DNA of 64,000 nucleotides. It comes from Nitrococcus mobilis Nb-231. Its GTDB lineage: Bacteria > Pseudomonadota > Gammaproteobacteria > Nitrococcales > Nitrococcaceae. The notes beneath the pieces were generated by a model. It made no database searches, was not told the origin of the DNA, and was given only the letters and a program-made list of their open reading frames with translations. This document shows, piece after piece, positions 1-64,000 of the stretch (within the stretch, counting starts at the first letter, position 1; the number at the start of each line of letters is the position of its first letter). The stretch lies in assembly GCF_000153205.1 (NCBI RefSeq), contig NZ_CH672427.1, forward strand, positions 2,148,541 through 2,212,540, written 5' to 3'. A program made the translations under genes and the position numbers.

Positions 1-154
1 ATATCCGATCACGCCCGCCGCACGCGCGTTCGGCGAACTGGCTCAACACACGGGTGGATAAAACATCGAAAAACGGCAGTCCGCGCACTTGTAGGAAGGA
101 CCTCTTCAAGCGCTGGATTTGCCATGAGCGGGCGCAGCGAATAGAGTTTTTCAT
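1..154 (-). CDS. Transposase, N-terminal part (IS4-like), cut by window edge
   Basis: Reading leftward from an ATG at 154 gives an open frame to the window edge, about 51 codons, beginning MKNSIRCARSW and containing QRLKRSFLQ followed by GLPFFDVL. The pattern 'LKRxFLQxxGLPFxDVL' is familiar from the N-termini of IS4-group transposases; this is recognition by eye only. The start codon lies directly next to a perfect inverted repeat (155-228), as expected at the 5' end of an insertion sequence. The catalytic core would be left of the window, so neither activity nor family can be confirmed. Confidence 0.45.
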   Translation of the reverse strand, partial: MKNSIRCARSWQIQRLKRSFLQVRGLPFFDVLSTRVLSQFAERACGGRDRI

Positions 155-228
155 GGCTAGGCTCTCGGGATCGGATGGGAGGGTTTTCTCACAATCAATT
201 CTATCCGAAATGCTCCGAGAGCCTAGCC
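155..228. repeat. Perfect 14-bp inverted repeat, probable IS terminus
   Basis: GGCTAGGCTCTCGG at 155-168 is repeated as its exact reverse complement at 215-228, with 46 bp between. A second, weaker match lies inside (GGAT near 172 and ATCC near 203). The outer copy most likely marks the end of the transposon whose transposase starts at 154; the inner copy would then sit over its promoter or start. A 74-bp MITE-like element or a strong hairpin is also possible. Confidence 0.5.
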
Positions 229-437
229 TTTAATAATCACACAACTTCATGATCAATATACAATTGTGGTCGTTAAGGTAGCAGTATTAGGAACTGACCC
301 TCTTTGATAGCGGTCGAGCGCCGGAGGGACTGTGACCAGCCAGCGAAGATCTTCATAGACGGCTCTGCGACTAAACCTTGGTGGTCGCGCCAGTGCCCGG
401 CAATGATAGCAAGCGTGCCGCTCGGCCCGAGGGGATT
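229..437. other. Intergenic stretch, no gene seen
   Basis: Between the IS end and the next small gene there is no ORF with a credible start and ribosome-binding site. The first 70 bases are AT-rich compared with the surroundings, which fits a boundary left by transposition. Confidence 0.4.
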
Positions 438-626
438 TTACGACCCGGGGCGTTCCAACACGACCTGATTGGCGGTATCGCTCACCAACCGATACGGTGT
501 CGCGCTGCTGGCGAAGCGCCTGATAATGCGAGCCGCTTCACGGTGTATTTCGGTCGATGAGCCACTGATTACGATCCGCTCACCCTGGTACTCGACCCGG
601 CAGCTCTGGCGTCGAGGCTCCCGCAT
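438..626 (-). CDS. Small hypothetical protein (62 aa)
   Basis: The 62-residue basic protein starts MREPRRQSC. A good ribosome-binding site (GGAGAT, 6 nt before the ATG at 626) supports it being real. It holds a central VEYQGERIVISG stretch that could be a beta hairpin, followed by a helix-prone segment rich in Arg and Ala. No family is recognised. There is no signal peptide or membrane segment. It stands alone, with the host-attachment-type gene on the same strand about 270 bp upstream. Confidence 0.45.
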   Translation of the reverse strand: MREPRRQSCRVEYQGERIVISGSSTEIHREAARIIRRFASSATPYRLVSDTANQVVLERPGS

Positions 627-741
627 GACCTATCTCCTATTCTTCCAATTGCTTACGCCTGGATTAGGAAGATTGCGCGCTAGGGTTGCCGGTCCATCGT
701 CAAACAGGAAGGCGCTTACGAGGCGCAACGCGTTTTTGCAA

Positions 742-757
742 CGCAACAATTGTTGCG
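742..757. promoter_or_regulatory. Perfect 16-bp palindrome, possible operator
   Basis: CGCAACAATTGTTGCG reads the same on both strands. It lies in the gap between the 62-aa gene and the host-attachment-type gene, about 115 bp upstream of the former's start and downstream of the latter's stop. No T-run follows, so a terminator is unlikely; a dimeric-regulator site is the simplest reading, with no evidence for which regulator. Confidence 0.3.
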
Positions 758-892
758 CTTGATCGGGCCTCATGCAAATATTTCGGGTACGGCGGCCGAT
801 GATTCGCCCCGAACGGCGTAAATGCGGCCGCTCGCCCGTCCTTGCGACTCACGGCCTTCATTCAACTTACGAACTCGCGCTATGATGCGCAG

Positions 893-1375
893 TCAACGGC
901 GTGCTGGCAAGTAGCCATTGCGTGCCAATCGATCGTGCAGATCCCGCACGCTGAGCTTGGCAAAATCCTTTGCTACTTCGATGATATGCACCTCGCGCGG
1001 AATCCGTCCATTGAGCGCCTGACGGAGGAAGCCGAGCATGCGCTTTTCGGCACAAAGGATGAGACGTCGCGTTCCATTGGTACGCATCAGGCCATCGAGG
1101 TGCTTGATGATATCGCGGGCGAATCGAGCCTCCATCTCATCGTCAAATCGTTGTCGATGCTCATCGTAGCCGTGGGCTTGACCACCCACCTTACGGTTCT
1201 TGCCGCCGCGGGTATCAGCATAGATGCTTTGCTGATGGGCTTTATGAATGGGGTTCGCGAGGGAGTCATGCTCTATAAGATTGGGCCCAGATTCGAGCTC
1301 GGGCAATTCGACGGGTTCCAGTGTAAAGAAACGGGACCGAGCACCTTCTGCCACGACCACGCTGTACTCGCTCAT
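893..1375 (-). CDS. Host-attachment-protein family (AtsA/Host_attach-like)
   Basis: A 160-residue soluble protein starting MSEYSVVVAEGARSRFF. The opening strand followed by A-R-F residues, the central FARDI segment and the LILCAEKRMLGFLRQAL segment resemble the 'protein required for attachment to host cells' family (Host_attach). Members of that family are named from an Agrobacterium mutant and their biochemical role is unclear. The start at 1375 is chosen over the GTG/ATG options upstream because AGGGGG lies 7 nt ahead of it. It is transcribed alone, divergently from the asmA-mutY-yggX block. Confidence 0.7.
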   Translation of the reverse strand: MSEYSVVVAEGARSRFFTLEPVELPELESGPNLIEHDSLANPIHKAHQQSIYADTRGGKNRKVGGQAHGYDEHRQRFDDEMEARFARDIIKHLDGLMRTNGTRRLILCAEKRMLGFLRQALNGRIPREVHIIEVAKDFAKLSVRDLHDRLARNGYLPARR

Positions 1376-1462
1376 AATTTTCCCCCTACAGTGTAGATGG
1401 AGCTTAATCAATAGAGCCGACACCGACCTCCTTGTAGAATGACAAGCAGCGGGAGTTCAATG

Positions 1463-1491
1463 TTGATAATAACCCCCCTCTTTAAATTATA
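1463..1491 (+). promoter_or_regulatory. Possible promoter for the asmA-mutY-yggX operon
   Basis: TTGATA at 1463-1468 and ATTATA at 1486-1491 are 17 bp apart and lie about 64 bp upstream of the AsmA-family start. The -35 box matches consensus at five of six positions; the -10 box is weaker. The stretch is AT-rich compared with the coding sequence around it. Confidence 0.35.
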
Positions 1492-1554
1492 GAGAAATCC
1501 CTCCTCGATCCGCACCGCAGCGGCGAGCGTATCCAGAGAATATACGGAGATCCA

Positions 1555-3681
1555 ATGGGACGTATCGTCAAGTGGCTAATGATCGCCATAACCGGTGTCC
1601 TCACACTGCTGATTATCGTCATAACAGCGGTGATAGTGCTAGTCGACCCCAACGATTACCGAGACGAGATCGAACGCGCGGTCGCTACTCAGACAGGCCG
1701 GGAACTTGCCATGGAAGGCGACTTAAAGTTGATGTTTTTTCCTTGGATCGGCTTACAGGTCAATAAAGTTCAGCTCGCCGATGCGCCGGGCTTCGGCCCG
1801 GCACCATTCCTCCAGGCGGATCATGCCCAGCTGGCGCTGAAGCTGTTGCCGCTATTGCAAGGCAATCTGGTGCTCGACACGCTCATGCTGAATCAGCCGC
1901 GGGTTCATTTGATTCGTAACGAGCAGGGTCTTGGCAATTGGCAGACATTCGGCCGTCCACCCCAAGCGCCGAAGCGCCCGCCGGAGCAGCCCGCGGTGGA
2001 TTTGGAACCGGGCGTGCAACCCCAAGCTCAACCCCTGCCGGCTATACTCCAGGCCGCCAGCCTGGCGGGCCTGCGGATTCGCGATGGCCGGGTAACCTGG
2101 GACGATCGACAATCCGGTCAACATGTGGTCATTACATCACTCAACACCACCGCGGAGGACATCCGGCTTGGCGCTCCGATCAGCATCGAGTCGGATTGGC
2201 AGGGCCAAATCAATGACGGCATGGATATCGGCGGTAAACTCACCGGCACCGTCATGGCGGACCCGCAGCTGCAGCACTTCGATGCCCGTGATCTCGACCT
2301 GGCGCTGAATGTTGCCGGGGTGGATATTCCCGGCGGTAAGCAACAGCTACGGTTGCGCGCCCAGGCGGCCGCCGATCTGGGGCAGGCCACCTACCGCCTT
2401 ACCGAGTTGCGCCTGGATGCGGCAGGTGTACAGATAACCGGTCAGCTATCGGCCCAGCAGGCCAAGGATGCTGTTACGGCAACGGGTCAACTCCAGATTC
2501 CGGAATTCAGCCCCAGGGAAGTTCTGCAGCGGCTCGGCATGGCTGTGCCGAATACCGACGACCCCGATGTTCTCAAGCGGGCCTCGGCCCAGACCGAGTT
2601 TGGCTACCATGGTGGAGCGCTCACGATCGAACCGCTCACCGTACGCATGGATGATTCCGTACTCACTGGGCAAGCTAAACTACGCAACTTCACCGGGCCG
2701 GCCGCCGACTTCGATCTGAGCCTGAACGGCATCGATGTCGATCGCTATCGACCACCGTCGCGCGAGGGCAAACAGGCCGCCGCCACGCCGGCGGAGACGG
2801 CGGCTGCCGGGGCCGGTCAGCTGCCGCTTACGACGCTGCGCAGCCTGGATCTCAACGGCCGCCTGCGCATCGGCACACTCAAAGTGAACGGCGCGACGAT
2901 CAGCGATGCCGACATGACGGTACATGCCAAAGACGGCCGGCTGCGGGTACACCCTCTGACCGCCGCCCTCTATGGCGGCACATACCGAGGCGATATGCAG
3001 CTCGACGCGACCGGCAAGACGCCTCGGATCGAGCTGAACGAACAGCTGAGCGGGATTCAGGCCGGACCGTTGCTGACCGATGTCGCCTCGTTCCAGAAGC
3101 TGCTCGGCACCACCGATTTCAACCTGCGGGCCACGACCCACGGCGCGGCACCTGAGGATTGGCTGCAAGCGCTCACCGGCTTGGCTCGTTTCACATTTCG
3201 GGATGGCACGGTCAAGGGCATCAATCTCGCCCAGGCCATCCGAGCGGCGTTGGCCCGCGCGCAGGGTAAACCCCCACCCCCGAGTGAAGGCCCGCTGCAA
3301 ACTGATTTCAGTGAGCTTGGCGGAACTTTGAACCTCGCTGGCGGTGTCGTGCGTAATACCGATTTCAGCGCCAAAAGCCCGCTGCTACGTATACAGGGGC
3401 AAGGCGTGGCCAACCTGCTCAAACAAACCGTGGACTATCGCCTCACAACCAAGATCGTCGGCACGCTTAAAGGCCAAGGCGGCCAGGATCTGGAGCAGTT
3501 GCGCGGTATACCGATCCCACTGCGCTTTACGGGCAAGCTCAGCGAGCCTCGCCTCACTGTGGACTTGGCGGGCCTGTTTAAAGAACGCTTCGAGCAGAAA
3601 CGAGAGGAACTCGAGGAAAAGGGTAAGAAAAAGCTGGAGCAAAAATTGGACCAGCAGCTGGAGCGGCTGTTCAATCGCTGA
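1555..3681 (+). CDS. AsmA family protein
   Basis: A 708-residue protein of the AsmA family, large envelope proteins (inner-membrane anchored, periplasmic beta-rich body) linked to outer-membrane assembly and lipid transport. An N-terminal membrane anchor (residues about 7-30) is followed by the typical [14 protein letters not shown] opening and [10 protein letters not shown]. The long central region is beta-rich, and the C-terminus is a Lys/Glu-rich coiled coil (about 675-708). GGAGAT precedes the ATG. The stop codon shares one base with the mutY start (TGATG), so the two are translationally coupled; asmA beside mutY is a recurrent arrangement in gammaproteobacteria. Confidence 0.85.
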
Positions 3682-4772
3682 TGGACGGGAACATAACCCC
3701 TTTGCCGGCCAGCGCGTCGGACCCGGATGGCTTCGCCCACGCGGTAATCGCCTGGCAGGCGCAGCATGGCCGCCGTGATCTGCCTTGGCAGAACCCGGCG
3801 ACCTCCTATCGGGTATGGGTCTCGGAGATTATGCTACAGCAGACCCAGGTGGCTACCGTCGTGCCCTATTTCCAGCGGTTCATGGCACGCTTTCCCACGT
3901 TAGCAGCACTTGCTGGCGCGGAGCTCGACGACGTGCTGCAGCTATGGACCGGGCTGGGGTATTACGCGCGCGCGCGCCATCTGCATCAGGCGGCCCGGCG
4001 CATCGATATCGATCACGGCGGGCGCTTTCCCACAACGATCGATCGACTCCTGGAACTACCCGGCATCGGTCGCTCCACCGCCGGCGCTATCCTCTCGTTG
4101 GCGCTCGGACAGCGCCATCCGATTCTGGATGGCAACGTCAAGCGCGTACTCGCTCGCTACCACGCCGTTCCCGGGTGGCCGGGTCGAGCCAAGGTCCAGC
4201 ACAGGCTATGGACGCTCGCGGAGCATCACACACCGCGGCAGCAAAATGCGGCCTACAATCAGGGCATGATGGATTTGGGGGCATCGTTGTGCATCCGGGT
4301 GCGGCCGCGCTGCGAGCTTTGCCCCCTAGCGGGGGGCTGCGCGGCCCGCCGCCTCGCTCGCCAGAACCAATTCCCCGAACCGCGCCCAGCGAAGGTCAAG
4401 CCCGTGCGTCAGACCCGGATGCTCCTGCTGCAGCAGGCTGGTCGGGTACTGCTGGTACGCCGCCCACCCGCCGGCGTCTGGGGTGGACTCTGGTGCCCAC
4501 CGCAGTGTGATCTCGAAGCCGATTATGTTGCCTTGTGCCGACGACAATTCGGGTTACGGATCGGTCCGGCACGGGCATGGCCGATGCGGCGACACACATT
4601 CAGCCACTTCCACCTGGAGATCCATCCGGTATATGCCCCAGTGCAAGCCGAGGACCCCAGCATCATGGATAGACCGGGACACCTCTGGTATAACGAGCAT
4701 TCGTCGAACCGCTGCGGGCTTGCGGCACCGGTGCGACAATTGCTGCAAGACCTGGAGGAAATACGAGCATGA
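3681..4772 (+). CDS. mutY: A/G-specific adenine DNA glycosylase MutY
   Basis: MutY removes adenine mispaired with 8-oxoguanine or guanine in base-excision repair. The 363 residues show the family features in order: LPWQ near the start, [13 protein letters not shown] (helix carrying the catalytic Glu), the helix-hairpin-helix [13 protein letters not shown] with the catalytic Asp in [10 protein letters not shown], and a four-cysteine iron-sulphur loop (CxxxxxxCxxC with a final Cys, about residues 206-222). A C-terminal NUDIX-like domain (about 235-355) recognises 8-oxoG. Length is normal. It overlaps asmA by one base and yggX by four, giving a three-gene operon with a DNA-repair and oxidative-stress theme. 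Confidence 0.95.
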
Positions 4773-5035
4773 GTCGAACGGTATACTGTATGAAGCTCGG
4801 CAAAGAGGCCGAGGGCCTCGAGCGCCAACCTTATCCTGGCGAGATCGGCAAGCGCATCTTCGATAACATCTCCAAGGAAGCTTGGCAGATGTGGATGAAG
4901 CATCAGACCATGCTGATCAACGAATATGGCCTTACGCCCGTGGATCCGAAAGCCCGCCAATTCCTCGTGCAAGAGATGGAGAAGTTCTTCTTCGGCGAAG
5001 GCTCGGAGCCACCGCCGGATTATAATCCCAAGTAA
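4769..5035 (+). CDS. yggX: Fe(2+)-trafficking / oxidative damage protection protein YggX
   Basis: An 88-residue protein beginning [17 protein letters not shown]. The conserved Cys-7, the YPGEIGKRI segment and [15 protein letters not shown] are diagnostic of YggX, which protects iron-sulphur clusters from oxidants and may move iron. Length is typical (about 90 aa). The start overlaps the mutY stop as ATGA. mutY-yggX is a well-known gammaproteobacterial gene pair, consistent with both countering oxidative damage. Confidence 0.95.
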
Positions 5036-5055
5036 TTCCGGCGGCACCTAAAAGC

Positions 5056-6081
5056 ATGAAGTGCCGGCTCGAGTATCCGCTCCAAGCACCGCCCATCGGC
5101 GGCTGGCGCGCCGTCGCCGACGGGGTGTGTTGGCTGCGGTTACCGCTGCCCTTCGCCCTCGATCACGTCAATGCCTGGCTGCTCAAAGACCACCAGGCAT
5201 GGACACTGGTCGACGCCGGCGTTGCGCTGCCACCGAGCCGAGCAGCCTGGGAGTTGCTCATCACCAACGTGCTCTCCGACCGGCCGCTGCACCGCATCGT
5301 GATCACCCACTTCCACCCCGATCACTACGGGTTGGCCAGCTGGTTCCAGCAACGCTTCGGGGCCAAGGTGTGCATTACTCGGCCCGAACAGGACGCGGCC
5401 GCTAGTCTGTACGCTTGCTCTGATGAGCAGGCAGGCAAGCGCATCGATGAGCTTTTCGCCGACCATGGCCTCGAGGCGGAGCGCCGAGCACGGTTAGTCG
5501 CCCGCGGCAACTTCTACCGACCCTTGCTGGCCGGCGTCGCCAGCGTAGACGAATATCTAACCGATGGCAGCGAACTGCAAATCGGTGACCGACGCTGGAA
5601 GGTTATTATCGGCCGGGGCCACTCGCCCGAGCAGGCTTGCCTGTATTGCGAGGACGAGGACTGGCTCATCTCGGGTGACCAAATCTTACCGGGAATTTCC
5701 AGCAACATCAGCGTTCGCCCCGAGCAGCCCGATGGCGACCCGCTCGCCGGCTATTTGGACTCGCTGGCAAGGCTGCGCCGCCTTCCCGCGGATGTCCTGG
5801 TGCTGCCCTCTCATGGCAACGCATTCAGAGGTCTGCACGAGCGGATTGCGGCGCTTGAACGGCATCACAAGGCGCGTTTGGATCGACTGCGCTCGGCATG
5901 CAGCGAGACGCCGCTCAGCGCCGCCGAGACGTTGCCGATCCTGTTTCGGCGCCAACTCGATAGCTATGCCCTGTTCTTCGCCATGGGCGAGGCCATCGCC
6001 CATCTGCACCGCCTATGGCACACCGGCGAACTCTCCCGCTCTCGCGATACGCAGGGCGTCTACCGTTTTGCCCCGGCCTAG
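5056..6081 (+). CDS. MBL-fold metallo-hydrolase
   Basis: A 341-residue metallo-beta-lactamase-fold hydrolase. It carries the metal-binding motif HFHPDHYG (about residue 93), a later GRGHSPEQ that supplies another histidine, and SGDQILPG with the bridging aspartate; a C-terminal helical region follows. The family includes thioesterases, glyoxalase II-like and beta-lactamase-like enzymes, and the substrate cannot be read from the sequence. It follows yggX after 20 bp on the same strand, so it is probably the last gene of that operon. No terminator is seen before the tRNA gene. Confidence 0.8.
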   Translation: MKCRLEYPLQAPPIGGWRAVADGVCWLRLPLPFALDHVNAWLLKDHQAWTLVDAGVALPPSRAAWELLITNVLSDRPLHRIVITHFHPDHYGLASWFQQRFGAKVCITRPEQDAAASLYACSDEQAGKRIDELFADHGLEAERRARLVARGNFYRPLLAGVASVDEYLTDGSELQIGDRRWKVIIGRGHSPEQACLYCEDEDWLISGDQILPGISSNISVRPEQPDGDPLAGYLDSLARLRRLPADVLVLPSHGNAFRGLHERIAALERHHKARLDRLRSACSETPLSAAETLPILFRRQLDSYALFFAMGEAIAHLHRLWHTGELSRSRDTQGVYRFAPA

Positions 6082-6143
6082 CACGATGATCGCACTCGCC
6101 CTTGACGGCGCCTACACGAATCGGGTTGAATAAAGCGCCCCAT

Positions 6144-6219
6144 GGCCAGGTAGCTCAGTCGGTAGAGCAGGGGACTGAAAATCCCCGTGTCGGCAGTTCG
6201 ATTCTGTCCCTGGCCACCA
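6144..6219 (+). tRNA. tRNA-Phe (GAA)
   Basis: A complete 76-nt cloverleaf starting GGCCAGG and ending CCTGGCC-ACCA, giving a 7-bp acceptor stem. The anticodon GAA is at 6177-6179 within a GGGGA/TCCCC stem, and the T-arm reads GGCAG-TTCGATT-CTGTC. The CCA end is encoded. Its 3' half is repeated at 19954-19999, so this gene is the integration site of the island described below. Confidence 0.95.
6174..6219 (+). repeat. attL-like repeat (3' half of tRNA-Phe)
   Basis: The 46 bp from the anticodon loop to the CCA end match 19954-19999 at 42 positions. The four differences all lie in the T-stem (G-C-A-G versus G-T-G-G on one side, T-G-T versus C-G-C on the other) and keep it paired, so both copies look like functional tRNA ends of different origin rather than one that decayed. 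Confidence 0.75.
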
Positions 6220-6299
6220 ATAAAACCAGATACTTATAGTAATTTCTCTCAAAATTTTGCCTTCCATGGAAGCAATTTGGAAGCACGCCAAACGATATA

Positions 6300-6349
6300 T
6301 CTGTTTCGTAATCAGTAGGTCCGCCGTTCGAGTCGGCGCACCGGAACCA
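6300..6349 (+). pseudogene. tRNA 3'-half fragment, tRNA-Thr(CGT)-like
   Basis: TTCGTAA reads as an anticodon loop (CGT, Thr). It is followed by a perfect T-arm (CGCCG, loop TTCGAGT, CGGCG) and the acceptor strand CACCGGA-ACCA. The 5' half of a tRNA is not present upstream, and the 5' side of the anticodon stem is already mismatched. The fragment is therefore a broken tRNA end such as attachment-site recombination leaves. It is followed within 10 bp by a terminator. Confidence 0.55.
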
Positions 6350-6359
6350 ATAAAAAACA

Positions 6360-6394
6360 ACGGCTTACGCAAAATTTGCGTGAGCCGTTTTTAT
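6360..6394 (+). terminator. Rho-independent terminator
   Basis: ACGGCTTACGCAAA (6360-6373) pairs with TTTGCGTGAGCCGT (6375-6388) over 14 bp with one G-U pair, followed by TTTTATTT. It would stop transcription coming from the tRNA-Phe side before the mod gene. Confidence 0.85.
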
Positions 6395-6632
6395 TTGTGT
6401 AGTCGCCATGTAAACGGTGTTCGTTTAGCGACCAAAATTCGCGCGGGCAATTCCCGCCGGGTTAGCAGCTGGAGGACCGCCAGCTGGCCTTCGCGCACGA
6501 TGCTGCCGAGCTTCATGTTCAAACCGAGAGGTGTGCTCTGTTCGTCATATGCTGGGGAGCTCGTGGCCGGGCAGAAATTTGGATCGCACGAGTGCGTCCT
6601 AATGGTCAAGAATTCAAATAAGAGGTTTCAGA
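6395..6632. other. Left end of the island, non-coding
   Basis: No gene is supported here. An inverted repeat (CAGCTGG and CCAGCTGG around 6468-6488) and the leader of the mod gene are the only visible structures. AGAGGT, 6 nt ahead of a GTG at 6633, is the mod ribosome-binding site. Confidence 0.4.
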
Positions 6633-7650
6633 GTGTCGCGACTGACGGATCTGATCGCACGGGCGAAGGCGAAAGATCGGGCTCTTGGAGACGAGCTGGA
6701 ACGTGAATTTAAGGCGCTGGCGTCGCGGCGCGCGTTCGGTCTCAACTTCGAAAGGCACCGCCCCGAGAGCGTCGAGCTGCCGGGGCGGCCGATCCGCCGG
6801 GGCGACAAGGTGCGCATCCTGCCGCCGCGCGGGTCTACGGCCAAGGGCGATCAGCGCTTGTGGAAGGTGCCTGGCATCGACGAAATGAATGGCACGCGAA
6901 CAGCGCACGTCTCGCTCATCGACGCTGGGGAGCCTGAGACGGCCAACGTCGCAACCGATGATCTGGTCGTCGTGGCAGAGTTCCGCGACTACATTTATCC
7001 GGGGCTGGTCAGCACTGGGAAGGTCGAGCGCGGCGGTGACAAGCCGTATCACACCGTGATCAACGGTGAGAACTTCCATGTTCTTGAGGCGCTGACCTAC
7101 ACGCATCGCGGGAAGATCGACGCGATCTATATCGATCCTCCCTATAACACCGGCGCTCGCGACTGGAAATACAACAACGATTACGTTGAAGGGGAGGATC
7201 TTTATCGTCACTCCAAATGGCTTGCCTTCATGGAGCGCCGCCTCAAGGTTGCGCGGGAATTGTTGCGTCAAGAATCCTCGGTTCTAATTGTCACAATTGA
7301 TGAAAAAGAATTTCTTCGGCTTGGCTTGCTTCTTGAACAAATTTTCCCAGAAGCCGACATCCAGATGGTTTCGAGTGTTATAAATCCAAAAGGAACAGCC
7401 AGATCAAGTGAATTTGCGAGAATTGATGAGTATATATTTTTCGTCAAACTCGGGGACATCTCGATCTCACGTTGGCGTTGGGACATGCTAAATGCTCGGG
7501 ATTATGGGGAGGACCAAGAAGTCCGCTGGAGAGGGCTCGCAAGAACAGGACGAAAAGGCCTCCGCAGCAATAATCCGGGCTCATGGTATCCGATTTATGT
7601 GTACAAGGACGGGTCTGGAATTCACTCGATCGGCGATACCGTCTTATTAG

Positions 7651-8826
7651 GGAGACTCTGAACTATTCCCGGCCACGCCAGTATAATTGCGGCATTGCCA
7701 CCGACCCAGGCGGAACCGATGAAACAAACCACCTTTGCTTCGATGAGTTTTGCGGCCAAGAAGCGGCGCACGCGCCGGGAGAAGTTTCTCGCCGAGATGG
7801 AGCAGGTGGTGCCTTGGGCAAAACTGGTGGCGCTCATTGAGCTGCACTACCCCAAGGCGGGCCGGCGTGGCCGCCCGCCGATGCCGCTTGAGTCGATGCT
7901 GCGTATTTATTTCATGCAGCAGTGGTACGCGCTCTCCGACCCGGCGATGGAGGATGCGCTCTATGAGATCGAGTCGATGCGCCGCTTCGCCGGGCTTGAG
8001 CTCATCGACGACGCGCTGCCCGACGAGACCACGATTTTGAAGTTTCGCCGCCTGCTGGAGCGCCACGGCCTGACTGCCCAGATGATGAACGTAATCCACG
8101 ACGTGCTCGCCGAGCGCGGGGCGCTGCTCAAGGGCGGCACTATGGTCGATGCCACGATTGTGCACGCTCCGGCCTCGACGAAGAACAAGGCGCGCCGGCG
8201 CGACCCGCAGATGCACCAGACGCGGAAGGGCAATCAGTGGTATTTCGGCATGAAGATCCACGTGGGGGCCGATGTCAACAGCGGCCTTGCTCACACGGTT
8301 TCGGTGACTGCAGCCAACGCCTCGGACATCAGCCAATTGCCGCGCCTGCTGCGCGAGGACGACCGCGCGGTCTTTGGTGATAAGGGCTACGTCGATAACA
8401 CCCTTAAGCGCGCGGCGCGCCGGGCGGGTGTCTACTGGGGCGTGTCCTTGAAGGCAAGCTCCAAGCACAAACTCACCGGTGCGAACAAGCGCACCAACCG
8501 CAAGCGCTCCTCGGTCCGTGCCCGGGTGGAGCACATTTTCCGGGTGATCAAGCGCCAATTCGGTTACACCAAGGTGCGCTACAAGGGGCTTGCCAAGAAC
8601 GCCGCCCAGGTGTTCACGCTGATCGGCCTGACGAATCTGTATCTGGTGAGGAGGCAACTGATGACGAGCTGACAGGCAAACTCCGCCTGCTTGCTCAGGA
8701 AAGGGGTTCAGCGGCGCCAAACGGCCCCGTAAATCAGCACTCGGCGGCGGGAAACCGAGCATTTTTACCCTTCCTCTCGTCAGAGACGAATGCGTTTGAC
8801 TTCAGCTCGAATAGTTCAGACGTTCC
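7651..8826 (+). mobile_element. IS5-family insertion sequence (1,176 bp)
   Basis: The ends are imperfect inverted repeats: GGAGACTCTGAACTATTC on the left and GGAACGTCTGAACTATTC (read inward) on the right, 15 of 18 identical. They are flanked by a 4-bp direct repeat TTAG (7647-7650 and 8827-8830), the TSD size and C/TTAR type expected for IS5. One intact transposase gene fills it. The perfect duplication and intact gene point to a recent insertion. Confidence 0.9.
7719..8672 (+). CDS. IS5-family transposase
   Basis: About 317 residues starting MKQTTFASMSFAAKKRR. The DDE catalytic acidic residues are visible: Asp in GGTMVDATIVHAP, Asp in AVFGDKGYVDN and Glu in RARVEHIFRVIKRQFG, followed by the IS5 C-terminal segment TKVRYKGLAKN. 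The N-terminal DUF772-type region (GRRGRPPMPLESMLRIYFMQQWY) is also typical. Full length and apparently intact. The ATG at 7719 is preferred to an upstream GTG because it gives the family's usual N-terminus. Confidence 0.9.
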   Translation: MKQTTFASMSFAAKKRRTRREKFLAEMEQVVPWAKLVALIELHYPKAGRRGRPPMPLESMLRIYFMQQWYALSDPAMEDALYEIESMRRFAGLELIDDALPDETTILKFRRLLERHGLTAQMMNVIHDVLAERGALLKGGTMVDATIVHAPASTKNKARRRDPQMHQTRKGNQWYFGMKIHVGADVNSGLAHTVSVTAANASDISQLPRLLREDDRAVFGDKGYVDNTLKRAARRAGVYWGVSLKASSKHKLTGANKRTNRKRSSVRARVEHIFRVIKRQFGYTKVRYKGLAKNAAQVFTLIGLTNLYLVRRQLMTS

Positions 8827-9942
8827 TTAGGAGAAGAAAGTCCAAACGCTGCGCCGATCGAAACCGTTGCAATCTGGCCTCCATCAAATCGAACCCAACA
8901 ATTCAGTTGGTCGGTAGTGCCAGCAACTCTTAGGTCGCTCATGGATAAGGGGGCGGTCCGTACTGGCCGAATCGATTTGTCAAAGAATTCTGTTCCGATT
9001 TATTACCTTTCGTTCAATCAGTTGGCAGCCATCGAAAACGGGACTCTAGAGGTTACAGGAAGAGCGGAAGACGGTTCGCTCATTGTCCGATACGCAGAGG
9101 GGGCACGTGCTGCGGCACCGCGCACCGTATGGAATATGACAGCTCACGATGCGGGTAGCCATGGAACGACCCTGCTGAGCACGATAATGCCTGATCGACG
9201 TTTCCCGTTTCCTAAGTCGCTTTATGCCGTTGAAGACGCTCTTAGGTTCTTCGTTAAAAAAAATCCGGATGCGATAATACTTGATTTCTTCGCCGGCTCT
9301 GGCACGACCGCCCACGCCGTGATGCGCCTCAATCGACAGGACGGCGGCGGGCGCCAGTGCATCTCCGTCACCAACAACGAGGTCGCCGCTGACGAGCAAG
9401 TTGCGCTCCGAAAGGTAGGCCATCGGCCGGGAGACCCAGAATGGGAAAAAATCGGCATCTGCGATTACATCACGAAGCCCCGGCTTAGGGCGGCGATCAC
9501 AGGCAAGACGCCCGAGGGCGAAGACATCGACGGCGACTACAAGTTCACTGACGAATTCCCGATGGCTGAAGGGTTCGAGGAGAATGCAGAGTTCTTCACG
9601 CTAACCTACGAAACGCCGGTCGCGGTTCACCACAACCTCGCCTTCCAGCGCGTCGCGCCGCTCCTCTGGATGCGCGCTGGCGCCGAAGGGAGCCGCATCG
9701 ATGGACCGCCGGAGCAGGGCTGGGCCGTCGCCGACACCTATGGCCTCCTGATCGATCTGGACCGCTCGGCTGAGTTCTGCGACGCCGTCGATGCGCGCGA
9801 GGGTCTCCGCATCGCTTATATCGTCACCGACGACGACGGGCGTTTCCAGTCCGTCGCGCGTAGGCTGCCCGACTCGGTCGAGCCGATCCGGCTCTATGAG
9901 TCCTACCTATCCAATTTCCGCTTTTCGATGGGCCGCTAAGCC

Positions 9943-12546
9943 ATGAAGTTCACGCTCAAAGATTATCAGGACGATGCCGTCAAGGACGTGCTCACCAACC
10001 TTCGCAAGGCTGCGAAGCGCTGGCACGAGGATGGCGACCGGCATGCTTTCTCGCTCACCGCGACCACGGGCGCTGGCAAGACCGTCATGGCCGCGGCTGT
10101 GTTTGAGGCACTGTTCCACGGCGACGACAACTTCGACTTCGAGCCCGATCCCGGCGCCGTCGTGATCTGGTTCAGCGACGACCCCGCGCTGAACTCGCAG
10201 TCGCATTTCCGCCTGCGTGAGGCGTCAGATCGGCTCACGCTATCGAACCTGGTCATCGTCCAGAATAACTTCAGCCGAGAGAAGCTCGAGGCGGGGAAAG
10301 TCTATTTCCTTAACACCCAGAAGCTGAGCAAGTCGAGCCTTCTGGTGCGCGGCCATGACTCGGACGATCCGGGCGTCGAGACCGCCAGTGGCCAGATTGT
10401 CATGCCCGACATGCGTGCGTTTACGATTTGGGACACGATACAGAACACAATCGAGGACCCGGATTTGACCCTCTACCTCGTGCTCGACGAGGCGCACCGT
10501 GGCATGAAGGCTTCGAACGGGAACGGCGGCGGCGAGAAGCCCACCATCGTCAAGCGGCTGATCAACGGGTCCGGCTCGGTGCCCGGCATCCCGATCGTTC
10601 TCGGCATCTCGGCGACGGTCGAGCGCTTCAACGCCGCGATGGCCGACATGCAGGGCCGCGCCACCCTTCCGAACGTGGTGGTCGATTCTGGCAAGGTGCA
10701 GGCCTCGGGCCTGTTGAAGGACGCGCTCATTCTGGATGTGCCCAACGACGTCGGCCAGTTTGACACCGTGCTAGTTCGGCGCGGAACCGACAAGCTGAAG
10801 GAGATCACGGCCGCTTGGGAGGAGTACGCCAAGCAGCAGGACGACGCGGACACCGTGGTGCCGCTGATGGTCCTGCAGGTGCCGAACGCGCCAGACCAAG
10901 ACGAAATCGGGCGTGCGCTCGATACGATCTACGAGCGCTGGCCCGAGCTTGGTGACGACGCCGTGGCCCACGTGTTCGGGGACCACACGACCCAGACCTT
11001 CGGCAGCCACTCGATCCCCTACATCTCGCCGGAGCGCGTGCAGGAATCGACCTGGGTGCGAGTGTTGATCGCGAAGGATGCAATCAGCACTGGCTGGGAT
11101 TGTCCGCGGGCAGAGGTGATGGTGTCGTTCCGCCCCGCCAAGGACACAACCCATATCACACAGCTTCTCGGCCGGATGGTGCGCACTCCACTCGCAAGGC
11201 GGATTCCGGGTAACGAGCGGCTGAACGCCGTGGACTGTCTGCTGCCGTTCTTCGACGCGCAGTCCGTGAAGGACGTCGCGAAGGCGCTGACGTCTGGCGG
11301 TGACGGGGGCGAGGAGCTTCCCGGTCGGCGCGTGCTGATCAATCCCGAGGAGATGAAGCCGAACCCGGCGATTCCGGAGCACGTCTGGGACAAGCTGCTC
11401 TCGCTTCCCTCGCAGTCTCTCCCGAAGCGGCGAGCCAAGCCGGTCAAACGGCTCACGTCGCTAGCTCATGAGCTCGCGGCTGATGGGCTGCTGCCCGAAG
11501 CCGGCAAGAAAGCCCATGCCGAGATGCACAAGGTGCTGAACGGCGCGAGGGAACGTTACAAGTCGGAGATCGCGAAGGCGCGAAAGACCGTGCTCACTGT
11601 CGAAGGGAAGAGCCTCAAGACGAATCTCGAGACGCGAGAGATGTCATTCGACGACTTCGTCGAGACCGCGGACTTCGCCGTAATCGACGACGCATACCGA
11701 CGGGCTGGACGAGCCATCAGCCCAGCTCTCGCGACGTCCTATAGCGAATCTCTCGCGAAGGCGGAGGGCGACGAGGATGACCTTGAAGCCGCTCTGATCG
11801 AGGCTCGCGTCACGGTCGCTGCTCTCGGGCTGGTACCGGAAGTGAAGGATTACCTGGAGGCCGAGGCCGAAAGCCTCGCGAACAAGTGGCTCACGAAATA
11901 CCGTGTTGAGATCAAGAGCCTCTCCGACGAACGCCAGGAGGTCTACCGCCAGATACGAGAGATGAGCACGCATCCTCTCGATGTCGACCTGGCTAAACCA
12001 ACATCTTGGATGCAGCCTACCACCGTCCGCGAAGCTGACGGGTCGCAGAAACCACTTCCGCGTTTCGAGCGGCACCTGCTGTGTGCAGCCGACGGTATGT
12101 TCCCCGAGGACTTCAACTCCTGGGAAGGAGATGTGGTGTCTGCTGAGCTGAAGCGTCCGGGCACGATCGCGTGGTATCGCAATCCTTCTCGTGCCAGTCA
12201 GGACTCTCTCGGCGCGACCTATGAGGAGGGTGGTGACGTTAAGATCATGCGCCCCGACTTCATCTTTTTCGCAGAGTTGCCGGACGGATCGATTGCCGCC
12301 GACATCGTAGACCCGCACGGAACCCAGTTCAGTGACTCGATCCCGAAGCTGAAAGGGCTCGCAAAGTACGCAGCGGCCTACGAAGAGATTTTCCGTCGGA
12401 TCGACGCGGTCGCGAAGGTGGGCGATGCATTTCGCATTCTCGACCTGAAGGAAGCATCCGTTCGATCGGAAATAGATGCCGCAACGTCAATCAAAGCGCT
12501 TTATGACTGTGCTTGCGTTGGCGATTATGCCTTTGACCGGAGGTAA
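9943..12546 (+). CDS. res: Type III restriction endonuclease, Res subunit
   Basis: An 867-residue superfamily 2 helicase-nuclease. Walker A is ATTGAGKT (about residues 41-48), the DEAH box is LVLDEAHRG (about 180-188), and motif III is GISATVERF. The motif V/VI region contains STGWDCPRAEVMVSFR and TQLLGRMVRTP. The C-terminus (about 765-850) ends with a PDFIFFAELPDGSIAADIVDPHG stretch in the position of the PD-(D/E)xK nuclease; the usual catalytic Lys is not obvious there. Type III Res needs Mod for recognition, and Mod is broken here, so Res is expected to be inert. The start is 3 bp after the mod stop. Its 3' end overlaps the rep fragment on the other strand by 60 bp. Confidence 0.85.
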   Translation: MKFTLKDYQDDAVKDVLTNLRKAAKRWHEDGDRHAFSLTATTGAGKTVMAAAVFEALFHGDDNFDFEPDPGAVVIWFSDDPALNSQSHFRLREASDRLTLSNLVIVQNNFSREKLEAGKVYFLNTQKLSKSSLLVRGHDSDDPGVETASGQIVMPDMRAFTIWDTIQNTIEDPDLTLYLVLDEAHRGMKASNGNGGGEKPTIVKRLINGSGSVPGIPIVLGISATVERFNAAMADMQGRATLPNVVVDSGKVQASGLLKDALILDVPNDVGQFDTVLVRRGTDKLKEITAAWEEYAKQQDDADTVVPLMVLQVPNAPDQDEIGRALDTIYERWPELGDDAVAHVFGDHTTQTFGSHSIPYISPERVQESTWVRVLIAKDAISTGWDCPRAEVMVSFRPAKDTTHITQLLGRMVRTPLARRIPGNERLNAVDCLLPFFDAQSVKDVAKALTSGGDGGEELPGRRVLINPEEMKPNPAIPEHVWDKLLSLPSQSLPKRRAKPVKRLTSLAHELAADGLLPEAGKKAHAEMHKVLNGARERYKSEIAKARKTVLTVEGKSLKTNLETREMSFDDFVETADFAVIDDAYRRAGRAISPALATSYSESLAKAEGDEDDLEAALIEARVTVAALGLVPEVKDYLEAEAESLANKWLTKYRVEIKSLSDERQEVYRQIREMSTHPLDVDLAKPTSWMQPTTVREADGSQKPLPRFERHLLCAADGMFPEDFNSWEGDVVSAELKRPGTIAWYRNPSRASQDSLGATYEEGGDVKIMRPDFIFFAELPDGSIAADIVDPHGTQFSDSIPKLKGLAKYAAAYEEIFRRIDAVAKVGDAFRILDLKEASVRSEIDAATSIKALYDCACVGDYAFDRR

Positions 12547-14340
12547 TGTTCTTGAGTGATGGGTAGTCTTTTCCGACCCCGTCGAGTGGCTATTTGTTAA
12601 TTCGTGGTTCGGCGGCTCAGCGCGCGTACAGTTATTGACAGGACTCCAAGGGCGCAACGCTCGCTGCCGCTCGCGCCGCGCAGCAGCCGGAGTTAACAGC
12701 CCCTTCCTCAACTCATAGCTGTAGGCTGCTACGTCGCCGTAGTGGAATTCCCAAGCGCCGCTCTGATTTCTTTCCTTGGATGGCCCCTCGATCCTAAAGG
12801 GTCCACTTGGATCCTCTAAAGTAAAGGGTTCCCCGCCGTCGCCGGGTGCCCCTTTTAAGCTATAGGGGTCTGGCTTGTCCTTTAGATGCCCGCCTTCCCC
12901 CCTATAGTGGATTCGAAGCTCCCAGACCCGTTTTCGGGTGCGAACGACTTGCGCGCCGCAGGCGAGCCCGATGATCCTATAGCCCACTGGTTCGCTATAG
13001 CGGTTTGGCTGATCGCCCCATTCCTTGTGCAGCTTGACCGGCTGTACCGCTCGCTTGGCCGTGGGCCCGTTCATTACCTCCACGAATGCAGCCCAATCGC
13101 CGCTATCGGCTGCCTGGCGGGCCGTTTCCAGCAGCGCTAGGTCGGGGTTTTCGTCAATGCCCTTTAGTTCGGCAAGTCGGCGCAGCTGTCGCCAGACGGT
13201 TACCGGGGGCCCGCCGATCTGCTGGAATTGGCGAATGCCCCAAAGCGAGGCCCATGCAGTCACCCGCTGAGACGATACCTTGGCATCGTGGCCGTGGAGG
13301 TCGGAGTCGATGCCGTGGCCATCGACGCTCTTGGCAACATATTTCGCAATGTAACCGGTCGCCGTACCCTTGCTGTAGTCAATCACCCGTATGTCAAAGC
13401 GTCGTTTCTCGGCTCCCGGCTGGTCGCCGTCTTCGGCCAAGCAATGCTCCCGAAAGATTGCTCGCACGGCTTCCACATGCTGGGGCGCCATGAATAGGAG
13501 CGTGTGCCAATGCGGCGTCCCGGCGTGATGCGGCTCGGCCACCCGAAAGCCATAAACCTCAATGCCCGAGCGCTTGAGCTTCGCACGGATACGACACCAC
13601 AGGCGATTCAAGTAATCCTGCGCAGCCTTTGGCGTGAGATCGGGATCGTGGCGCTTGTTGCGCTCGCATGACTCGCTATGGCGCGGGTGGTACTTGCTCG
13701 GACAAGTGAGGGTATAGAACTCGGGCGCGTGGCCTAGCATGAAAGCGAGCTTTTGAAAGCCCGCCATCCGGGCCATCAGCTCATTGCGCCGGTTCTTTAG
13801 GCTGGCAGTGGAGAGTGCCACCAGCTCAGCCAGCGTGTATTTTTGGCCCAGGTCATTGATAAGCTCCGCCACTTGGAAGAGCTGCGCGTTTCGGGTGCGC
13901 TTTTGCTGATAGCGTTTGAAACTTTCGTCGCTGATGTATATGCCGGCGCGCTTATGGACCAGGCCCCACTGAATCGCCAAGCCTTCTAGCGCCTGAGCAT
14001 GGACTTGACGCAGCTTTCGCCGCCACCATTGTTCGTCGCAGAGGCGCTTTACCGCACCTTCTAACCCGTGCTTTTCCGGGTCCGGTGGCGCGAGGCCGTA
14101 ACGCTGCGCCGTATCCGCGAGCGCTTGGTAAGCGGTTCGCAAATCCACCAGCTGACCAACCACCTCCCGAGCCCGCTTTTCCCGGCGCTTGGCCCATTCG
14201 ATCAACTCATCATCGCTTACATTGAGTGAGAACGGGATGGAATCGACCTGCTCCTCCAGTTCCAAAAGACATAGGTTGGCGGCCACCTTTCCTCGTTGCT
14301 CATGGATCGCGACGTATTCCTTGGCTGCGGCCTTGGCAAG
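12487..14340 (-). pseudogene. rep: Rolling-circle replication protein (phage GPA-like), 3' part
   Basis: HUH-endonuclease replication protein of the phage gene-A type: HWH in GTPHWHTLLFM is the HUH metal motif (about residue 260 of the reading from GTG 14286). GYIAKYVAKS about 50 residues later has the paired catalytic tyrosines. Clear coding similarity continues upstream of the GTG (AKAAAKEYVAIHEQRGK) until a stop near 14342, beside the IS1634-type insertion, so the gene has lost its 5' end. The matching N-terminus lies on the other side of the element (16429-16587). The last 20 codons run antisense into res, which suggests that the restriction cassette joined exactly at the rep 3' end. A second, more decayed copy is at 20010-20667. 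Confidence 0.75.
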
Positions 14341-14344
14341 CTTG

Positions 14345-16357
14345 CTAGCCCAAGTTTAACGTCCCCAAAAATAACTTCGCGATACTCAGAGAGTTAAGAT
14401 CGGCCGCGGCGGCGAGTGGCACTACATTACGTTCATTTTATAAATCAGCGGGCTCACACGATTGTTTTCTGCACGCCGCCCGGGGCGGGATCGGCCCCGA
14501 GGGCCTGATAGATTCGCGCCTGATCGGGCTCGGCGCGGGTGGCCTTGCGCACGTGCAGGGTGCGGCCATCGCCGCGGTTGAACGTGGCGGTGACCCGGCA
14601 CTGGCCGGCGAGGGTATCGCGTAGCGTGCTCCAACGCTCGCAGATGCCGTGGGCGGCGAGGCAGTGGCGGATGAGCTGGACGAACTGATAGGCGAGCACG
14701 GTGATGAACAGGTGCCCCTCGGCGCGCTCTTCCTTGTGATGGAAGATCGGGCGCAGGCCGAGCTCCGATTTCAGGCTTCGGAAGACCGCCTCAAGGTCGG
14801 TGAGCATGATGTAGGTGCGCCACATTGTCTTCTCGTCCCAGCCGGTCTCGTTGCTGCGCAGGCAATAGACGCCCGGCTCGGTGACCAGAGAGCCTTTCAC
14901 GGGCAGGCGCTGCCAGTGGATCGCACGGGCGCGCTCGCCGCTGTCACCGGCGATCACTTCAATGTGGTAGTGCTGGCCGAGGCCGCGGCTTTTCTCCTTG
15001 AGCCGCCCGATGCGCTCCCAGAGCTTGTCGATGCGCTTGGTGGTGCCCCGCCGGCTGAGTCCGGTCGCAAGCTTGTCGAGCCCAGCCTCGAAGCGGTCCA
15101 TCAGGCGTCCGGCGATCGCTTGCTCCTTGCGCACGCGGCCCTCGGAGCGACAATACAGGCGCACCCCCTGGCCATCGGCCGAGGGCACTTTGAGTAGCTC
15201 CACGGCCTGCCCGCCGGCGTTGTCGAGGGTGATGGCCTCTTTAAAATCGACCGCGCGGCGGCGCTCGCGGCTGACCACCAGATAGCGGTAGCCCTGCTCG
15301 GCCAGCCAGGCGAGGTTGGCCTCGGTGGCCACCCCGCGGTCCATGACCACAAGCGCGCCGGCGGGCGCCGCGAGGCCGGTGAGCATCCCCTGGAGGGTCT
15401 GCGCCTCGGCCGCATTGCCAGCGAAGACCCGCGAGCGGCGCACAAAGCCGCAGCATCGAGCACCAGCGCCAGGGTGAGCAGCGGGCAGTCGCTGCGCCGC
15501 TCCTTGGAGTGGCCGTGGCGCGCGGCCGGATTGACCGGTGCCTCGCCCTCGAAGTAAGTGTTGGTCAGATCGTAGAGCGTGATTGTCGGGGCGAGCGCGA
15601 ACAGATCGCTCACCCGGGCGAACAGATGCCCTTCGAGGACCGCGCGGTGGCGCAGCAGGATATCGGAGGTACGGTAGAGCTGCATCGGGCTCATCGCCTC
15701 GAAGTCCACCTCCAGCAGCTCGCCGAGGCCGCTGCGCCGGGCGAGCCACTGATACGTCGCCCGCTCCGAGCCCGGGGCGGCCATGCGGGCAACGATCAGC
15801 CCCAGCGCCGCCGCACGTTGCGGGCCGGTCAGCCCCAGCGCTTGGAGCTGCTCCTCCAAGCCCGCCTGGCGCAGCGCCCACAGGGCGAGCTGCTCGACGC
15901 CCACCGAGCGCGGGCGCACCAGTGAGAGCGAGTCCACGTCCACCGACTGCACGTCACCCCCACCGCCGGGTACACCGCCAGCATCGGCCGGTGCCGGCGT
16001 ACCGCCCTGCTCGGCGAGCAGCCGCGCCGCAATACGCTCGGCCTGGCGCTCGACGGCGAGCGGGAGGCCCTTCCCCTCCTCGTCGAACAGCGCCGCCTGG
16101 CCGCTGAGCCGTTGCTCGATGCGCGCACACAACGCCGACCAGTGTGCCTGCGCCACTGGGAAGTGCCGCCCCAGGTTCAACAGGGTGCGCTGGCGGACCT
16201 TACCGGCGCGCCGCTCGGAGCGCACCAGACGATACGTGACATACGACTCGCCGGTGGCCGTGCTGCGGGTCTGGGTGCGGCGGATGAACATGCCCGCGAG
16301 GCTAGCGTGGGCGGGCGCTCCGCACAAGGGATAACAACAAATATTATGGCACTACAT
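14345..16357 (-). mobile_element. IS1634-type insertion sequence, approximate limits
   Basis: A frameshifted transposase gene lies between the two halves of rep. The right limit is placed at TGGCACTACA (to about 16356), which read leftward begins TGTAGTGCCA. The left limit is uncertain: the same TGGCACTACAT occurs at 14417-14427 but in direct, not inverted, orientation, and AATAACTTC also repeats on both sides. IS1634-family elements can make long and variable target duplications, which might explain direct repeats. Confidence 0.55.
14454..16291 (-). pseudogene. IS1634-family transposase, frameshifted
   Basis: The N-terminal half (from MFIRRTQTRSTATGES at 16291) and C-terminal half are in different frames and meet near 15453. 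The catalytic region is split: TLYDLTNTYFEGE (first Asp) lies in the first frame, ALVVMDRGVATEANL (second Asp) and the segment with EAVFRSLKSELGLRPI (Glu) in the second. One missing base in the codon after the LVLDA stretch is enough to explain the shift, since either side is clean. The element could still be mobilised in trans by a related transposase. Confidence 0.75.
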
Positions 16358-16428
16358 CCAGCGCGCCACCCTCGCCACTATACGAATCAATAACTTCTCT
16401 TCGCATACACGCCCAAATCAGCCCGAAA

Positions 16429-16587
16429 TCAGGCAGAGAGCGTTAAAGATGGGCTAGGAACACGGCGGAAGATTCGCTCGCGAAACCGCCGGTCCTCTCC
16501 GTCGCCGATGCCCCATGTCAACTGCTCGGCTGCAACGAAGCGCCTCGGACCTGCAGGGGCTGAAGCGGAAACGGCTTGCTCCATCAT
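16429..16587 (-). pseudogene. rep: Rolling-circle replication protein, N-terminal fragment
   Basis: About 52 codons starting MMEQAVSASAPAGPRRF and including AEQLTWGIGDGEDRRFRERIF. The start is well supported: GGAGGT lies 6 nt upstream and the ATG overlaps the alpA stop codon (GCATGATG). The frame ends at TGA shortly before the IS1634-type element, and the rest of rep resumes beyond it (12487-14340). I infer that the fragment is the 5' end of the same gene from its operon position, the matching strand, and the fact that the downstream part lacks a start. Confidence 0.55.
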
Positions 16588-16808
16588 GCACCCACCTCCG
16601 CTTCGCTGGTGGTGCGCTGTCGGGGCGCGGCGTTTATCCACACAAGAAGGTCCGAGAGCGGATACCGCACGGCGCGCCCCCACTTTACGAACGGTGGGGG
16701 CGGATCGCCGTGAGGCCGCCCGCTGACGCGCCAGGCGCGCAGGGTGTTTTTCGAAAGCCCCAGAAGCTCGGCTGCTTCCACCTCCGTCAGAAAATGATCA
16801 GGTGACAT
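16584..16808 (-). CDS. alpA: AlpA-type helix-turn-helix regulator
   Basis: A 74-residue DNA-binding protein starting MSPDHFLTEVEAAELLG. Its winged helix-turn-helix LTEVEAAELLGLSKNTLRAWR and the trailing FVKWGRAVRYPLSDLLVWI are characteristic of the AlpA/excisionase (HTH_17-like) family. In integrative elements such proteins direct excision or activate integrase genes. GAGGAG precedes the chosen ATG by about 11 nt; starts at 16826 or 16841 are possible. Its stop overlaps the rep start, so alpA-rep form one operon. Two direct 12-bp repeats lie about 70-100 bp upstream. Confidence 0.75.
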   Translation of the reverse strand: MSPDHFLTEVEAAELLGLSKNTLRAWRVSGRPHGDPPPPFVKWGRAVRYPLSDLLVWINAAPRQRTTSEAEVGA

Positions 16809-16876
16809 ATATCCGTGTCTCCTCATGGATTCCGATACCACGAGGACTATTAAGGCGCTGAAAAAACGAGAAAAAA

Positions 16877-16912
16877 AGGGGAGAGGTTATGGCAAAAAAC
16901 AGGGGAGAGGTT
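16877..16912. repeat. Two direct 12-bp repeats upstream of alpA
   Basis: AGGGGAGAGGTT occurs at 16877-16888 and again at 16901-16912, spaced 24 bp start to start (a little over two helical turns), in an A-rich stretch. The position just upstream of alpA-rep suggests operator sites or iterons. Two copies alone do not prove either. Confidence 0.4.
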
Positions 16913-16974
16913 TTCAACCCAGGCGTTTCGCGAGGGATGTCACCTGCAGAAACAACGACTTATAGCCTAAAAAC

Positions 16975-18973
16975 GTAACTTCTCATTAACCCCTGGCACA
17001 GAAGTGTCAAAAAGGGGTTCCGGGGGCTGGACATACTTCGCCGATCGTGCGTGACTGCGAAGCATGAGCACGAGCGGTTCTCGCAAGCCTCCTCAGATCA
17101 GCGACTTTCCGCCTCAGGAGGTCACCCCGGCGGTCCTGCTGCTGCTGGAGATCTGCTATCAGCTGCATGAGGAGAGCCAGGCGCTGCGCGATGAGATCGC
17201 GCGCTTGAAAGGCGGCAACCCGAAGCCGCCGATTAAGCCCTCGAAGCTGGAGAGCGCGGAACAAGATGCCGAGAGGCACAAGGACAAACGCCGAGGTAAG
17301 CACAAACGCAGCAAGACCCAGCGCCTCGAGATCCACGATGAGATCGTGCTCGCGCCCGTGCCGGCGCCGCCTGCGGGCAGCCGGTTCAAGGGCTACGATG
17401 AGTTCACCGTCCAGGATCTGCACATCGGCGCGCACAACACCCGCTATCGGCTCGAACGCTGGGTGACGCCACAGGGCGAGATGCTGCGTGGGCAACTGCC
17501 GGCGGCGCTTGGCAGCGGGCATTTCGGGCCGACACTGCGCGCGTTCATCCTCTATCAGTACCACCACGCCCACGTCACCCAGCCGCTGCTGCGCGAGCAG
17601 CTCGGCGAATGGGGCATCGAGATTTCCGCCGGCTAGCTCAATTGGCTCATCACCGAGCCGCACGCGGCCTTTCACACCGAGAAGGAGGCGCTGCTGCGCG
17701 TCGCCCTGCAATGCAGCAAGTTCGTCCATGTCGACGACACCGGCGCCCGTCACCAGGGTCGCAACAGCTTCTGCACCCACATCGGCAATGAGCTGTTCGC
17801 CTTCTTCGCGAGCACGGCCTCCAAGAGCCGTATCAACTTCCTCGAGCTGCTGCGTGCCGGCGACGAACGTTACCTTATCAACGATAAGGCGCATGCTTAC
17901 ATGCGTGACCAAGGGCTGCCACAAGCCCCGTTGGCGAGGCTCGCGGCGCTCGAGCCGAGTGCGATCGAGGATTACGCCGCGTGGCAGGCCACGCTCAAGC
18001 GCCTTGGGATCAGCAACGAACGCCATGTGCGCATCGTCACCGAGGGCGCGCTGCTCGGCACGGTGATCGCCACCGGGATCAACCCCGAGCGGGTCATCGT
18101 CAGCGACGACGCCGGACAGTTCAATGTCCTGACTCACGCGCTGTGCTGGATCCATGTTGAGCGCGGCATCCAGAAACTGCTCGGCTTCAACGCCGATCAG
18201 CGCGCCGCACTCGCCTGGGCACGTAGCGAGCCCTGGACGATCTATCAGGCGCTCAAAGCCTATAAGGCCGAGTCGAACGCCGCGGCACGTGGTGCGATCG
18301 AGGCCCGGTTCGAGGCGCTGTGCACCACCAAGACCTGCTTCGAGAGTCTTAACCGCGCGCTCGAGCGCTTGCATAACAGTGGTGCCGAGTTGCTGCGCGC
18401 CCTCGATAGCCCCGAGCTCGCGCTGCACAACAATCTCGCCGAGCGCGACATCCGCGAGTACGTCAAAAGGCGTAAGATCAGCGGCTCGACCCGCAGCGCC
18501 GCCGGCCGGCGCTGCCGCGATACCCTCGCCAGTCTCAAAAAGACCTGCCGCAAGCATGGCCTCTCGTTCTGGGCCTATCTGCTCGACCGGCTCGCCGGCG
18601 CCAGCACAATCCCGTGGCTGCCGAGCGCGATCTTCGGCGCACACAGCGAGCCTGCTGCGATCAACTACGCACATCCCTCGGCCGGCCCCTGAAGCCGTGC
18701 GCTTGCCCAGCCGCGTTACGGTTATCGGTCCGCGCGCCTAGAGACCTTCGTCGAGCGGCCGCGCTTGCGCGGCGCCGTCGACCAAGCCGCGAACTGGCAT
18801 CGAGTCGGTGGGACCCCAGGATCAGGGCAAGCTCGACGTCCATCAAATGCCGAGACTAAACACCTAAGAAAGCCGTCTGGGTCTATCCCCTACGGCGCGA
18901 GCTCCGGTGTATCATGTGCGCAATGGAGCTCAGTACCTAAGCGTCGGTACGCCCGGGGTTAATGAGAAGTTAC
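16975..18973 (+). mobile_element. IS66-family insertion sequence (1,999 bp)
   Basis: Perfect 19-bp inverted repeats, GTAACTTCTCATTAACCCC at 16975-16993 and its reverse complement at 18955-18973, enclose one transposase gene. The 8 bp on either side do not match, so no target duplication is seen; the element has probably been involved in a later deletion or recombination. Only the tnpC-type gene is present, without tnpA/tnpB. Confidence 0.8.
17064..18692 (+). pseudogene. IS66-family transposase with in-frame amber codon
   Basis: About 542 codons in one frame, interrupted only by TAG at 17634-17636, where a CAG (Gln) in an SAGQLNWLI-like context would fit. Domains: N-terminal helical segment, KPSKLESAEQDAERHKD linker, then the DDE domain with HVDDTGARHQGRNSFCTH (Asp), VSDDAGQFNV (Asp) and LHNNLAERDIREYVKRRKISG (Glu region). 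Apart from the nonsense codon it is complete. Confidence 0.85.
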
Positions 18974-19109
18974 CGGCACCTAAGCTAAGGCGTTGAACAC
19001 TAAGCATGATCGGCGGCAGATGAGGGAGAGAGGTGACTGACGATAAGGACGCTGCCGAGCACCCACACAAGAGTGAATGCGTGACTATTAGTGCGATATA
19101 GGAGTTCAT
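18693..19109. other. IS66 right end and adjoining non-coding sequence
   Basis: Up to 18973 this is the 3' non-coding part of the IS66-type element. The 135 bp that follow hold no supported gene except the leader of the next ORF, whose AGGAG is at about 19100. Confidence 0.5.
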
Positions 19110-19499
19110 GTGGAAGAAAAAGAAAAAATCGAATCAAGGAGAGTGCAGCTTAAAGTTCTTCAAAGTAGAATCGCATTGCACGGTGCCCGCATGTGGCAAC
19201 TTCCTCTTACATACTGGGGCGCTATCGCAATTGCTCTTACTGCAGCATCTAAAAATGGCGGAAAACTACCATTGACAATTGTTTTTTCTGTCATGGCTGT
19301 TATTGGGGTGATACTTGTTTGGGCTCTAAGAGGCGCTGAAAAAGGATATACAAGAGCTGCTATAAACATGAATGAGACGGAGGGATACCTCGAAATACCT
19401 CGGTACACGAGAATAAAATCATCATATAGGTACCCCTATTACATATTAATAGTATTTGGGGTGATTTCCTGTGTTATTGCGGCTTGGCATTTCCGTTAA
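19110..19499 (+). CDS. Small membrane protein, unknown (island cargo)
   Basis: A 129-residue protein from a GTG with AGGAG 5 nt upstream. A charged N-terminal helix (MEEKEKIESRRVQLKVLQSR) is followed by three predicted membrane segments (about residues 33-48, 54-72 and 109-126) with a soluble loop between the second and third. No family is recognised. Base composition is clearly more AT-rich than the neighbours and codon use differs, which fits recent transfer. It is the only intact non-transposon gene between the IS66-type element and the right attachment repeat. Confidence 0.55.
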   Translation: MEEKEKIESRRVQLKVLQSRIALHGARMWQLPLTYWGAIAIALTAASKNGGKLPLTIVFSVMAVIGVILVWALRGAEKGYTRAAINMNETEGYLEIPRYTRIKSSYRYPYYILIVFGVISCVIAAWHFR

Positions 19500-19953
19500 G
19501 GTTAGTAATAACCGCCGGATCCCGCGTGTTTTAGTAGATGTCAGAAAACACCTCCTGGAGATGCCCGATAAGAGCGTGAGCCTACCCACTAGCGCGCCGG
19601 TATTTGCTTGTGGCCATCGATCGGCGATCCCCTGGGTTTGCCTCGCGCTCAAGGTGGACGAATCCAGCCCCTCGGCCAGTGGTCGTTTCGTATCCACCGA
19701 CTGCTCCCTGACAACGACAAGGTCTTTCCAACTGATTGCAGGACTAACCCACCACATCAGCGGTGAGCATCGCTTCGACTCACACCAGAATCTAGAGGCG
19801 ATCCCAAGCTTATTGCTACTTGTCTAAAAATCACACCCCGCAGGAGATGCTTGAGGACCAAGCATTCACCCAAGCCCTTAGGGATAGACAGCACAAACAC
19901 CCTAAGCTGGGGTCACGTCAGGTGAGGTGGACCAGTGTGGCGCAATATAAAGA
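19500..19953. other. Right end of the island, no gene supported
   Basis: Several short frames run through this stretch but none has a convincing start or recognisable product. One of them (about 19820-19935, containing QEMLEDQAFTQALRDRQ) may be a gene remnant. An integrase gene would be expected near one end of such an island, and none is present. Confidence 0.4.
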
Positions 19954-19999
19954 ACTGAAAATCCCCGTGTCGGTGGTTCGATTCCGCCCCTGGCCACCA
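19954..19999 (+). repeat. attR-like repeat (3' half of tRNA-Phe)
   Basis: Starts ACTGAAAATCCCCGTGTCGG and ends CCTGGCCACCA. It matches 6174-6219 at 42 of 46 positions, with the four differences compensating in the T-stem. The 5' half of a tRNA is missing upstream, so it is not a gene. Its T-stem (GGTGG/CCGCC) may be the original chromosomal tRNA end that was displaced on integration. Confidence 0.75.
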
Positions 20000-20009
20000 T
20001 TAATTCTCT

Positions 20010-20667
20010 GTGTTTGGTCGTCTAGCGCCTCCCCTATACGATAGGGCCGCGTCCACCCCTTAATAGTAAAGAACGCCGGCCTTTCGCTGAGACCTCCCAT
20101 TAAGCTATAGGGATCGGCAACCTCTGGGCGTAAATCTTTCATGCTATAGCGCATGCGAAGCTCCCAGGTCTGCTTTTGGGTGCGAACGATTTGCTCACCA
20201 CAGGCGAGCCCCGCACCCTGTAGCCTACGGGCTCACTATAGCGGTTCGGCTGATCGCTCCACTCTTTGTGCAGCGAGACGGGCTGCCCCGTCCGTTTGGC
20301 CGTCGGCCCGTTTATCACCCTCCACGAGCGCGGCCTAGCCGCCGCTGTCGGCCGCTTCCCGAGCTTTCTCCACTAGCGCCAGACCTGGGTCCTGGTCGAT
20401 GCCCTTTAGCTCCATGAGTCGGCTCAGCTGCCGCCACATCGTCACGGGTGAGCCGCCAATCTGCTGGAGCTGACGAATGCCCCACAGCGAGGCCCTGGCG
20501 GTCACCCGCTTGGACGATTCTTTGGTATCGCGGCCATAGAGGTCGGAGTCGATGCCGTGGTTATCGACGCCGGGATAGTCGGGGCGGCTCAGTAAGTAAA
20601 TAGTGGCGCGGCTGGTGTTTGACTGAACGAAAGTGACGCTCACCCGCCTGCCGCATCCGACTTGCAA
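20010..20667 (-). pseudogene. rep: Decayed second copy of the rolling-circle rep gene
   Basis: On the minus strand, DNHGIDSDLYGRDTKESSKRV and WGIRQLQQIGGSPVTMWRQL (within 20335-20667) match the rep protein at 12487-14340 almost residue for residue. A further block in another frame (ADPYSLMGG near 20110) matches its C-terminal DKPDPYSLKG. Frames change at least twice and both ends are gone, so only about 200 codons of the C-terminal region survive. It lies outside the attachment repeat at 19999. Confidence 0.75.
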
Positions 20668-21180
20668 TCCCCGTCAACATTCGTCAGCCTTGTATTCCCT
20701 AGCTCAAATCGTGCAGCGGTTGTGCGCGTGTCGCCCCCGATGCACCGACAACCTGCCGGCGGGCCACAGGCCCCCGCGGCGGATAGATGCCGCCCCCCAT
20801 GGGCCCACGGCGGATCGCTCGGCTGACGACCGACTCGTGTTCGTCGGCAACCTTCGAGTAGGTCAGCCAGATTGCGCGGCGCTAAACCGATACGCCTTCA
20901 TACGTCGCTCGAGCTGACGAAGGGGGTGGTGAGATGGTGTGCGTGACCGAGAAACACCGGCAAGGCTGCCGCGAGTGATCCAATTGCTGATCGCCGGTGT
21001 TCCACAGCATGAAGCACCGGCTAGGGTTCTGCGGCCGTAATAGCCGGCGAGCGGCTCCAACGCGGGCCGGAGAAAAAGCGAACAGATGAGTCAATCACAG
21101 GCCAGGCAAGGGCACGATTCGAGGGGTTTGCGGGCCTGCGCGCCTAGCCCTGGCTGTCTTCAGATGGAGTGGAAGGTCCT
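20668..21180. other. Intergenic region upstream of betaine synthesis genes
   Basis: About 510 bp with no supported gene. The left part is presumably further residue of the second element; the right part should hold the promoter of the GSMT-SDMT operon, but no clear -35/-10 pair stands out. Confidence 0.4.
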
Positions 21181-22002
21181 ATGGCTACGCCACAACAAAA
21201 GAAGCAATGTTTCGGAGCGGACCCGGTCGCCTGCCGGGAAACCAATCATTACCGCGAAGAGTACATCGAAGCGTTTGTCAACAAATGGGATGCGCTCATC
21301 GATTGGGAGAGCCGAGCGCAAAGCGAAGGCGATTTCTTCATCAACGTCCTGCGCGAACGTGGCGCCAAGAGAATATTGGATGTCGCCACCGGCACAGGGT
21401 TCCATTCCGTCCGCCTGATCGAGGCCGGCTTTGAGGTCGTGAGCTGCGATGGCAGCGCCGAGATGCTGGCGAAGGCCTTTCAGAACGGGCGTCAATATGG
21501 GCATATCATGCGCACGGTCCAGGTTGATTGGCGCTGGCTCAATCGCGACATCCACGGCCATTACGATGCCATCATCTGCCTGGGTAATTCATTCACACAC
21601 CTCTTCTCTGAAAACGACCGCCGCAAGGCGCTGGCGGAATTCCATGCCACGCTCAAGCACGACGGCTTTCTCATACTCGATCAACGTAACTACGACGCCA
21701 TCCTCGATCACGGCTACACGACCAAGCACACTTACTATTATTGTGGCGATAACATTTCAGTGTATCCCGAGCATATCGATGACGGTTTAGCGCGCTTCAA
21801 GTACTCCTTCCCAGACCGCTCGACGTTCCATCTGAACATGTATCCCTTGCGAAAAAACTACACGCGCCGACTCATGCATGAGGTTGGCTTCCAGCACATC
21901 GAGACCTTCGGCGACTTCCAAGAAACCTACCGGGAAAACGACCCCGACTTTTTCATCCATGTTGCTGAAAAAGCCTATAGGGAGGAGCCTGATAGTGACT
22001 AG
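21181..22002 (+). CDS. gsmt: Glycine/sarcosine N-methyltransferase
   Basis: A 273-residue class I methyltransferase resembling the GSMT of Ectothiorhodospira halochloris. It uses S-adenosylmethionine to methylate glycine to sarcosine and then dimethylglycine, the first two steps of de novo betaine synthesis. The AdoMet site is RILDVATGTGFHSVRLIEAG, with VVSCDGSAEML as the second strand. DAIICLGNSFTHLF and LDQRNYDAIL are typical of this family. The ATG at 21181 has GGAAGG about 4-5 nt ahead and gives the expected N-terminus MATPQQKKQCFG. The sdmt start overlaps its end by 8 bp. Confidence 0.9.
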   Translation: MATPQQKKQCFGADPVACRETNHYREEYIEAFVNKWDALIDWESRAQSEGDFFINVLRERGAKRILDVATGTGFHSVRLIEAGFEVVSCDGSAEMLAKAFQNGRQYGHIMRTVQVDWRWLNRDIHGHYDAIICLGNSFTHLFSENDRRKALAEFHATLKHDGFLILDQRNYDAILDHGYTTKHTYYYCGDNISVYPEHIDDGLARFKYSFPDRSTFHLNMYPLRKNYTRRLMHEVGFQHIETFGDFQETYRENDPDFFIHVAEKAYREEPDSD

Positions 22003-22846
22003 CCGCTATTCAGGCGCGGTCGAGACAGCGCGCGATTACTACAACAGCAACGACGCCGATACCTTCTACCATACCGTCTGGGGTGGTGAAGATATCCATG
22101 TCGGCCTTTATGAGGCGCCCAGCGAGCCAATTTTCGATGCGAGCCGGCGGACCGTGGAGCGTATGGCCGGTTGCATTCCCAAACTCGATGGAGATACGCG
22201 GGTGCTGGATATCGGTGCCGGCTATGGCGGCGCCGCCCGATTCCTGGCGCAGCGTTACGGCTGTCAGGTGGTTGCCCTCAATCTCAGCGAGAAAGAAAAC
22301 GATCGGGCCCGGCAGATGAACCGGCAGCAAGGGCTCGATGAGCTGATCGAGGTGATCGACGGCAGCTTCGAAGACCTTCCATTCAATGATAGGCACTTCG
22401 ACGTGGTATGGTCCCAGGACGCCATTCTACACAGCGGCAATCGGCGCAAGGTCTTGGAAGAAGTCGCAAGAGTGCTGGCCCCTGGCGGTCACTTTCTTTT
22501 CACCGATCCGATGCAAGCCGATGACTGTCCTGCGGGCGTGCTACAACCCATCCTGGAGCGCATCCACCTCGCAACGCTGGGCTCACCTGAGTTTTATCGC
22601 CGAACACTAACGGAACTCGATCTTGAGGAGGTATCCTTTGATATACACTCCGATATGCTCGCAGTGCACTACGGTCGCGTTCACGATGAGCTCACAAGCT
22701 GCGAGGAGAGGCTCGCGGAATACGTCAGCCGCGACTATATCGAACGGATGAAGCACGGCCTGCAACATTGGATCGAAGGTGGCCGCAACGGCCATCTGAC
22801 GTGGGGTATTTTTCTCTTTCGTAAGCCGGGCGACGCGCCGCGCTAG
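21995..22846 (+). CDS. sdmt: Sarcosine/dimethylglycine N-methyltransferase
   Basis: A 283-residue methyltransferase that completes betaine synthesis (sarcosine to dimethylglycine to glycine betaine). YYNSNDADTFYHTVWGGEDIH near the N-terminus and the AdoMet motif VLDIGAGYGGAARFLA are characteristic, followed by SQDAILHSGNRRKVLEEV and LAPGGHFLFTDPM. The start is GTG 21995, with GGAGGAG about 7 nt upstream, inside the end of gsmt. With gsmt it lets the cell make betaine from glycine, an osmoprotection route known mainly from extreme halophiles. Confidence 0.9.
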   Translation: MTSRYSGAVETARDYYNSNDADTFYHTVWGGEDIHVGLYEAPSEPIFDASRRTVERMAGCIPKLDGDTRVLDIGAGYGGAARFLAQRYGCQVVALNLSEKENDRARQMNRQQGLDELIEVIDGSFEDLPFNDRHFDVVWSQDAILHSGNRRKVLEEVARVLAPGGHFLFTDPMQADDCPAGVLQPILERIHLATLGSPEFYRRTLTELDLEEVSFDIHSDMLAVHYGRVHDELTSCEERLAEYVSRDYIERMKHGLQHWIEGGRNGHLTWGIFLFRKPGDAPR

Positions 22847-22982
22847 CCCATTCGCACGCTGTGTACGAGCGAATGCCGAACCGGGTGCCCGCCTAAGCGC
22901 AGGCCGGCACCTAGGCAGCGCAAAACGGCATACTGCTCAGAATCGTGTGCGGCGATCAGGCGAAAAACACGGGTAGCCAGCC

Positions 22983-23028
22983 CAAAAAACGCGCGGCACC
23001 GCCCACCGGGATGGGCGATACCGCGCGC
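22983..23028 (-). terminator. Rho-independent terminator of the RRM gene
   Basis: Read on the minus strand, CGCGCGG-TATCGCCC and GGGCGGTG-CCGCGCG form a long GC hairpin followed by TTTTTTGGG. It begins about 27 bp after the stop codon of the RNA-binding protein gene. Confidence 0.85.
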
Positions 23029-23054
23029 GATCTGCAGCCGTTGAGGCTGTGGCT

Positions 23055-23339
23055 TTACCAGCGTCGGGCTTGGCGGGGTCCCCCGCTGGGGCGCTCCTTG
23101 CGCTCCTGAGCCTCGTTGACGCGCAGATTACGACCACCGAAGTCCTTGCCATCGAGTGCCTCGATAGCAGAGGCGGCATCGGTGTCGGACATGGTGACGA
23201 AACCGAAACCACGCGGCCGGCCGGTGTCCCGGTCGGTCATCAGGCGGACGGAATCGACATTACCGTAGGCGGCGAACAGCTCGCGCAGCTCGTCTTCGGA
23301 GGCGGAGAAGGGCAGGTTGCCCACATAGATCGACTTCAT
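23055..23339 (-). CDS. RNA-binding protein with a single RRM
   Basis: A 94-residue protein consisting of one RNA recognition motif (RNP2 SIYVGNLPF at residues 3-11; RNP1 RGFGFVTM near 43-50) and a short Arg/Gly-rich tail. Bacterial proteins of this shape resemble cold-induced cyanobacterial Rbp proteins and probably bind mRNA. The ATG at 23339 begins the domain directly; a GTG at 23354 would add five residues. Monocistronic, with a strong terminator downstream. Confidence 0.9.
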   Translation of the reverse strand: MKSIYVGNLPFSASEDELRELFAAYGNVDSVRLMTDRDTGRPRGFGFVTMSDTDAASAIEALDGKDFGGRNLRVNEAQERKERPSGGPRQARRW

Positions 23340-23354
23340 AGAAATATCATTCAC

Positions 23355-23803
23355 TCAATTTTCAATAGCGGTACCCGATCATCATTAAGCGATGCCGGTC
23401 TGATACGGACAGATTGCGAGGGCAACCGACCATGCCGCTGGCCAGCGCAACGCACCACGAGATCCACCCGTGGTCGTATCCCGTCGTCTCTTGAGCCCAG
23501 CAGGAAGGCGAGCTATACGCCCCCGGAACCGGCAGGGTTTACAGAAGAAGAGCGGAACTCGACCAGTAATAACACTAGCGCAGGCCGCAAGCTGACGCAA
23601 TGAAATTTTTGATATTTATTGGTGCCATTTTCGAATCGCAGCGGCGCAGCATTAAGAACGGCCGCGCGCCGCTGGAGAGCCCGTTCCCACCCGGAGATAG
23701 TTGCGATAGGTTTGTAAATCTTGCGTGCGGATTCAGCGTAGCAGTGCGACGACAGCGTTCACAACTTACGATGCGACAACTCGAAAAGCGGTAGTAGCAA
23801 CGC
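23355..23803. other. Intergenic region, no gene supported
   Basis: About 450 bp between divergent genes. Short frames exist but lack ribosome-binding sites and recognisable products. It should contain the promoters of the RRM gene (minus strand) and the FBP aldolase/phosphatase gene (plus strand). Confidence 0.4.
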
Positions 23804-24907
23804 ATGAAAATCACACTCAGCATCATAAAAGCCGACATCGGCGCCATCGGCGGCCACATGGCACCCTCCGCCCGGCTGGTGGAGACGGTGCGCCGACACG
23901 TACTGGAGACGAGCGGGGATCTCCTGCTCGACAGCTACCTAAGCTATACCGGCGACGACATCGCCATGCTGCTGACGCATAACCGAGGCACAGCCGATAA
24001 AGCGGTGCATCAGCTTGCCTGGGACGCGCTCATGGCGGGAACTGAAGTGGCACGGGCGCAAGGTCTCTACGGCGCCGGTCAGGACCTCGTGCAAGAGGCC
24101 TTTTCTGCCAACGTGCGTGGTATGGGGCCGGCCGTCGCGGAAATGGAGATCGACGAGCGCCCGAACGAGCCATTTCTCTTTTTCGCCGCCGACAAGACCG
24201 ACCCCGGGGCCTACAACCTGCCTCTCTACTTGGCCTTCGCCGATCCTATGAACACGCCGGGCCTGATTCTCTCGCAAAAGCTTGCCCAGGGATTCCGGTT
24301 CGTGATCATGGATGTCACCCACACCGCGTGCGACCGTGTCATCGAACTCGTGGCCCCCGAGGAGCTCTATGACATTGCCGCCTTGCTGCGTGACCCGCAA
24401 CGCTATGTGGTCGAATCCGTCTGGTCGCGCACCAGCGGCGAGCAAGCCGCGGTCGTATCCACCTCCCGCCTGCGTGATATCGCCGGCAAGCACACGGGCA
24501 AAGACGATCCTGTGCTACTGATCCGAACGCAGATGCACTTCCCGTCCACGGGCGAGCTGCTGGCCCCCTTTCAGGTGGGCCATTTTGTGGCGGGCGGGCT
24601 GCGCGGGTCACACAATATGCCTCTCATGCCATGCCCTCTGAACACGCCGGTGAGCTACTTTGATGGTCCACCCACCGTTACTTGTGCCGCTTTTGCCTGC
24701 CACGAGGGTCGACTCACCGAGCCGGTGGACGCGTTTGCACACCCCTTTTGGGACTCGGTACGTGAACGAACCGCTGCCAAGGCCATGGAGATACGACGCC
24801 AGGGCTTTTTCGGCAGTGCCATGCTGCCGATGGCGCAGCTTGAGTATACGGGCGTGGCAGAGCGCATCGAGCAGTTACGGGAGCGGTTTCAGAACCGGAC
24901 CGAGTAG
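23804..24907 (+). CDS. fbp: Fructose-1,6-bisphosphate aldolase/phosphatase (archaeal type)
   Basis: A 367-residue protein matching the bifunctional class V enzyme, which condenses triose phosphates and dephosphorylates the product to fructose 6-phosphate, making gluconeogenesis one-way. Metal ligands of the family are visible: Asp-11 and His-18 in IKADIGAIGGH and the Asp pair 51-52 in YTGDDIAMLL. The later blocks HTGKDDPVLLIRTQ and GGLRGSHNMPLMP are also family-typical. Length fits (about 365-390 aa). The enzyme is nearly universal in archaea and found in some deeply branching bacteria, so its presence here suggests transfer. The ribosome-binding site is weak and the gene stands alone. Confidence 0.85.
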   Translation: MKITLSIIKADIGAIGGHMAPSARLVETVRRHVLETSGDLLLDSYLSYTGDDIAMLLTHNRGTADKAVHQLAWDALMAGTEVARAQGLYGAGQDLVQEAFSANVRGMGPAVAEMEIDERPNEPFLFFAADKTDPGAYNLPLYLAFADPMNTPGLILSQKLAQGFRFVIMDVTHTACDRVIELVAPEELYDIAALLRDPQRYVVESVWSRTSGEQAAVVSTSRLRDIAGKHTGKDDPVLLIRTQMHFPSTGELLAPFQVGHFVAGGLRGSHNMPLMPCPLNTPVSYFDGPPTVTCAAFACHEGRLTEPVDAFAHPFWDSVRERTAAKAMEIRRQGFFGSAMLPMAQLEYTGVAERIEQLRERFQNRTE

Positions 24908-25096
24908 AAGCGGTGGACACCGAGGATAGTAGCCACCGGGCGCGGCACAGCGTGGGCTCGCGCCCCGGGCTTTTCGCCACGCGGTTGCGGCAGGGGATTT
25001 TCTTCGTCTGATCGATTTTGCGCGCGAATTGCGCCGTTTTGTTATCCTGTGACCGCCCAAGTGATTCCATCGGTACGAAACAAGAGGCTAATCGTC

Positions 25097-25522
25097 ATGG
25101 CGGCAGCAGAGACGCAGAACGAATTTCAGATCGACACCGAACAGCTCTACCATGAGGAGGTCTTTACCGACCGCCGGGTGGGCAGCATTCTGCGGCTGAC
25201 ACCGGTGACTTCCGATGGTAGCCGGGACACCAGCCGAGCGGTTGTATTTTTAGGGCAGACCCAGGTTCTAACCCAGGCCGGCGCCCTACCGATCAACTTC
25301 GAGATCAAGGCCGATTCGCTTAAGCAGGCCTTAGAGCAGTTCGAACATGGCGCCGAGCAGGCAGTCGACGACACTCTCGAGCAAATCAAGCAGCTGCAGC
25401 GCGAGGCGGCCTCGTCCATCGTCGTACCGGGGGGATCGGGCGGCGCTGCCGGTCCAGGAGCCGCCGGCCCAGGGGCTCTCGGCAGCGGCCTTCTCGGCGG
25501 GGGCGGTGTCAAATCTCGGTAG
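25097..25522 (+). CDS. Conserved small cytoplasmic protein, unknown function
   Basis: About 141 residues from an ATG with AGAGG 9 nt upstream (MAAAETQNEFQID). The N-terminal two thirds looks like a beta-rich domain (EEVFTDRRVGSILRLTPV, AVVFLGQTQVLTQAGALPINFEI) followed by an amphipathic helix. The last 35 residues are almost entirely Gly, Ala and Pro and probably disordered. I have a sense of the FTDRRVGSIxxLTPV pattern recurring in proteobacterial hypothetical proteins but cannot name a function. Confidence 0.6.
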   Translation: MAAAETQNEFQIDTEQLYHEEVFTDRRVGSILRLTPVTSDGSRDTSRAVVFLGQTQVLTQAGALPINFEIKADSLKQALEQFEHGAEQAVDDTLEQIKQLQREAASSIVVPGGSGGAAGPGAAGPGALGSGLLGGGGVKSR

Positions 25523-25629
25523 CGACACCGACCGGCTCAACCAACCTAACGAGCCGGTACGAATAGATACTCAGTACCGAAGCGTTTACGGCGTTTTCCC
25601 TGCCAGGAGAGCCCTGGCAGTGGACGATG

Positions 25630-26289
25630 CTAGCCGGCCTCGCCGCTCGACGCCCCCGGTTGGCGCTCGGGGCGAGCCCGATCGAAAGCAGCGAGCTCCA
25701 GACAAGCATCGTTGATGCGCCGTATATTACGATAATTAGCTAAATCCACCTCGAAGCGGTTGGCGTTGAAGACCTGGGGCACTAAGTAAAGATCCGCCAG
25801 GGTCGTCTGGTCGCCATAGCAGTAACGCCCGGCCTGCGGATCAGTGGCGAGCATGGACTCCAGCGCCTCAAACCCTTTGTGTATCCAGTGATGATACCAA
25901 GCGCTTTGCTGCGGATTGCCGGCATCCAGCGCCGTGCTGAGGTAACGCAATACGCGCAGGTTGTTGAGCGGATGGATATCACAGGCGATCGCTTGCGCCA
26001 AAGCCCGGACGCGGGCACGGCCGATGGCCTCGGCCGGCAGCAGGGGTGGCTGTGGATACACCTCCTCCAGGTATTCGCAGATGGCTAGCGACTGGCGCAG
26101 CAAGCGACCGTCCTCCGTCTCCAGAGTCGGCACCAAGCACTGCGGGTTCAGGCTACGATAGTCAGGGTGAGACTGCTCGCCCTTGCGCAGATTCACCGGC
26201 GCTTGGCTGTAAACCACGCCCTTGAGATTCAAAGCGATTCGCACCCGATAGGCGGCCGTGGAGCGATAGTAGTCATAGAGCTTGATCAT
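25630..26289 (-). CDS. maiA: Maleylacetoacetate isomerase
   Basis: A 219-residue zeta-class glutathione transferase. It isomerises 4-maleylacetoacetate to fumarylacetoacetate in homogentisate (tyrosine/phenylalanine) breakdown, with glutathione as cofactor. The zeta signature SSxCx(W/R) region is replaced by YYRSTAAYRVRIALNLKG, the common bacterial form. NPQCLVPTLE (cis-Pro) and SLAICEYLEE (glutathione site) are present. The start overlaps the fahA stop as ATGA, making it the last gene of a five-gene coupled operon. Confidence 0.9.
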   Translation of the reverse strand: MIKLYDYYRSTAAYRVRIALNLKGVVYSQAPVNLRKGEQSHPDYRSLNPQCLVPTLETEDGRLLRQSLAICEYLEEVYPQPPLLPAEAIGRARVRALAQAIACDIHPLNNLRVLRYLSTALDAGNPQQSAWYHHWIHKGFEALESMLATDPQAGRYCYGDQTTLADLYLVPQVFNANRFEVDLANYRNIRRINDACLELAAFDRARPERQPGASSGEAG

Positions 26290-27272
26290 TGCGCTCGGTA
26301 TTCCCGTAGGCGCTGGTCGATGGCCCCGAAGAGGCTATGGCCTGCCGCATCGAGCATCTCGATACGGACCCGGTCACCAAAGCGCAAATACGGTGTCCGC
26401 GCCGCCCCGTACGTGAGAACCTCGAGCATACGCCGCTCAGCCAAACAACAAGCGCCTTGGCTGCGATCGGTATTGGACACGGTCCCGGAACCAATTACGG
26501 TCCCGGCACTGAGGTGTCGGGTCCGCGCCGCATGGGCGATCAGCTGCGGGAAATCAAACGTCATGTCCACTCCGGCATTGGGCTGACCGAACGGCTGTTC
26601 ATTGAGCCATACCCGCAGAGGCAGATGCACTTTGGCCCCATCCCAGGCCTCGCCCAGCTCGTCCGGGGTCAGCGCCATCGGCGAAAAAGCCGAGGCCGGC
26701 TTGCTTTGAAAGAATCCGAAGCCTTTGGCCAGCTCGCCCGGAATGAGATTACGCAGCGAGACATCGTTGACCAGCATCAACAGCTTGATGTGCGGACCGG
26801 CCACCGCGGCTGCGATACCCATCGGGACATCGTCGGTTATCACCGCCACCTCGGCCTCGAAATCGACGCCCCACTCCTCGCTGGCGGCAAGGATATCCTC
26901 ACACGGGCCGTAGAACCCATCCGAACCGCCCTGATACATCAGCGGATCTGTCCAGAAACTCTCCGGCATCGCCGCGCCGCGGGCTTGGCGCACCAACTCC
27001 ACGTGGTTCACATAGGCGCTGCCGTCCGCCCACTGGTAAGCGCGCGGCAACGGCGCAGCCAACGTGGACGGGTCCAACGGGAATGCATCGGCAAGCTCAC
27101 CCGCATGCACTCGCCGCGAGACTTCCTGCAACTGCGGCTCGACGCGGACCCAATCATCCAGGGCTGCCTGCAGCGTGGCTGCGATATCCGGCACCTTGAC
27201 GGCGCGCGATAGATCACCCGCCACCACAAGTAGCTCACCGTCCCGCCCGTGTCTCAGCGAAGCAAGTTTCAT
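26286..27272 (-). CDS. fahA: Fumarylacetoacetase-type hydrolase
   Basis: A 328-residue fumarylacetoacetate hydrolase, cleaving fumarylacetoacetate to fumarate and acetoacetate, the last step of the homogentisate route. Metal-binding acidic residues are in WGVDFEAEVAVITDDVP and NDVSLRNLIPGELAKGFGF. SGTVSNTDRSQGACCLAERR, near the C-terminus, is typical of the bacterial two-domain form. GGAGA precedes ATG 27272, which overlaps the stop of the DUF2783 gene. The product of maiA, next in the operon, is its substrate supplier. Confidence 0.9.
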   Translation of the reverse strand: MKLASLRHGRDGELLVVAGDLSRAVKVPDIAATLQAALDDWVRVEPQLQEVSRRVHAGELADAFPLDPSTLAAPLPRAYQWADGSAYVNHVELVRQARGAAMPESFWTDPLMYQGGSDGFYGPCEDILAASEEWGVDFEAEVAVITDDVPMGIAAAVAGPHIKLLMLVNDVSLRNLIPGELAKGFGFFQSKPASAFSPMALTPDELGEAWDGAKVHLPLRVWLNEQPFGQPNAGVDMTFDFPQLIAHAARTRHLSAGTVIGSGTVSNTDRSQGACCLAERRMLEVLTYGAARTPYLRFGDRVRIEMLDAAGHSLFGAIDQRLREYRAQ

Positions 27273-27562
27273 GTTCTCTCCTTTGTCACACGGCACATCA
27301 CCGCCCGAATTGCGTTCGGCCCGGCCGGGTCCGACCGGCCAGCCGCGCTTGCCGAGCCATCCCCCAGGCCCTCACGCGCAATGCGCAGCGCCTCGTCAAG
27401 AATCGCCTGATCGCCGATGTGATTGGCCAGCAGCAGAATGAGCTTGGCGTTGGCAAGGCGGCTTTCCTCATCGGTGAGCCCTTGATGGAGCTCCAGCAGC
27501 GCCTGATAGAAATCATCCGGACGCGCCAGCTGCGGTTCGACATTCAGTCGGCTCGGCTTCAT
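27269..27562 (-). CDS. DUF2783-like small protein
   Basis: About 97 residues starting MKPSRLNVEPQ. The core DDFYQALLELHQGLTDEESRLANAKLILLLANHIGD corresponds to the DUF2783 family, small helical proteins found beside FAD monooxygenases in aromatic-degradation clusters. Its start overlaps the monooxygenase stop and its stop overlaps the fahA start, so synthesis is locked to both. A role as coupling or stabilising partner of the monooxygenase, as MhaB is for MhaA in Pseudomonas putida U, is an inference from context. Confidence 0.75.
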   Translation of the reverse strand: MKPSRLNVEPQLARPDDFYQALLELHQGLTDEESRLANAKLILLLANHIGDQAILDEALRIAREGLGDGSASAAGRSDPAGPNAIRAVMCRVTKERT

Positions 27563-29256
27563 GCGATCTGCTCCGAGTGCCGCAGCGTTTGCCCCAAAGC
27601 CCGGCGCAGAGCACAGCGCACCGCTTTGAGCTCCAACCGCCGCCAACGGGCACACACGTGCTGATCCGGACGAATCAAATAGAAGGTGCCTGGAGAGCCC
27701 CCGTAGCGCCGCTGCACCAACCCGGCCACATCGACGATTTCGCGCCCGTCGGGCCCTTTGCCCGACAACCGCTTGCCCACGACCCGCACCGTGACCGGCA
27801 CGGCGTCGCTGGCGAGCGCTTGGATGATTCCGGCAACGCGGGCCGATATCTGCCCGTGTGCTGCGGCGAAATAAACGCCTGTGAAGCGATTGCCGAGCTG
27901 GTGCAGCAACCAATCCTCGCCCGCGGCCGTTTGGATGGGGGCATCGGCACAGGGTGCGCCCGGACATAAGGCACTGCCGAAGGTCCCGGTATCGGGCGTA
28001 TTCAATGGCGAGCCGCGCAGCATCGCCGGCACCGAGAGCCGACCGCTATTCACCAGTCGGCGGGCAAACGGATAGTGCTCGGCGAGCATCAGCGTGGCGT
28101 CGCGAAAGGCGCGGCTCGCCTCGCTTTTGGGGGTGATAAAATCGGTGCTGCGGGTGGAGTTGAGGATGTTCTCGTCCGCCGCCGGGATGCGTTCAGCATC
28201 ATAGCTTTCCAGCAGTGCCGCCGGCGCCTTGCCCGCCATCACCAACGCCAGTTTCCAAACAAGATTATCCACGTCCTGGATGCCCCCGTTGGCTCCTCGG
28301 GCACCGAACGGCGAGACTTGATGGGCGGCATCGCCGACGAAGAAGATGCGCCCGGCGTGCTGAAAACGTTCCATGCGCCGGCACTGAAACGTATAGACAC
28401 TCACCCAGTCGAGATCGAACCGGACGTGCTCGCCCAGCATGGCCTTGATGCGCGCAATCACCCGCTCGGGCCGCTGCTCCTCGTCCGGAACCGCGTCCCG
28501 ACCGAGCTGGAAATCGATGCGCCAGACGTTATCGGCCTGGCGGTGCAGCAACGTCGATTGCCCGGCATGAAACGGCGGATTGAACCAAAACCAGCGCTCC
28601 GTGGGAAAGTCCGCCTGCATCACCACATCGGCGATCAGAAAACGGTCCTGAAAGACCTGGCCCCGGCAGGGCAAATCGAGCAAATGGCGGATCGGGCTGC
28701 GGGCGCCGTCGGCGACGATGAGGTAGTCACAGAGCATGCGGTAGGCACCATCGGGCGTATCCACCGTCAGGCCAACCCCGTCGGCACGCGGCTCAAGCGC
28801 CGTGACCGTGTTACGCCAGCGCAGATCCGTGCCGCCGAGTTCGGCCAGCCGCTCGATCAGGTATTCCTCCAGGTAATACTGCTGGAGATTTATGAACGCC
28901 GGGCGCTGGTAGCCGGCCTCGGGAGCCAAATTAAACGCGTAGATCTGGCGCTCGCCGAAGAACACTCGGCCGAGATTCCAGACAATGCCTTTGTTCACCA
29001 GCCGCTCGCCGCAGCCGAGGCGGTCGAAAATCTCCAGGGAACGCTTGGCGAAACAAATAGCCTTGGAGCCTTCGCACACGGTGTCCTCGGCGTCGAGCAA
29101 CACATGAGGCAAGCCGTGGACCGCGCAGTCGAGCGCCGCGGTGAGGCCCACCGGCCCGGCACCGACGATCACTATCGGGTGATAAGCCGGCCGCCTGGCC
29201 TCCTGATCGGCCGCCCGTCGATAGGCGTACACCGGCCGCTTGTGCGCGCGTGCCAT
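27559..29256 (-). CDS. FAD-dependent aromatic monooxygenase (PheA/MhpA/MhaA-like)
   Basis: A 565-residue single-component-type flavin hydroxylase. The N-terminal Rossmann motif VIVGAGPVGLTAALD binds FAD. The middle motif DGARSPIRHLL (DG) and the second FAD motif RIFFVGDAAHQVSPFGARG (GD) are all in place; a C-terminal thioredoxin-like domain follows. Such enzymes hydroxylate phenols with NAD(P)H and oxygen. In an operon ending in fahA and maiA, the likely product is homogentisate, and 3-hydroxyphenylacetate is a plausible substrate. The start at 29256 (MARAHKRPVY, GAGG 9 nt upstream) is chosen because it clears the upstream gene's stop. Confidence 0.8.
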   Translation of the reverse strand: MARAHKRPVYAYRRAADQEARRPAYHPIVIVGAGPVGLTAALDCAVHGLPHVLLDAEDTVCEGSKAICFAKRSLEIFDRLGCGERLVNKGIVWNLGRVFFGERQIYAFNLAPEAGYQRPAFINLQQYYLEEYLIERLAELGGTDLRWRNTVTALEPRADGVGLTVDTPDGAYRMLCDYLIVADGARSPIRHLLDLPCRGQVFQDRFLIADVVMQADFPTERWFWFNPPFHAGQSTLLHRQADNVWRIDFQLGRDAVPDEEQRPERVIARIKAMLGEHVRFDLDWVSVYTFQCRRMERFQHAGRIFFVGDAAHQVSPFGARGANGGIQDVDNLVWKLALVMAGKAPAALLESYDAERIPAADENILNSTRSTDFITPKSEASRAFRDATLMLAEHYPFARRLVNSGRLSVPAMLRGSPLNTPDTGTFGSALCPGAPCADAPIQTAAGEDWLLHQLGNRFTGVYFAAAHGQISARVAGIIQALASDAVPVTVRVVGKRLSGKGPDGREIVDVAGLVQRRYGGSPGTFYLIRPDQHVCARWRRLELKAVRCALRRALGQTLRHSEQIA

Positions 29257-29270
29257 CGGCCAATCCTCGC

Positions 29271-30224
29271 TTAGCCGCTCTCGAGCGCCTGCCACATCGC
29301 CCGGTCGCGCTCGGCGGTCCAGATCTGCGGCTCCGGATGCTCGCCAGATTCGTCGTAGGCCCGACTCACATTGAAAGGCAGGCAATGGTCGAAGATCACC
29401 CAATGGCCGTATTTCGGCTGCAAAGCGCAATAAACCTCATCATAGACCGCCTTCAAGGTCTTGCCGGACTGCCGTGCCTTACGCACCCCTTCGAACAAAT
29501 CGGTCAGAAAAGCCTGCGTGCCGGCGATGGCCTGCTCACAGCCCGAGCGCGAGGTGAGCGCCGCGCCACGCCCCGGCACGAGTTGCTCGGCTCCCAGTTC
29601 GCGCAGGCGCGCCAGCGTGTGCGGCCAGTCGCGCAGATAGGCATCGCCGGTATAGGGCGTAGCGCCGTACTCCACCAAATCGCCACTGAACAGCACCTTC
29701 TCGGCGGGCAGCCAGACCAGCGTATCGCCCTTGGTGTGGCCGCGCCCGAGGTGCATAATCTCGACCCGCCGTTTGCCCAACCACACGCTCAGGCCCCCAT
29801 CGAAGACCAAGCTCGGCCAGGTAAGCCCCGGTATCGAATCGGCGTCTTGGAACAGGCGCGGGAAACGCCCCAGCTCCGAGTCGTAGTCCTGCTGACCGCG
29901 CTCGGCGATCAGCTCGTAAGTGCCCCGGCTGGCAATGATGTGCTCGGCGCTGTAAGCCGAAGCACCCAGCACCCGCACCGCATGATAGTGGGTCAGCACC
30001 AGATGGCGGATCGGCTTATCGGTAACCTCACGCACCCGCTCGATCAGCGCCTGCGCCATAGTCGGCGTGGCTTGGGCATCGACGACCATGACACTGTCAT
30101 CGCCGACGATGACACCCGAGTTCGGATCACCTTCGGCTGTGTAAGCATAGACCCCATCGGCCAGCGCCACGAAGGTGATCGCCTTGGGCTCCAGATCGCC
30201 CTGAGATGCAAACTGCTTGGCCAT
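29271..30224 (-). CDS. MBL-fold protein with incomplete metal site
   Basis: About 317 residues starting MAKQFASQGDLEPK. The fold is recognisable (GVIVGDDSVMVVDAQ, HLVLTHYHAVRVLGAS, LGRGHTKGDTLVWLP, LFSGDLVEYGATPYTGDAY). The canonical HxHxDH has become HYHAVR, so the second metal's Asp and His are missing. First gene of the MBL-monooxygenase-DUF2783-fahA-maiA operon. Proteins of this type recur in homogentisate clusters but their reaction is not established. The start is uncertain; 30272 would add 16 residues. Confidence 0.75.
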   Translation of the reverse strand: MAKQFASQGDLEPKAITFVALADGVYAYTAEGDPNSGVIVGDDSVMVVDAQATPTMAQALIERVREVTDKPIRHLVLTHYHAVRVLGASAYSAEHIIASRGTYELIAERGQQDYDSELGRFPRLFQDADSIPGLTWPSLVFDGGLSVWLGKRRVEIMHLGRGHTKGDTLVWLPAEKVLFSGDLVEYGATPYTGDAYLRDWPHTLARLRELGAEQLVPGRGAALTSRSGCEQAIAGTQAFLTDLFEGVRKARQSGKTLKAVYDEVYCALQPKYGHWVIFDHCLPFNVSRAYDESGEHPEPQIWTAERDRAMWQALESG

Positions 30225-30554
30225 CGTCTTGCTCGCCTCCACCGCCCACTTCGCAGCAAGCGCGCTTGCCAAAGTCTTACAAAACGACTTCTATACTATG
30301 CCTATAGTGTATCGGAAATTTTAGGAATTGACGGTGCTTCAGCCGCATTTTCAACCATAGATAAGCTTGTACGGGCAATAGTGGGCCAGCGTGTATACGA
30401 TACAAAATCAAGCGTTAGTGATGATTGTTTTGTGGTTTATTGAAAAACTGAAACCAGCCCTGGGTCAGCATGCCGGAGCGGACTACGCGGGGATGGCGAT
30501 GCGCAAGGCGGTTTTTTGAGGTTCCCGTAAGGGATATCCGGGAGGATAGGGACC
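30225..30554. promoter_or_regulatory. Divergent regulatory region between MBL operon and hmgA
   Basis: About 330 bp, AT-rich, with no gene. It holds a dyad TGTATACGATACA (30392-30404) and a related half-site TGTATCG at 30308-30314, which may be operator sites for a shared regulator of both transcription units. hmgA's strong ribosome-binding site GGGAGG lies at its right edge. The operator reading is inference. Confidence 0.4.
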
Positions 30555-31868
30555 ATGGCCGCGGCTGACCGTGAGCTCCAATACATGAGCGGCTTTCACA
30601 ACGATTTCCAGACCGAGGCGCTGCCGGGCGCGTTACCGATCGGGCGCAACTCGCCCCAGCGCGCGCCTTATGGACTGTATCCGGAACAGCTCAGCGGCAC
30701 CGCTTTTACCGCACCGCGCGCGGCGAATCGGCGCAGCTGGCTCTATCGCACCCAGCCCTCGGTCGTGCAAGCGGAGTATCGGCGCAGCGGTACCGCCGGC
30801 CTGCAGCTACCGAACTGCGACGAGCCACCGGACCCCAATCCGATGCGTTGGGACCCGCTGCCGATCCCCCAGGCCCCAATCGATTTCATCGCCGGTCTGC
30901 TCACTTATTGCGTCAACGGCGACATCGCCACCCAGGCCGGCTGCGGCATTCATCTCTACGCTTGCAATCAAGACATGACGGATACTTTTTTCTACGACGC
31001 GGACGGCGAGTTGCTAATCGTACCGCAGCTCGGCGAATTGCTCGTTCATACCGAAATGGGGCGTCTTGCGCTCGCTCCCGGCGAGATCGCCGTCATCCCG
31101 CGCGGGGTGAAGTTTCAGGTGCGACTTGCGCCCGGCACGAAGACCGCGCGCGGCTATGTCTGCGAAAATTTCGGCACTTTGCTCCAACTCCCCGAGCGGG
31201 GACCGATCGGCGCCAACGGTCTGGCGAGCGCACGCGACTTTCTTACACCGATCGCCGCCTATGAGCAGCGCATGGGCGATTTCACACTGCTCGCCAAGTT
31301 TCAAGGCCATCTCTGGGCGTGCACCTTGGATCACTCGCCGCTCGACGTGGTGGCCTGGCATGGCAACTACGCCCCCTACAAGTATCCGCTCACGCGCTTC
31401 AACGTCATCAACACGGTCAGCTTCGATCACCCGGACCCCTCTATTTTCACGGTGCTGAGCTCACCAAGCGCTACACCAGGAACCGCCAACCTCGATTTCG
31501 TCATTTTCCCGCCCCGCTGGCTGGTCGCAGAAGATACCTTTCGCCCGCCGTATTTCCATCGCAATGTCATGAGCGAGTTCATGGGGCTAGTGCACGGTGC
31601 CTATGATGCCAAGGCCGAGGGCTTCCAGCCCGGCGGCGCCAGCCTGCACAACTGCCTTACACCGCACGGCCCGGATGCGAAGGCCTTCAAGACGGCCACG
31701 CAGACCCCACTGCAACCCGTCTATCTAAGCGATACGCTCGCCTTCATGTTCGAGAGCCGCTACCCCTACCGCGTCACGGCACAAGCGTTGAACGCCTCTT
31801 TCCGCCAACACGACTACGTGCAAGTGTGGCAAGATCTAGCCCCGCAGTTCGATCCGCCTCCGGGTTGA
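30555..31868 (+). CDS. hmgA: Homogentisate 1,2-dioxygenase
   Basis: A 437-residue non-haem iron ring-cleaving dioxygenase converting homogentisate to maleylacetoacetate. Recognisable blocks are the N-terminal [62 protein letters not shown] (iron-binding His and the residues near Glu) and [14 protein letters not shown] with [11 protein letters not shown]. Length is normal. GGGAGG lies 9 nt ahead of the ATG. It is transcribed divergently from the operon encoding the following enzymes. Confidence 0.95.
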
Positions 31869-31964
31869 TCGCCAACCTTGCGGCTGGTTGCGGAGCTACT
31901 AAACCCGACCCCAAGTAGCGCTAGAGGGAGGAGGTGGCTAGCCCAGCACGCGGGTCACCCGAGC

Positions 31965-32888
31965 ATGTCGAAGATCCAAAGCATCGAACAGCTCATCGAG
32001 GAGTTCCGCTCGCAGCGTCCCATCCGCGCCGGCTCTCTGATCATCACCGCCTATGGCGATGCCATCGCGCCGCGCGGAGGCACGGTCTGGCTGGGCAGCC
32101 TGATTCAGCTGCTCGCGCCACTCGGACTCAATCAACGCCTGGTGCGCACCGCGGTGTTCCGCCTGACCAAGGAAGGCTGGCTCAGCTCCGAGCAAATCGG
32201 CCGACGCAGCTATTACAGCCTCACCCGCTCGGGCTGGCGCAGCTTCGAGAAGGCCTATCAGCGCGTCTATGCCGGGCCACAGCAGGATTGGAGCGGCGAA
32301 TGGACCCTGCTGCTGACTTCGCTGATCGCCAACGGCACGCGCGAGACGCTGCGCAAGGAGCTGGGTCAGCTCGGCTTTGGCAGCATCGCCCCCGGGGTCA
32401 TGGCCCACCCGATGCCGCCCCCGGGCGCGTTCACGGCCACGCTGCAGGACCTCGGGGTGCAAAACGAACTTGTTATCATGAAGGCGCGCAACGAGGGACT
32501 CCCCACCTCGCAGCCACTCAACCGTCTGGTACGGACCTGCTGGAACCTGGAGCAGCTTGCCGGCGACTACCAGCAATTCCTGGAGCGTTTCCGCCCCGTT
32601 TGGCGAGCGCTCAAAAGCGCCAAGCGGCTCGATCCGCAGCAATGCTTTCTGGTACGCACCTTGCTGATCCATCAGGTGCGGCGGCTGCTATTGCGTGACC
32701 CTCAGCTGCCCGATGAAGTGCTGCCGCAGGGTTGGAACGGCACCGCGGCGCGGCGGCTCTCCCGCAATCTCTATCGGCTGACTTATCGACTCGCCGAGGA
32801 GCATCTGGCGCGGGTCCTGCAAACGGCGGAGGGGCCGCTGCCGGAACCGGCGCAGTACTTCTACCAACGCTTCGGTGGCCTGACTTGA
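31965..32888 (+). CDS. paaX: Phenylacetate operon repressor PaaX
   Basis: A 307-residue GntR-like regulator. The N-terminal winged helix (about 20-95) contains SLIITAYGDAIAPRGGTVW and VRTAVFRLTKEGWLSSEQIGRRSYYSLT; the PaaX middle and C-terminal domains follow. In E. coli PaaX represses the paa genes until phenylacetyl-CoA binds. The start at 31965 (MSKIQSIEQLI) is the family's usual N-terminus although no strong Shine-Dalgarno is present. In this window it sits beside hmgA, 19.5 kb from paaABCDE, with the defence operon in between. Confidence 0.9.
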   Translation: MSKIQSIEQLIEEFRSQRPIRAGSLIITAYGDAIAPRGGTVWLGSLIQLLAPLGLNQRLVRTAVFRLTKEGWLSSEQIGRRSYYSLTRSGWRSFEKAYQRVYAGPQQDWSGEWTLLLTSLIANGTRETLRKELGQLGFGSIAPGVMAHPMPPPGAFTATLQDLGVQNELVIMKARNEGLPTSQPLNRLVRTCWNLEQLAGDYQQFLERFRPVWRALKSAKRLDPQQCFLVRTLLIHQVRRLLLRDPQLPDEVLPQGWNGTAARRLSRNLYRLTYRLAEEHLARVLQTAEGPLPEPAQYFYQRFGGLT

Positions 32889-32945
32889 GCGGCGCGGCCG
32901 TACGACGGCTGAATACATGGCTTTTGGCAAAAACATCAGCAATTG

Positions 32946-33668
32946 TCACTGGCTAACCTGTAGGCACACGCATTGATTCCCAGCGCCCTCCCGCTTCAAT
33001 TCCAGATGTGGACTCTTCGACGCGACGTATCCAAGCGGCTGGTCGAGCACGAATGGATAGATCACAGCCAAAGACGCCAGCGACGGAACCGACACTGCTT
33101 TGCCGATGTAACGTAATGCCGCCTCGATCAGCCACGCCACCATCTGCGCATCGCCAACCACGATCGACTCTAGCCGCACGAGGCGTTTACCTTTCTCGAC
33201 GCGTTCGATCGCCCCCCAGCTAGTCTGCGACTGCAGCACCATGTTGGTCATCCGGTAGGTGCCTTCTCGCTCGCCGTAGGTCTCGCTCATTCGACGATGG
33301 ACCTCCGCAGAAGCGCAGTCACCTTGTAGCGCCGAAAGGCGCCCCACGAGCTCTGACACTTTCCCGAAGAACGGATAGGTCGCAATGGCCATCCCCCAGG
33401 TCAGCGCAGAGACAGCCACTCTCGGGTCGGCTTTGAAAATCCCGGTACCCCGGTCTGCGAAATCGACGAGTTCAGGCCGTGGATCCAGCCATAGCCGATT
33501 CAACACGGTTCGTGTCTTCTTGCGCGCCGCCACACCCAGGCCAGCCGCGTCCAGCAAGTAATTCAGCTCATCGAGCGAACCGAGTTCAGCACGCACTCTG
33601 AGTGCAGCAGCCGCCCACTCGAGCGGTATGAACCGATCAAAGCCAATTTGCGGTGCTGACGGCGCCAT
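32946..33668 (-). CDS. brxA: BREX protein BrxA (by position and size)
   Basis: About 240 residues, mainly helical, starting MAPSAPQIGFDRFIPL (ATG 33668; a TTG at 33677 would overlap pglZ's stop). AAALRVRAELGSLDELNYLL and AARKKTRTVLNRLWL give the impression of the helical DNA-binding BrxA/DUF1819 group, but similarity by eye is weak. The call rests on its place directly after pglZ at the end of a type 3 BREX operon, where brxA is found. BrxA binds DNA in characterised systems. It converges with paaX, with 57 bp between stops. Confidence 0.6.
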   Translation of the reverse strand: MAPSAPQIGFDRFIPLEWAAAALRVRAELGSLDELNYLLDAAGLGVAARKKTRTVLNRLWLDPRPELVDFADRGTGIFKADPRVAVSALTWGMAIATYPFFGKVSELVGRLSALQGDCASAEVHRRMSETYGEREGTYRMTNMVLQSQTSWGAIERVEKGKRLVRLESIVVGDAQMVAWLIEAALRYIGKAVSVPSLASLAVIYPFVLDQPLGYVASKSPHLELKREGAGNQCVCLQVSQ

Positions 33669-33673
33669 GCGAT

Positions 33674-35668
33674 TCAATTTACGTAACTCACTTTGACGAA
33701 GGGCACCAGCAGCTCCTCCACGGAGACTCCCCCGTGAACAACGACCTGCTCGTCCTTCGGCACAAACGCGCCTCGCGCGCCTGCGAATAGGGGCATGAAG
33801 TTCGCCGGCAGTCCCGCTACGTCCAAACGAAATGCTTCGGGATTGGCGGCTGCCGCATCCGCGACCAATGCCTCACTACGATAGGTTCTGACCCGCTCGC
33901 CGCGCAGTTCGGAGGCAACGCCCTGGTTTGGGCGACCGATCCCTACAGCTTCGACGTTGCCGTGGTCTGCGGTCAGGTAAACATGAAATCCATTGTCCAG
34001 CAGGAGCGCAAACAGGCGATCCACAAAGCCCGATTCGCACCAGCTTGCGATCTGTGCCGATATGCCTCTCTTACCAAGCACGGCGCCATGGATGATCTCG
34101 TCGACCGTGTCTATGACGAGTCCGACCACCTTCACGGCAGGATTCGTCAGCGCTGCCTCGAGCGCCGGCAGGTCGTCGGTACGCTTGATAGACTTGCGGT
34201 ACAGGACCTCGTTCGCACGAAGACCATGGTCTTGCCAGAACCGAGCCCAAAGGGAAGGCTCGCGCGAAGTTGTTTCGATGCTGTCGGCGAACTCGCGCGG
34301 GCGCAGCCCGGAGAACAGCGCCTGCCGGGACACTGACGTCAAGGTTGGCAGCCACGCGAAGCAGGCATTCTCTTCGAACATCAATCGCTTCGACTGATTG
34401 ATGACGCTCTCACGAATCTGGGTCCACTGGTCAACGGCCAGCCCGTCGAACACCAGAAGCGCAAGCCGTTCCTCGCCGCTATCCCTGCGCATAGCTAGAA
34501 AACGAGGTACATGGTGAACCATAACGGGCCCTTTGGCCGCCGGCAACGATGGTAGATCCGCGAAATGCTTCCCCACCCATTCACGGAGCCTACCGTCGGC
34601 AGAGACGACCAGGTCCAGCAGCGCTTCCTTGACGCTCTCGGCGCGGGCTGAATCCAATCGATGAGAGCGCGATATGACCTCGCCCAGGCGACGCGAGAAA
34701 TGGGTCCAGTCGCGGTGCGGGGACTCGATCGCCGGCATCTCGGCGGCCAGATTCTTTATCCCTTCGATCACCAGATTTCGCATCGACGCCGGGTCCTGGA
34801 CGACCCCCGTCCTGGCCCATTCCGGCAAAGCCGCCGACTCGCCCGCAACCGCCAGCGGGTGCAGCTTGCCATCCAGGAACATCGAGTCGACGATCACCCG
34901 CACGTCGTGATGATCGAAGGGTATGTCAATCTGGGGAACGTAGTCCGGCGACGCAGGCTCCCCTGTTCTTGTACCCGTCAGCCCCAGCTTGGCCAGGTAG
35001 CGGTACCAGGCGTCTTGCACCACACGCAGCGTGAGGCTCTTTTGCGAGAACAACTCGGAGATCGGCAGACTTTTGAAGGCGCTATGCTCACCGACGACCT
35101 GTCCCACGTGCAGCGCGAGCAGCGGCGGCAGTGCCGCCTCGCGGTAGTGCAGCCGAAGAAGTTCACGCCAAAGGTCCTCTGGACGCGTGATCAGATGTGG
35201 ACTGAGCCGGAAAATATGCGTCAGCATGAACTCTTTGGTCGCGGCTTCGCCCAGCGCCTGATGGGCGTGCCGCGCCTGCGCCTCGAACAACGGCTCGAGC
35301 ATCTCACCGCCCAGCTGCCGCACCACGCCGTAACTCAGCTTGGGGAACAACTCGGCGAGGCTCAGGCTCAGCCTCCGCGCTTGACGCAGATAGTCCCAGG
35401 GTAAGTCACTGACGTTCGTGCTTCGCAAATGCAAGACCAAGGCGGGGGATGGAGCCGGTTGGCCCTGATCCCACGCTGCTCGATAGCGTCCCTCGTACTC
35501 CGTACGGAAGGCAACACTGTCCTCGAAGGGCAGCACCTCGAAGCCGCGCTCGCGCAGCCCAGACAGCACCTGCTCGTCTAACAGCACATCGTCCGGATCG
35601 GCGATAATCCAGAGCCGGGCCAGATCGGCCGGAAACTCCTTCAGGATGCGGCCCACCCAAGCCGTCAT
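33674..35668 (-). CDS. pglZ: BREX phosphatase PglZ
   Basis: A 664-residue PglZ-domain protein of the alkaline-phosphatase superfamily. The metal-binding residues are in LALLVFDGLAVDQW (about 425-438) and VYLTADHGNVEAVGIG (about 565-580). The middle Thr/Ser region SVSRQALFSGL is in the nucleophile position. The N-terminal half is a helical region seen in BREX PglZ proteins. PglZ is the defining BREX component and is thought to act with BrxC and the methyltransferase. It starts 2 bp after the brxHII stop. Confidence 0.88.
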   Translation of the reverse strand: MTAWVGRILKEFPADLARLWIIADPDDVLLDEQVLSGLRERGFEVLPFEDSVAFRTEYEGRYRAAWDQGQPAPSPALVLHLRSTNVSDLPWDYLRQARRLSLSLAELFPKLSYGVVRQLGGEMLEPLFEAQARHAHQALGEAATKEFMLTHIFRLSPHLITRPEDLWRELLRLHYREAALPPLLALHVGQVVGEHSAFKSLPISELFSQKSLTLRVVQDAWYRYLAKLGLTGTRTGEPASPDYVPQIDIPFDHHDVRVIVDSMFLDGKLHPLAVAGESAALPEWARTGVVQDPASMRNLVIEGIKNLAAEMPAIESPHRDWTHFSRRLGEVISRSHRLDSARAESVKEALLDLVVSADGRLREWVGKHFADLPSLPAAKGPVMVHHVPRFLAMRRDSGEERLALLVFDGLAVDQWTQIRESVINQSKRLMFEENACFAWLPTLTSVSRQALFSGLRPREFADSIETTSREPSLWARFWQDHGLRANEVLYRKSIKRTDDLPALEAALTNPAVKVVGLVIDTVDEIIHGAVLGKRGISAQIASWCESGFVDRLFALLLDNGFHVYLTADHGNVEAVGIGRPNQGVASELRGERVRTYRSEALVADAAAANPEAFRLDVAGLPANFMPLFAGARGAFVPKDEQVVVHGGVSVEELLVPFVKVSYVN

Positions 35669-35670
35669 GC

Positions 35671-38493
35671 TCAGGCGCCCTCCGGGTGACCCACGCGAAG
35701 CAACAACACCGCGTCGAGATCCGGCGTGCAGACTTCCGCATCCGCTAGCGACGCCATACGGGCCTCGTGTTCAGCTTCGAGCCTCCTGCGTCGGTGCTCT
35801 CTGACCGCGGGCAATCCGATGCGGCCTATCGCCTGATAGCGCGACTCGAAAGCATACCGCGTCCGCTCGCGTTCCTCGGCGAGCCAAGTACGGTGCTCTT
35901 CCAGCAGATCCGCAAAAAGCCGCTCCCCTTGCGCCTTGGCCGCAGCCAGCGATGCTTCGAAGCTGCTTGAAGCGTTCTCCACCTCGACGTCCGGCGCGAG
36001 CGACACCGACTCCGTCAACAGCAAATCCCAGATCCGCTTGGCGGTCGGCACAAAGGTGCGGCCGTCTTCGGTAACGAAGATGGGTAAGAATCGTCGCCGG
36101 CTGAAATTCTCGGAGACGTGGGACGCGCTCAGGCTGATTTCCCACAGTGACCACACCCCTCGCACCGTATCGGGCAAGCCTGTGACCGCGGCTACAGCCA
36201 ACGGCTGTCCAGCGACGTGGCGCGGCAGCTCACTGATCACTGCGCGTGCGCGTGGGTCCTCGAGTGTGATCCACTCCATTTCTGGGTTCTGCTCCGCGGT
36301 GCGCGCGTCGAAGCAGACACAGGGTGACTCGCTGCCGTCGACCCACTTCACGCGCCATGCGTCGCCAACTCTCTCAGCTGCGCCACCGCGCGATGGCAAT
36401 CCAGCGGTGATGGCACGCTCCAGCCAATATTGCGCCGGATGGTCGCGCCACTTACGGGCATCATCCACTTCAAGCGTATGCTCCTCCGCCAGCAGGTCAG
36501 CATCCTGGCGATTCGCCGCTACCCTCTGTCGTACCTGGTCGATGACCGCATCGCATTCCTTGTCGATTGAAGCCGGGTCTTGCAGTCCATGCACGAACAG
36601 CTCGTCGAAGATCGGTTCTACCTCTGCCGAGTCCATCACATCGGCCGCCTTATCGACGCCGAACTCTTGTGCAATGACGGAGAGCTTCTCCCCCAACACC
36701 TCGCGCACCCGGTGTTCGACCGTGTCTTCCAGCACGAAGTTTATGGCTCGTACGACATGCGGCTGGCCGATTCGGTCCACGCGGCCAATGCGCTGCTCTA
36801 GCCGCATCGGGTTCCACGGCATATCAAAGTTGACGATGACATGACAGAACTGCAGATTCAGGCCCTCGCCGCCTGCGTCCGTCGAGATAAGCACTCGTGC
36901 GTCTCGCGAGAAGACCTGCTGTGCACGCGTGCGCGCGTCCAAGTCCATTCCACCGTTGAGCAACGCTATAGAAAAGCCCCGGCTTTCCAGGAACTCCGCC
37001 AGCATGGCCTGTGTGGGCACAAACTCGGTGAAGATCAGCACCTTGAGCTGTGGGTCGTTCTCTTCCTGCTGGAGTTTGTAGATCAGCTCGAGCAGGGTCT
37101 CCGCCTTGGCATCTGTTCCTTGGTGTTCCGTCTCGATAGCAAGGTCGAGCAACAGCCCGACCTCTGCCTTCTCGCGCTCCCAGCCACTACCCTGGATCAC
37201 CACGTCGAGCTGCGCTTGGCCGTCAAGTTCGGTCCACTCGTCCAACTCGGGCCTATCAACGAGCTGCGTCTGCGCCTGCGGGGTCTCCAGCAGAGCCCTG
37301 CGCTTCTCCAGGGTCGTGCGGATGGCAGCCGTACTAGACGTCACCAGCCGCTGCATCAGGATCATCAGAAATCCGATATGTCGCTGCTTGGCCGCCATTG
37401 CCTGGTTGTAACCATGACGCACGTAGTCGGTCACAGCCTCGTACAGTCTTTGCTGGGCGGCATGGCGCTCCTGCCACGCCACCGCCTGCAGGCGCGTCGT
37501 CCGTGGCTTGAACAGGGGCTGTCCCTCGGCATCAATGGCAGCACGCTTTTCCGTACGGATTACGAACGGCCGCACCCGGTCACGGTTGATGCTGCTCTCA
37601 TCCGGAAAGGTTTCCCGGTCCAGCAACTGCATCAGCCGCATGAACTGGTCGGTCTTGCCCTGGTGAGGGGTAGCGGACAGCAACAGCAGATATGGCGACG
37701 CCTCGGCCAACGCAGCGCCCAGCTTGTAGCGGGCGACCTGATCAGTGCTACCGCCAAGCCGATGCGATTCGTCGATGATCACGAGATCCCAAGAGGCGGA
37801 TATCAGGTCTTCGAAGCGTTCGCGGTTGTAGGTGGCCAGCTGCTCCACGCTCCACCCGCGCCGACCATCAATCGGCTTCACCGAGTCCAGCGAACAGATC
37901 ACCTGATCATGCATACGCCAGAGGTTTTCGTCCCCCTGGGTACCGTTGTCACGCCACTGACGGAAGGCAGCCAGTTCAGATGGTTCGATGAAACGAAAGT
38001 GCTCACCGAAGTGAAGGCGCATCTCCGCCTGCCATTGGCGTACGAGTCCCTTCGGTGCCACCACCAGCACCCGCTGCGCCATGCCACGAAGCTTCAATTC
38101 GCGCAGAATCAGACCGGCCTCGATAGTCTTTCCCAGCCCGACCTCGTCTGCCAGCAGGTAGCGGATGCGGTCGCGGCTCATGGCACGATTCAGGGCATAG
38201 AGCTGATGCGGCAGCGGCACCACGCTCGACTGGATCGGTGCCAGTAGCAGGTTGTCCTCGATCGCGTCGAGTAGTTTTGCCGCTGCCGCCGTGTGCAGAA
38301 TCTGCTCCACGGTCGGGCGCACACAGGAGAGGTCGCCAAGATCCTGGTCTCGGGCGCGCACCAGCGCATCCTTGGCCGGTAGCCAGACGCGGTAGGCAGT
38401 CTCACCCCAAACGTCTTGGCGATCGACTACCCGGCAGGGTGATCCCTGTCGGGCGTGCCAGCACCAGTCGCCGATGGCGAAGCCCTCGCTCAT
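35671..38493 (-). CDS. brxHII: SNF2-family helicase BrxHII
   Basis: A 940-residue superfamily 2 (SNF2-type) ATPase. Motif I is LLADEVGLGKTIEAGLILREL (about 113-133 by length), motif II VIIDESHRLGG, and motif III LLLSATPHQGKTDQF. The C-terminal lobe has LISTDAGGEGLNLQFCHVI and RLEQRIGRVDRIGQ. A long C-terminal region follows. BrxHII replaces other helicases in type 3 BREX. The ATG at 38493 overlaps the stop of the decayed winged-helix frame as ATGA. Confidence 0.88.
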   Translation of the reverse strand: MSEGFAIGDWCWHARQGSPCRVVDRQDVWGETAYRVWLPAKDALVRARDQDLGDLSCVRPTVEQILHTAAAAKLLDAIEDNLLLAPIQSSVVPLPHQLYALNRAMSRDRIRYLLADEVGLGKTIEAGLILRELKLRGMAQRVLVVAPKGLVRQWQAEMRLHFGEHFRFIEPSELAAFRQWRDNGTQGDENLWRMHDQVICSLDSVKPIDGRRGWSVEQLATYNRERFEDLISASWDLVIIDESHRLGGSTDQVARYKLGAALAEASPYLLLLSATPHQGKTDQFMRLMQLLDRETFPDESSINRDRVRPFVIRTEKRAAIDAEGQPLFKPRTTRLQAVAWQERHAAQQRLYEAVTDYVRHGYNQAMAAKQRHIGFLMILMQRLVTSSTAAIRTTLEKRRALLETPQAQTQLVDRPELDEWTELDGQAQLDVVIQGSGWEREKAEVGLLLDLAIETEHQGTDAKAETLLELIYKLQQEENDPQLKVLIFTEFVPTQAMLAEFLESRGFSIALLNGGMDLDARTRAQQVFSRDARVLISTDAGGEGLNLQFCHVIVNFDMPWNPMRLEQRIGRVDRIGQPHVVRAINFVLEDTVEHRVREVLGEKLSVIAQEFGVDKAADVMDSAEVEPIFDELFVHGLQDPASIDKECDAVIDQVRQRVAANRQDADLLAEEHTLEVDDARKWRDHPAQYWLERAITAGLPSRGGAAERVGDAWRVKWVDGSESPCVCFDARTAEQNPEMEWITLEDPRARAVISELPRHVAGQPLAVAAVTGLPDTVRGVWSLWEISLSASHVSENFSRRRFLPIFVTEDGRTFVPTAKRIWDLLLTESVSLAPDVEVENASSSFEASLAAAKAQGERLFADLLEEHRTWLAEERERTRYAFESRYQAIGRIGLPAVREHRRRRLEAEHEARMASLADAEVCTPDLDAVLLLRVGHPEGA

Positions 38494-38815
38494 GCGCCCT
38501 CCTGCTTAAGCGACGCGCGCCCCAACTCAGGCAAGCGGCACCTCTGCTTGCTGCTCTTCGGCTTGTCGGGAATCGTCATCTCCAGCGCGCCATCTCCCCG
38601 GACACCTTCACCAGCAGCGCGAGGCCTTGGGGGGAGACTTGCGGGGTCACTTGGGGGATCACTTGCGGGGTCACATGAAGGGTAACTTGCGGGGTGGCTT
38701 GCCCGGCCGCCTGGGTGAATCGCTCCCCCAGGGCAACCGGAACCTCGAACAGGGTCTCGCCGACCGGCTGGAGCAATTGCTGCCGGATCAGATCCTCGGC
38801 GACTTTTGGTGTCAT
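38490..38815 (-). pseudogene. Winged-helix C-terminal fragment, deleted and frameshifted
   Basis: The region is bounded by an ATG overlapping the DUF4276 stop (38815) and a TGA overlapping the brxHII start (38490), so it once was a coupled gene, but 326 bp cannot be read in one frame. The first 79 codons (MTPKVAEDLIRQQLLQPVG, then a VTPQV repeat, ending VSGEMARWR) stop early. The other frame continues ALEMTIPDKPKSSKQRCRL. TPQV repeats, a GEM motif and MTIPDKPKSSKQ together are the typical C-terminal winged helix of Fic and Schlafen/AAA_4-type ATP-binding proteins. Compared with that pattern about 30 residues between GEM and MTIPDKP are missing. Confidence 0.6.
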
Positions 38816-39474
38816 ACAGCACCTTTTGCCGCAAGACAGCGCAGTCCATCGCGCAGCTTGGTGAAGCTGGGTGAGACATTTCGTTCTGGATCAAGCAAAG
38901 GGCCAATTTCTTGCGCCCACTCGTGCTTAATCTGACCCGGCAGTGGCCATCCGGCCTTCTTGACTGCAGCAGAGCCTCCGGAATACACTGCGTCGGCAAG
39001 CAGCTCCCAAGTGTTGCAAACGCTGTCCTGTACATATCTATTCAGTACATCGCGCTTGGCATTAGGATAGGCTTGTTCCAGGGCCTGTCTGTCCCCCAGA
39101 TACCAGGCTTCCACTTCCTCGATGGCCAACCGGAAAAGTGTGTTCGGCAACGGATTGCATCCAGCAGCCAGCGCTTTCAACTCTGCAAGAAATAGCGTGC
39201 AATCCCGACAGTCGGAATCCAGTACCACTACGACAGCATCGATGCCGGGTGTCCTGCCATAGCCCTGCAACAGCCGTGGCAGTTGATCCAACAGAATGCG
39301 TTTTCCCGGATCGGCTTTTCCTCTCAGGTTTCTCGGGATGCGTCCTATTCCCTTGTACGCATGGGTACGCCAAGTGTGCGGATCACCCCGGTCGCCCAGT
39401 ATTTTCGGCAGCACGGCTTCCAGCAGCTTTTCCCCAGAACTGTCCTCCACCAATATCTCGATATGCATGCTCAT
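38812..39474 (-). CDS. DUF4276 TOPRIM-like protein, partner of the AAA ATPase
   Basis: A 220-residue protein starting MSMHIEILVEDSSGEKLL. An N-terminal strand with Glu (ILVEDSSGE) and a later strand VVVVLDSDCRDC (DxD) are the acidic positions of a TOPRIM fold, as proposed for DUF4276. IEEVEAWYLGD is a further typical block. In defence islands such proteins are paired with ABC-type AAA ATPases; the AriA-AriB (PARIS) and OLD pairs are related in design, with the TOPRIM part acting as nuclease effector. The start overlaps the ATPase stop as ATGA. Its nuclease role here is inference. Confidence 0.75.
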   Translation of the reverse strand: MSMHIEILVEDSSGEKLLEAVLPKILGDRGDPHTWRTHAYKGIGRIPRNLRGKADPGKRILLDQLPRLLQGYGRTPGIDAVVVVLDSDCRDCTLFLAELKALAAGCNPLPNTLFRLAIEEVEAWYLGDRQALEQAYPNAKRDVLNRYVQDSVCNTWELLADAVYSGGSAAVKKAGWPLPGQIKHEWAQEIGPLLDPERNVSPSFTKLRDGLRCLAAKGAV

Positions 39475-40700
39475 CTCGCATCGAGATAGTCGGCATACCA
39501 CAGACCGCCCAGCGGCAGGCCTTCAGCCACCATGTTCTTGACGATTTCAATATCGGACGCACGCTGGATGCGTGAATAGCCATCATCTCCCTTGCTGAGG
39601 ATCCAGACTTCCTCCGGTGCCAGAGCATCGACAAAATACGGTTGATGGGTGGTCACGAATATTTGTGGTGCTCCTTTTCTCCCGGTAGCATGCGCCCGGA
39701 ACTCCTGAGCAAGGGATTCCAGTAGCTTGTGGTACAACCCATTTTCCGGCTCCTCAATGCAGATAAAGGGCGGCGGGTCAGGGTCTTCCAGCAACAGCAG
39801 GTAGCAAAACACCTTCAAGGTGCCATCCGACACCTGCTGGGCAAAGAACGGATCGGAAAAAGCCCCATCATTGAATCGCAGCAAGACCCGCTTATCGTCC
39901 GTCACCTTGGTGCCGATACTTTTGATGCCAGGAATCTTGCTGGCGATGCGGTTCAAAATGGACTGGAAGCGGGACTTGTGCTCACGCTCCATGAATTGCA
40001 CCACGTTGCCGATGTTGTCGCCATGCATGTTCAGATGCCGCTGCGGGCCAGCACTGGGCAGGCTGCGCGCCGCATCTGGATAGAAATAGGAGAGATACCA
40101 AGCCTTGAGGAAATTGCGAAACTTGCTGATGCGCGGATGTTCTCTCAGTGTCCCCAAAGTGGCAATGCCCAACTCACGGGAGTCCGTTAGTTCCACCGAG
40201 CTGCTGGTGCGGTCTTCCTCCTCTGTACCTTCCACAGCGTCCTCACCCGCCCAGACTGTTCCCTTGCCATATTCCAACCGAAGAAATGGAAACGGCCGGC
40301 CATATCTTTGCCCTTTACGCCGCTGCCTCAGTGCCTCTGAAAGTACGAAAGGCCGGCCGCTGTTATCGAGATCAATGGCAAGTTCATAGGTGATGGGGCG
40401 CTCATTCGGCGCTTCACGGTAATAAATCTCAAAGCTTATCGGCTCATCGACATTTTTAGATCGCAGCCGCTCAAAACCACCGCGCTGCTTCATGTCGCAG
40501 GCGGCCTCCACGTCGGCCGACAGACAATCCGCTACAAAACCGAAGGCGTCGAACAAAGAACTCTTGCCCACGCCATTCTTGCCGATCACCACAGTGAATG
40601 GTGTGAGTGGCTCGCCGCTTTGCTGCCCGGATAGCTTGCCTAAAGTTACATCGCGCAGCGCGCGATAGTTTTGCACGCGAAAGCCTTCGATAGTGGCCAT
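39471..40700 (-). CDS. AAA (ABC-type, AAA_21/AAA_15) ATPase of a two-gene defence module
   Basis: A 409-residue overcoming-lysogenisation-defect/SMC-like ATPase. MATIEGFRVQNYRALRDVTL is the usual opening of the family. Walker A is VVIGKNGVGKSSLFD (about 37-51), the signature region is QQVSDGTLKVFCYLLLL, Walker B PFICIEEPENGLY, and the switch TTHQPYFVDAL. It starts immediately after the pglXI stop (TAA-ATG) and overlaps the DUF4276 gene by 4 bp. In PARIS-type systems the ATPase senses phage proteins and controls its TOPRIM partner; whether this pair works the same way is unknown. Confidence 0.82.
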   Translation of the reverse strand: MATIEGFRVQNYRALRDVTLGKLSGQQSGEPLTPFTVVIGKNGVGKSSLFDAFGFVADCLSADVEAACDMKQRGGFERLRSKNVDEPISFEIYYREAPNERPITYELAIDLDNSGRPFVLSEALRQRRKGQRYGRPFPFLRLEYGKGTVWAGEDAVEGTEEEDRTSSSVELTDSRELGIATLGTLREHPRISKFRNFLKAWYLSYFYPDAARSLPSAGPQRHLNMHGDNIGNVVQFMEREHKSRFQSILNRIASKIPGIKSIGTKVTDDKRVLLRFNDGAFSDPFFAQQVSDGTLKVFCYLLLLEDPDPPPFICIEEPENGLYHKLLESLAQEFRAHATGRKGAPQIFVTTHQPYFVDALAPEEVWILSKGDDGYSRIQRASDIEIVKNMVAEGLPLGGLWYADYLDAR

Positions 40701-43466
40701 TTACGGCTCCTCCGTGCGCGTCAGCGCCTGGTCGTACCAGAGGAGCAGCTTCTCGTCTTCCTGTAGTGCCGCTTCAGGGATCTTCTGGGCTACCTTGATG
40801 ATGGTCTGGTAGTCCTTATTACCCCAGGCCGCCTTGAACCCCGCACGCAGCGCTTCCAGCCTGAACTCCTTGAGTCGGCGACCCGTCGCGGCCCGGTAGC
40901 TTTCGAATTCCTTCAACAGCACCTTCTCGCGTTTCTTTTCGAGATCCTGCGCCTTATTCGGGTCGGGGACATACCAGCGATCCTTGGCCTTGGCGACCAA
41001 GCGCGGATCACTCTTTTCGAGACCGCGCAGGTCCTTGTGGTTGGTGGAGAGGTAGCTGTGAATCTGGCTTGGCACATCACCCGCGCCGTCGTATCGAATG
41101 AAGTTATCCTCGAGCAGCTGTGAGAGCTCAGGCTTGCTCTCATGTTTCTTCCAACCGGCGCCAAGTTGAGTGATGAACTCAGGATGCAGCCCCTGATACG
41201 TCGAAGGGCGTTTTCTCAGGAAATCCGTCAGCCAATCGATGGCGCTGCGCTCGTCGGACACGAACAGCTCCATCTGCGGTGCCTGTGCCATCTGAGCCCG
41301 CTTCTTGTCGTACTCGGCGACCTGTTCCGGCAGGAACACCATGCCGTCACGCTCGGGAAACCGGCTCCGCACCCCACTCAGGAATTCGTCGCTGGACAAG
41401 GGCACGGGCGCGTCATGGCGCACGAACCAGGCTACCAGCCGGTCGTAGATGCGCCGAGGGTCACGCTCGACGATGAGTTCCATCTCCCCGTTCCTGGTTT
41501 TGGTCACCGACAGGTTCCTGAGATGGGTTTGTACGAAGTCCCACGCGGATTCAGGCGTAGCGCCTCGCTGGGCAAGGCGCTGCTCCAGGCCGCCATTGGG
41601 TTTGTAGGCTGAGATCACCAGATCCTGCTTCACTGCGGTGGTGGAGGTCACTTGCCGGTAGCTGCCCTGCAGCTTGTCCAGCGCCGTCACTTCGGCGACC
41701 ACGAAACCGGCCTGCTGCAAGGCTACCTGGATGGCGTTCCACACCGCCGCCTTGCTATTGGAGAACACCACCGTCATCCAACGCCCGGGCTTGAGTACGC
41801 GGTGGTACTCGGCGAAGCAGCGTTGCATCAGGTGCTGGTACTCGGGCAGTGCCTTCTTCTTAAAGCGGTCGATGATGGCTTCGGGTTGGGCATCGGTCGT
41901 CACTCCGTGCCACGACTCGACCAGGAAGTTCAGGTCAGCGTAGTAGATGTTCTCGCCAAACGGCGGGTCGGTGAAGACGTAATCGATAGAAGCATCAGGC
42001 AGTGGCAGTTGGGCGGCTGCTCCGGTGTTGATACCAGCGAATCCGAATTGGGATCGATACCCGTGGAAGGCTTTTTCTAGTCGGCTCAGCTTTCCATCGA
42101 GGATGTACCAGGGGCTACATTCCGAATGCTGCGACGCGATGTAATATACGCCACTCAGGTACTGATTGACCTGCGAGAAGTGTGTAGGCGTGTACCGTGC
42201 AAGTACCGACATACCCCAGATAGCTTGTTCAACAAAGAACAACAGGAAAGCCCGAGTCCGAGCACCAGGGTATGCGTTGGCCTTCTCCCACAGCTTGCCC
42301 ATGGCCTGCGCGGCACGTGGCAGAAAAAAGTGGTGAATGTGTGTGACTCCCGCGTAGTCCATGCGAGCCCGCTCATGAGTCATGTGCATCGGCGGGATTT
42401 CGATGGTGGGCACTTGAAACGGGAGCGGCAATGACTCAATGCGCTGGATCACAGCCAAGTCATCGTGGGTCGGCTTCTTTTCGTAGCGCGTCTTGCCGTC
42501 GGTGTATGAGATCAGCGTCGCCGCCCGTTTGGGCACCTGTATCGTATTGCCTGTACTCGGATCGAGCTTTGCTGTGTATAGGCGGTCGAGCCGAGATTTG
42601 ATCAGCTCGGCGCCGCAGTGTGGACAAGGAAACGACTCCTTGACTCGCTTGGACTTCTCATCAAGTGCCTCCTCGGTGAAGTTCACCTCACCTGCACACT
42701 CCGGGCAACTGTAGAGCTGGCTCCAAACGGTGTACCCGATACGCCCCTTGGTCTTGCCGTCGGTGTGCAGGGTTTCATACATCCAGCCGACATCCTGCTC
42801 GACCGACTTGAGCAGTTGCTTGCCTGCCTGCGCGAAGGCATCGACGTCGAACGGCAGGTTGTAGTTGGCTGCAATGAAGGTGGCCACCGGCGACAGGTCG
42901 TTGAGCACCACTCGCCGCGCACCCCATTGCGGCGCCGGCCGACCTTCCTTCTTCCGCGCCAGCTCGACCTCGTGTCGATACTTGGCTGGCGCCGTGCCGC
43001 ACCACTGAGCGGCTACACCCGTCATGCCAGAGCCCGCAAACCCGTCGAGCACGATGTCGCCCGGCTTCGTGTAGTGCAGGATGGACGGCACGATGGCCAG
43101 ATGCGGCACCTTGGTGTGGTAAGAGTGCGCCTTGTAGATCGGATCGGTCTTGCCCACCGACACGTCGATCGCCAATGGCTCGCGCCGATAAGATTCGGCC
43201 GGGTCATAAGGCTTCCCATACTGCTGAACGAAATCGGCCAACCAGGGATTCGGGCACGCGGTGTAGTACGGCGGATCGGACATGGCCAGAATGGCCTCGT
43301 CCGTCCCCTGCGGAAATCCTTCCTGCTTGCGGAATGCCGGGTCTTTGAGTTTTTCGGCCAGCAGTTTCAAGTAGTGCTTGCGACGCGCTTGGTCGCTTGG
43401 GAATGTCTGCCCAAGACATTCCACCGAGCCGGAGATCTGCTTGCCTGCTTCAAAAAGGGATGTCAT
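40701..43466 (-). CDS. pglXI: BREX adenine DNA methyltransferase PglXI
   Basis: About 921 residues, a large beta-type DNA methyltransferase. AMSDPPYYTACPNPWL carries the first DPPY; GDIVLDGFAGSGMTGVAAQ is the AdoMet motif. A zinc-ribbon pair (CPECAGEV ... CPHCGAEL) is followed by a second DPPF in YVFTDPPFGENIYYADLNF. In BREX the methyltransferase marks host DNA at an adenine in a non-palindromic site. The start at 43466 (MTSLFEAGKQISGS) lies inside the end of herA (17-bp overlap) and has GGGGAA about 8 nt upstream. Longer starts to 43643 would run deep into herA and look non-coding. Confidence 0.88.
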   Translation of the reverse strand: MTSLFEAGKQISGSVECLGQTFPSDQARRKHYLKLLAEKLKDPAFRKQEGFPQGTDEAILAMSDPPYYTACPNPWLADFVQQYGKPYDPAESYRREPLAIDVSVGKTDPIYKAHSYHTKVPHLAIVPSILHYTKPGDIVLDGFAGSGMTGVAAQWCGTAPAKYRHEVELARKKEGRPAPQWGARRVVLNDLSPVATFIAANYNLPFDVDAFAQAGKQLLKSVEQDVGWMYETLHTDGKTKGRIGYTVWSQLYSCPECAGEVNFTEEALDEKSKRVKESFPCPHCGAELIKSRLDRLYTAKLDPSTGNTIQVPKRAATLISYTDGKTRYEKKPTHDDLAVIQRIESLPLPFQVPTIEIPPMHMTHERARMDYAGVTHIHHFFLPRAAQAMGKLWEKANAYPGARTRAFLLFFVEQAIWGMSVLARYTPTHFSQVNQYLSGVYYIASQHSECSPWYILDGKLSRLEKAFHGYRSQFGFAGINTGAAAQLPLPDASIDYVFTDPPFGENIYYADLNFLVESWHGVTTDAQPEAIIDRFKKKALPEYQHLMQRCFAEYHRVLKPGRWMTVVFSNSKAAVWNAIQVALQQAGFVVAEVTALDKLQGSYRQVTSTTAVKQDLVISAYKPNGGLEQRLAQRGATPESAWDFVQTHLRNLSVTKTRNGEMELIVERDPRRIYDRLVAWFVRHDAPVPLSSDEFLSGVRSRFPERDGMVFLPEQVAEYDKKRAQMAQAPQMELFVSDERSAIDWLTDFLRKRPSTYQGLHPEFITQLGAGWKKHESKPELSQLLEDNFIRYDGAGDVPSQIHSYLSTNHKDLRGLEKSDPRLVAKAKDRWYVPDPNKAQDLEKKREKVLLKEFESYRAATGRRLKEFRLEALRAGFKAAWGNKDYQTIIKVAQKIPEAALQEDEKLLLWYDQALTRTEEP

Positions 43467-45570
43467 CGTCAAATTCCCCGGCATTACCGACTGCTTGGTT
43501 GTTTGCGTTTTGTTGTTCGGGCTGCGTCTGCTGCCAATCTGTGGCAATAGCAGCCCAATCCACCTCACGCTGAGTCTGGCCAGACCACACGGCCCAGAAA
43601 TCGGGGTCATCCGATTTCGGCCGATGGAGTTCCGGCAAGGCATTGATCTGCACGAGCACTGGCAGCTCGGAGGCCCAGCCCAACAAAATGGCGTTGCGCG
43701 ACGGCAGGGAGGGCAGATCGCGCAGCAGGCCGCGCAAATTATCAGGTACGAGCTTGTGCACCAGCTCCTGATCGCGATCGTTGCTGATGCGATGGAGCAG
43801 ATAGCTGTTGCATTGGGACAGCACCGTGGGCGACAGCTCGCTCGGACGCTGAGACGACAGCACCAGCCCTAGACCGAACTTGCGGCCCTCGCGGGCGATC
43901 TTCTCGAAGACCTGGCAGCAGATGGCGGCGGAATTCTGATTCTCCGTGTCGTCCTTATAGCGTTTGATGAAGGTATGCGCTTCTTCCATTACCAACACGG
44001 TGGGTAAAGTCTTGCCGCGGCTGAGCTTGCGGTAGCGCTGCAAGGCTTCCAGCGTCATGCGGGCAATGACCGCAGTGATGATATGGACGACCTCGGCTGG
44101 CACCAACGAAAGGTCGATGACAGTGACTGTGCCGTTGGAGGCTTGATTGTCTCCGATGTACTTGCTCAGCCAGCCGTATAGGGATACCTCTTTAGTACCA
44201 CCAGTGATGGTCTTCATGCGACTATCCGAAAGAATTGTTCGGATTCGCATGAGCATGGTTTCGACGTACTCGGAAACGTTCAACAGTTCAGCATTGGCCT
44301 CGACGCTGCGCAGGAGTTGATCGCCGGTGAATGGGCGTGGCACGTCGGCATCGATAGGGAGAATATCCACATCGCTACCACCGAAGGCAGCATGAGCCGA
44401 CTTCACTAGGCTTAGAAACTCATCGATCTCTGCTTTAGTGAAGTCATAAGTTGGATACTGACCACCACGTGCGCTTGCGAACGCCGTAATCTTATCTTTC
44501 ACCGCCTTCAGCGCGGAAACTTCTTCCGCGCTGAACGAGGCGTCCTCTGCAAGCCCTTCTTGCCACTTCTTGATCTTCTCGAAGAAGTTCTTTGGATGAG
44601 GAAAGTTGGCCCAAGGCCTGCCGGCATTCCGTTCGATCTGAATTACACTCACCACGGTTCGCAGGAAACGCCGCATCTCATGGCTTGGCGTGGCTGAAGC
44701 ATCTACCGCGCCATCGCGAACCGAGCGAAGCGCCTGAATCAACGTCGGACGCTGCGTCCTGGCACTCGCCTGAGTGAATGCGCTCCATTCGGCGCTATTC
44801 CAGAACCACAGGGGCACCTGGAGCTGCTCGATACCTTTGGCGGGCTCAACCGCGAACACCCGCACGTTGCTCATATCCCGGAAGGTGTTGGCGTATTCTC
44901 CATTGGGATCGAGCACGATGAAGCGGGCATTGGGGTCAGAGCCGCCGCGCGCCTTCTGCGCCTCATCCATTGACCAGCGGATCAGTCCCGCCACCGAGCA
45001 AGATTTGCCACTGCCCGTGTTGCCCAGCACAGCCAGATGGCGGCCGAAGAGACGGTCCGGGTCGATCCGCACCTCCGCGTTGGCGGCCAGCGGACTGATG
45101 CCGATCTTGACGCGGCGGTTCTTGCCGGACTCGACGATGGCGCGCAGTTGGCTCTGCGTCGGAAGCAGTACCGGATCGCCGACCGTGGGATACGCCTCTA
45201 CGCCACGCCGAAACTCATAGCGCTCCTTGTCCCCATCCAGGCCTTCGTAGATCAGGCACCCCAAGGGATTGAGACTCATCTTGCGCAGTGGATAGGGTAA
45301 ATCCACCAGGCCAAAGTCCTGCATACCCTTGCGCTTCGGGTACTGCGAGCGCTCGACGGTGATCCACTCCACCTGCGCCACGAGATGGCCCTGGTCGCTG
45401 GGCACCAGCGCATAGCCATTGATGCGAGGAAACGGACGCGGTGTTCCAGTATTCAGCGCGACGGCATCCGGTGCTTCGATGTCCAGCAGCACCTTGATCT
45501 CGTCCGGCGAGACGAAATCAATCTTGCCGATGCGCAAGGAATCGGCATAGGCTATCGGCGACACGCTCAT
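43450..45570 (-). CDS. herA: HerA-type ATPase of a SIR2-HerA module
   Basis: A 706-residue HerA/FtsK-superfamily motor. The N-terminal HAS-barrel-like region (about 1-140) precedes Walker A LGNTGSGKSCSVAGLI (about 182-197). Walker B is PTVLVMEEAHTFIKRY (about 535), followed by GLVLSSQRPSELSPTVLSQC. HerA hexamers translocate DNA; with SIR2 they form a complex that degrades NAD+ during phage attack. The ATG overlaps the sir2 stop (ATGA) with GGAGG just upstream, so the pair is co-translated. Confidence 0.85.
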   Translation of the reverse strand: MSVSPIAYADSLRIGKIDFVSPDEIKVLLDIEAPDAVALNTGTPRPFPRINGYALVPSDQGHLVAQVEWITVERSQYPKRKGMQDFGLVDLPYPLRKMSLNPLGCLIYEGLDGDKERYEFRRGVEAYPTVGDPVLLPTQSQLRAIVESGKNRRVKIGISPLAANAEVRIDPDRLFGRHLAVLGNTGSGKSCSVAGLIRWSMDEAQKARGGSDPNARFIVLDPNGEYANTFRDMSNVRVFAVEPAKGIEQLQVPLWFWNSAEWSAFTQASARTQRPTLIQALRSVRDGAVDASATPSHEMRRFLRTVVSVIQIERNAGRPWANFPHPKNFFEKIKKWQEGLAEDASFSAEEVSALKAVKDKITAFASARGGQYPTYDFTKAEIDEFLSLVKSAHAAFGGSDVDILPIDADVPRPFTGDQLLRSVEANAELLNVSEYVETMLMRIRTILSDSRMKTITGGTKEVSLYGWLSKYIGDNQASNGTVTVIDLSLVPAEVVHIITAVIARMTLEALQRYRKLSRGKTLPTVLVMEEAHTFIKRYKDDTENQNSAAICCQVFEKIAREGRKFGLGLVLSSQRPSELSPTVLSQCNSYLLHRISNDRDQELVHKLVPDNLRGLLRDLPSLPSRNAILLGWASELPVLVQINALPELHRPKSDDPDFWAVWSGQTQREVDWAAIATDWQQTQPEQQNANNQAVGNAGEFDDDIPF

Positions 45571-46979
45571 GTTTTGGCCTCCGCGTCCGGGGAACCGTCA
45601 CCCTGAGTATTGTCTTGGGGTGGGGATTCCGCGCCATAACGTTGCTTGAGCAACTCGCTCATGCGGAACGTGGCCCTGTCGATGGCAGCCTTGGGCAGGA
45701 AGTATTCGGTCAGTGTTGTCAGATCGGCCAACTGCGGCCCGACCAACAGGCTGACTTGGGACTTCCGCTCCTCCGCAAGCGGCAAGATTCGGCCAAGGTT
45801 GTCATCCCTCGAAATCACTACCAGATGCGCGGATGGAATGGTGAGCATGTCGCGGATCACGCGATTGATATGTTCGTCGCCAAAGCTGTAGCCGTAGGTA
45901 ACCAGCGTGCTGTTGGGACGGCACACAACGGCGGCCAGATCGCGGAACAACTCCACATAGGGATAGGCCAGCGTTTCCCTATCCTTAGCGGCGTTGGGGT
46001 AAATCATCAGTTGAAGGGGGCTGGCTCTCGTCAAACCGGGTGCCTCCAAATAGGGAGCAACCTCGACTACGCCAAACGGCAGGCCGATACGACGGATTTC
46101 TTTGCCCGCTTGCACCCAGTCCACCGAACCATGCAGCTTGGTGAAGCGGGCGACGCCTTCCAGATAGCGCGGCTCGCCGCGAATGCCTGGCGGGTTATAG
46201 TGCATATCCAAATCGAGCCGGGACGAGCGGAAGATCGGCATTAAATTGCCGAGGAAGCGGTCTAGCAGATAAAGACCCGCCAGTTCGGCTCCTGCTTCAA
46301 TCAACCGATCGTAGTTGGTCGTGAAGATGTTCAGCCGATCCCGGGTTCCGGTGCGGCTGGCAAAACTCATCAGGAACGTGACCAGGCCAGTGAAGGCCTT
46401 TTCTCGCTGCTGTTCCAAGGCGGTGGCAATGCCAGCTTCGCCTTTAAGAATGGATTTGGCAAAGTTCCGAAGTGTCGTCGACAGGTCTTCTCGCAGTGCA
46501 TCAGCCTGCTTGCGGACACCGAAGATCTCCAGTCCCCGCAATAGCTCGTTGGCTATCCGAATATGGTCTTCGATATTGCTCTGATCACGTCCCGCTGCCT
46601 TTGCGGATGCGTGGGCGGCTGCATGTATCTTTTCTTTGAAACGTCCCTCGGAAACACTACCCGACATGCCGGATGCAAGTTTTCCGGCCGCTATCTCATG
46701 CACCGCGTAGGTCAACCCTGAACCGACCAAGAGCGAGAGATGCTCAGACTGAAACAGAGATGTCAGCCAGGGTTCGATGCGACTGCGCAGTTCCTTGAGA
46801 CCGAATTCCTGCGCACTGACCCACTGTACATCGACCCCTTCGCAGAGCTTGAACTTTCCTTCTTCGACTCCCTCGAAGCGAACGGTCTGATGGTCGTCCC
46901 TGACCTTCAGCAGGTTGATCGTCTTCGGACCTGAGCCAGCTTGGATCGAGTCGCCTGTTTGTTGTTCATCCGTTGGCAT
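45567..46979 (-). CDS. sir2: SIR2-like NAD+ hydrolase of a SIR2-HerA module
   Basis: A 470-residue SIR2_2-type protein. LSLLVGSGLTYAVHE is the nucleotide-binding Gly motif (about residue 82-96). IFTTNYDRLIEAG is the conserved TTNYD. FTKLHGSVDW holds the probable catalytic His, and VTYGYSFGDEHINRVI is the C-terminal GxSFxDxHI signature. Such proteins hydrolyse NAD+ when activated, stopping growth of infected cells. The start is ATG 46979 with AGGAGG 6 nt upstream, the strongest ribosome-binding site in the operon; the 57-bp gap to brxC is the operon's largest, so the module may also have its own translation or promoter control. Confidence 0.87.
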   Translation of the reverse strand: MPTDEQQTGDSIQAGSGPKTINLLKVRDDHQTVRFEGVEEGKFKLCEGVDVQWVSAQEFGLKELRSRIEPWLTSLFQSEHLSLLVGSGLTYAVHEIAAGKLASGMSGSVSEGRFKEKIHAAAHASAKAAGRDQSNIEDHIRIANELLRGLEIFGVRKQADALREDLSTTLRNFAKSILKGEAGIATALEQQREKAFTGLVTFLMSFASRTGTRDRLNIFTTNYDRLIEAGAELAGLYLLDRFLGNLMPIFRSSRLDLDMHYNPPGIRGEPRYLEGVARFTKLHGSVDWVQAGKEIRRIGLPFGVVEVAPYLEAPGLTRASPLQLMIYPNAAKDRETLAYPYVELFRDLAAVVCRPNSTLVTYGYSFGDEHINRVIRDMLTIPSAHLVVISRDDNLGRILPLAEERKSQVSLLVGPQLADLTTLTEYFLPKAAIDRATFRMSELLKQRYGAESPPQDNTQGDGSPDAEAKT

Positions 46980-47036
46980 GGTCACCTCCTGGGGTAGTCT
47001 TTAGCTGCAAGCTCACGTCATGAGTGATTGTTGAAT

Positions 47037-50000
47037 TCACTCCACGACAAACCGCAGCTTGCTCGCATCCTTGCCTTTGCAGCGCTCATTCAGAAACGAC
47101 TCAAATCGCTTGCGCAGGTCATCGGGCGTCGCGGGCGATCCGCCAGCGAGCAGCGCCTTCTTGATTTCATCGTCGGTGACGAGGATCTTCTCGAGGCCGG
47201 AGAGTGCCTCCTGCACGGCGGCGACGAACTCAGGCGTAACAGGGTCAGGCAACGCCTTCGAGACTAAAAAGCCCTTGATCAGGTCGTGTTGCACAGCTTT
47301 CAGTAGCTCGAAGTTGGCCTGGATGATCGGGTCGTCGAGGTTGTCGAGCAGCGCCTGCTGCCAACCCTGCTGTAGTCTGTCCAGTTCGTCGTCCAGAGTC
47401 TTGAGCACATTGGCTGCGGGTAGGAAATCACCCTGCTCGTTCGCTGGGCGGAAGCTGCAGTGCGGACAGACGGGGCTGGCGGCCAGCTCGGACTCGATCA
47501 AGGAGGCACAGCTCTTCAGCTTGTCGAGCTTGTCTTCGAACGCCGTAAGCTGGCCGGGGTGCATGAGAGAGATGCCAGCGAGTGCGCGCAGGGTCACAAT
47601 GCGCGGATCTTTGCGCATCGCGGACTTGGTCTTGTCCTCCGCTACGCCGAGCCGCGCTTTGCTGTGTTGGGCCACGTAGGCGGTGATGTAGTCTTTCTTC
47701 AGTGCCGCCAGACGCTGGCGGTATTCGGCGGCGTGCTGCGCACTGCGGTCATCGGCGAGCTTGTCGAGGATCTCCTTGCGCGCCGCCTGCGCCTGCTGGA
47801 CCCAAGTGTGGTCAGCGACGAGCACCATCTCGGCCTGTGAAAGATAGGCTGCTATGGCTCCCAACTCGGCCACCAAGTCACGGAGCTTCTCGACGGACGA
47901 CAGGACCTCAAGGTTCTTCTTCTGAGCGTCGATGTCCTCTTGGGTGATGCGCAGGTTTTTGAGCTTGCCAACGGTGTTATAAGGCGAGAGCCCTTCGAGG
48001 AAACCCTTGAGCGCTTCGAGCCGCGTGCGCCAGTCACGCAGCTCTTCCTCACGCAGCAAGGGCTGGCCCCAGAAGCTGAGCCGGGTCTGCAGATCAGTCC
48101 CGACCGCCAGCACGCGGTTGACGAGCTTCGCTACAGCATCCAGAAGTTCCTTGACCGGCTCCTCCTTGCCTTGGGTCGCCATCTGGGCAAGGCCAGACGG
48201 CAGGCCCAGCAGCTCAAACAGCGAGCGCAGGACGGCGACATTGATCTCCTTTGGTGCCTCGACGTGCTTGAACTGTTTGAGCTCGTCCAGCCCCCGCTCG
48301 ACCAGCAGCGAGATCTTGCCGGAATCGATCTTGTCGCCGGTGATGGCCAGGACGATATCGCCCGAGTACACCAGGCTGCCCAACACGGTGACGAGCAAGT
48401 CCGGTTCCAAACGGAATCGAACCGGGGCGAAATACTCGACGTCGGTCGGTCCACTTACCAGTTCACCGCGGTTGAGCACCTGGCCCTGGCCTTTTGCCTT
48501 CAGTCGGCTTAACACTTCCTGGGCATACTTCGATCGCGTAGGCTCGATGCGGTCGCCGTCCAGCATCTCCAGCGCATCCAGGATGGCGACCGCGTCCTTG
48601 GTGCGCGTACCGCCCGCCAGTGCCTTGAGCGCGTTGCCGATGAGCTGCTTGCGGTTCGATTCGGTGACCAGTACCGAAAAGGTCGGATACTCCGGAGCCA
48701 GGTCCGTGAAGTGGGTACCCAGCGCCAAGCCAGACGTCACATTGACGATGTCTCGGAAGTTGGCGCGCTCGTCTGAACCCAGTCGGAGCTTGTCGCGCAT
48801 CGACACCCCCTTGGCCCATTCCTGCAGGGTCTTGGTCTTACCCTGATGGGTCACCTCGAAGGCGGTCATCTGCTTGTCCTGGAGCCACTTGCTCATGCCA
48901 CGTAGGGCATCCTTGGCCTTGTCCAGGTAGACGGCCTTGGCCGCCCCGCTGGCTGTCGAGGCCAGCTCCTGGGCCGCGGCATAGAAGGCCAGATGGCGTT
49001 TGATGGCGTCGTCCAGCCCTTTCAGGCGGAAGAACACTTCGTCGGCCTTCGCTTCATCGCGAAAGCGTGGCGGCTCGAACGGCTGGATGAAGTAAATATA
49101 GAAGTCGCGCTCCGGCTGGGCGGTCGGTCGATCATTGGGCGCCCCGAGGAACAGGTAGCCGTTTCGCTCGACACCATGGTCTTGCCATTCAACCTGGTAT
49201 TGCCAGATCTTGTAACCGGTTACATAGGCATGCTCATCGGTGCGTTCCATGAGCTGCATAAGCGCGCTGTAGTAGGCGCGGTCGAGTGCATCGTCAGACA
49301 GCGCTTCGGCGCGCTTTTCGACCTGGGCGTCGTAGTCGACGTCTTTCTTGAGATCGAGGTAGTACTGCTCGGTGTCGGGCGCCTTGGAGATGAACTGGCC
49401 ATTGACCGTCTTGACGATCTCACGCAATGTCGTCTGCACTGCTGTAAGCAGGTCGTCGGAGGGCTCGCCGCCCAAGCCCTCGATGCCGGGCTGGTACAGG
49501 CAGAGCGTATCCCGCAGTTCCTCGGCGGTTGGACCGACCGGCACGTAGATATCGCCACCGGTGGTCAACCGGTGCACGGACAGCCCCTTAATCACGCGCA
49601 TGGCCATCGCTTTGTATGGTGGGCGGGTGAAGGCTTTCTGAACGCGCTCGCCAAGCACTTCCGAGACCTTCAACACCGGGCCAATGTTTGGGTCCGAGCG
49701 CAGCACGGAGTTCGAGGTGACCGTATCCCAGAACCTGTCGAACCCGATCAGACCGGGGCGATCGGTCGGAACCTCGTCATCCAGAAGAGCCTGAATCTGG
49801 TCGCGCAGGGTGACCAATGCGCCGCGCTTCTCGGTGAAGATCAGCTGTTCGAAGGTGCCGATGTAGTCCGGGTGAACCGGAAACAGGCGGACGTACTCGT
49901 CCATCCGCTCATTCATGTTGCTGTAGAACTTGGCAAAGGGCGTAAGGTAGGTGCGGATTTTGTGCTGCTGGTCGGCTGACTTTTTGAGCAGACGCTCCGC

Positions 50001-50762
50001 CACCACAAAGCTCACATCTTGGCGGGCCAGCAGCACTTGCGTAAAGCGCTCGTTCACCCGACGCAGGCTGTCCGCCACATGCTGGAAGCGGCTGCTGTCA
50101 AAGATGGCTTCCTGCACTCCCGCCACGAACCGGAAGCGCAGGTGCTTCGTTACTTCACCCAGTTCGCGCAGGAACGATAAGTCCAGCACCAAGTCGTGGT
50201 CCTTTCGGGAGCGCAAAAACTCCAAGAATTCATCCACAACGAGGAGTACGCCTTGGTTGGGGTGGACCTCATCGAAGGTTGCCATCATCTCCTCGAAGGC
50301 GGCTTTGTTATTGACCACCCTGTCGCCCGGCGGGAACGCGTAGCTGACGCCCTGCTTCTCTAAGAAGACTTCGAGTTCTTGCGTAATGATGTCGCGCAAC
50401 GACATCTGGCTGGAGATTTCGATGCGGTGCACCTTGAACTTGCCGGCTATGGAGCTTGCCGCCTCGGCGACTTTGGGGTGGCGGAGCATCGGCACATAGG
50501 CGGCGTCTTCGGCGATCAGTGACAGCGCGGACATCAAGTGCGATTTACCGGTGCCGTAGTTGCCGACCACGAGCACGCCTTTGTGATCCACCGATTCATC
50601 GAACGATATCTGCGCGATCATCTGCTTGGCGATTCGATCGGCCATGTCATCGGAGATCACGTAAGTGGCGACGAGCTTCTTCGCCTCATCGGGCCGGTTG
50701 GCGTCGAGCAGCTGAATGACCGACTCGATTGGCTCGAATTGAATGAGATCCCCGTAGCGCAT
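47037..50762 (-). CDS. brxC: BREX P-loop protein BrxC (PglY-like)
   Basis: A 1,241-residue AAA+ protein. It starts MRYGDLIQFEPIESVIQLLD and has Walker A LVVGNYGTGKSHLMSAL (about 63-79) and Walker B GVLLVVDEFLEFL (about 172-184). A long helical body carries a C-terminal zinc-binding-like CPHCSF and coiled-coil stretches. Size and order match BrxC of type 3 BREX (DUF6079 type), the large ATPase of the complex. It follows brxF after 12 bp. Confidence 0.88.
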   Translation of the reverse strand: MRYGDLIQFEPIESVIQLLDANRPDEAKKLVATYVISDDMADRIAKQMIAQISFDESVDHKGVLVVGNYGTGKSHLMSALSLIAEDAAYVPMLRHPKVAEAASSIAGKFKVHRIEISSQMSLRDIITQELEVFLEKQGVSYAFPPGDRVVNNKAAFEEMMATFDEVHPNQGVLLVVDEFLEFLRSRKDHDLVLDLSFLRELGEVTKHLRFRFVAGVQEAIFDSSRFQHVADSLRRVNERFTQVLLARQDVSFVVAERLLKKSADQQHKIRTYLTPFAKFYSNMNERMDEYVRLFPVHPDYIGTFEQLIFTEKRGALVTLRDQIQALLDDEVPTDRPGLIGFDRFWDTVTSNSVLRSDPNIGPVLKVSEVLGERVQKAFTRPPYKAMAMRVIKGLSVHRLTTGGDIYVPVGPTAEELRDTLCLYQPGIEGLGGEPSDDLLTAVQTTLREIVKTVNGQFISKAPDTEQYYLDLKKDVDYDAQVEKRAEALSDDALDRAYYSALMQLMERTDEHAYVTGYKIWQYQVEWQDHGVERNGYLFLGAPNDRPTAQPERDFYIYFIQPFEPPRFRDEAKADEVFFRLKGLDDAIKRHLAFYAAAQELASTASGAAKAVYLDKAKDALRGMSKWLQDKQMTAFEVTHQGKTKTLQEWAKGVSMRDKLRLGSDERANFRDIVNVTSGLALGTHFTDLAPEYPTFSVLVTESNRKQLIGNALKALAGGTRTKDAVAILDALEMLDGDRIEPTRSKYAQEVLSRLKAKGQGQVLNRGELVSGPTDVEYFAPVRFRLEPDLLVTVLGSLVYSGDIVLAITGDKIDSGKISLLVERGLDELKQFKHVEAPKEINVAVLRSLFELLGLPSGLAQMATQGKEEPVKELLDAVAKLVNRVLAVGTDLQTRLSFWGQPLLREEELRDWRTRLEALKGFLEGLSPYNTVGKLKNLRITQEDIDAQKKNLEVLSSVEKLRDLVAELGAIAAYLSQAEMVLVADHTWVQQAQAARKEILDKLADDRSAQHAAEYRQRLAALKKDYITAYVAQHSKARLGVAEDKTKSAMRKDPRIVTLRALAGISLMHPGQLTAFEDKLDKLKSCASLIESELAASPVCPHCSFRPANEQGDFLPAANVLKTLDDELDRLQQGWQQALLDNLDDPIIQANFELLKAVQHDLIKGFLVSKALPDPVTPEFVAAVQEALSGLEKILVTDDEIKKALLAGGSPATPDDLRKRFESFLNERCKGKDASKLRFVVE

Positions 50763-50774
50763 GCGTTTTCCCTT

Positions 50775-51242
50775 TTACCCTGCCGTTTCAATTTCGAACG
50801 GGATCAGGCCGTCCAGTCCGTAGTCCTGATATTCCGGATGCCCGATCTCCGCGTAGCTCAGCCGGCCTTCGCGGAGCTGGCCGGGCCATGCCGCCACGAC
50901 TCGACGCGTATGGGCGTGGCGCTTGAGTAAATCCAGCGGGTCGAGCCTGAGCGACTGATCGAACAGGAGCTCAATGTTGTCGAGCAGGAGCAGGTCGCCG
51001 CTCGCGTACTCATCGGCCAGTTCGCGCATCGCGACATTGGCATGGAGCGGCCGCTGTCGCTGTGGCAGCGCCGCGAGGCGTTTTCCCAGTTCGGCTCCGA
51101 CATTCATTACCTTCGCAGCTCGCCTATTGGCCAGCTCGCCCAAGAGCTTGGTCTTGCCGCACCCATCGGGCCCGACAAGCAGGATCAACTTGCTGTGCAG
51201 TGCCGCGATTTCATCTACCAGGCGATCCAGTCTTGTGAGCAT
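50775..51242 (-). CDS. brxF: BREX type 3 P-loop protein BrxF
   Basis: A 155-residue small ATPase specific to type 3 BREX. LILLVGPDGCGKTKLLGEL is Walker A (about 20-38) and DLLLLDNIELLFD is Walker B. SYAEIGHPEYQDYGLDGLI near the end is typical. ATG 51242 with GAGGGG 7 nt upstream is preferred to a GTG at 51257 that would overlap the HTH stop. First of the core BREX genes. Confidence 0.85.
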   Translation of the reverse strand: MLTRLDRLVDEIAALHSKLILLVGPDGCGKTKLLGELANRRAAKVMNVGAELGKRLAALPQRQRPLHANVAMRELADEYASGDLLLLDNIELLFDQSLRLDPLDLLKRHAHTRRVVAAWPGQLREGRLSYAEIGHPEYQDYGLDGLIPFEIETAG

Positions 51243-51253
51243 GAGGCAGCCCC

Positions 51254-51481
51254 TCACCCATTTTCACCACGAGGCTCGCCGTGAACACCGTTGCCCTGGG
51301 CTTCCGCCGTCTGCCGCTTGATCCACTGGTCGATTTCCCGGCGCTGGAATCGCCACGTTCCTCCGACTTTGAATGCCGGAATTTTCTTTGCCGCCGCCAA
51401 ACGATAGACCGTGCGCTTACCCACTTTGAGGTAGGCCGCCACCTCCTCGAGAGTGAATATCTCACCAGAGTCGTCTTTCAT
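51254..51481 (-). CDS. Small HTH (excisionase-type) DNA-binding protein
   Basis: A 75-residue protein starting MKDDSGEIFTLEEVAAYLKVG. FTLEEVAAYLKVGKRTVYRLA then KIPAFKVGGTWRFQRREIDQWI is the HTH_17/MerR-like excisionase fold. GAGGAC sits 5 nt before the ATG. Being the first gene of the defence operon, it may regulate it; an old excision function is the alternative. The brxF ribosome-binding site overlaps its stop codon. Confidence 0.75.
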   Translation of the reverse strand: MKDDSGEIFTLEEVAAYLKVGKRTVYRLAAAKKIPAFKVGGTWRFQRREIDQWIKRQTAEAQGNGVHGEPRGENG

Positions 51482-51565
51482 CGCGTCCTCACCCGGCACC
51501 GGGGCAGTGGCTGGTTATGGTGGTAATATTGGCAACGATACGACAATCTTGAGCATTAAATCCCC

Positions 51566-52189
51566 ATGGCCACCATCTTCATGTCGTACTCACATGCCGA
51601 CGAGGCCCTGCCCGACGAATTGGAGAAGCATCCCTCGGGACTTCGCCGCCAGGGACTGATAACCACCTAGCACGACCGGCGCATCAGACCGGGCGAGGAA
51701 ATCCATGGCCAGATCAGCGCTCAGCTGGATTCGGCGGAAATCGTCCTCCTCCTCGTCAGCGCGGACTTCCTGGCGTCGGATTACTGTTACGACATCGAGA
51801 TGGCGCGGGCCATAACGCGCTATGACGAAGGTACTGCTCGCGTCATACCCGTCATCCTCAGACCCTGTGACTGGTATGGGACGCCTTTCGGGCGCCTAAA
51901 GGTGGTCCCAACCGATGGGAAGCCCGTCGTGAAGCACGCAACGCTCGACGACGGCTTCCTTGAGGTCGCGCAAGCGGTGCGCCAAACAGCCGAATCGCTT
52001 GGTAGCCCTGCGCCAGCTGCGATGCCCGCCATGGGTGCCGCAAGCACACCCGCCCAACCAGCCGAATTCATTTTGATTCAACACGCTAAGACAGCCAATT
52101 ACTTGACCGTTCGCCCTGATCCTGCTGAAGGATTTCCCTCAGTTCTTCGGTCAGCTCAGGACAGGCCCGGCGAAGCGCGAGCGGAATAA
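51566..52189 (+). pseudogene. TIR-domain protein with amber codon at position 35
   Basis: The frame starts MATIFMSYSHADEALPDEL, the classic TIR opening (FxSYSHxD). It meets TAG at 51668-51670, then continues HDRRIRPGEEIHGQISAQL, LLLVSADFLASDYCYDIEM and RVIPVILRPCDW, all standard TIR_2 segments. Trp (TGG to TAG) is expected at the stop, since the family usually has a WHDR-type motif there. The last 30 codons read through a REP-like repeat. TIR proteins of this kind are NAD+-cleaving or signalling parts of defence systems. Divergent from the BREX operon, 85 bp from its first gene. Confidence 0.75.
52107..52165. repeat. REP-like imperfect palindrome
   Basis: CCTGATCCTGCTGAAGGA and TTCTTCGGTCAGCTCAGG form an imperfect hairpin, resembling the widespread 'CCTGAGCCTGTCGAAGG' repeat of proteobacteria. 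It supplies the end of the TIR reading frame, so the original TIR C-terminus is probably lost or altered. Confidence 0.5.
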
Positions 52190-52361
52190 ATCGGAAGCGC
52201 TTTCCGGTTACCGGAGTAACTTTGCCAGCGCACGTCCAAACACCCACTTAATGACACACCACATTGACGCAACACTAATTGCTTGTATCATTTTTAGAGA
52301 AGAGTCATCCGCTGTAATCCCACGGATCGCGGGTCCATCGCTCATGACCGGGAAGACCCTG

Positions 52362-53354
52362 ATGCACACCCAGCCCGCCCACACCGAAGTTGAGCTAACG
52401 CGCTCCGCGGAGGCGATCGCGGAGCTGGAGCAGGCGTTCCAAGCGAAAATCGACGCCGACATCAAAATCGAGCCTAAAGACTGGATGCCGCAAGCCTACC
52501 GCCAAAGCCTGGTGCGGCAGATCTCGCAGCACGCTCACTCGGAGATCGTCGGCATGCTGCCGGAGGGCAATTGGCTCACCCGTGCCCCGAGTCTGGGCCG
52601 CAAGCTCATTCTGCTCGCCAAGGTGCAGGACGAAGCGGGCCACGGGCTCTATCTCTACAGCGCCGCCGAAACCCTCGGGGCCTCTCGCGAGGCGCTCATC
52701 GAGGCGCTGCATGCCGGCAAGGCCAAGTACTCGAGCATCTTCAATTATCCCACGTTGACCTGGGCCGACGTCGGGGCCATCGGCTGGCTGGTGGACGGCG
52801 CGGCGCTCATCAACCAGATTCCGCTTTGCCGCTGCTCTTATGGACCCTACGCACGGGCCATGCGGCGCATCTGCAAAGAGGAAAGTTTTCACCAGCGCCA
52901 GGGCTACGAAATCATGCTCACGCTCTGCCGCGGCACCGCGGCGCAAAAGCGCATGGCCCAGGATGCGCTGAACCGCTGGTGGTGGCCCTCACTGATGATG
53001 CTTGGACCACCCGATGCCGAGTCTTCGCACACGCAGCAGTCCATGCGTTGGAAGATTAAGCGTCATACCAACGACGCGCTGCGGCAAAAATTCGTCGATC
53101 AGAGCGTGCCGCAAGCCGACTATCTGAGATTGGCGCCCCCCGATCCGAAGCTCAAATGGAACGAACAAACCGGTCATTACGAGTTCGGCGCAATCGACTG
53201 GAACGAATTCTGGCGCGTGCTCAAAGGGGACGGCCCCTGCAACCGCGAACGCATCGAGGCGCGGCGCCGAGCCTACGACGAAGGCCGCTGGATACGCGAG
53301 GCCGCGCTCGCCTTTGGTGCAAAACAGGCTCGACGGGCGCGCGGCGCCGACTAA
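52362..53354 (+). CDS. paaA: Phenylacetyl-CoA epoxidase subunit A
   Basis: A 330-residue catalytic subunit of the di-iron ring 1,2-epoxidase acting on phenylacetyl-CoA. The four-helix carboxylate motifs are visible: [15 protein letters not shown] and [15 protein letters not shown] (ExxH pairs), then [25 protein letters not shown] near the C-terminus is typical. ATG 52362 is chosen because GGGAAG lies 6 nt upstream and the N-terminus matches usual PaaA length; an ATG at 52344 lacks a ribosome-binding site. First gene of paaABCDE. Confidence 0.93.
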
Positions 53355-53383
53355 AAGATAACGGTCATTCGAGGTATAGCACC

Positions 53384-53665
53384 GTGAAAGATTGGCCGCT
53401 CTGGGAAGTATTCATCCGCAGCCGCCACGGCCTGGCGCACAAGCACGTCGGCAGCCTGCATGCCTCGGATGCGGCGCTGGCACTCGCCAATGCCCGCGAC
53501 GTCTATACTCGCCGCGGCGAGGGGGTGAGCATCTGGGTCGTGCGCTCCACGGACATCATCGCCAGCGCGCCCGGCGACAAAGCCATCCTATTCGATCCGA
53601 GCGAGGACAAGGTATATCGGCATCCGACTTTCTACGACGTCCCGGACGAGGTCGATAACCTGTAA
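53384..53665 (+). CDS. paaB: Phenylacetyl-CoA epoxidase subunit B
   Basis: A 93-residue small subunit from GTG 53384 (GAGGT about 9 nt upstream). WPLWEVFIRSRHGLAHKHVGSLHASD and WVVRSTDIIAS followed by HPTFYDVP are diagnostic of PaaB, which bridges PaaAC dimers. It does not bind iron. Gap of 29 bp to paaA and 16 bp to paaC. Confidence 0.93.
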   Translation: MKDWPLWEVFIRSRHGLAHKHVGSLHASDAALALANARDVYTRRGEGVSIWVVRSTDIIASAPGDKAILFDPSEDKVYRHPTFYDVPDEVDNL

Positions 53666-53681
53666 CACGCCGGACCGCGCC

Positions 53682-54440
53682 ATGAACCAACGCCAAGCCC
53701 TCTACGAGTACCTGCTGCGCCTGGGCGACAACGCGCTGATCTTGGGGCAGCGGCTGACCGAGTGGATCGGCCATGCCCCGGCACTTGAGGAAGAACTGGG
53801 CAGCGCCAATATCGCGCTGGATCTGATCGGCCAAGCACGCGGTTGGCTTGCCTATGCCGGCGCAGTGGAAGGCACGGGCCGCGATGAAGATGCCCTCGCC
53901 CTGCAGCGCGACGTTCTGGATTTCCGCAATGCGCTGCTGGTGGAGCAGCCGAACGGCCACTACGGCGACACCATCGCCCGGCAGTATCTGTTCGACGCCT
54001 TTCACTACCCGCTGCTCGAAGCACTGAGTGGCTGCGCCGATCAGTACATCGCCGCCATCGCGGCCAAATCGTGCAAGGAGGCCGGCTATCATCGGCGGCG
54101 CAGCGCCGAATGGATGATCCGCCTCGGCGACGGCACCGCCGAGAGTCACGCTAAGCTCCAGCGCTCCGTCGACACGCTGTGGCCGTACACGGGCGAGCTG
54201 TTCGCAATGGATGAGATAGACCGCACCCTGCAGTCAGCCGGTGTAGCGGCGGATTTGGCTGGGGTGGGCCGGACCTGGGACGAAGATGTCGCACACACCC
54301 TAAAGACGGCTACCTTGCAACGCCCGGCAGCGGGCTGGATGCAATCCGGCGGCAAACAAGGCCGCCACTCCGAACAGCTCGGCTACATTCTGGCGGAAAT
54401 GCAGTTTCTACCGAGGGCCTACCCCGATGCCCACTGGTGA
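53682..54440 (+). CDS. paaC: Phenylacetyl-CoA epoxidase subunit C
   Basis: A 252-residue structural partner of PaaA with a ferritin-like fold lacking a full metal site. YLLRLGDNALILGQRLTEW, LGSANIALDLIGQAR and HRRRSAEWMIRLGDGTAES are conserved segments. It overlaps paaD by 14 bp, so both are translationally linked. Confidence 0.93.
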   Translation: MNQRQALYEYLLRLGDNALILGQRLTEWIGHAPALEEELGSANIALDLIGQARGWLAYAGAVEGTGRDEDALALQRDVLDFRNALLVEQPNGHYGDTIARQYLFDAFHYPLLEALSGCADQYIAAIAAKSCKEAGYHRRRSAEWMIRLGDGTAESHAKLQRSVDTLWPYTGELFAMDEIDRTLQSAGVAADLAGVGRTWDEDVAHTLKTATLQRPAAGWMQSGGKQGRHSEQLGYILAEMQFLPRAYPDAHW

Positions 54441-54945
54441 CGGTTCGCAACCTAGCCAGAAAGTCACTCCGGCCCGGGTGCATGCCTGGCTCGAGACGGT
54501 TACCGACCCGCAGATCCCGGTACTGAGCATTGCCGAGCTCGGCATTCTGCGGGAGGTGCAGTGCCGTGCCGGCGAAACGGTAGTGGTGATCACTCCGACC
54601 TACTCCGGCTGCCCGGCCATGCAAACCATCGAGCAGGCGATCGCCGCGCAACTGCGCCGCCACGGCGTAACGGCTTTTCATATCCGTACGCGCCTCGCGC
54701 CGCCCTGGAGCAGCGACTGGATCACCGCGACCGGCCGTCGCAAGCTGCTGGAATACGGCATCGCCCCGCCGGTGCGCGCCGGCGGCTGCGGGCCCGCCGG
54801 AGTCGACAATCAACCGTTCGTGGCCTGCCCCCAGTGCGGCTCCACGCAGACCGCACGGATCAGCGAATTCGGCTCCACCGCCTGCAAGGCACTCTACCGC
54901 TGCGAGGACTGCCTGGAGCCGTTCGACTATTTCAAGTGTATTTAA
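54427..54945 (+). CDS. paaD: PaaD, Fe-S assembly factor of the epoxidase
   Basis: A 172-residue MIP18/DUF59-type protein. LETVTDPQIPVLSIAELG opens the domain and TPTYSGCPAMQ holds the conserved Cys. The C-terminal extension carries four cysteines (CPQC ... CEDC), the zinc-ribbon-like end peculiar to PaaD. It is thought to mature the iron-sulphur cluster of PaaE. Starts inside paaC. Confidence 0.92.
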   Translation: MPTGDGSQPSQKVTPARVHAWLETVTDPQIPVLSIAELGILREVQCRAGETVVVITPTYSGCPAMQTIEQAIAAQLRRHGVTAFHIRTRLAPPWSSDWITATGRRKLLEYGIAPPVRAGGCGPAGVDNQPFVACPQCGSTQTARISEFGSTACKALYRCEDCLEPFDYFKCI

Positions 54946-55074
54946 GAGCGACCAAGAATGGCACTTTCTTTACCGACTTGCGGAACGCGGAACCCCCATC
55001 ACTTAAGTTAAATGCCATTCAGGACGACCGACAATAGCAGCGCGGAGTCCGAACGCATCGAGGCAGCGATAGCT

Positions 55075-56151
55075 ATGGCCACCTTCCATGAGCTTACCAT
55101 CGCCGAGCTCCGCCCCGTGACGCGTGAGGCCGTGGCCATCACCTTCGCCGTACCACCCGCGCTGCGCGAGACGTTTCGCTACCGCCAGGGCCAACATATC
55201 GCACTGCGCACTCGGATCGCCGGCGAGCAAATCATGCGCACCTACTCCATTTGTGCCGGCGTGCCGACCAACGCGCTGCGCATCGCTGTCAAGCGTCAGC
55301 CGCACGGCATGTTTTCCAACTTCGCCAACGACGAACTGGAGCCCGGCCAAACGCTGGAAGTCATGCCACCGCGAGGCCACTTTTATACCCCGCTGGATCC
55401 CAACCAGGCCAAGCACTATCTCGCCTTCGCCGCCGGCAGCGGCATTACCCCGGTACTCTCGATCATCGAAACCACCCTGGCCGTGGAACGTGCGAGCCGA
55501 TTCACACTGGTTTACGGCAACCGCATCAGCGCCAGCATCCTCTTTCTCGAGGAGCTGGCGGATCTGAAGAATACCCACCTGGAGCGGTTCAACCTACTTC
55601 ACGTGCTCAGCCGCGAACCGGCCGACAGCGGACTCTTGCATGGCCGCATCACCGAAGAGAAATGCGCGCAACTCTGCGAACGCTGCATCGACATCGCCGG
55701 CGTGGACGAGTGCTTCATCTGTGGGCCCGAACCCATGCGGCAGGCAGTTACCGAAGCATTGCACGCGCATGGTATCGAACGCCGGCGTATTCACGTCGAG
55801 CTGTTTACGGTCCCGGGCGAGCGCAAGCGCTCTTTGCCGCCGCGCCACGCCGCGACCCAGGCCGATCACGCCGTCAGTCGGGTCGCCATCATCGTCGAAG
55901 GCCGGCGGTTCGAATTCGATCTGGCGCGCAACACCGAGAGCCTTCTCGAAGCCGGGCTGCGGACCGGTGCCGATCTGCCGTTCTCCTGCAAGGGCGGGGT
56001 CTGCGCCACCTGTCGGGCCAAGCTCCTCGCGGGCAAGGTGGAAATGGCCGCCAACTACGCCCTGGAGGACGATGAACTTAAGGCGGGCTACGTGCTTACC
56101 TGCCAGAGTTATCCACTCAGCAAAAACATCGTGTTGGACTACGACGCCTGA
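55075..56151 (+). CDS. paaE: Phenylacetyl-CoA epoxidase reductase PaaE
   Basis: A 358-residue ferredoxin-NADP reductase-type protein passing electrons to PaaA. FAD motif RTYSICAG (about 55-62), NAD(P) site FAAGSGITPVLSII (about 118-131) and CGPEPM are present. The C-terminal plant-type [2Fe-2S] domain has CKGGVCATC and a distant fourth Cys in VLTCQSYP. ATG 55075 (MATFHELTIAEL) gives the standard N-terminus; the upstream ATG at 55012 has no ribosome-binding site. Gap of 129 bp after paaD. Confidence 0.92.
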   Translation: MATFHELTIAELRPVTREAVAITFAVPPALRETFRYRQGQHIALRTRIAGEQIMRTYSICAGVPTNALRIAVKRQPHGMFSNFANDELEPGQTLEVMPPRGHFYTPLDPNQAKHYLAFAAGSGITPVLSIIETTLAVERASRFTLVYGNRISASILFLEELADLKNTHLERFNLLHVLSREPADSGLLHGRITEEKCAQLCERCIDIAGVDECFICGPEPMRQAVTEALHAHGIERRRIHVELFTVPGERKRSLPPRHAATQADHAVSRVAIIVEGRRFEFDLARNTESLLEAGLRTGADLPFSCKGGVCATCRAKLLAGKVEMAANYALEDDELKAGYVLTCQSYPLSKNIVLDYDA

Positions 56152-56208
56152 AGGGAGCTGGCACACGTACTATCCTGGCGCTAAGGCCTACCTGTAAAAT
56201 CACTACTT

Positions 56209-56288
56209 CGTCATCCCGGCGTAGGCCGGGAACCATTCTCCCCTTTGAAACAATAGCAAGATGGATTCCGGCCTACGCCGGAATGACG
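56209..56288. repeat. 80-bp inverted repeat (REP/terminator-like)
   Basis: CGTCATCCCGGCGTAGGCCG at the left pairs with CGGCCTACGCCGGAATGACG at the right around a 26-bp centre. This is the familiar 'CGTCATTCCGGC-TAGGCCG' repeat dispersed in many proteobacterial genomes. Lying 57 bp after paaE, it could also act as terminator or mRNA-end stabiliser. Confidence 0.7.
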
Positions 56289-56351
56289 GAATTCGGGAAC
56301 TATTAGAGATTCCCTAACCGCAAGCATCCGTGCACTGAGGATCGAAACACC

Positions 56352-57119
56352 ATGGGCAAGGCCTCTCGCGGCAAACGCCGGAATATCACCCGCGACGACG
56401 ATCAAGCGCTTCGCCTCGCCGCGGAAATCATCCTCGATCCACGCCTGATCGAGACCTTCCAAAGCATCAAACTGCACGAAAAGCTCGAATCTTTTCGCTC
56501 GGAAGACTTCGTCACCGAGGCGGTGCCTTTGCTCGAACACTCGCACAAGGCGCCGCAAGCGCAGGACGAGAAGACCGCGGAGTTCACCAGTGGGCCTCAC
56601 CACCAGACGCCGGCATCGTGGGCGGCCGGCCTACACAAAGGACTTCGCAATCGGCCGTTTCGCGACCGTCTGAACGCCACGATCGAGGCGGGTCGGCAGG
56701 CCCTGCGCCGCGAATCCGACTTCGAGCACCACACCGATCGATTCGACCTCGATGACTCGACCCGAGCCCAGGCTGAACACGCTTATTCGGCCACGCGCGA
56801 GCGGCTGCTCGCTGAACCCGCCGCACCCGGCTGGCTCACGCTGGCGATGGCCTGCATTGCCCGGACCATTGCGACCAACGCCCACGAGCGCTTTGCCGGG
56901 GAGAGCTGGGACGAGCTGACCTCGTTTATGTACGAGCTCGAGCGCGACTTTCTGGGGGCTGCAGGCGAGGCGCTCGCCAACAAGCTGGTGGAGTTCGATC
57001 ACATCTTCTATGAGGACCGCTTGCCCGAGATCGTCGGTTCACGGATGCCGTTCGGTCTCGCCGAGCTCGCCTGCAACATGGCCGATTCGAGTTTATTCAA
57101 GCCATCGAGCCAACCTTGA
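56352..57119 (+). CDS. Hypothetical protein (255 aa)
   Basis: A soluble, helix-rich protein starting MGKASRGKRRNITRDDDQAL, with a basic first 15 residues. No catalytic motif, signal peptide or membrane segment is visible. The segment from about 160 (LTLAMACIARTIATNAHERF) to the C-terminus looks like a compact helical domain. GAGG precedes the ATG by 11 nt, somewhat far. It stands between two repeats, so it may be accessory. Function unknown. Confidence 0.5.
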   Translation: MGKASRGKRRNITRDDDQALRLAAEIILDPRLIETFQSIKLHEKLESFRSEDFVTEAVPLLEHSHKAPQAQDEKTAEFTSGPHHQTPASWAAGLHKGLRNRPFRDRLNATIEAGRQALRRESDFEHHTDRFDLDDSTRAQAEHAYSATRERLLAEPAAPGWLTLAMACIARTIATNAHERFAGESWDELTSFMYELERDFLGAAGEALANKLVEFDHIFYEDRLPEIVGSRMPFGLAELACNMADSSLFKPSSQP

Positions 57120-57181
57120 ACCCTCGCCGCGCGCCCCGCTGTTGATCGGCTCCGGAAAAGCCTCATCGTGCGACTTGCCAC

Positions 57182-57271
57182 CGCAGATAAAAAATCTTTT
57201 ACCAGCGCATCCACCTCGCCCGGGTACTCGCGCAGATACTCCGAGAGCTCCTCGATATGGTGCAGGCACAT
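57182..57271 (-). pseudogene. Fragment resembling a CheR-type methyltransferase N-domain
   Basis: On the minus strand, MCLHHIEELSEYLREYPGEV continues into DALVKDFLSAV. The order 'LHHI..L.EYL.ENP.EVDAL.KDFLI.V' is characteristic of the N-terminal helical domain of CheR and CheB/CheR fusions. The continuation is out of frame and no methyltransferase motif survives. Confidence 0.35.
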
Positions 57272-57495
57272 CCGCCACCATGTGGCAGCGATCTTCCATA
57301 TCGCCCACGAGGAGACCGGGGAGGTGATCGAAAACCTCGCCCACAAGACCCTGCGCCCGGGTGACGCTGCTCGCCGTGCCCACTGCGCTGATCGATCGCG
57401 ACGAGCGAGTGCGGCCGTCAAAGCGAGCGCCGGAGTCACTCGCGCCCACCTTCGGGTTAGCCGGCAGGTCGAGCGCATCGAGATCAACTCTGCCG

Positions 57496-57548
57496 CTAGT
57501 GTAGTGCCCCGCGCTATAAGCGCTAAATAGGGCGGGGCACTACACTAG
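57496..57548. repeat. Perfect-armed hairpin, MITE or terminator
   Basis: CTAGTGTAGTGCCCCGC and GCGGGGCACTACACTAG (17 bp each) flank a 19-bp AT-rich loop. The ends begin TGTAGTGCC like the right end of the IS1634-type element near 16356, so this may be a miniature element derived from that family. No T-run follows. Confidence 0.55.
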
Positions 57549-57788
57549 GCAAGGCCCGCGCGTTCGGCTGATTGCGTTGCATTTGATCATTACGGGTGCA
57601 GAGCCGCCACACCACTTACCTCAGTTCGACCGCAACCGGCCGACCCGGTGTTGACGGCCGCTTCATTTCCCGCCCATCCTATCCGCACGCTCGCCGCTTG
57701 CTTGTAAGTGGCCGATTGAGTTTGCCCTACTACCCCGAGCGGTCTTTCCGAGCTCGGCTAGAGCGTCTCAGGCTTGCTCGTCAAATTT

Positions 57789-58013
57789 TCAGCCGGCTTG
57801 CTCCATACGGCATTTTAAGGCCGCCTCAATTGCGAGGCTCCAATGCCGCGGCGAGATGCGCCACTTCTTGCACTCCTCCGGGTCGGCATCCTCGGGCGTA
57901 TGCGGCTGTTGCAGCTCTTCCAGGGTTCTGTTCTCGTAACAGTCCACGGCAAAGCTCTTGGTCTGCCCGGTGAGCTCGTCTATTGGAATCATCGCGTCTT
58001 CTATTGGCTTCAT
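57789..58013 (-). CDS. Small hypothetical protein (74 aa)
   Basis: Starts MKPIEDAMIPIDELTG from an ATG with GGGGCGG upstream; an in-frame start at 58040 is less likely. It is acidic in the middle (TPEDADPEECKKW) with two cysteines, and a helical end (RHWSLAIEAALKCRMEQAG). No family is recognised, but the good ribosome-binding site and protein-like composition support it. Confidence 0.55.
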   Translation of the reverse strand: MKPIEDAMIPIDELTGQTKSFAVDCYENRTLEELQQPHTPEDADPEECKKWRISPRHWSLAIEAALKCRMEQAG

Positions 58014-58264
58014 GGCCGCCCCTTTATCGCTATGGATCAAACGCCAATAATAATAGTAGAGGAGCCGTTGTGGGAAACCGGTCCGAGCTGCTTATTTTGC
58101 AAAAAAATACAGCAGATCAAATACTTTTTATTTTCTTGCCGTTCCGAAAAATTTGAAATTCTGTAAAATCAATAGAATGGATATTGGTCCTGATCGTATC
58201 CGAAGCCTATTCGAGCTTCCCACCAGCCAGCCCTTCTTGCAGAATTCATGATGAGGCAAAACGT
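58014..58264. other. AT-rich intergenic region
   Basis: About 250 bp, AT-rich around 58080-58170, with no gene. It should hold the promoters of the small minus-strand gene and the tail-like operon. Confidence 0.4.
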
Positions 58265-58990
58265 ATGAGTACAGAGATGGGCACCGCAGCCGGAGTCGCC
58301 CGGTTCAACGATTTCGACGAGGACCCAGCCACCACGCGGGGCCTGATCTGGGGTCATCGGGCCGGTCTACTGCGCGATATGACCAAAATCACCAGAGTAC
58401 CCACCGGCACCCTGGCGATTTATCCATCTGCGACCAACTACGTCGAAGTCAACCGCGAAGGCCGGGTCGTCGTCAACAAGGGCGGGTTCACCAGTGGGCA
58501 CATCCCACTGCGGCAAATCACAACCGATGCCGAAAGCATTACGGAGTCGATCGACCAGCGCGCCTTGTTCATTCTCTCGTTCGACGATTTCAAGTGCGAC
58601 GGCAGCATCCCTATGACCGGTGACCTGCGGATGCAGCGCAACGCCATCAAGGCGTATGCCGAGACTCTGGCCAAACCGAAGATCTTCGGCGGGGCGCTGA
58701 AGATCATCCTCTCCGTGGGGAACGTGTTCGCGGTCACGTTGACCGCCGATGTCAAGAACCTCAGCTTCGAGAGCGCCCCCGAGGGCGACAAAGCCTATTC
58801 GTTCACGCTCATCCTCACCCAGGACGAAACCGGTGGCCGCAATATCAGTTGGCCCAAAGCGGTCAAATGGCCGGGCGGCGCTGCGCCGGACATTAGCACC
58901 GCACCTAACGGCGATACCGTGCTGCGGTTTGTCACTCTCGACGGCGGAGTGGCCTGGCGCGGCTTTCTGGCCGGCAAGGACTTCGCATGA
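58265..58990 (+). CDS. Phage tail-associated-like protein
   Basis: A 241-residue protein starting MSTEMGTAAGVARFND, GAGG 8 nt upstream. The C-terminal part (YSFTLILTQDETGGRNISWP, VKWPGGAAPDIS, LDGGVAWRGFLAGKDFA) matches the pattern of prophage tail-fibre or tail-associated proteins that end in 'F.TLDGG..W.GF..GKDF'. The region around SIPMTGDLRMQRNAI is also tail-fibre-like. No other phage genes lie nearby except the next one, so this is a domesticated piece or a lone virion-type adhesin. The start overlaps nothing upstream. Confidence 0.6.
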   Translation: MSTEMGTAAGVARFNDFDEDPATTRGLIWGHRAGLLRDMTKITRVPTGTLAIYPSATNYVEVNREGRVVVNKGGFTSGHIPLRQITTDAESITESIDQRALFILSFDDFKCDGSIPMTGDLRMQRNAIKAYAETLAKPKIFGGALKIILSVGNVFAVTLTADVKNLSFESAPEGDKAYSFTLILTQDETGGRNISWPKAVKWPGGAAPDISTAPNGDTVLRFVTLDGGVAWRGFLAGKDFA

Positions 58991-59700
58991 TCCCGTATCG
59001 CACGATCATGGCCACCGGCCGGCCCGCGTATCGTGACTTCGTACTGGCCGATGCACCCTATGCCTACTACCGATTCGAGCCGGCCACGGGTACCCTCGCC
59101 GCAGACGAAACTGCCGCGCGGCGCGACGCTACCTGCCAAGGGGAGATACAATTCAGTGAACCGGGCCTGGTAGCGGGGTCTGTGGCGGCCCTTCGCTTCG
59201 GTGGCAAGGCCGCCTACCTGGACGTGCCCTTCGCACTTGATCCCACCGCATCGGCGGTGACCTTCGAGGCGTGGATTCTTACCCCGGCAACCCTACCCGA
59301 GAACGGCCGGCAGACCTTACTCGCCCAGCGCGACGGTTCGACAGCGGGGCGCCGCTGGCTCTACATCGATGCCGGCAATCACGACCAATTGGGGACCAAC
59401 AGCCTGAACACAGCCCTCGGCGGTGCGCCAAGCGCCACCGGAGTGGTGACCGCGGCGGCGACACGCTACCACCTGGTATTAGAGATCACGCCGGAGAAAT
59501 GGCGGCTCTATGGGAACGGCCAGGCCCAAAAAAGCGGGGAGGTGACGCCGGAAACCGCCACTGGAGCATTTGTGGTAGGGACGGACCCGTCGTTGACTCA
59601 GGAGCCGTTCCAAGGCGCCATCGATGAAATCGCCTTCTATACCCATGCCCTTGGCGGCGCGCGTGTAAAGGCTCATTATGATGCCAGCAACCAGGGGTAG
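58987..59700 (+). CDS. LamG-like (concanavalin fold) protein
   Basis: A 237-residue protein. AYYRFEPATGT, GSVAALRFGGKAAYLDVPF, VTFEAWILTPATLPENG, WRLYGNGQAQKSGEV and FQGAIDEIAFYTHALGGARVKAHY are the standard strands of a LamG/laminin-G-like jelly roll, used for carbohydrate or surface binding. It has no signal peptide. The ATG overlaps the stop of the tail-like gene (ATGA), so the two proteins are made together, probably as parts of one structure. Confidence 0.75.
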   Translation: MIPYRTIMATGRPAYRDFVLADAPYAYYRFEPATGTLAADETAARRDATCQGEIQFSEPGLVAGSVAALRFGGKAAYLDVPFALDPTASAVTFEAWILTPATLPENGRQTLLAQRDGSTAGRRWLYIDAGNHDQLGTNSLNTALGGAPSATGVVTAAATRYHLVLEITPEKWRLYGNGQAQKSGEVTPETATGAFVVGTDPSLTQEPFQGAIDEIAFYTHALGGARVKAHYDASNQG

Positions 59701-59815
59701 TGCGAGCGCCGGCTCGACGACGCACGGCAACCCTCCGTCGCGCGCGGGCGGTAAAGCGCCGTTGCGTTGCCTTGACCGTGCAGCCATTCACGCCGTTACG
59801 TATTGACTACGCTTG

Positions 59816-60877
59816 ATGGGCTTGAAGTTCAAAGACGATATCAATATAGGCCGTCGGCAGTTTCTGTACCGGTTGGCCGGAGTGGCTGGTGGCCTGCTGG
59901 TCGCCACCTTGGATCAATCGAGCGCATGCGCCGCTTCACGCCGCGGCAGCGGCGCGGATGAAGGTGCGCCTGAGGCGTCTTTCTCCCAAGCCGACAATGC
60001 CTTTTCCACATACGAATTGGCTGCTGACGGCAGCCCGCTGATCGGCCGGGCCCATCGAGTAAGCGTATGTGCCGACGAGACTTTGCTCGATATCGGCCGG
60101 CGTTTCGATCTGGGCTATTGGGATATCGTTCTGGCGAATCCGGGGATCGATATCTGGATGCCCGGTGTCGGCACGCGGGCGCTCATACCCAGGAAATTCA
60201 TTCTCCCCCGCGCCCCCCGAGAGGGCATCGTCATAAATATCCCGGAGCTGAGGCTGTACTATTATCCGCCGGCCGCCAAGGGTAAAGCTCGGCAGGTCAT
60301 TACCCATCCGGTCGGCCTCGGCCGGCAGGACTGGGCCACACCACTCGGCCGCGCCTCGGTCGTTGAAAAAATCCCGCAGCCGACCTGGTATCCGCCGGCC
60401 TCCATTCGTGCCGAGCATGCCGCTCGAGGAGAAAAGTTGCCTGGGATCGTGCCGCCGGGCCCGAACAACCCGCTCGGCGAGTACGTGCTACTCCTAAGTA
60501 TTCCGGGCTATTTGATCCACGGCACCAATAAACCCTATGGCGTTGGAATGCGAGTATCTCACGGGTGCATACGGCTCTACCCGGAGGACATCGCCCGCTT
60601 TTTCGCTCGAGTGAGCCGGAAAACGCCGGTGCATATCGTCGACCAGCCCTACAAACTCGCTTGGCACCAAGGTGAACTTTGGCTCGAAGTGCAGCCATCG
60701 CCTGAGGCGGATGACTTCACCAGTATGAACCGGGAGCGACATCTGGCCATGCTCGCGCGACTACACCAGGAAGTGGAGCACACGGCTCACGCCGCCGGCT
60801 ACACTGTCGCCCACCGCGAATTCGATTTGCAGTTGCGCCGCTTCTCGGGCGTGCCCGAGCCAGTGCCCCTCATATGA
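59816..60877 (+). CDS. L,D-transpeptidase with LysM (YkuD family), Tat-type signal
   Basis: A 353-residue exported enzyme. The N-terminus NIGRRQFLYRLAGVAGGLLV looks like a twin-arginine signal peptide. A LysM-like domain (ETLLDIGRRFDLGYWDIVLANPG, about 85-108) binds peptidoglycan. The catalytic YkuD domain ends in GYLIHGTNKPYG and MRVSHGCIRLYPEDI, with the nucleophilic Cys in SHGCIR. Such enzymes make 3-3 crosslinks or attach lipoprotein to peptidoglycan. A TTG at 59813 directly before the ATG is not needed. Confidence 0.88.
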   Translation: MGLKFKDDINIGRRQFLYRLAGVAGGLLVATLDQSSACAASRRGSGADEGAPEASFSQADNAFSTYELAADGSPLIGRAHRVSVCADETLLDIGRRFDLGYWDIVLANPGIDIWMPGVGTRALIPRKFILPRAPREGIVINIPELRLYYYPPAAKGKARQVITHPVGLGRQDWATPLGRASVVEKIPQPTWYPPASIRAEHAARGEKLPGIVPPGPNNPLGEYVLLLSIPGYLIHGTNKPYGVGMRVSHGCIRLYPEDIARFFARVSRKTPVHIVDQPYKLAWHQGELWLEVQPSPEADDFTSMNRERHLAMLARLHQEVEHTAHAAGYTVAHREFDLQLRRFSGVPEPVPLI

Positions 60878-60958
60878 ACCGGACCCGGCGCGAGGATACC
60901 CGGCCAGGCCGGCAGCCAATACAGCACGGGGTCGAGATGATCCCCAATCCACCACGCT

Positions 60959-61837
60959 ATGGCTTGGCTCCCGCTCGCCTTACTTAGCGCGTTCAGCCTG
61001 GCTTCGGCGGACGCCTGCTCGAAAAAATTCCTGCCCAGCTACCGTGCCCGCGAAATGGTGCTGGTGCGATTTGCCTATTCCGCGCTGTTATTGGCGCCAT
61101 TGCTTTATTTCAGCCCACTGCCGGCGGTACCACCGGCGTTTTGGGGTTGGCTTGCGCTGGCCTTGCCGCTGGAAATCCTCGCCATGCTGCTCTATATGCA
61201 GGCGATCCGTGACAGCCCGCTCTCGCTCACCCTGCCTTATCTCGCGTTTACCCCCGTATTCACAACCTTGGCGGGTTATCTGCTGCTGGGCGAGCGGATT
61301 TCGACACAGGGCTTGCTCGGTATCGTCCTGGTCGTCAGCGGTGCTTACCTCCTCAATCTAGAGGCCTCCGGCACACCCGGGAGAGATCACCTGAGCAAGC
61401 CTTTGCGCGCCATTGCGAACGAGCGCGGCTCCCGTATGATGCTCGCAGTGGCGATTATTTACGGATTAACCTCGGTGATCGGCAAGATCGAGCTGCAGTA
61501 CGCCTCGCCTTGGAGCTTCGCGGCCATCTACTTCGTCTTGCTGGGCCTGTTGAGCCTGGTCTTGTTCGCTTGCTCGAGCCCTCGGCCGCGGGTACTGCAC
61601 GTGCTCGGGCGCAAACCGGCGATTCACCTATTGATCGGTGGCCTGTTCACGGCCATGATCGTCACTCACTTCATGGCGCTCGAGCAGGTCGCGACGGCTT
61701 ATATGATCTCGGCTAAGCGCACCAGCATCCTCTTCGGCATGCTCTACGGCGCACTGCTATTCGGTGAGCAAGGCTTGCTCAGACGCTTGACCGCCGGCGC
61801 CCTTATGGTGGTAGGGGTAACCCTTCTCGCTGTTTAG
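60959..61837 (+). CDS. EamA/DMT-family transporter
   Basis: A 292-residue inner-membrane protein with about ten predicted helices in two EamA repeats. The second repeat starts near MMLAVAIIYGLTSVIGKIEL. LGERISTQGLLGIVLVVSGAYLL (first repeat) and LFGEQGLLRRLTAGALMVVGVTLL (second) are the paired EamA endings. These transporters export metabolites; the substrate cannot be read from the sequence. The ribosome-binding site is weak. Confidence 0.85.
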   Translation: MAWLPLALLSAFSLASADACSKKFLPSYRAREMVLVRFAYSALLLAPLLYFSPLPAVPPAFWGWLALALPLEILAMLLYMQAIRDSPLSLTLPYLAFTPVFTTLAGYLLLGERISTQGLLGIVLVVSGAYLLNLEASGTPGRDHLSKPLRAIANERGSRMMLAVAIIYGLTSVIGKIELQYASPWSFAAIYFVLLGLLSLVLFACSSPRPRVLHVLGRKPAIHLLIGGLFTAMIVTHFMALEQVATAYMISAKRTSILFGMLYGALLFGEQGLLRRLTAGALMVVGVTLLAV

Positions 61838-61886
61838 TAGCGAGAAGCATACTCTCGGGTTGGCCGGCGACAGCCCTACACGTTCG

Positions 61887-62102
61887 TTAATCGACGGCCA
61901 CCATGACATGGGAGGCTTTGATGACGGCATAGCAGGTTTTCCCCAGCGCTAGGCCGAGCTTGTTGGCGGAATCCTTCGAGATGATGGAGACGACCTTATC
62001 ACCGCCCGGCAACTCGATGACGACCTCCGTGTTGACGGCTCCGACGTTGACATCTACGACTTTACCCTTGAGGGCATTCCGAGCGCTGATGTTCATCTGC
62101 AT
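61887..62102 (-). CDS. mop: Molybdopterin/molybdate-binding protein (Mop/TOBE)
   Basis: A 71-residue single TOBE domain: MNISARNALKGKVVDVNVGAVNTEV then a central KDSANKLGLALGKTCYAVIKASHVMVAV. Such proteins oligomerise and bind molybdate or tungstate in the cytoplasm. AAGGAC lies ahead of the ATG. It follows modA by 37 bp on the same strand, in one molybdate-controlled operon. Confidence 0.9.
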   Translation of the reverse strand: MQMNISARNALKGKVVDVNVGAVNTEVVIELPGGDKVVSIISKDSANKLGLALGKTCYAVIKASHVMVAVD

Positions 62103-62139
62103 GACAGTTTGTCCTTTTTAAGGTCTACTTTTGATAAAC

Positions 62140-62961
62140 CTACTCGGCGACGACCACCCGATGCGGCTTGTTTATGCCCGCAGGCACCTCATAGCCGTAG
62201 GATTGAATTATCTGGCCTGCCCGCGGTCCACGGATGAACTCCAGGAAGGCTCGGGCCACCGGTATGTCCTGAATCAAGACGGCCTGCTGAACGATGGGCT
62301 CATAGAATGTGGAGGGCACCGGCCAATAGCTGCCCTGCACGGCCTGACCGGGCCGCTGGATCTGCGAAAGCGCCATGAAGCCGAGCGACACACTGCCACT
62401 CGCGATCAACTGGTGCGTCTGCCCGATGTTCTGCCCCATCACTAACCGATCGCCCCGCTGCAGGGTTTCCCAAAGGCCGAGTTTCCGCAATGTCTGCTGC
62501 GCGGCCAGGCCGTAGGGGGCGAGTTTTGGGTTAGCGAGAGCGATGTGCTCATAGCCACCTTCGCGCAACACATTGCCATTGCCGAGCATATAGTCCGGCT
62601 TTGTACTCCACAGCACGAGCTTGCCCTCGGCATAGGTGAAGCGACTGCCCGGCACGATGGCACCGTCTTGCTCCAGGCGCCTCGGGCGCTCCACATCGGC
62701 GGCGAAGAAGGCATCGAACGGCGCGCCGTGACGAATCTGGGCGTAGAACAGGCCCGTCGAACCAAAGCTGAGCTTGATCCGGTCACCGGTTTCCTGCTCG
62801 AATGCGGCGACGAGTTGCTTGGCGGGCGCCTGAAAGTTGGAGGCCACGGCGATTTTCGCCACGCCGGCCCAGGCCGCACCGTGGCCGAGTAAAATCACGC
62901 CGACCACCCAGGGGACCACACCCGCCCAGTTCCTCAACCGGTGGCCCCAAAAGCCTCTCAT
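62140..62961 (-). CDS. modA: Molybdate-binding protein ModA
   Basis: A 273-residue periplasmic substrate-binding protein. A signal peptide (about 1-32, with WVVGVILLGHGAAWA ending AWA-G) precedes IAVASNFQAPAKQL and FSFGST-like LSFGSTGLFYAQI. The ligand-binding blocks are GAPFDAFFAADVERPRRL and ALANPKLAPYGLAAQ. GGGAGA lies 6 nt before ATG 62961. The transmembrane (ModB) and ATPase (ModC) genes are not next to it, which is unusual; they must be elsewhere if uptake works. Two ModE-type sites lie upstream. Confidence 0.9.
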   Translation of the reverse strand: MRGFWGHRLRNWAGVVPWVVGVILLGHGAAWAGVAKIAVASNFQAPAKQLVAAFEQETGDRIKLSFGSTGLFYAQIRHGAPFDAFFAADVERPRRLEQDGAIVPGSRFTYAEGKLVLWSTKPDYMLGNGNVLREGGYEHIALANPKLAPYGLAAQQTLRKLGLWETLQRGDRLVMGQNIGQTHQLIASGSVSLGFMALSQIQRPGQAVQGSYWPVPSTFYEPIVQQAVLIQDIPVARAFLEFIRGPRAGQIIQSYGYEVPAGINKPHRVVVAE

Positions 62962-63024
62962 ATTGTTCTCCCATGTTGTCAGGTTCGGGGGGATGTGCTG
63001 AAACACGGGCGCATTGCGCCCCAC

Positions 63025-63048
63025 CGTTATGTGCCATTATTCATAGCG
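63025..63048 (-). promoter_or_regulatory. ModE-type operator, promoter-distal copy (closer to modA)
   Basis: CGTTAT at 63025-63030 and ATAGCG at 63043-63048 with 12 bp between, the same half-sites and spacing as the E. coli modA ModE site (CGTTAT-N12-ATAACG). It lies about 64-87 bp upstream of the modA start. Confidence 0.65.
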
Positions 63049-63049
63049 T

Positions 63050-63073
63050 CGTTATATTCTATATTGCATAGCG
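63050..63073 (-). promoter_or_regulatory. ModE-type operator overlapping the modA promoter
   Basis: CGTTAT at 63050-63055 and ATAGCG at 63068-63073, again with 12 bp between, one base from the first copy. It covers the -10 box of the predicted modA promoter, so molybdate-loaded ModE would block RNA polymerase here. Confidence 0.7.
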
Positions 63074-63082
63074 CCATGTCAA
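63056..63082 (-). promoter_or_regulatory. Predicted modA promoter
   Basis: On the minus strand, TTGACA (63082-63077) is a perfect -35 box; TAGAAT (63061-63056) is the best -10 candidate with 15 bp spacing, a little short. It lies about 95-120 bp upstream of modA and is overlapped by the second ModE-type site. Confidence 0.5.
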
Positions 63083-63314
63083 GCACCCGGCTAGGTGCAG
63101 CGAACGCAGTCACCCACGTTGATCGGCCTGAGACCCTTCGCGAGGTCGCGAATCATAGCGGCTGGCTGGTAACAAGTGCCGATCCGGCATCGCCTTGCCC
63201 TATGCAAGATATCGGCTCGGAAGTACGGGTGAAGGGAATGCAATTGCCCGTCCGCTACGGAGCTGCATCCGCGCCAAACGGACGCTTCCGTAGCTCGGGC
63301 CGAGGGCACACCGC
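63083..63314. other. Intergenic region, no gene seen
   Basis: About 230 bp upstream of the modA promoter and downstream of the crotonase gene. No terminator or small gene is supported. Confidence 0.35.
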
Positions 63315-64000
63315 TTAGCGATGCTTAAATTTCGGCGCGCGTTTAGCCACAAAGGCGGCCATGCCTTCCTTATGATCCTCGGTAGCGAAGGTGGACTGAA
63401 ACAGCCGGCGTTCCAATTGCAGCCCTTCCCGCAGCCCGGTTTCGAAGGCCTCGTTGACGGCCTCCTTGATCATCATCGTTATGGGCAGCGAATGCGAGGC
63501 GATGGTGGCCGCCGTCTGTTGCGCCTCCGCCAATAGCTCGGCCGCCGGCACGACCCGGGAAACTAGCCCGGCACGCTCGGCCTCCGCGGCATCCATCAGC
63601 CGCCCGGTCAGGCACAACTCCATAGCCTTCGACTTGCCCACCGCCCGTGCCAATCGCTGCGTACCACCGGCACCGGGCATCGTGCCGATGGTGATCTCCG
63701 GCTGGCCGAACCGCGCGGTATCGGCGGCGATGATCAGATCACAGGCCATCGCCAGCTCGCAACCGCCGCCCAGCGCATAGCCGGCCACCGCGGCGATGAT
63801 GGGCTTGCGCGCCCGCCGCGCGGCGCTCCAGCCTGCGGCGCTGGGGAAATCGCGGCGGAACACGTCAAAGAAGTTCTGCGCTTGCAGCTCCTTGATATCG
63901 GCGCCGGCGGCAAACGCCTTATCACTGCCGGTGATCACGAGACAGCCGATCCCATCGTCGCCATCGAACTCGGCGATGGCCGTCCCGAGTTCGTCCATGA
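63315..64000 (-). CDS. Enoyl-CoA hydratase/isomerase, 5' end outside the window
   Basis: At least 227 residues of a crotonase. [12 protein letters not shown] supplies the oxyanion-hole segment; [20 protein letters not shown] and [22 protein letters not shown] hold the second oxyanion residue and the catalytic Glu pair. The open frame continues to the window edge; about 35 N-terminal residues (the LNRPxALNAL segment) should lie beyond. It could be paaF (2,3-dehydroadipyl-CoA hydratase) given the paa genes nearby, but this is only suggested by the neighbourhood. Confidence 0.88.

What the first reader, a model, noticed from the sequence alone, without database searches (positions are those of the whole stretch)
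43450..46979. SIR2-HerA pair wired into BREX by translational coupling
sir2 and herA overlap as ATGA, and pglXI starts 17 bp inside herA. SIR2-HerA is known as a free-standing anti-phage system; here its second gene is needed for efficient translation of the BREX methyltransferase. If translation of herA failed, methylation would fall too. This may link the dose of the suicide module to host-protective methylation.
Basis: partly seen in the sequence, partly recalled or inferred. Interest (0 to 1): 0.7.

Follow-up and report, generated by a model that had tools for sequence, protein, structure and literature searches.

The report
SIR2-HerA cargo inside BREX operon
A known suicide-type phage-defence pair (SIR2-HerA) sits as exchangeable cargo inside a type 3 BREX defence operon; [quoted passage not shown]

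Summary
sir2 and herA overlap by 4 nt, herA and pglXI by 17 nt, all inside a complete type 3 BREX operon. The regulatory reading is weak. SIR2-HerA recurs in the brxC-pglXI slot (11 of 81 loci), but herA directly abuts pglXI in only four of these. Whatever gene fills the slot (HerA, a 219-226-aa protein, a 444-aa protein, a Schlafen/AlbA_2 protein) usually overlaps pglXI by 1-17 nt, so nothing ties methylation to SIR2-HerA in particular. pglXI keeps a ribosome-binding site of ordinary strength.

(1) The overlap encodes HerA's last residues, EFDDDIPF. This is the SSB C-terminal tip; host SSB ends DFDDDIPF. Such tails occur in 9 of 81 HerAs against 0 of 731 background ORFs, and usually follow the host's dialect (IPF or LPF). 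PglXI residue 3 is Asp in 17 of 18 other genomes but Ser in the three where this tail reads through. (2) A ~175-residue helical domain of HerA is swapped wholesale between loci 92-98% identical elsewhere, as recognition domains are. Both functions are inferred. I found neither reported in the open-access literature searched. New variant of a known kind.

The parts
51254..51481 (-). small helix-turn-helix (excisionase-like) gene at the head of the operon
   Evidence: read from the sequence; ORF; not family-searched
50775..51257 (-). brxF
   Evidence: NF033453 BREX_3_BrxF 1e-56; PADLOC BrxF
47037..50762 (-). brxC (DUF6079)
   Evidence: PDLC02482 E=0; PF19557
45567..46979 (-). sir2, NADase; own strong RBS (CAGGAGGTGACC-ATG) 57 nt after brxC
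   Evidence: PDLC04079 5e-159; PF13289; TTNYD, KLHGS and YGYSFGDEHIN motifs intact; SD -11.6 kcal/mol
45567..45570 (-). ATGA: 4-nt sir2/herA overlap
   Evidence: conserved in 61 of 69 resolvable relatives
43450..45570 (-). herA, hexameric ATPase/translocase partner of SIR2
   Evidence: PDLC04098 5e-267; PF01935; model matches solved HerA and SIR2/HerA structures, Z up to 24.5
44221..44748 (-). swapped helical domain of HerA (about aa 275-450)
   Evidence: wholesale allele exchange between otherwise 92-98% identical loci; helical in models
43450..43476 (-). codons for the SSB-tip-like HerA C-terminus EFDDDIPF plus stop
43450..43466 (-). 17-nt herA/pglXI overlap
   Evidence: identical length in L041 and L042
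43475..43479 (-). SD-like GGGGA for pglXI, inside herA
   Evidence: sequence; -5.7 kcal/mol anti-SD duplex
40701..43466 (-). pglXI (BrxXI methyltransferase), 921 aa, starts MTSLF
   Evidence: PDLC02541 E=0
39471..40700 (-). OLD-family ATPase, second cargo slot
   Evidence: PDLC04182 HEC-01A 8e-193; PF13304
38812..39474 (-). DUF4276 partner (HEC-01B), 4-nt overlap with the ATPase gene
   Evidence: PDLC04205 2e-93
38502..38806 (-). frameshifted scar of a Schlafen/AlbA_2-type cargo gene
   Evidence: tblastn to the L042 slot-B gene, 56% and 63% identity in two frames, E=7e-24
35671..38493 (-). brxHII
   Evidence: PDLC02500 E=0
33674..35668 (-). pglZ
   Evidence: NF033449 BREX-3 2e-214
32946..33677 (-). 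brxA
   Evidence: PDLC02444 4e-66

Best explanation
This is a type 3 BREX operon with two interchangeable cargo slots. Slot A (brxC-pglXI) holds SIR2-HerA, a NAD-depleting backup effector; slot B holds an OLD-ATPase/DUF4276 pair. The 4-nt overlap couples sir2 and herA to each other, as suits a SIR2-HerA complex. The herA/pglXI overlap is the usual outcome of fitting cargo tightly against the pglXI start codon. Its 17-nt length and its conservation are best explained by coding: those bases also encode HerA's SSB-tip-like tail EFDDDIPF, for which PglXI appears to have given up its usual Asp3. Inferred working: the tail docks HerA onto the cell's SSB-binding proteins, placing the NADase at replication or repair sites, and the swappable helical domain sets what triggers HerA; SIR2 then depletes NAD+ if BREX fails. 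Shown: anatomy, recurrence, tail, domain swap. Inferred: docking, triggering, backup role, and any partial herA-to-pglXI translational coupling.
For: Complete BREX-3 gene set. Recurrent sir2-herA-..-pglXI order in ten other genomes (brxC also seen in all but L041, whose contig is too short), with varied cargo in both slots. Slot-A cargo of four kinds overlaps pglXI in 11 of 16 loci. Slot-B scar shows cargo replacement. Tail: 9/81 HerA against 0/731 background ORFs, Fisher p=6e-10; window SSB ends DFDDDIPF; in 8 further genomes HerA tails resemble the host SSB tip, usually with the same IPF or LPF ending; L010 carries the tail with no pglXI nearby. PglXI residue 3: Ser in 3/3 with the read-through tail, Asp in 17 of 18 others. 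Domain swap: L013 vs L047 about 97% nt outside, 36-41% inside; protein pairs 98% vs 21%, while SIR2 and flanking genes stay nearly unchanged.
Against: No experiment. Only 3 of 11 BREX-embedded HerAs carry the tail, so it is not needed for the BREX association. The three tail+BREX loci share a SIR2 clade, so the Ser3 change may be a single event. The Fisher test ignores kinship. HerA models are of middling confidence (mean pLDDT 63 and 54). What the swapped domain binds is unknown.
Confidence: 0.6

Rival explanations
1. One reading: translation of herA is needed for efficient PglXI synthesis, so the amount of NADase and of protective methylation are deliberately locked together.
For: 17-nt overlap kept in three genomes; pglXI SD weaker than those of sir2 and herA; no internal promoter-like site; -8 to +10 spacings support reinitiation in general (PMC10666635).
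Against: herA is adjacent to pglXI in only 4 of 11 embedded loci; other cargo overlaps pglXI equally; pglXI follows brxC where the slot is empty; pglXI keeps an SD of ordinary strength; -17 lies outside the -8 to +10 class treated as coupled in that study.
Confidence: 0.15
2. Neutral packing: the overlap has no function at all. Cargo recombined in front of pglXI simply runs into the first out-of-frame stop in the conserved pglXI start (ATGACTGA.., ..TTTTTGA), and the SSB-like tail in this locus is an accident.
For: Overlaps cluster at 4, 8 and 17 nt, set by stops in the pglXI start.
Against: SSB-like tails occur in HerAs with no pglXI downstream and follow the host dialect; the last 30 nt differ at one base between the window and L042 although the genes diverge; PglXI Asp3 is missing exactly where the tail reads through.
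Confidence: 0.2
3. The swapped HerA segment is a fast-evolving structural part without recognition role, exchanged neutrally by recombination.
For: All HerAs have a helical bundle here; both alleles are predicted helical.
Against: Identity is bimodal, about 20% or at least 53%, among loci at least 90% alike outside; the same backbone carries either allele with unchanged SIR2 and neighbours. Four discrete types suggest diversifying selection.
Confidence: 0.25

Closest known systems
SIR2-HerA (Nezha) anti-phage system
   Same: Two adjacent genes, SIR2 NADase motifs intact, HerA translocase fold; solved SIR2/HerA entries 8wof, 8j4u and 8uae are among the structural matches
   Different: Divergent subfamily: SIR2 and HerA score far below the NCBIfam equivalog cut-offs (119 vs 500 bits; 219 vs 850 bits); embedded in BREX; HerA bears an SSB-like tail
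Type 3 BREX (brxF-brxC-pglXI-brxHII-pglZ-brxA)
   Same: All six core genes in the usual order
   Different: Two cargo insertions, SIR2-HerA and OLD-ATPase/DUF4276
Backup effectors embedded in BREX (Rakesh and Krishnan 2026, PMC12839542)
   Same: Accessory effectors placed between BREX core genes, including OLD-ABC pairs and Schlafen RNases
   Different: That survey lists nucleases; its main text has no mention of SIR2 or sirtuin. SIR2-HerA adds a NADase
SSB C-terminal tip (SSB-Ct, DFDDDIPF) docking to SSB-interacting proteins
   Same: HerA ends EFDDDIPF; the C-terminal Pro-Phe and acidic residues are the features SSB partners need (PMC10164576)
   Different: Carried by a defence ATPase, not by an SSB; binding not tested
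Target-recognition-domain swapping in restriction-modification specificity subunits (general knowledge)
   Same: Discrete alleles of one domain exchanged within a constant protein
   Different: The domain is HerA's helical bundle/insertion, not a known DNA-sequence reader; function unknown

Membership tests
Type 3 BREX | BrxF, BrxC, PglXI (BrxXI), BrxHII, PglZ, BrxA in one operon | tested here: met
Type 3 BREX | methylates host DNA and restricts unmodified phage | not testable with these tools
   needs methylome and plaque assays
SIR2-HerA (Nezha) | SIR2-like NADase gene beside a HerA/DUF87 ATPase gene | tested here: met
   -4 overlap
SIR2-HerA (Nezha) | catalytic Asn and His motifs of SIR2; Walker A and B of HerA | tested here: met
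   TTNYD, KLHGS; GNTGSGKS and VLVMEEAH invariant or nearly so
SIR2-HerA (Nezha) | meets the NCBIfam equivalog cut-offs for the pair | tested here: not met
   119.5 of 500 and 219 of 850 bits; hence filed as a divergent subfamily that works like the system, not as an equivalog
SIR2-HerA (Nezha) | 12:6 complex, NAD+ depletion on infection | not testable with these tools
   needs biochemistry
SSB-Ct-type tail | acidic stretch ending in Ile/Leu-Pro-Phe at the very C-terminus | tested here: met
SSB-Ct-type tail | binds SSB-interacting proteins | not tested
   no binding data
Translationally coupled gene pair (termination-reinitiation) | spacing -8 to +10 nt | tested here: not met
   herA/pglXI is -17; sir2/herA at -4 does meet it
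Translationally coupled gene pair (termination-reinitiation) | downstream expression falls when upstream translation stops | not testable with these tools
   needs reporter assay

The most novel reading that the evidence does not exclude
HerA of this SIR2-HerA branch is a modular immune receptor: an exchangeable helical domain reads the phage trigger, and, in part of the family, a C-terminal copy of the host's own SSB tip tethers the NADase to SSB-binding replication and repair proteins. In BREX the tail is co-encoded with the methyltransferase start, which gave up a conserved residue for it.
Probability: 0.45. Interest if true: 0.82.

Novelty: new variant of a known kind. Interest (0 to 1): 0.6.

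Why it matters
What triggers SIR2-HerA systems is not settled in anything I could read. A discrete, naturally swapped domain says where to look, and the natural near-identical pairs (L013/L047, window/L041) are ready-made chimeras. An SSB-tip copy on a defence ATPase would tie abortive defence to the replication fork through a host protein-interaction code. The BREX context shows that NADase effectors, not only nucleases, are carried as cargo inside a methylation-based system.

Tried and rejected
Longer pglXI start at 43643: rejected by homologue N-termini. Internal promoter or terminator between sir2 and pglXI: no promoter-like site, terminators at background level. Clustering the HerA segment by BLAST with conserved edges included lumped all sequences, so column-wise identity was used instead. 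Searching plasmids for the junction gave distant SIR2-HerA only; the closest, Xanthomonas L113, shows no BREX genes in its annotated flanks and is cut by an IS. A nucleotide pattern for the tail in viral contigs finds mainly SSB-like and other phage proteins, not HerA. Tail as a BREX-specific feature: rejected (3 of 11 in BREX, 6 of 70 outside). Searches of open papers for an SSB-like tail or domain swapping on defence HerA found nothing on point; subscription papers, including a main SIR2-HerA structure paper, were not held.
Full report
Observation. On the minus strand the window carries a complete type 3 BREX operon: brxF, brxC, sir2, herA, pglXI, OLD-ATPase, DUF4276, brxHII, pglZ, brxA. sir2 and herA share ATGA (45567-45570) and pglXI starts at 43466, 17 nt inside herA. 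Homologous PglXI proteins begin at the same place, so the start is right. The island lies between paaX and paaA/paaC-type genes of a phenylacetate locus.

Is it special? One scan for HerA relatives gave 80 loci. The 4-nt sir2/herA overlap is present in 61 of the 69 loci where it can be resolved, in and out of BREX. SIR2-HerA lies in the brxC-pglXI slot in the window and ten others: L011, L012, L013, L031, L033, L041, L042, L047, L048, L067 (L041's contig is too short to show brxC). Only the window, L041 and L042 have the 17-nt overlap and L033 an 8-nt one; in the rest other genes lie between herA and pglXI. Type 3 BREX loci gathered by PglXI searches show that the brxC-pglXI gap is a cargo slot holding SIR2-HerA, a 444-aa protein, a 219-226-aa protein, OLD ATPases or Schlafen/AlbA_2 proteins. 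In 11 of 16 loci with cargo and a defined junction, the last cargo gene overlaps pglXI by 1, 4, 8 or 17 nt. Where the slot is empty, pglXI follows brxC at +7 to +91 nt. A scar of a replaced Schlafen gene remains in the window's second slot.

Coupling. The anti-SD duplex energy for pglXI is -5.7 kcal/mol, usual for pglXI genes; sir2 is -11.6 and herA -9.5. No internal promoter-like site was found in 43300-47200. In the reporter study of PMC10666635, spacings of -8 to +10 predict reinitiation and longer overlaps are rare; sir2/herA fits and herA/pglXI does not. Some coupling of pglXI to herA is possible, but a purposeful dose link is not supported.

What the overlap encodes. HerA ends EFDDDIPF. 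The SSB C-terminal tip is DFDDDIPF (PMC10164576) and the window's own SSB ends DFDDDIPF. Nine of 81 HerAs end in an acidic stretch plus Pro-Phe against none of 731 other long ORFs in the same loci (p=6e-10, kinship not corrected). SSB searched in the eight other tail-bearing genomes resembles the HerA tail: L010 NFDDDIPF in both; L041 and L042 FDDDIPF in both; L046 DDDLPF in SSB and DDDYLPF in HerA; L052 DDELPF and DDDDLPF; L079 DDIPF in both; L084 DDLPF in both; L058 is looser, LPF in SSB and FPF in HerA. L010 carries the tail with no pglXI nearby, so the tail does not depend on BREX. In the three BREX loci with the tail, PglXI begins MTSLF; in 17 of 18 other comparable loci residue 3 is Asp and in one Asn. 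An Asp codon there would end herA early or spoil Ile-Pro-Phe, as in L033, where ATGACTGA stops herA after 8 nt. I infer that the tail is selected and PglXI adapted. A single ancestral event in this SIR2 clade is an alternative for the Ser3 change.

Domain swap. The HerA and SIR2 trees disagree because one HerA segment is exchanged. L013 and L047 are about 97% identical in DNA on both sides but 36-41% inside; the window and L041 are about 92% outside and 36-39% inside. At protein level pairs reach 98% outside and 21% inside aa 285-445; four discrete types hold 57, 8, 8 and 6 of 79 sequences. SIR2 and neighbouring genes are nearly unchanged across the swap, so the segment is not matched to an operon partner. 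Models place it in a helical bundle. In the HerA-DUF4297 complex an insertion in the corresponding helix bundle closes the DNA entry and touches DNA (PMC11291478). A recognition role is the simplest reading; it is inferred.

Known and new. The parts belong to known families (SIR2-HerA/Nezha, type 3 BREX), and embedded backup effectors in BREX are described for nucleases (PMC12839542). SIR2-HerA as BREX-3 cargo, the SSB-tip tail and the domain swap I did not find described in the open papers searched; that is not proof of absence. Verdict: observation confirmed, regulatory reading not supported beyond possibility, with two better leads inside the same coordinates.

Noticed in passing
window 44221-44748 (HerA aa about 275-450); L013, L047, L067, L041, L042: Wholesale allelic exchange of one HerA helical domain in otherwise near-identical SIR2-HerA loci.
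   Followed up: yes
window 43450-43476; L010, L041, L042, L046, L052, L058, L079, L084: SSB-tip-like C-terminal tails on HerA that resemble the host SSB tip.
   Followed up: yes
window 38502-38806: Frameshifted C-terminal scar of a Schlafen/AlbA_2 cargo gene downstream of the OLD-ATPase/DUF4276 pair, showing cargo replacement.
   Followed up: partly
window 51567-52189 (+): ThsB-like TIR gene next to the BREX operon, apparently broken by an early TAG stop at 51669-51671.
   Followed up: no
L012 12131-13492; L013 12131-13474; L031, L047, L048: A 443-453-aa protein with no Pfam match follows herA directly (TAGATG) in several BREX-embedded loci; may be a third SIR2-HerA component.
   Followed up: partly
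window 30555-32888 and 52251-54440: The defence island splits a phenylacetate/homogentisate catabolic region (hgmA, paaX on one side, paaA/paaC-type genes on the other).
   Followed up: no
window 38812-40700: OLD-ATPase/DUF4276 pair (HEC-01 in PADLOC, PARIS-like layout) in the pglXI-brxHII slot; the same pair sits in the same slot in L111.
   Followed up: partly
viral loci L174, L203, L217, L242 and others: Many phage proteins without a match to the host SSB also end in FDDDIPF; some may be other ssDNA-binding proteins using the same tip.
   Followed up: no

Follow-up and report, generated by a model that had tools for sequence, protein, structure and literature searches.

The modA–mop locus and its two probable operators

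Two genes for molybdate-binding proteins lie on the minus strand of the window, the whole 64,000-nt stretch of DNA that was analysed. The first, modA (62140–62961), encodes a periplasmic molybdate-binding protein (TIGR01256, 187.7 bits against a cut-off of 62.5) that matches the structures 7t4z and 1atg and is the single such match in the genome to which the window belongs (G000; 3.62 Mb, 9 contigs, completeness 100, contamination 0.19). The second, mop (61887–62102), encodes a 71-aa single-domain, molbindin-type molybdate-binding protein (TIGR00638, 79.4 bits, cut-off 55), with 1h9j as its best structural match (95.9 bits). Both scores are above the family cut-offs and confirm the identities proposed in the first-pass annotation of the window. 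Since mop follows modA by 37 bp on the same strand, and the modA–mop order is kept in two congeners (G002 and G004), the two genes are likely to share a single transcript. No terminator after mop was found in 61700–63400, where shuffled sequences give a mean of 1.7. Near these genes, a plus-strand frame at 59813–60877 with an L,D-transpeptidase domain (PF03734) sits beside an EamA-type transporter gene (60959–61837).

Pattern matching across the window located two exact CGTTAT-N12-ATAGCG palindromes upstream of modA, neither assigned to a strand: a 24-bp ModE-type site at 63050–63073 (operator O1, 16/16 consensus positions) and a second at 63025–63048 (operator O2, 15/16 positions). Their starts are 25 bp apart, exactly as first described, and a single base separates them. 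Both sites also conform to the ModE-operator palindrome CGNTAT-N12-ATANCG. Their half-site spacing, which the first-pass annotation took to be identical to that of E. coli, is indeed that of the E. coli-type ModE consensus ATCGNTATATA-N6-TATATANCGAT printed in PMC545781.

Read on the minus strand in the direction of modA, the region consists of TTGACA (63082–63077), 3 bp, O1 (63073–63050), 1 bp, O2 (63048–63025) and another 63 bp before modA begins at 62961. The TTGACA (63077–63082, minus strand) is a perfect −35 element, read directly, that ends 3 bp upstream of O1. A spacer of 17 bp would place the −10 element at GAATAT (63054–63059, minus strand), inside O1, which on this assignment occupies most of the −35/−10 spacer and covers the candidate −10. 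Transcription would then start near 63047, at the edge of O2, which would overlie the start from approximately +1 to +24. The earlier description of an operator copy over the −10 box of a promoter with a perfect TTGACA holds for the −35 element and for the position of the candidate −10; the −10 itself is weak, as GAATAT agrees with TATAAT at only 3/6 positions and the TTGACA promoter was not reported by a consensus promoter scan of the region. That scan gave one promoter-like match, GTGCCA-N16-TATATT (63031–63058, plus strand; 0.4 expected), which runs across the operators and points away from modA. Among the exact TTGACA-N3-operator modules of the genus, described below, the −10 position reads NAAYAT in 10 of 11, but four of these six positions already belong to the operator consensus; the A at the second position, present in 11/11, is the only independent hint of a −10. 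A known RNA switch upstream of modA was also sought and ruled out, as 61800–63400 gave no match to Rfam at E values up to 1.

The chance expectation for exact CGTTAT-N12-ATAGCG is a mean of 0.01 per window (100 dinucleotide-preserving shuffles), and none of the 100 shuffled windows held two exact matches. This bears out the view that chance is unlikely for the window, whereas the motif is not enriched in the genome as a whole: counts against a reversed-pattern control were 4 vs 4 for the motif, 3 vs 3 for a tighter pattern and 24 vs 29 when up to two mismatches were allowed. Three of the four loose genome-wide matches are the modA sites and a site before modB. The fourth, at C1:3363728, was rejected as an operator; on each strand it is enclosed by a long open frame (356 and 372 codons), and it was taken as chance. 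The case for operators rests on position and conservation.

A split transporter and a ModE-like regulator

The first-pass annotation had noted that the modA–mop operon carries no modB or modC, and neither gene was found beside modA–mop; both are present elsewhere in the genome. One match to modB exceeds the family cut-off (243.2 bits, the three others scoring 23.5 to 37.2), and modC, read at the modB locus, follows directly (405.6 bits, also over cut-off). Together with modE they map to around C1:2.86 Mb, at a distance of 647 kb from modA. A third operator, CGCTATGTAAAAAAGAATATAGCG, begins 3 bp after its own TTGACA and ends 18 bp before the modB start. The proposal that molybdate controls a binding-storage pair rather than a full transporter therefore fails, because modB and modC are found behind the same kind of operator. 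ModA, ModB and ModC are all present and all over cut-off, and what is absent is the single-operon arrangement, which is usual for ModABC but not strictly defining. By gene content and predicted control, modA–mop and modBC are the two halves of a divided ModABC transporter, and a ModE-type operator precedes each of them. Among the best 80 public modA loci listed, 77 have a modB match in the sequence fetched around modA; the three exceptions are L092 (same genus), L094 (with only 106 bases left downstream) and L109. The genome also has uses for molybdenum, since it encodes two NarG-size PF00384 frames (1,221 and 1,220 aa, the first classified as narG with 1455.8 bits) and an FdhF/YdeP-family oxidoreductase (632.4 bits, cut-off 582.15).

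A single ModE-type HTH match was found in the genome (L014:9046–9855, minus strand), in a gene convergent to modBC. Its TIGR00637 score is 97.5 bits against a cut-off of 98.5 (95.3 in a second classification). The same frame holds two Mop domains, for which TIGR00638 is passed (137.1 bits, cut-off 55), and the alignment with E. coli ModE (1b9m/1o7l) spans residues 21–266 (142 bits for 1b9m). An HTH protein with Mop domains is encoded in the same genome as the operators, then, but it stays below the curated ModE family cut-offs, including that of the E. coli-type equivalog NF007957 (184.6 bits against 369). We therefore call it ModE-like and not an E. coli equivalog. No site of at least 14/16 precedes modE in L014. 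The genome searches suggested by the first-pass annotation thus returned all three gene types (modE, modB and modC) and, as a further motif copy, the operator before modB. Lack of a ModE homologue had been named as one ground for abandoning the reading, and the outcome was the opposite: a ModE-like HTH protein with two Mop domains that aligns with 1b9m.

Conservation of the operators and further candidate targets

The genus set comprised five genomes (G000–G004), with modB of the congeners seen in stretches fetched around sites. ModA of this type occurs in three of the five (G000, G002 and G004; 79–81% identity), while G001 and G003 carry other ModA-type proteins that are 26–45% identical. In G002 both operators are 16/16 at a distance of 25 bp, and G004 keeps the same 25-bp register with O1 at 16/16 and O2 degenerate at 13/16; both genomes have TTGACA 3 bp upstream of the operator at modA. 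In the three-genome alignment of the modA promoter, the O1 core (10/10) and TTGACA (6/6) are identical, compared with 118/192 positions (0.61) outside the operators; identity of the O2 core is 8/10. The modB promoter of the same genomes, which has a single operator in each, is likewise identical in core (10/10) and TTGACA (6/6) against 70/197 (0.36) outside. Sites placed over molybdate-uptake promoters are thus conserved at both modA and modB in all three genomes. Absence of conservation was the other finding that would have told against the first-pass reading; the sites are in fact kept in the two congeners that carry this modA. G001 has no modA match at this locus, and its mop retains a 16/16 operator behind TTGACT. 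Counts of tighter-pattern sites against the control were 11 vs 0 in G003 and 4 vs 0 in G001.

The fixed distance between TTGACA and operator was examined for 31 sites of at least 14/16 in genus loci, taken in both orientations (62 rows), with at most one mismatch in TTGACA and gaps of 0–8. TTGACA stood at gap 3 in 13/62 site-orientations (12 of them perfect) and never at the eight remaining gaps; uniform bases would give approximately 0.3 at any given gap by our own arithmetic. These 13 cases represent some six or seven different promoters, as modA/mop, modB and a 345-aa gene recur, and come from loci selected for carrying the motif. The exact TTGACA-N3-operator module is present in 4/5 genus genomes vs 0/49 others of the order, with no reversed-pattern match, and in 0/397 others sampled across the phylum (G001–G004 lying outside that sample). 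A tandem pair with 0–30 bp between sites was absent from all 368 further genomes of the class that were sampled (again with G001–G004 outside).

Public modA loci were scanned up to 500 bp upstream of modA (only about 115 bp for L102 and L148). Of the best 80 listed, 41 have a site of at least 13/16 and 34 one of at least 15/16, against a shuffled mean of 0.041 per locus. The remaining 39/80 lack a site of at least 13/16, so by no means every modA is under ModE control. TTGACA at gap 3 was seen for none of the 34 operators of at least 15/16 upstream of modA in 33 of the loci L093–L171. Among the best 80, one locus repeats the 25-bp pair, and this locus (L092) belongs to the same genus. Two 15/16 sites at a distance of 37 bp occur in Zobellella taiwanensis (L154), and apart from these two loci the public modA loci listed hold at most one site of at least 15/16.

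Two further genes in the genus lie behind such sites. A one-mismatch site at C1:2090347 in G000 (L080:1501–1524) ends 8 bp short of the probable start codon of a porin-like, Alginate_exp-family gene (L080:86–1480, C1 near 2,088,900–2,090,400; 164.3 bits). The site recurs at the same place in G002 (15/16) and G004 (16/16), downstream of a conserved TTGAAT-N17-TATTCT. Its core is identical at 8/10 positions vs 89/176 (0.51) outside, a weaker contrast than at modA and modB. The start codon is placed by alignment: the frame runs through the site in G000 and G004 and begins inside it in G002. No site of at least 13/16 was found at a second G004 porin copy (L179) or at the G003 copy (L176, a locus cut by the contig end), and none of the other genera sampled from the family yielded the porin-like protein. 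The conserved operator makes the porin-like gene, probably, a third ModE-regulated unit; its product is a candidate molybdate channel. The other gene encodes a protein of 345–348 aa, preceded in G001 (L065:2410–3767, O1 14/16) and G003 (L072:392–1739) by a 25-bp tandem pair behind TTGACA. The protein appears exported by eye; neither copy has a Pfam match, and the G001 copy has no NCBIfam or PDB match.

Several other loci of the congeners carry ModE-type sites. In G001, a 15/16 site lies upstream of two genes (L062:967–2733), the first matching the molybdenum storage protein subunit beta (2ogx_B, 359.5 bits) and the second encoding an AA_kinase-family protein, probably the partner subunit. In G003, sites lie beside ExbB, ExbD and FecCD genes in L075, which resembles a TonB-type uptake cluster and includes a short HTH frame (3279–3722) that matches the DNA-binding part of ModE (35%). 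Another ModA in G001 (45% identity) stands behind two CGATAT-type palindromes (14/16) in L031 (C330). That locus also has a frame matching the ModE DNA-binding part only, and it perhaps uses a second signal type.

Predicted regulation and comparison with known systems

ModE is a well-established repressor of molybdate uptake. The layout and conservation described above point with high probability to the palindromes being operators of the ModE-like regulator, which would repress both modA–mop and modBC at high molybdate. With plentiful molybdate in the cytoplasm, ModE dimers carrying it would occupy O1 and O2 and shut RNA polymerase out of a sigma-70 promoter that has its −35 element ending 3 bp ahead of O1 and its −10 within that operator; modA–mop would thereby be repressed. 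The same regulator would repress modBC through one operator placed alike, such that both halves of the transporter would follow one signal. In the absence of molybdate ModE would leave, allowing expression of modA–mop, modBC and, probably, the porin-like gene. O1, over the promoter elements, could suffice alone, as at modBC, and the most likely role for O2 would be to tighten or steepen repression of modA. The two centres are 25 bp, or approximately 2.4 helical turns, apart, so two dimers would not sit on the same face of the DNA and direct contact between them is not assured. The sequences, their positions and conservation and the presence of ModE-like, modB and modC genes are observations; binding, repression, the start site and the contribution of O2 are all features that we infer from sequence.

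The strongest alternative concerns O2 only, and holds that O1 alone is functional while O2 is a fading duplicate without a function of its own. We consider this doubtful, though a reading to be reckoned with. The decay of O2 to 13/16 in G004 indicates that it is not strictly required, modBC manages with a single operator in all three genomes, and the public modA loci listed, bar L092 and L154, show at most one strong site (at least 15/16); yet O2 is intact in G000 and G002, its core is largely kept across the three genomes, and the same 25-bp pair also stands before the unrelated 345–348 aa gene in G001 and G003. Improbable by comparison is the idea that ModE binds these sites but acts chiefly as an activator, or as a roadblock downstream of an unmapped promoter. 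The weak −10 and the silence of the consensus scan on the TTGACA promoter are compatible with it, as is the porin operator, which lies downstream of a different conserved promoter-like sequence and shows that operator position varies. A TTGACA exactly 3 bp from the operator at some six or seven promoters, fully conserved at modA and modB, fits promoter occlusion. That the sites are chance palindromes in an AT-rich promoter, or belong to another regulator, is hardly credible: genome-wide counts do not exceed the control, but two exact copies arose in no shuffled window, three of the four loose matches fall at modA and modB, and the core is kept in two congeners.

Repression through O1 and O2 can be extended, tentatively and with less than even confidence, to a genus-wide ModE regulon spanning the envelope, in which an Alginate_exp-type porin would serve as molybdate entry, followed by ModA and Mop and by ModBC, with the double operator sharpening the modA switch. 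The porin-like gene site offers a testable candidate for molybdate passage across the outer membrane. What is less usual here is, first, a fixed TTGACA-N3-operator module, in some cases followed at 25 bp by a second operator, which is shared by several genes of this genus and was seen in no other genus sampled and, second, a transporter whose halves are linked by operator type and not by operon. The arrangement also lets single and double ModE operators be compared, in a natural setting, on one promoter design.

ModE regulons are described in the available portions of PMC2700814 and PMC9542535, whereas the available portion of PMC10102598 holds nothing on ModE sites. Among the matches listed from the open-licence literature, there was no report of tandem ModE operators, nor of a ModE-controlled outer-membrane molybdate channel or ModE-linked porin, which is no proof of novelty. 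Tandem operators of a metal regulator do have a counterpart in the FUR boxes before the hypothetical porin psp (PMC545781), where two operators likewise precede one gene, although regulator and metal differ. Compared with the E. coli-type ModE operator as presented in PMC545781, the sites analysed here are alike in the 24-bp palindrome, the half-site spacing, the regulator with HTH and two Mop domains and the position at the modA promoter; they differ in that two operators abut, O1 follows TTGACA by 3 bp with the candidate −10 inside it, and modA stands apart from modBC. The split layout is shared with Desulfovibrio vulgaris, in which modA and modBC are separate units, each with a predicted ModE site (PMC545781, Table 6). 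However, the signal there is CGGTCACG-N14-CGTGACCG and ModE is a single DNA-binding domain (PMC545781), whereas here the signal is of E. coli type and Mop domains are present. In Azotobacter vinelandii, abundant Mo leads ModE (ModE1/ModE2) to act on a promoter motif and repress the high-affinity molybdate transporter (PMC9542535), a circuit like the one predicted here; its modE is the first gene of modEA1B1C1, whereas the modE described here is convergent to modBC, with modA elsewhere. The regulator and the kind of control are known; what stands out is the doubling of the operator, its constant 3-bp distance from the −35 element and the porin-like target. The fused promoter–double-operator and this target have the look of a local variant of the ModE theme.
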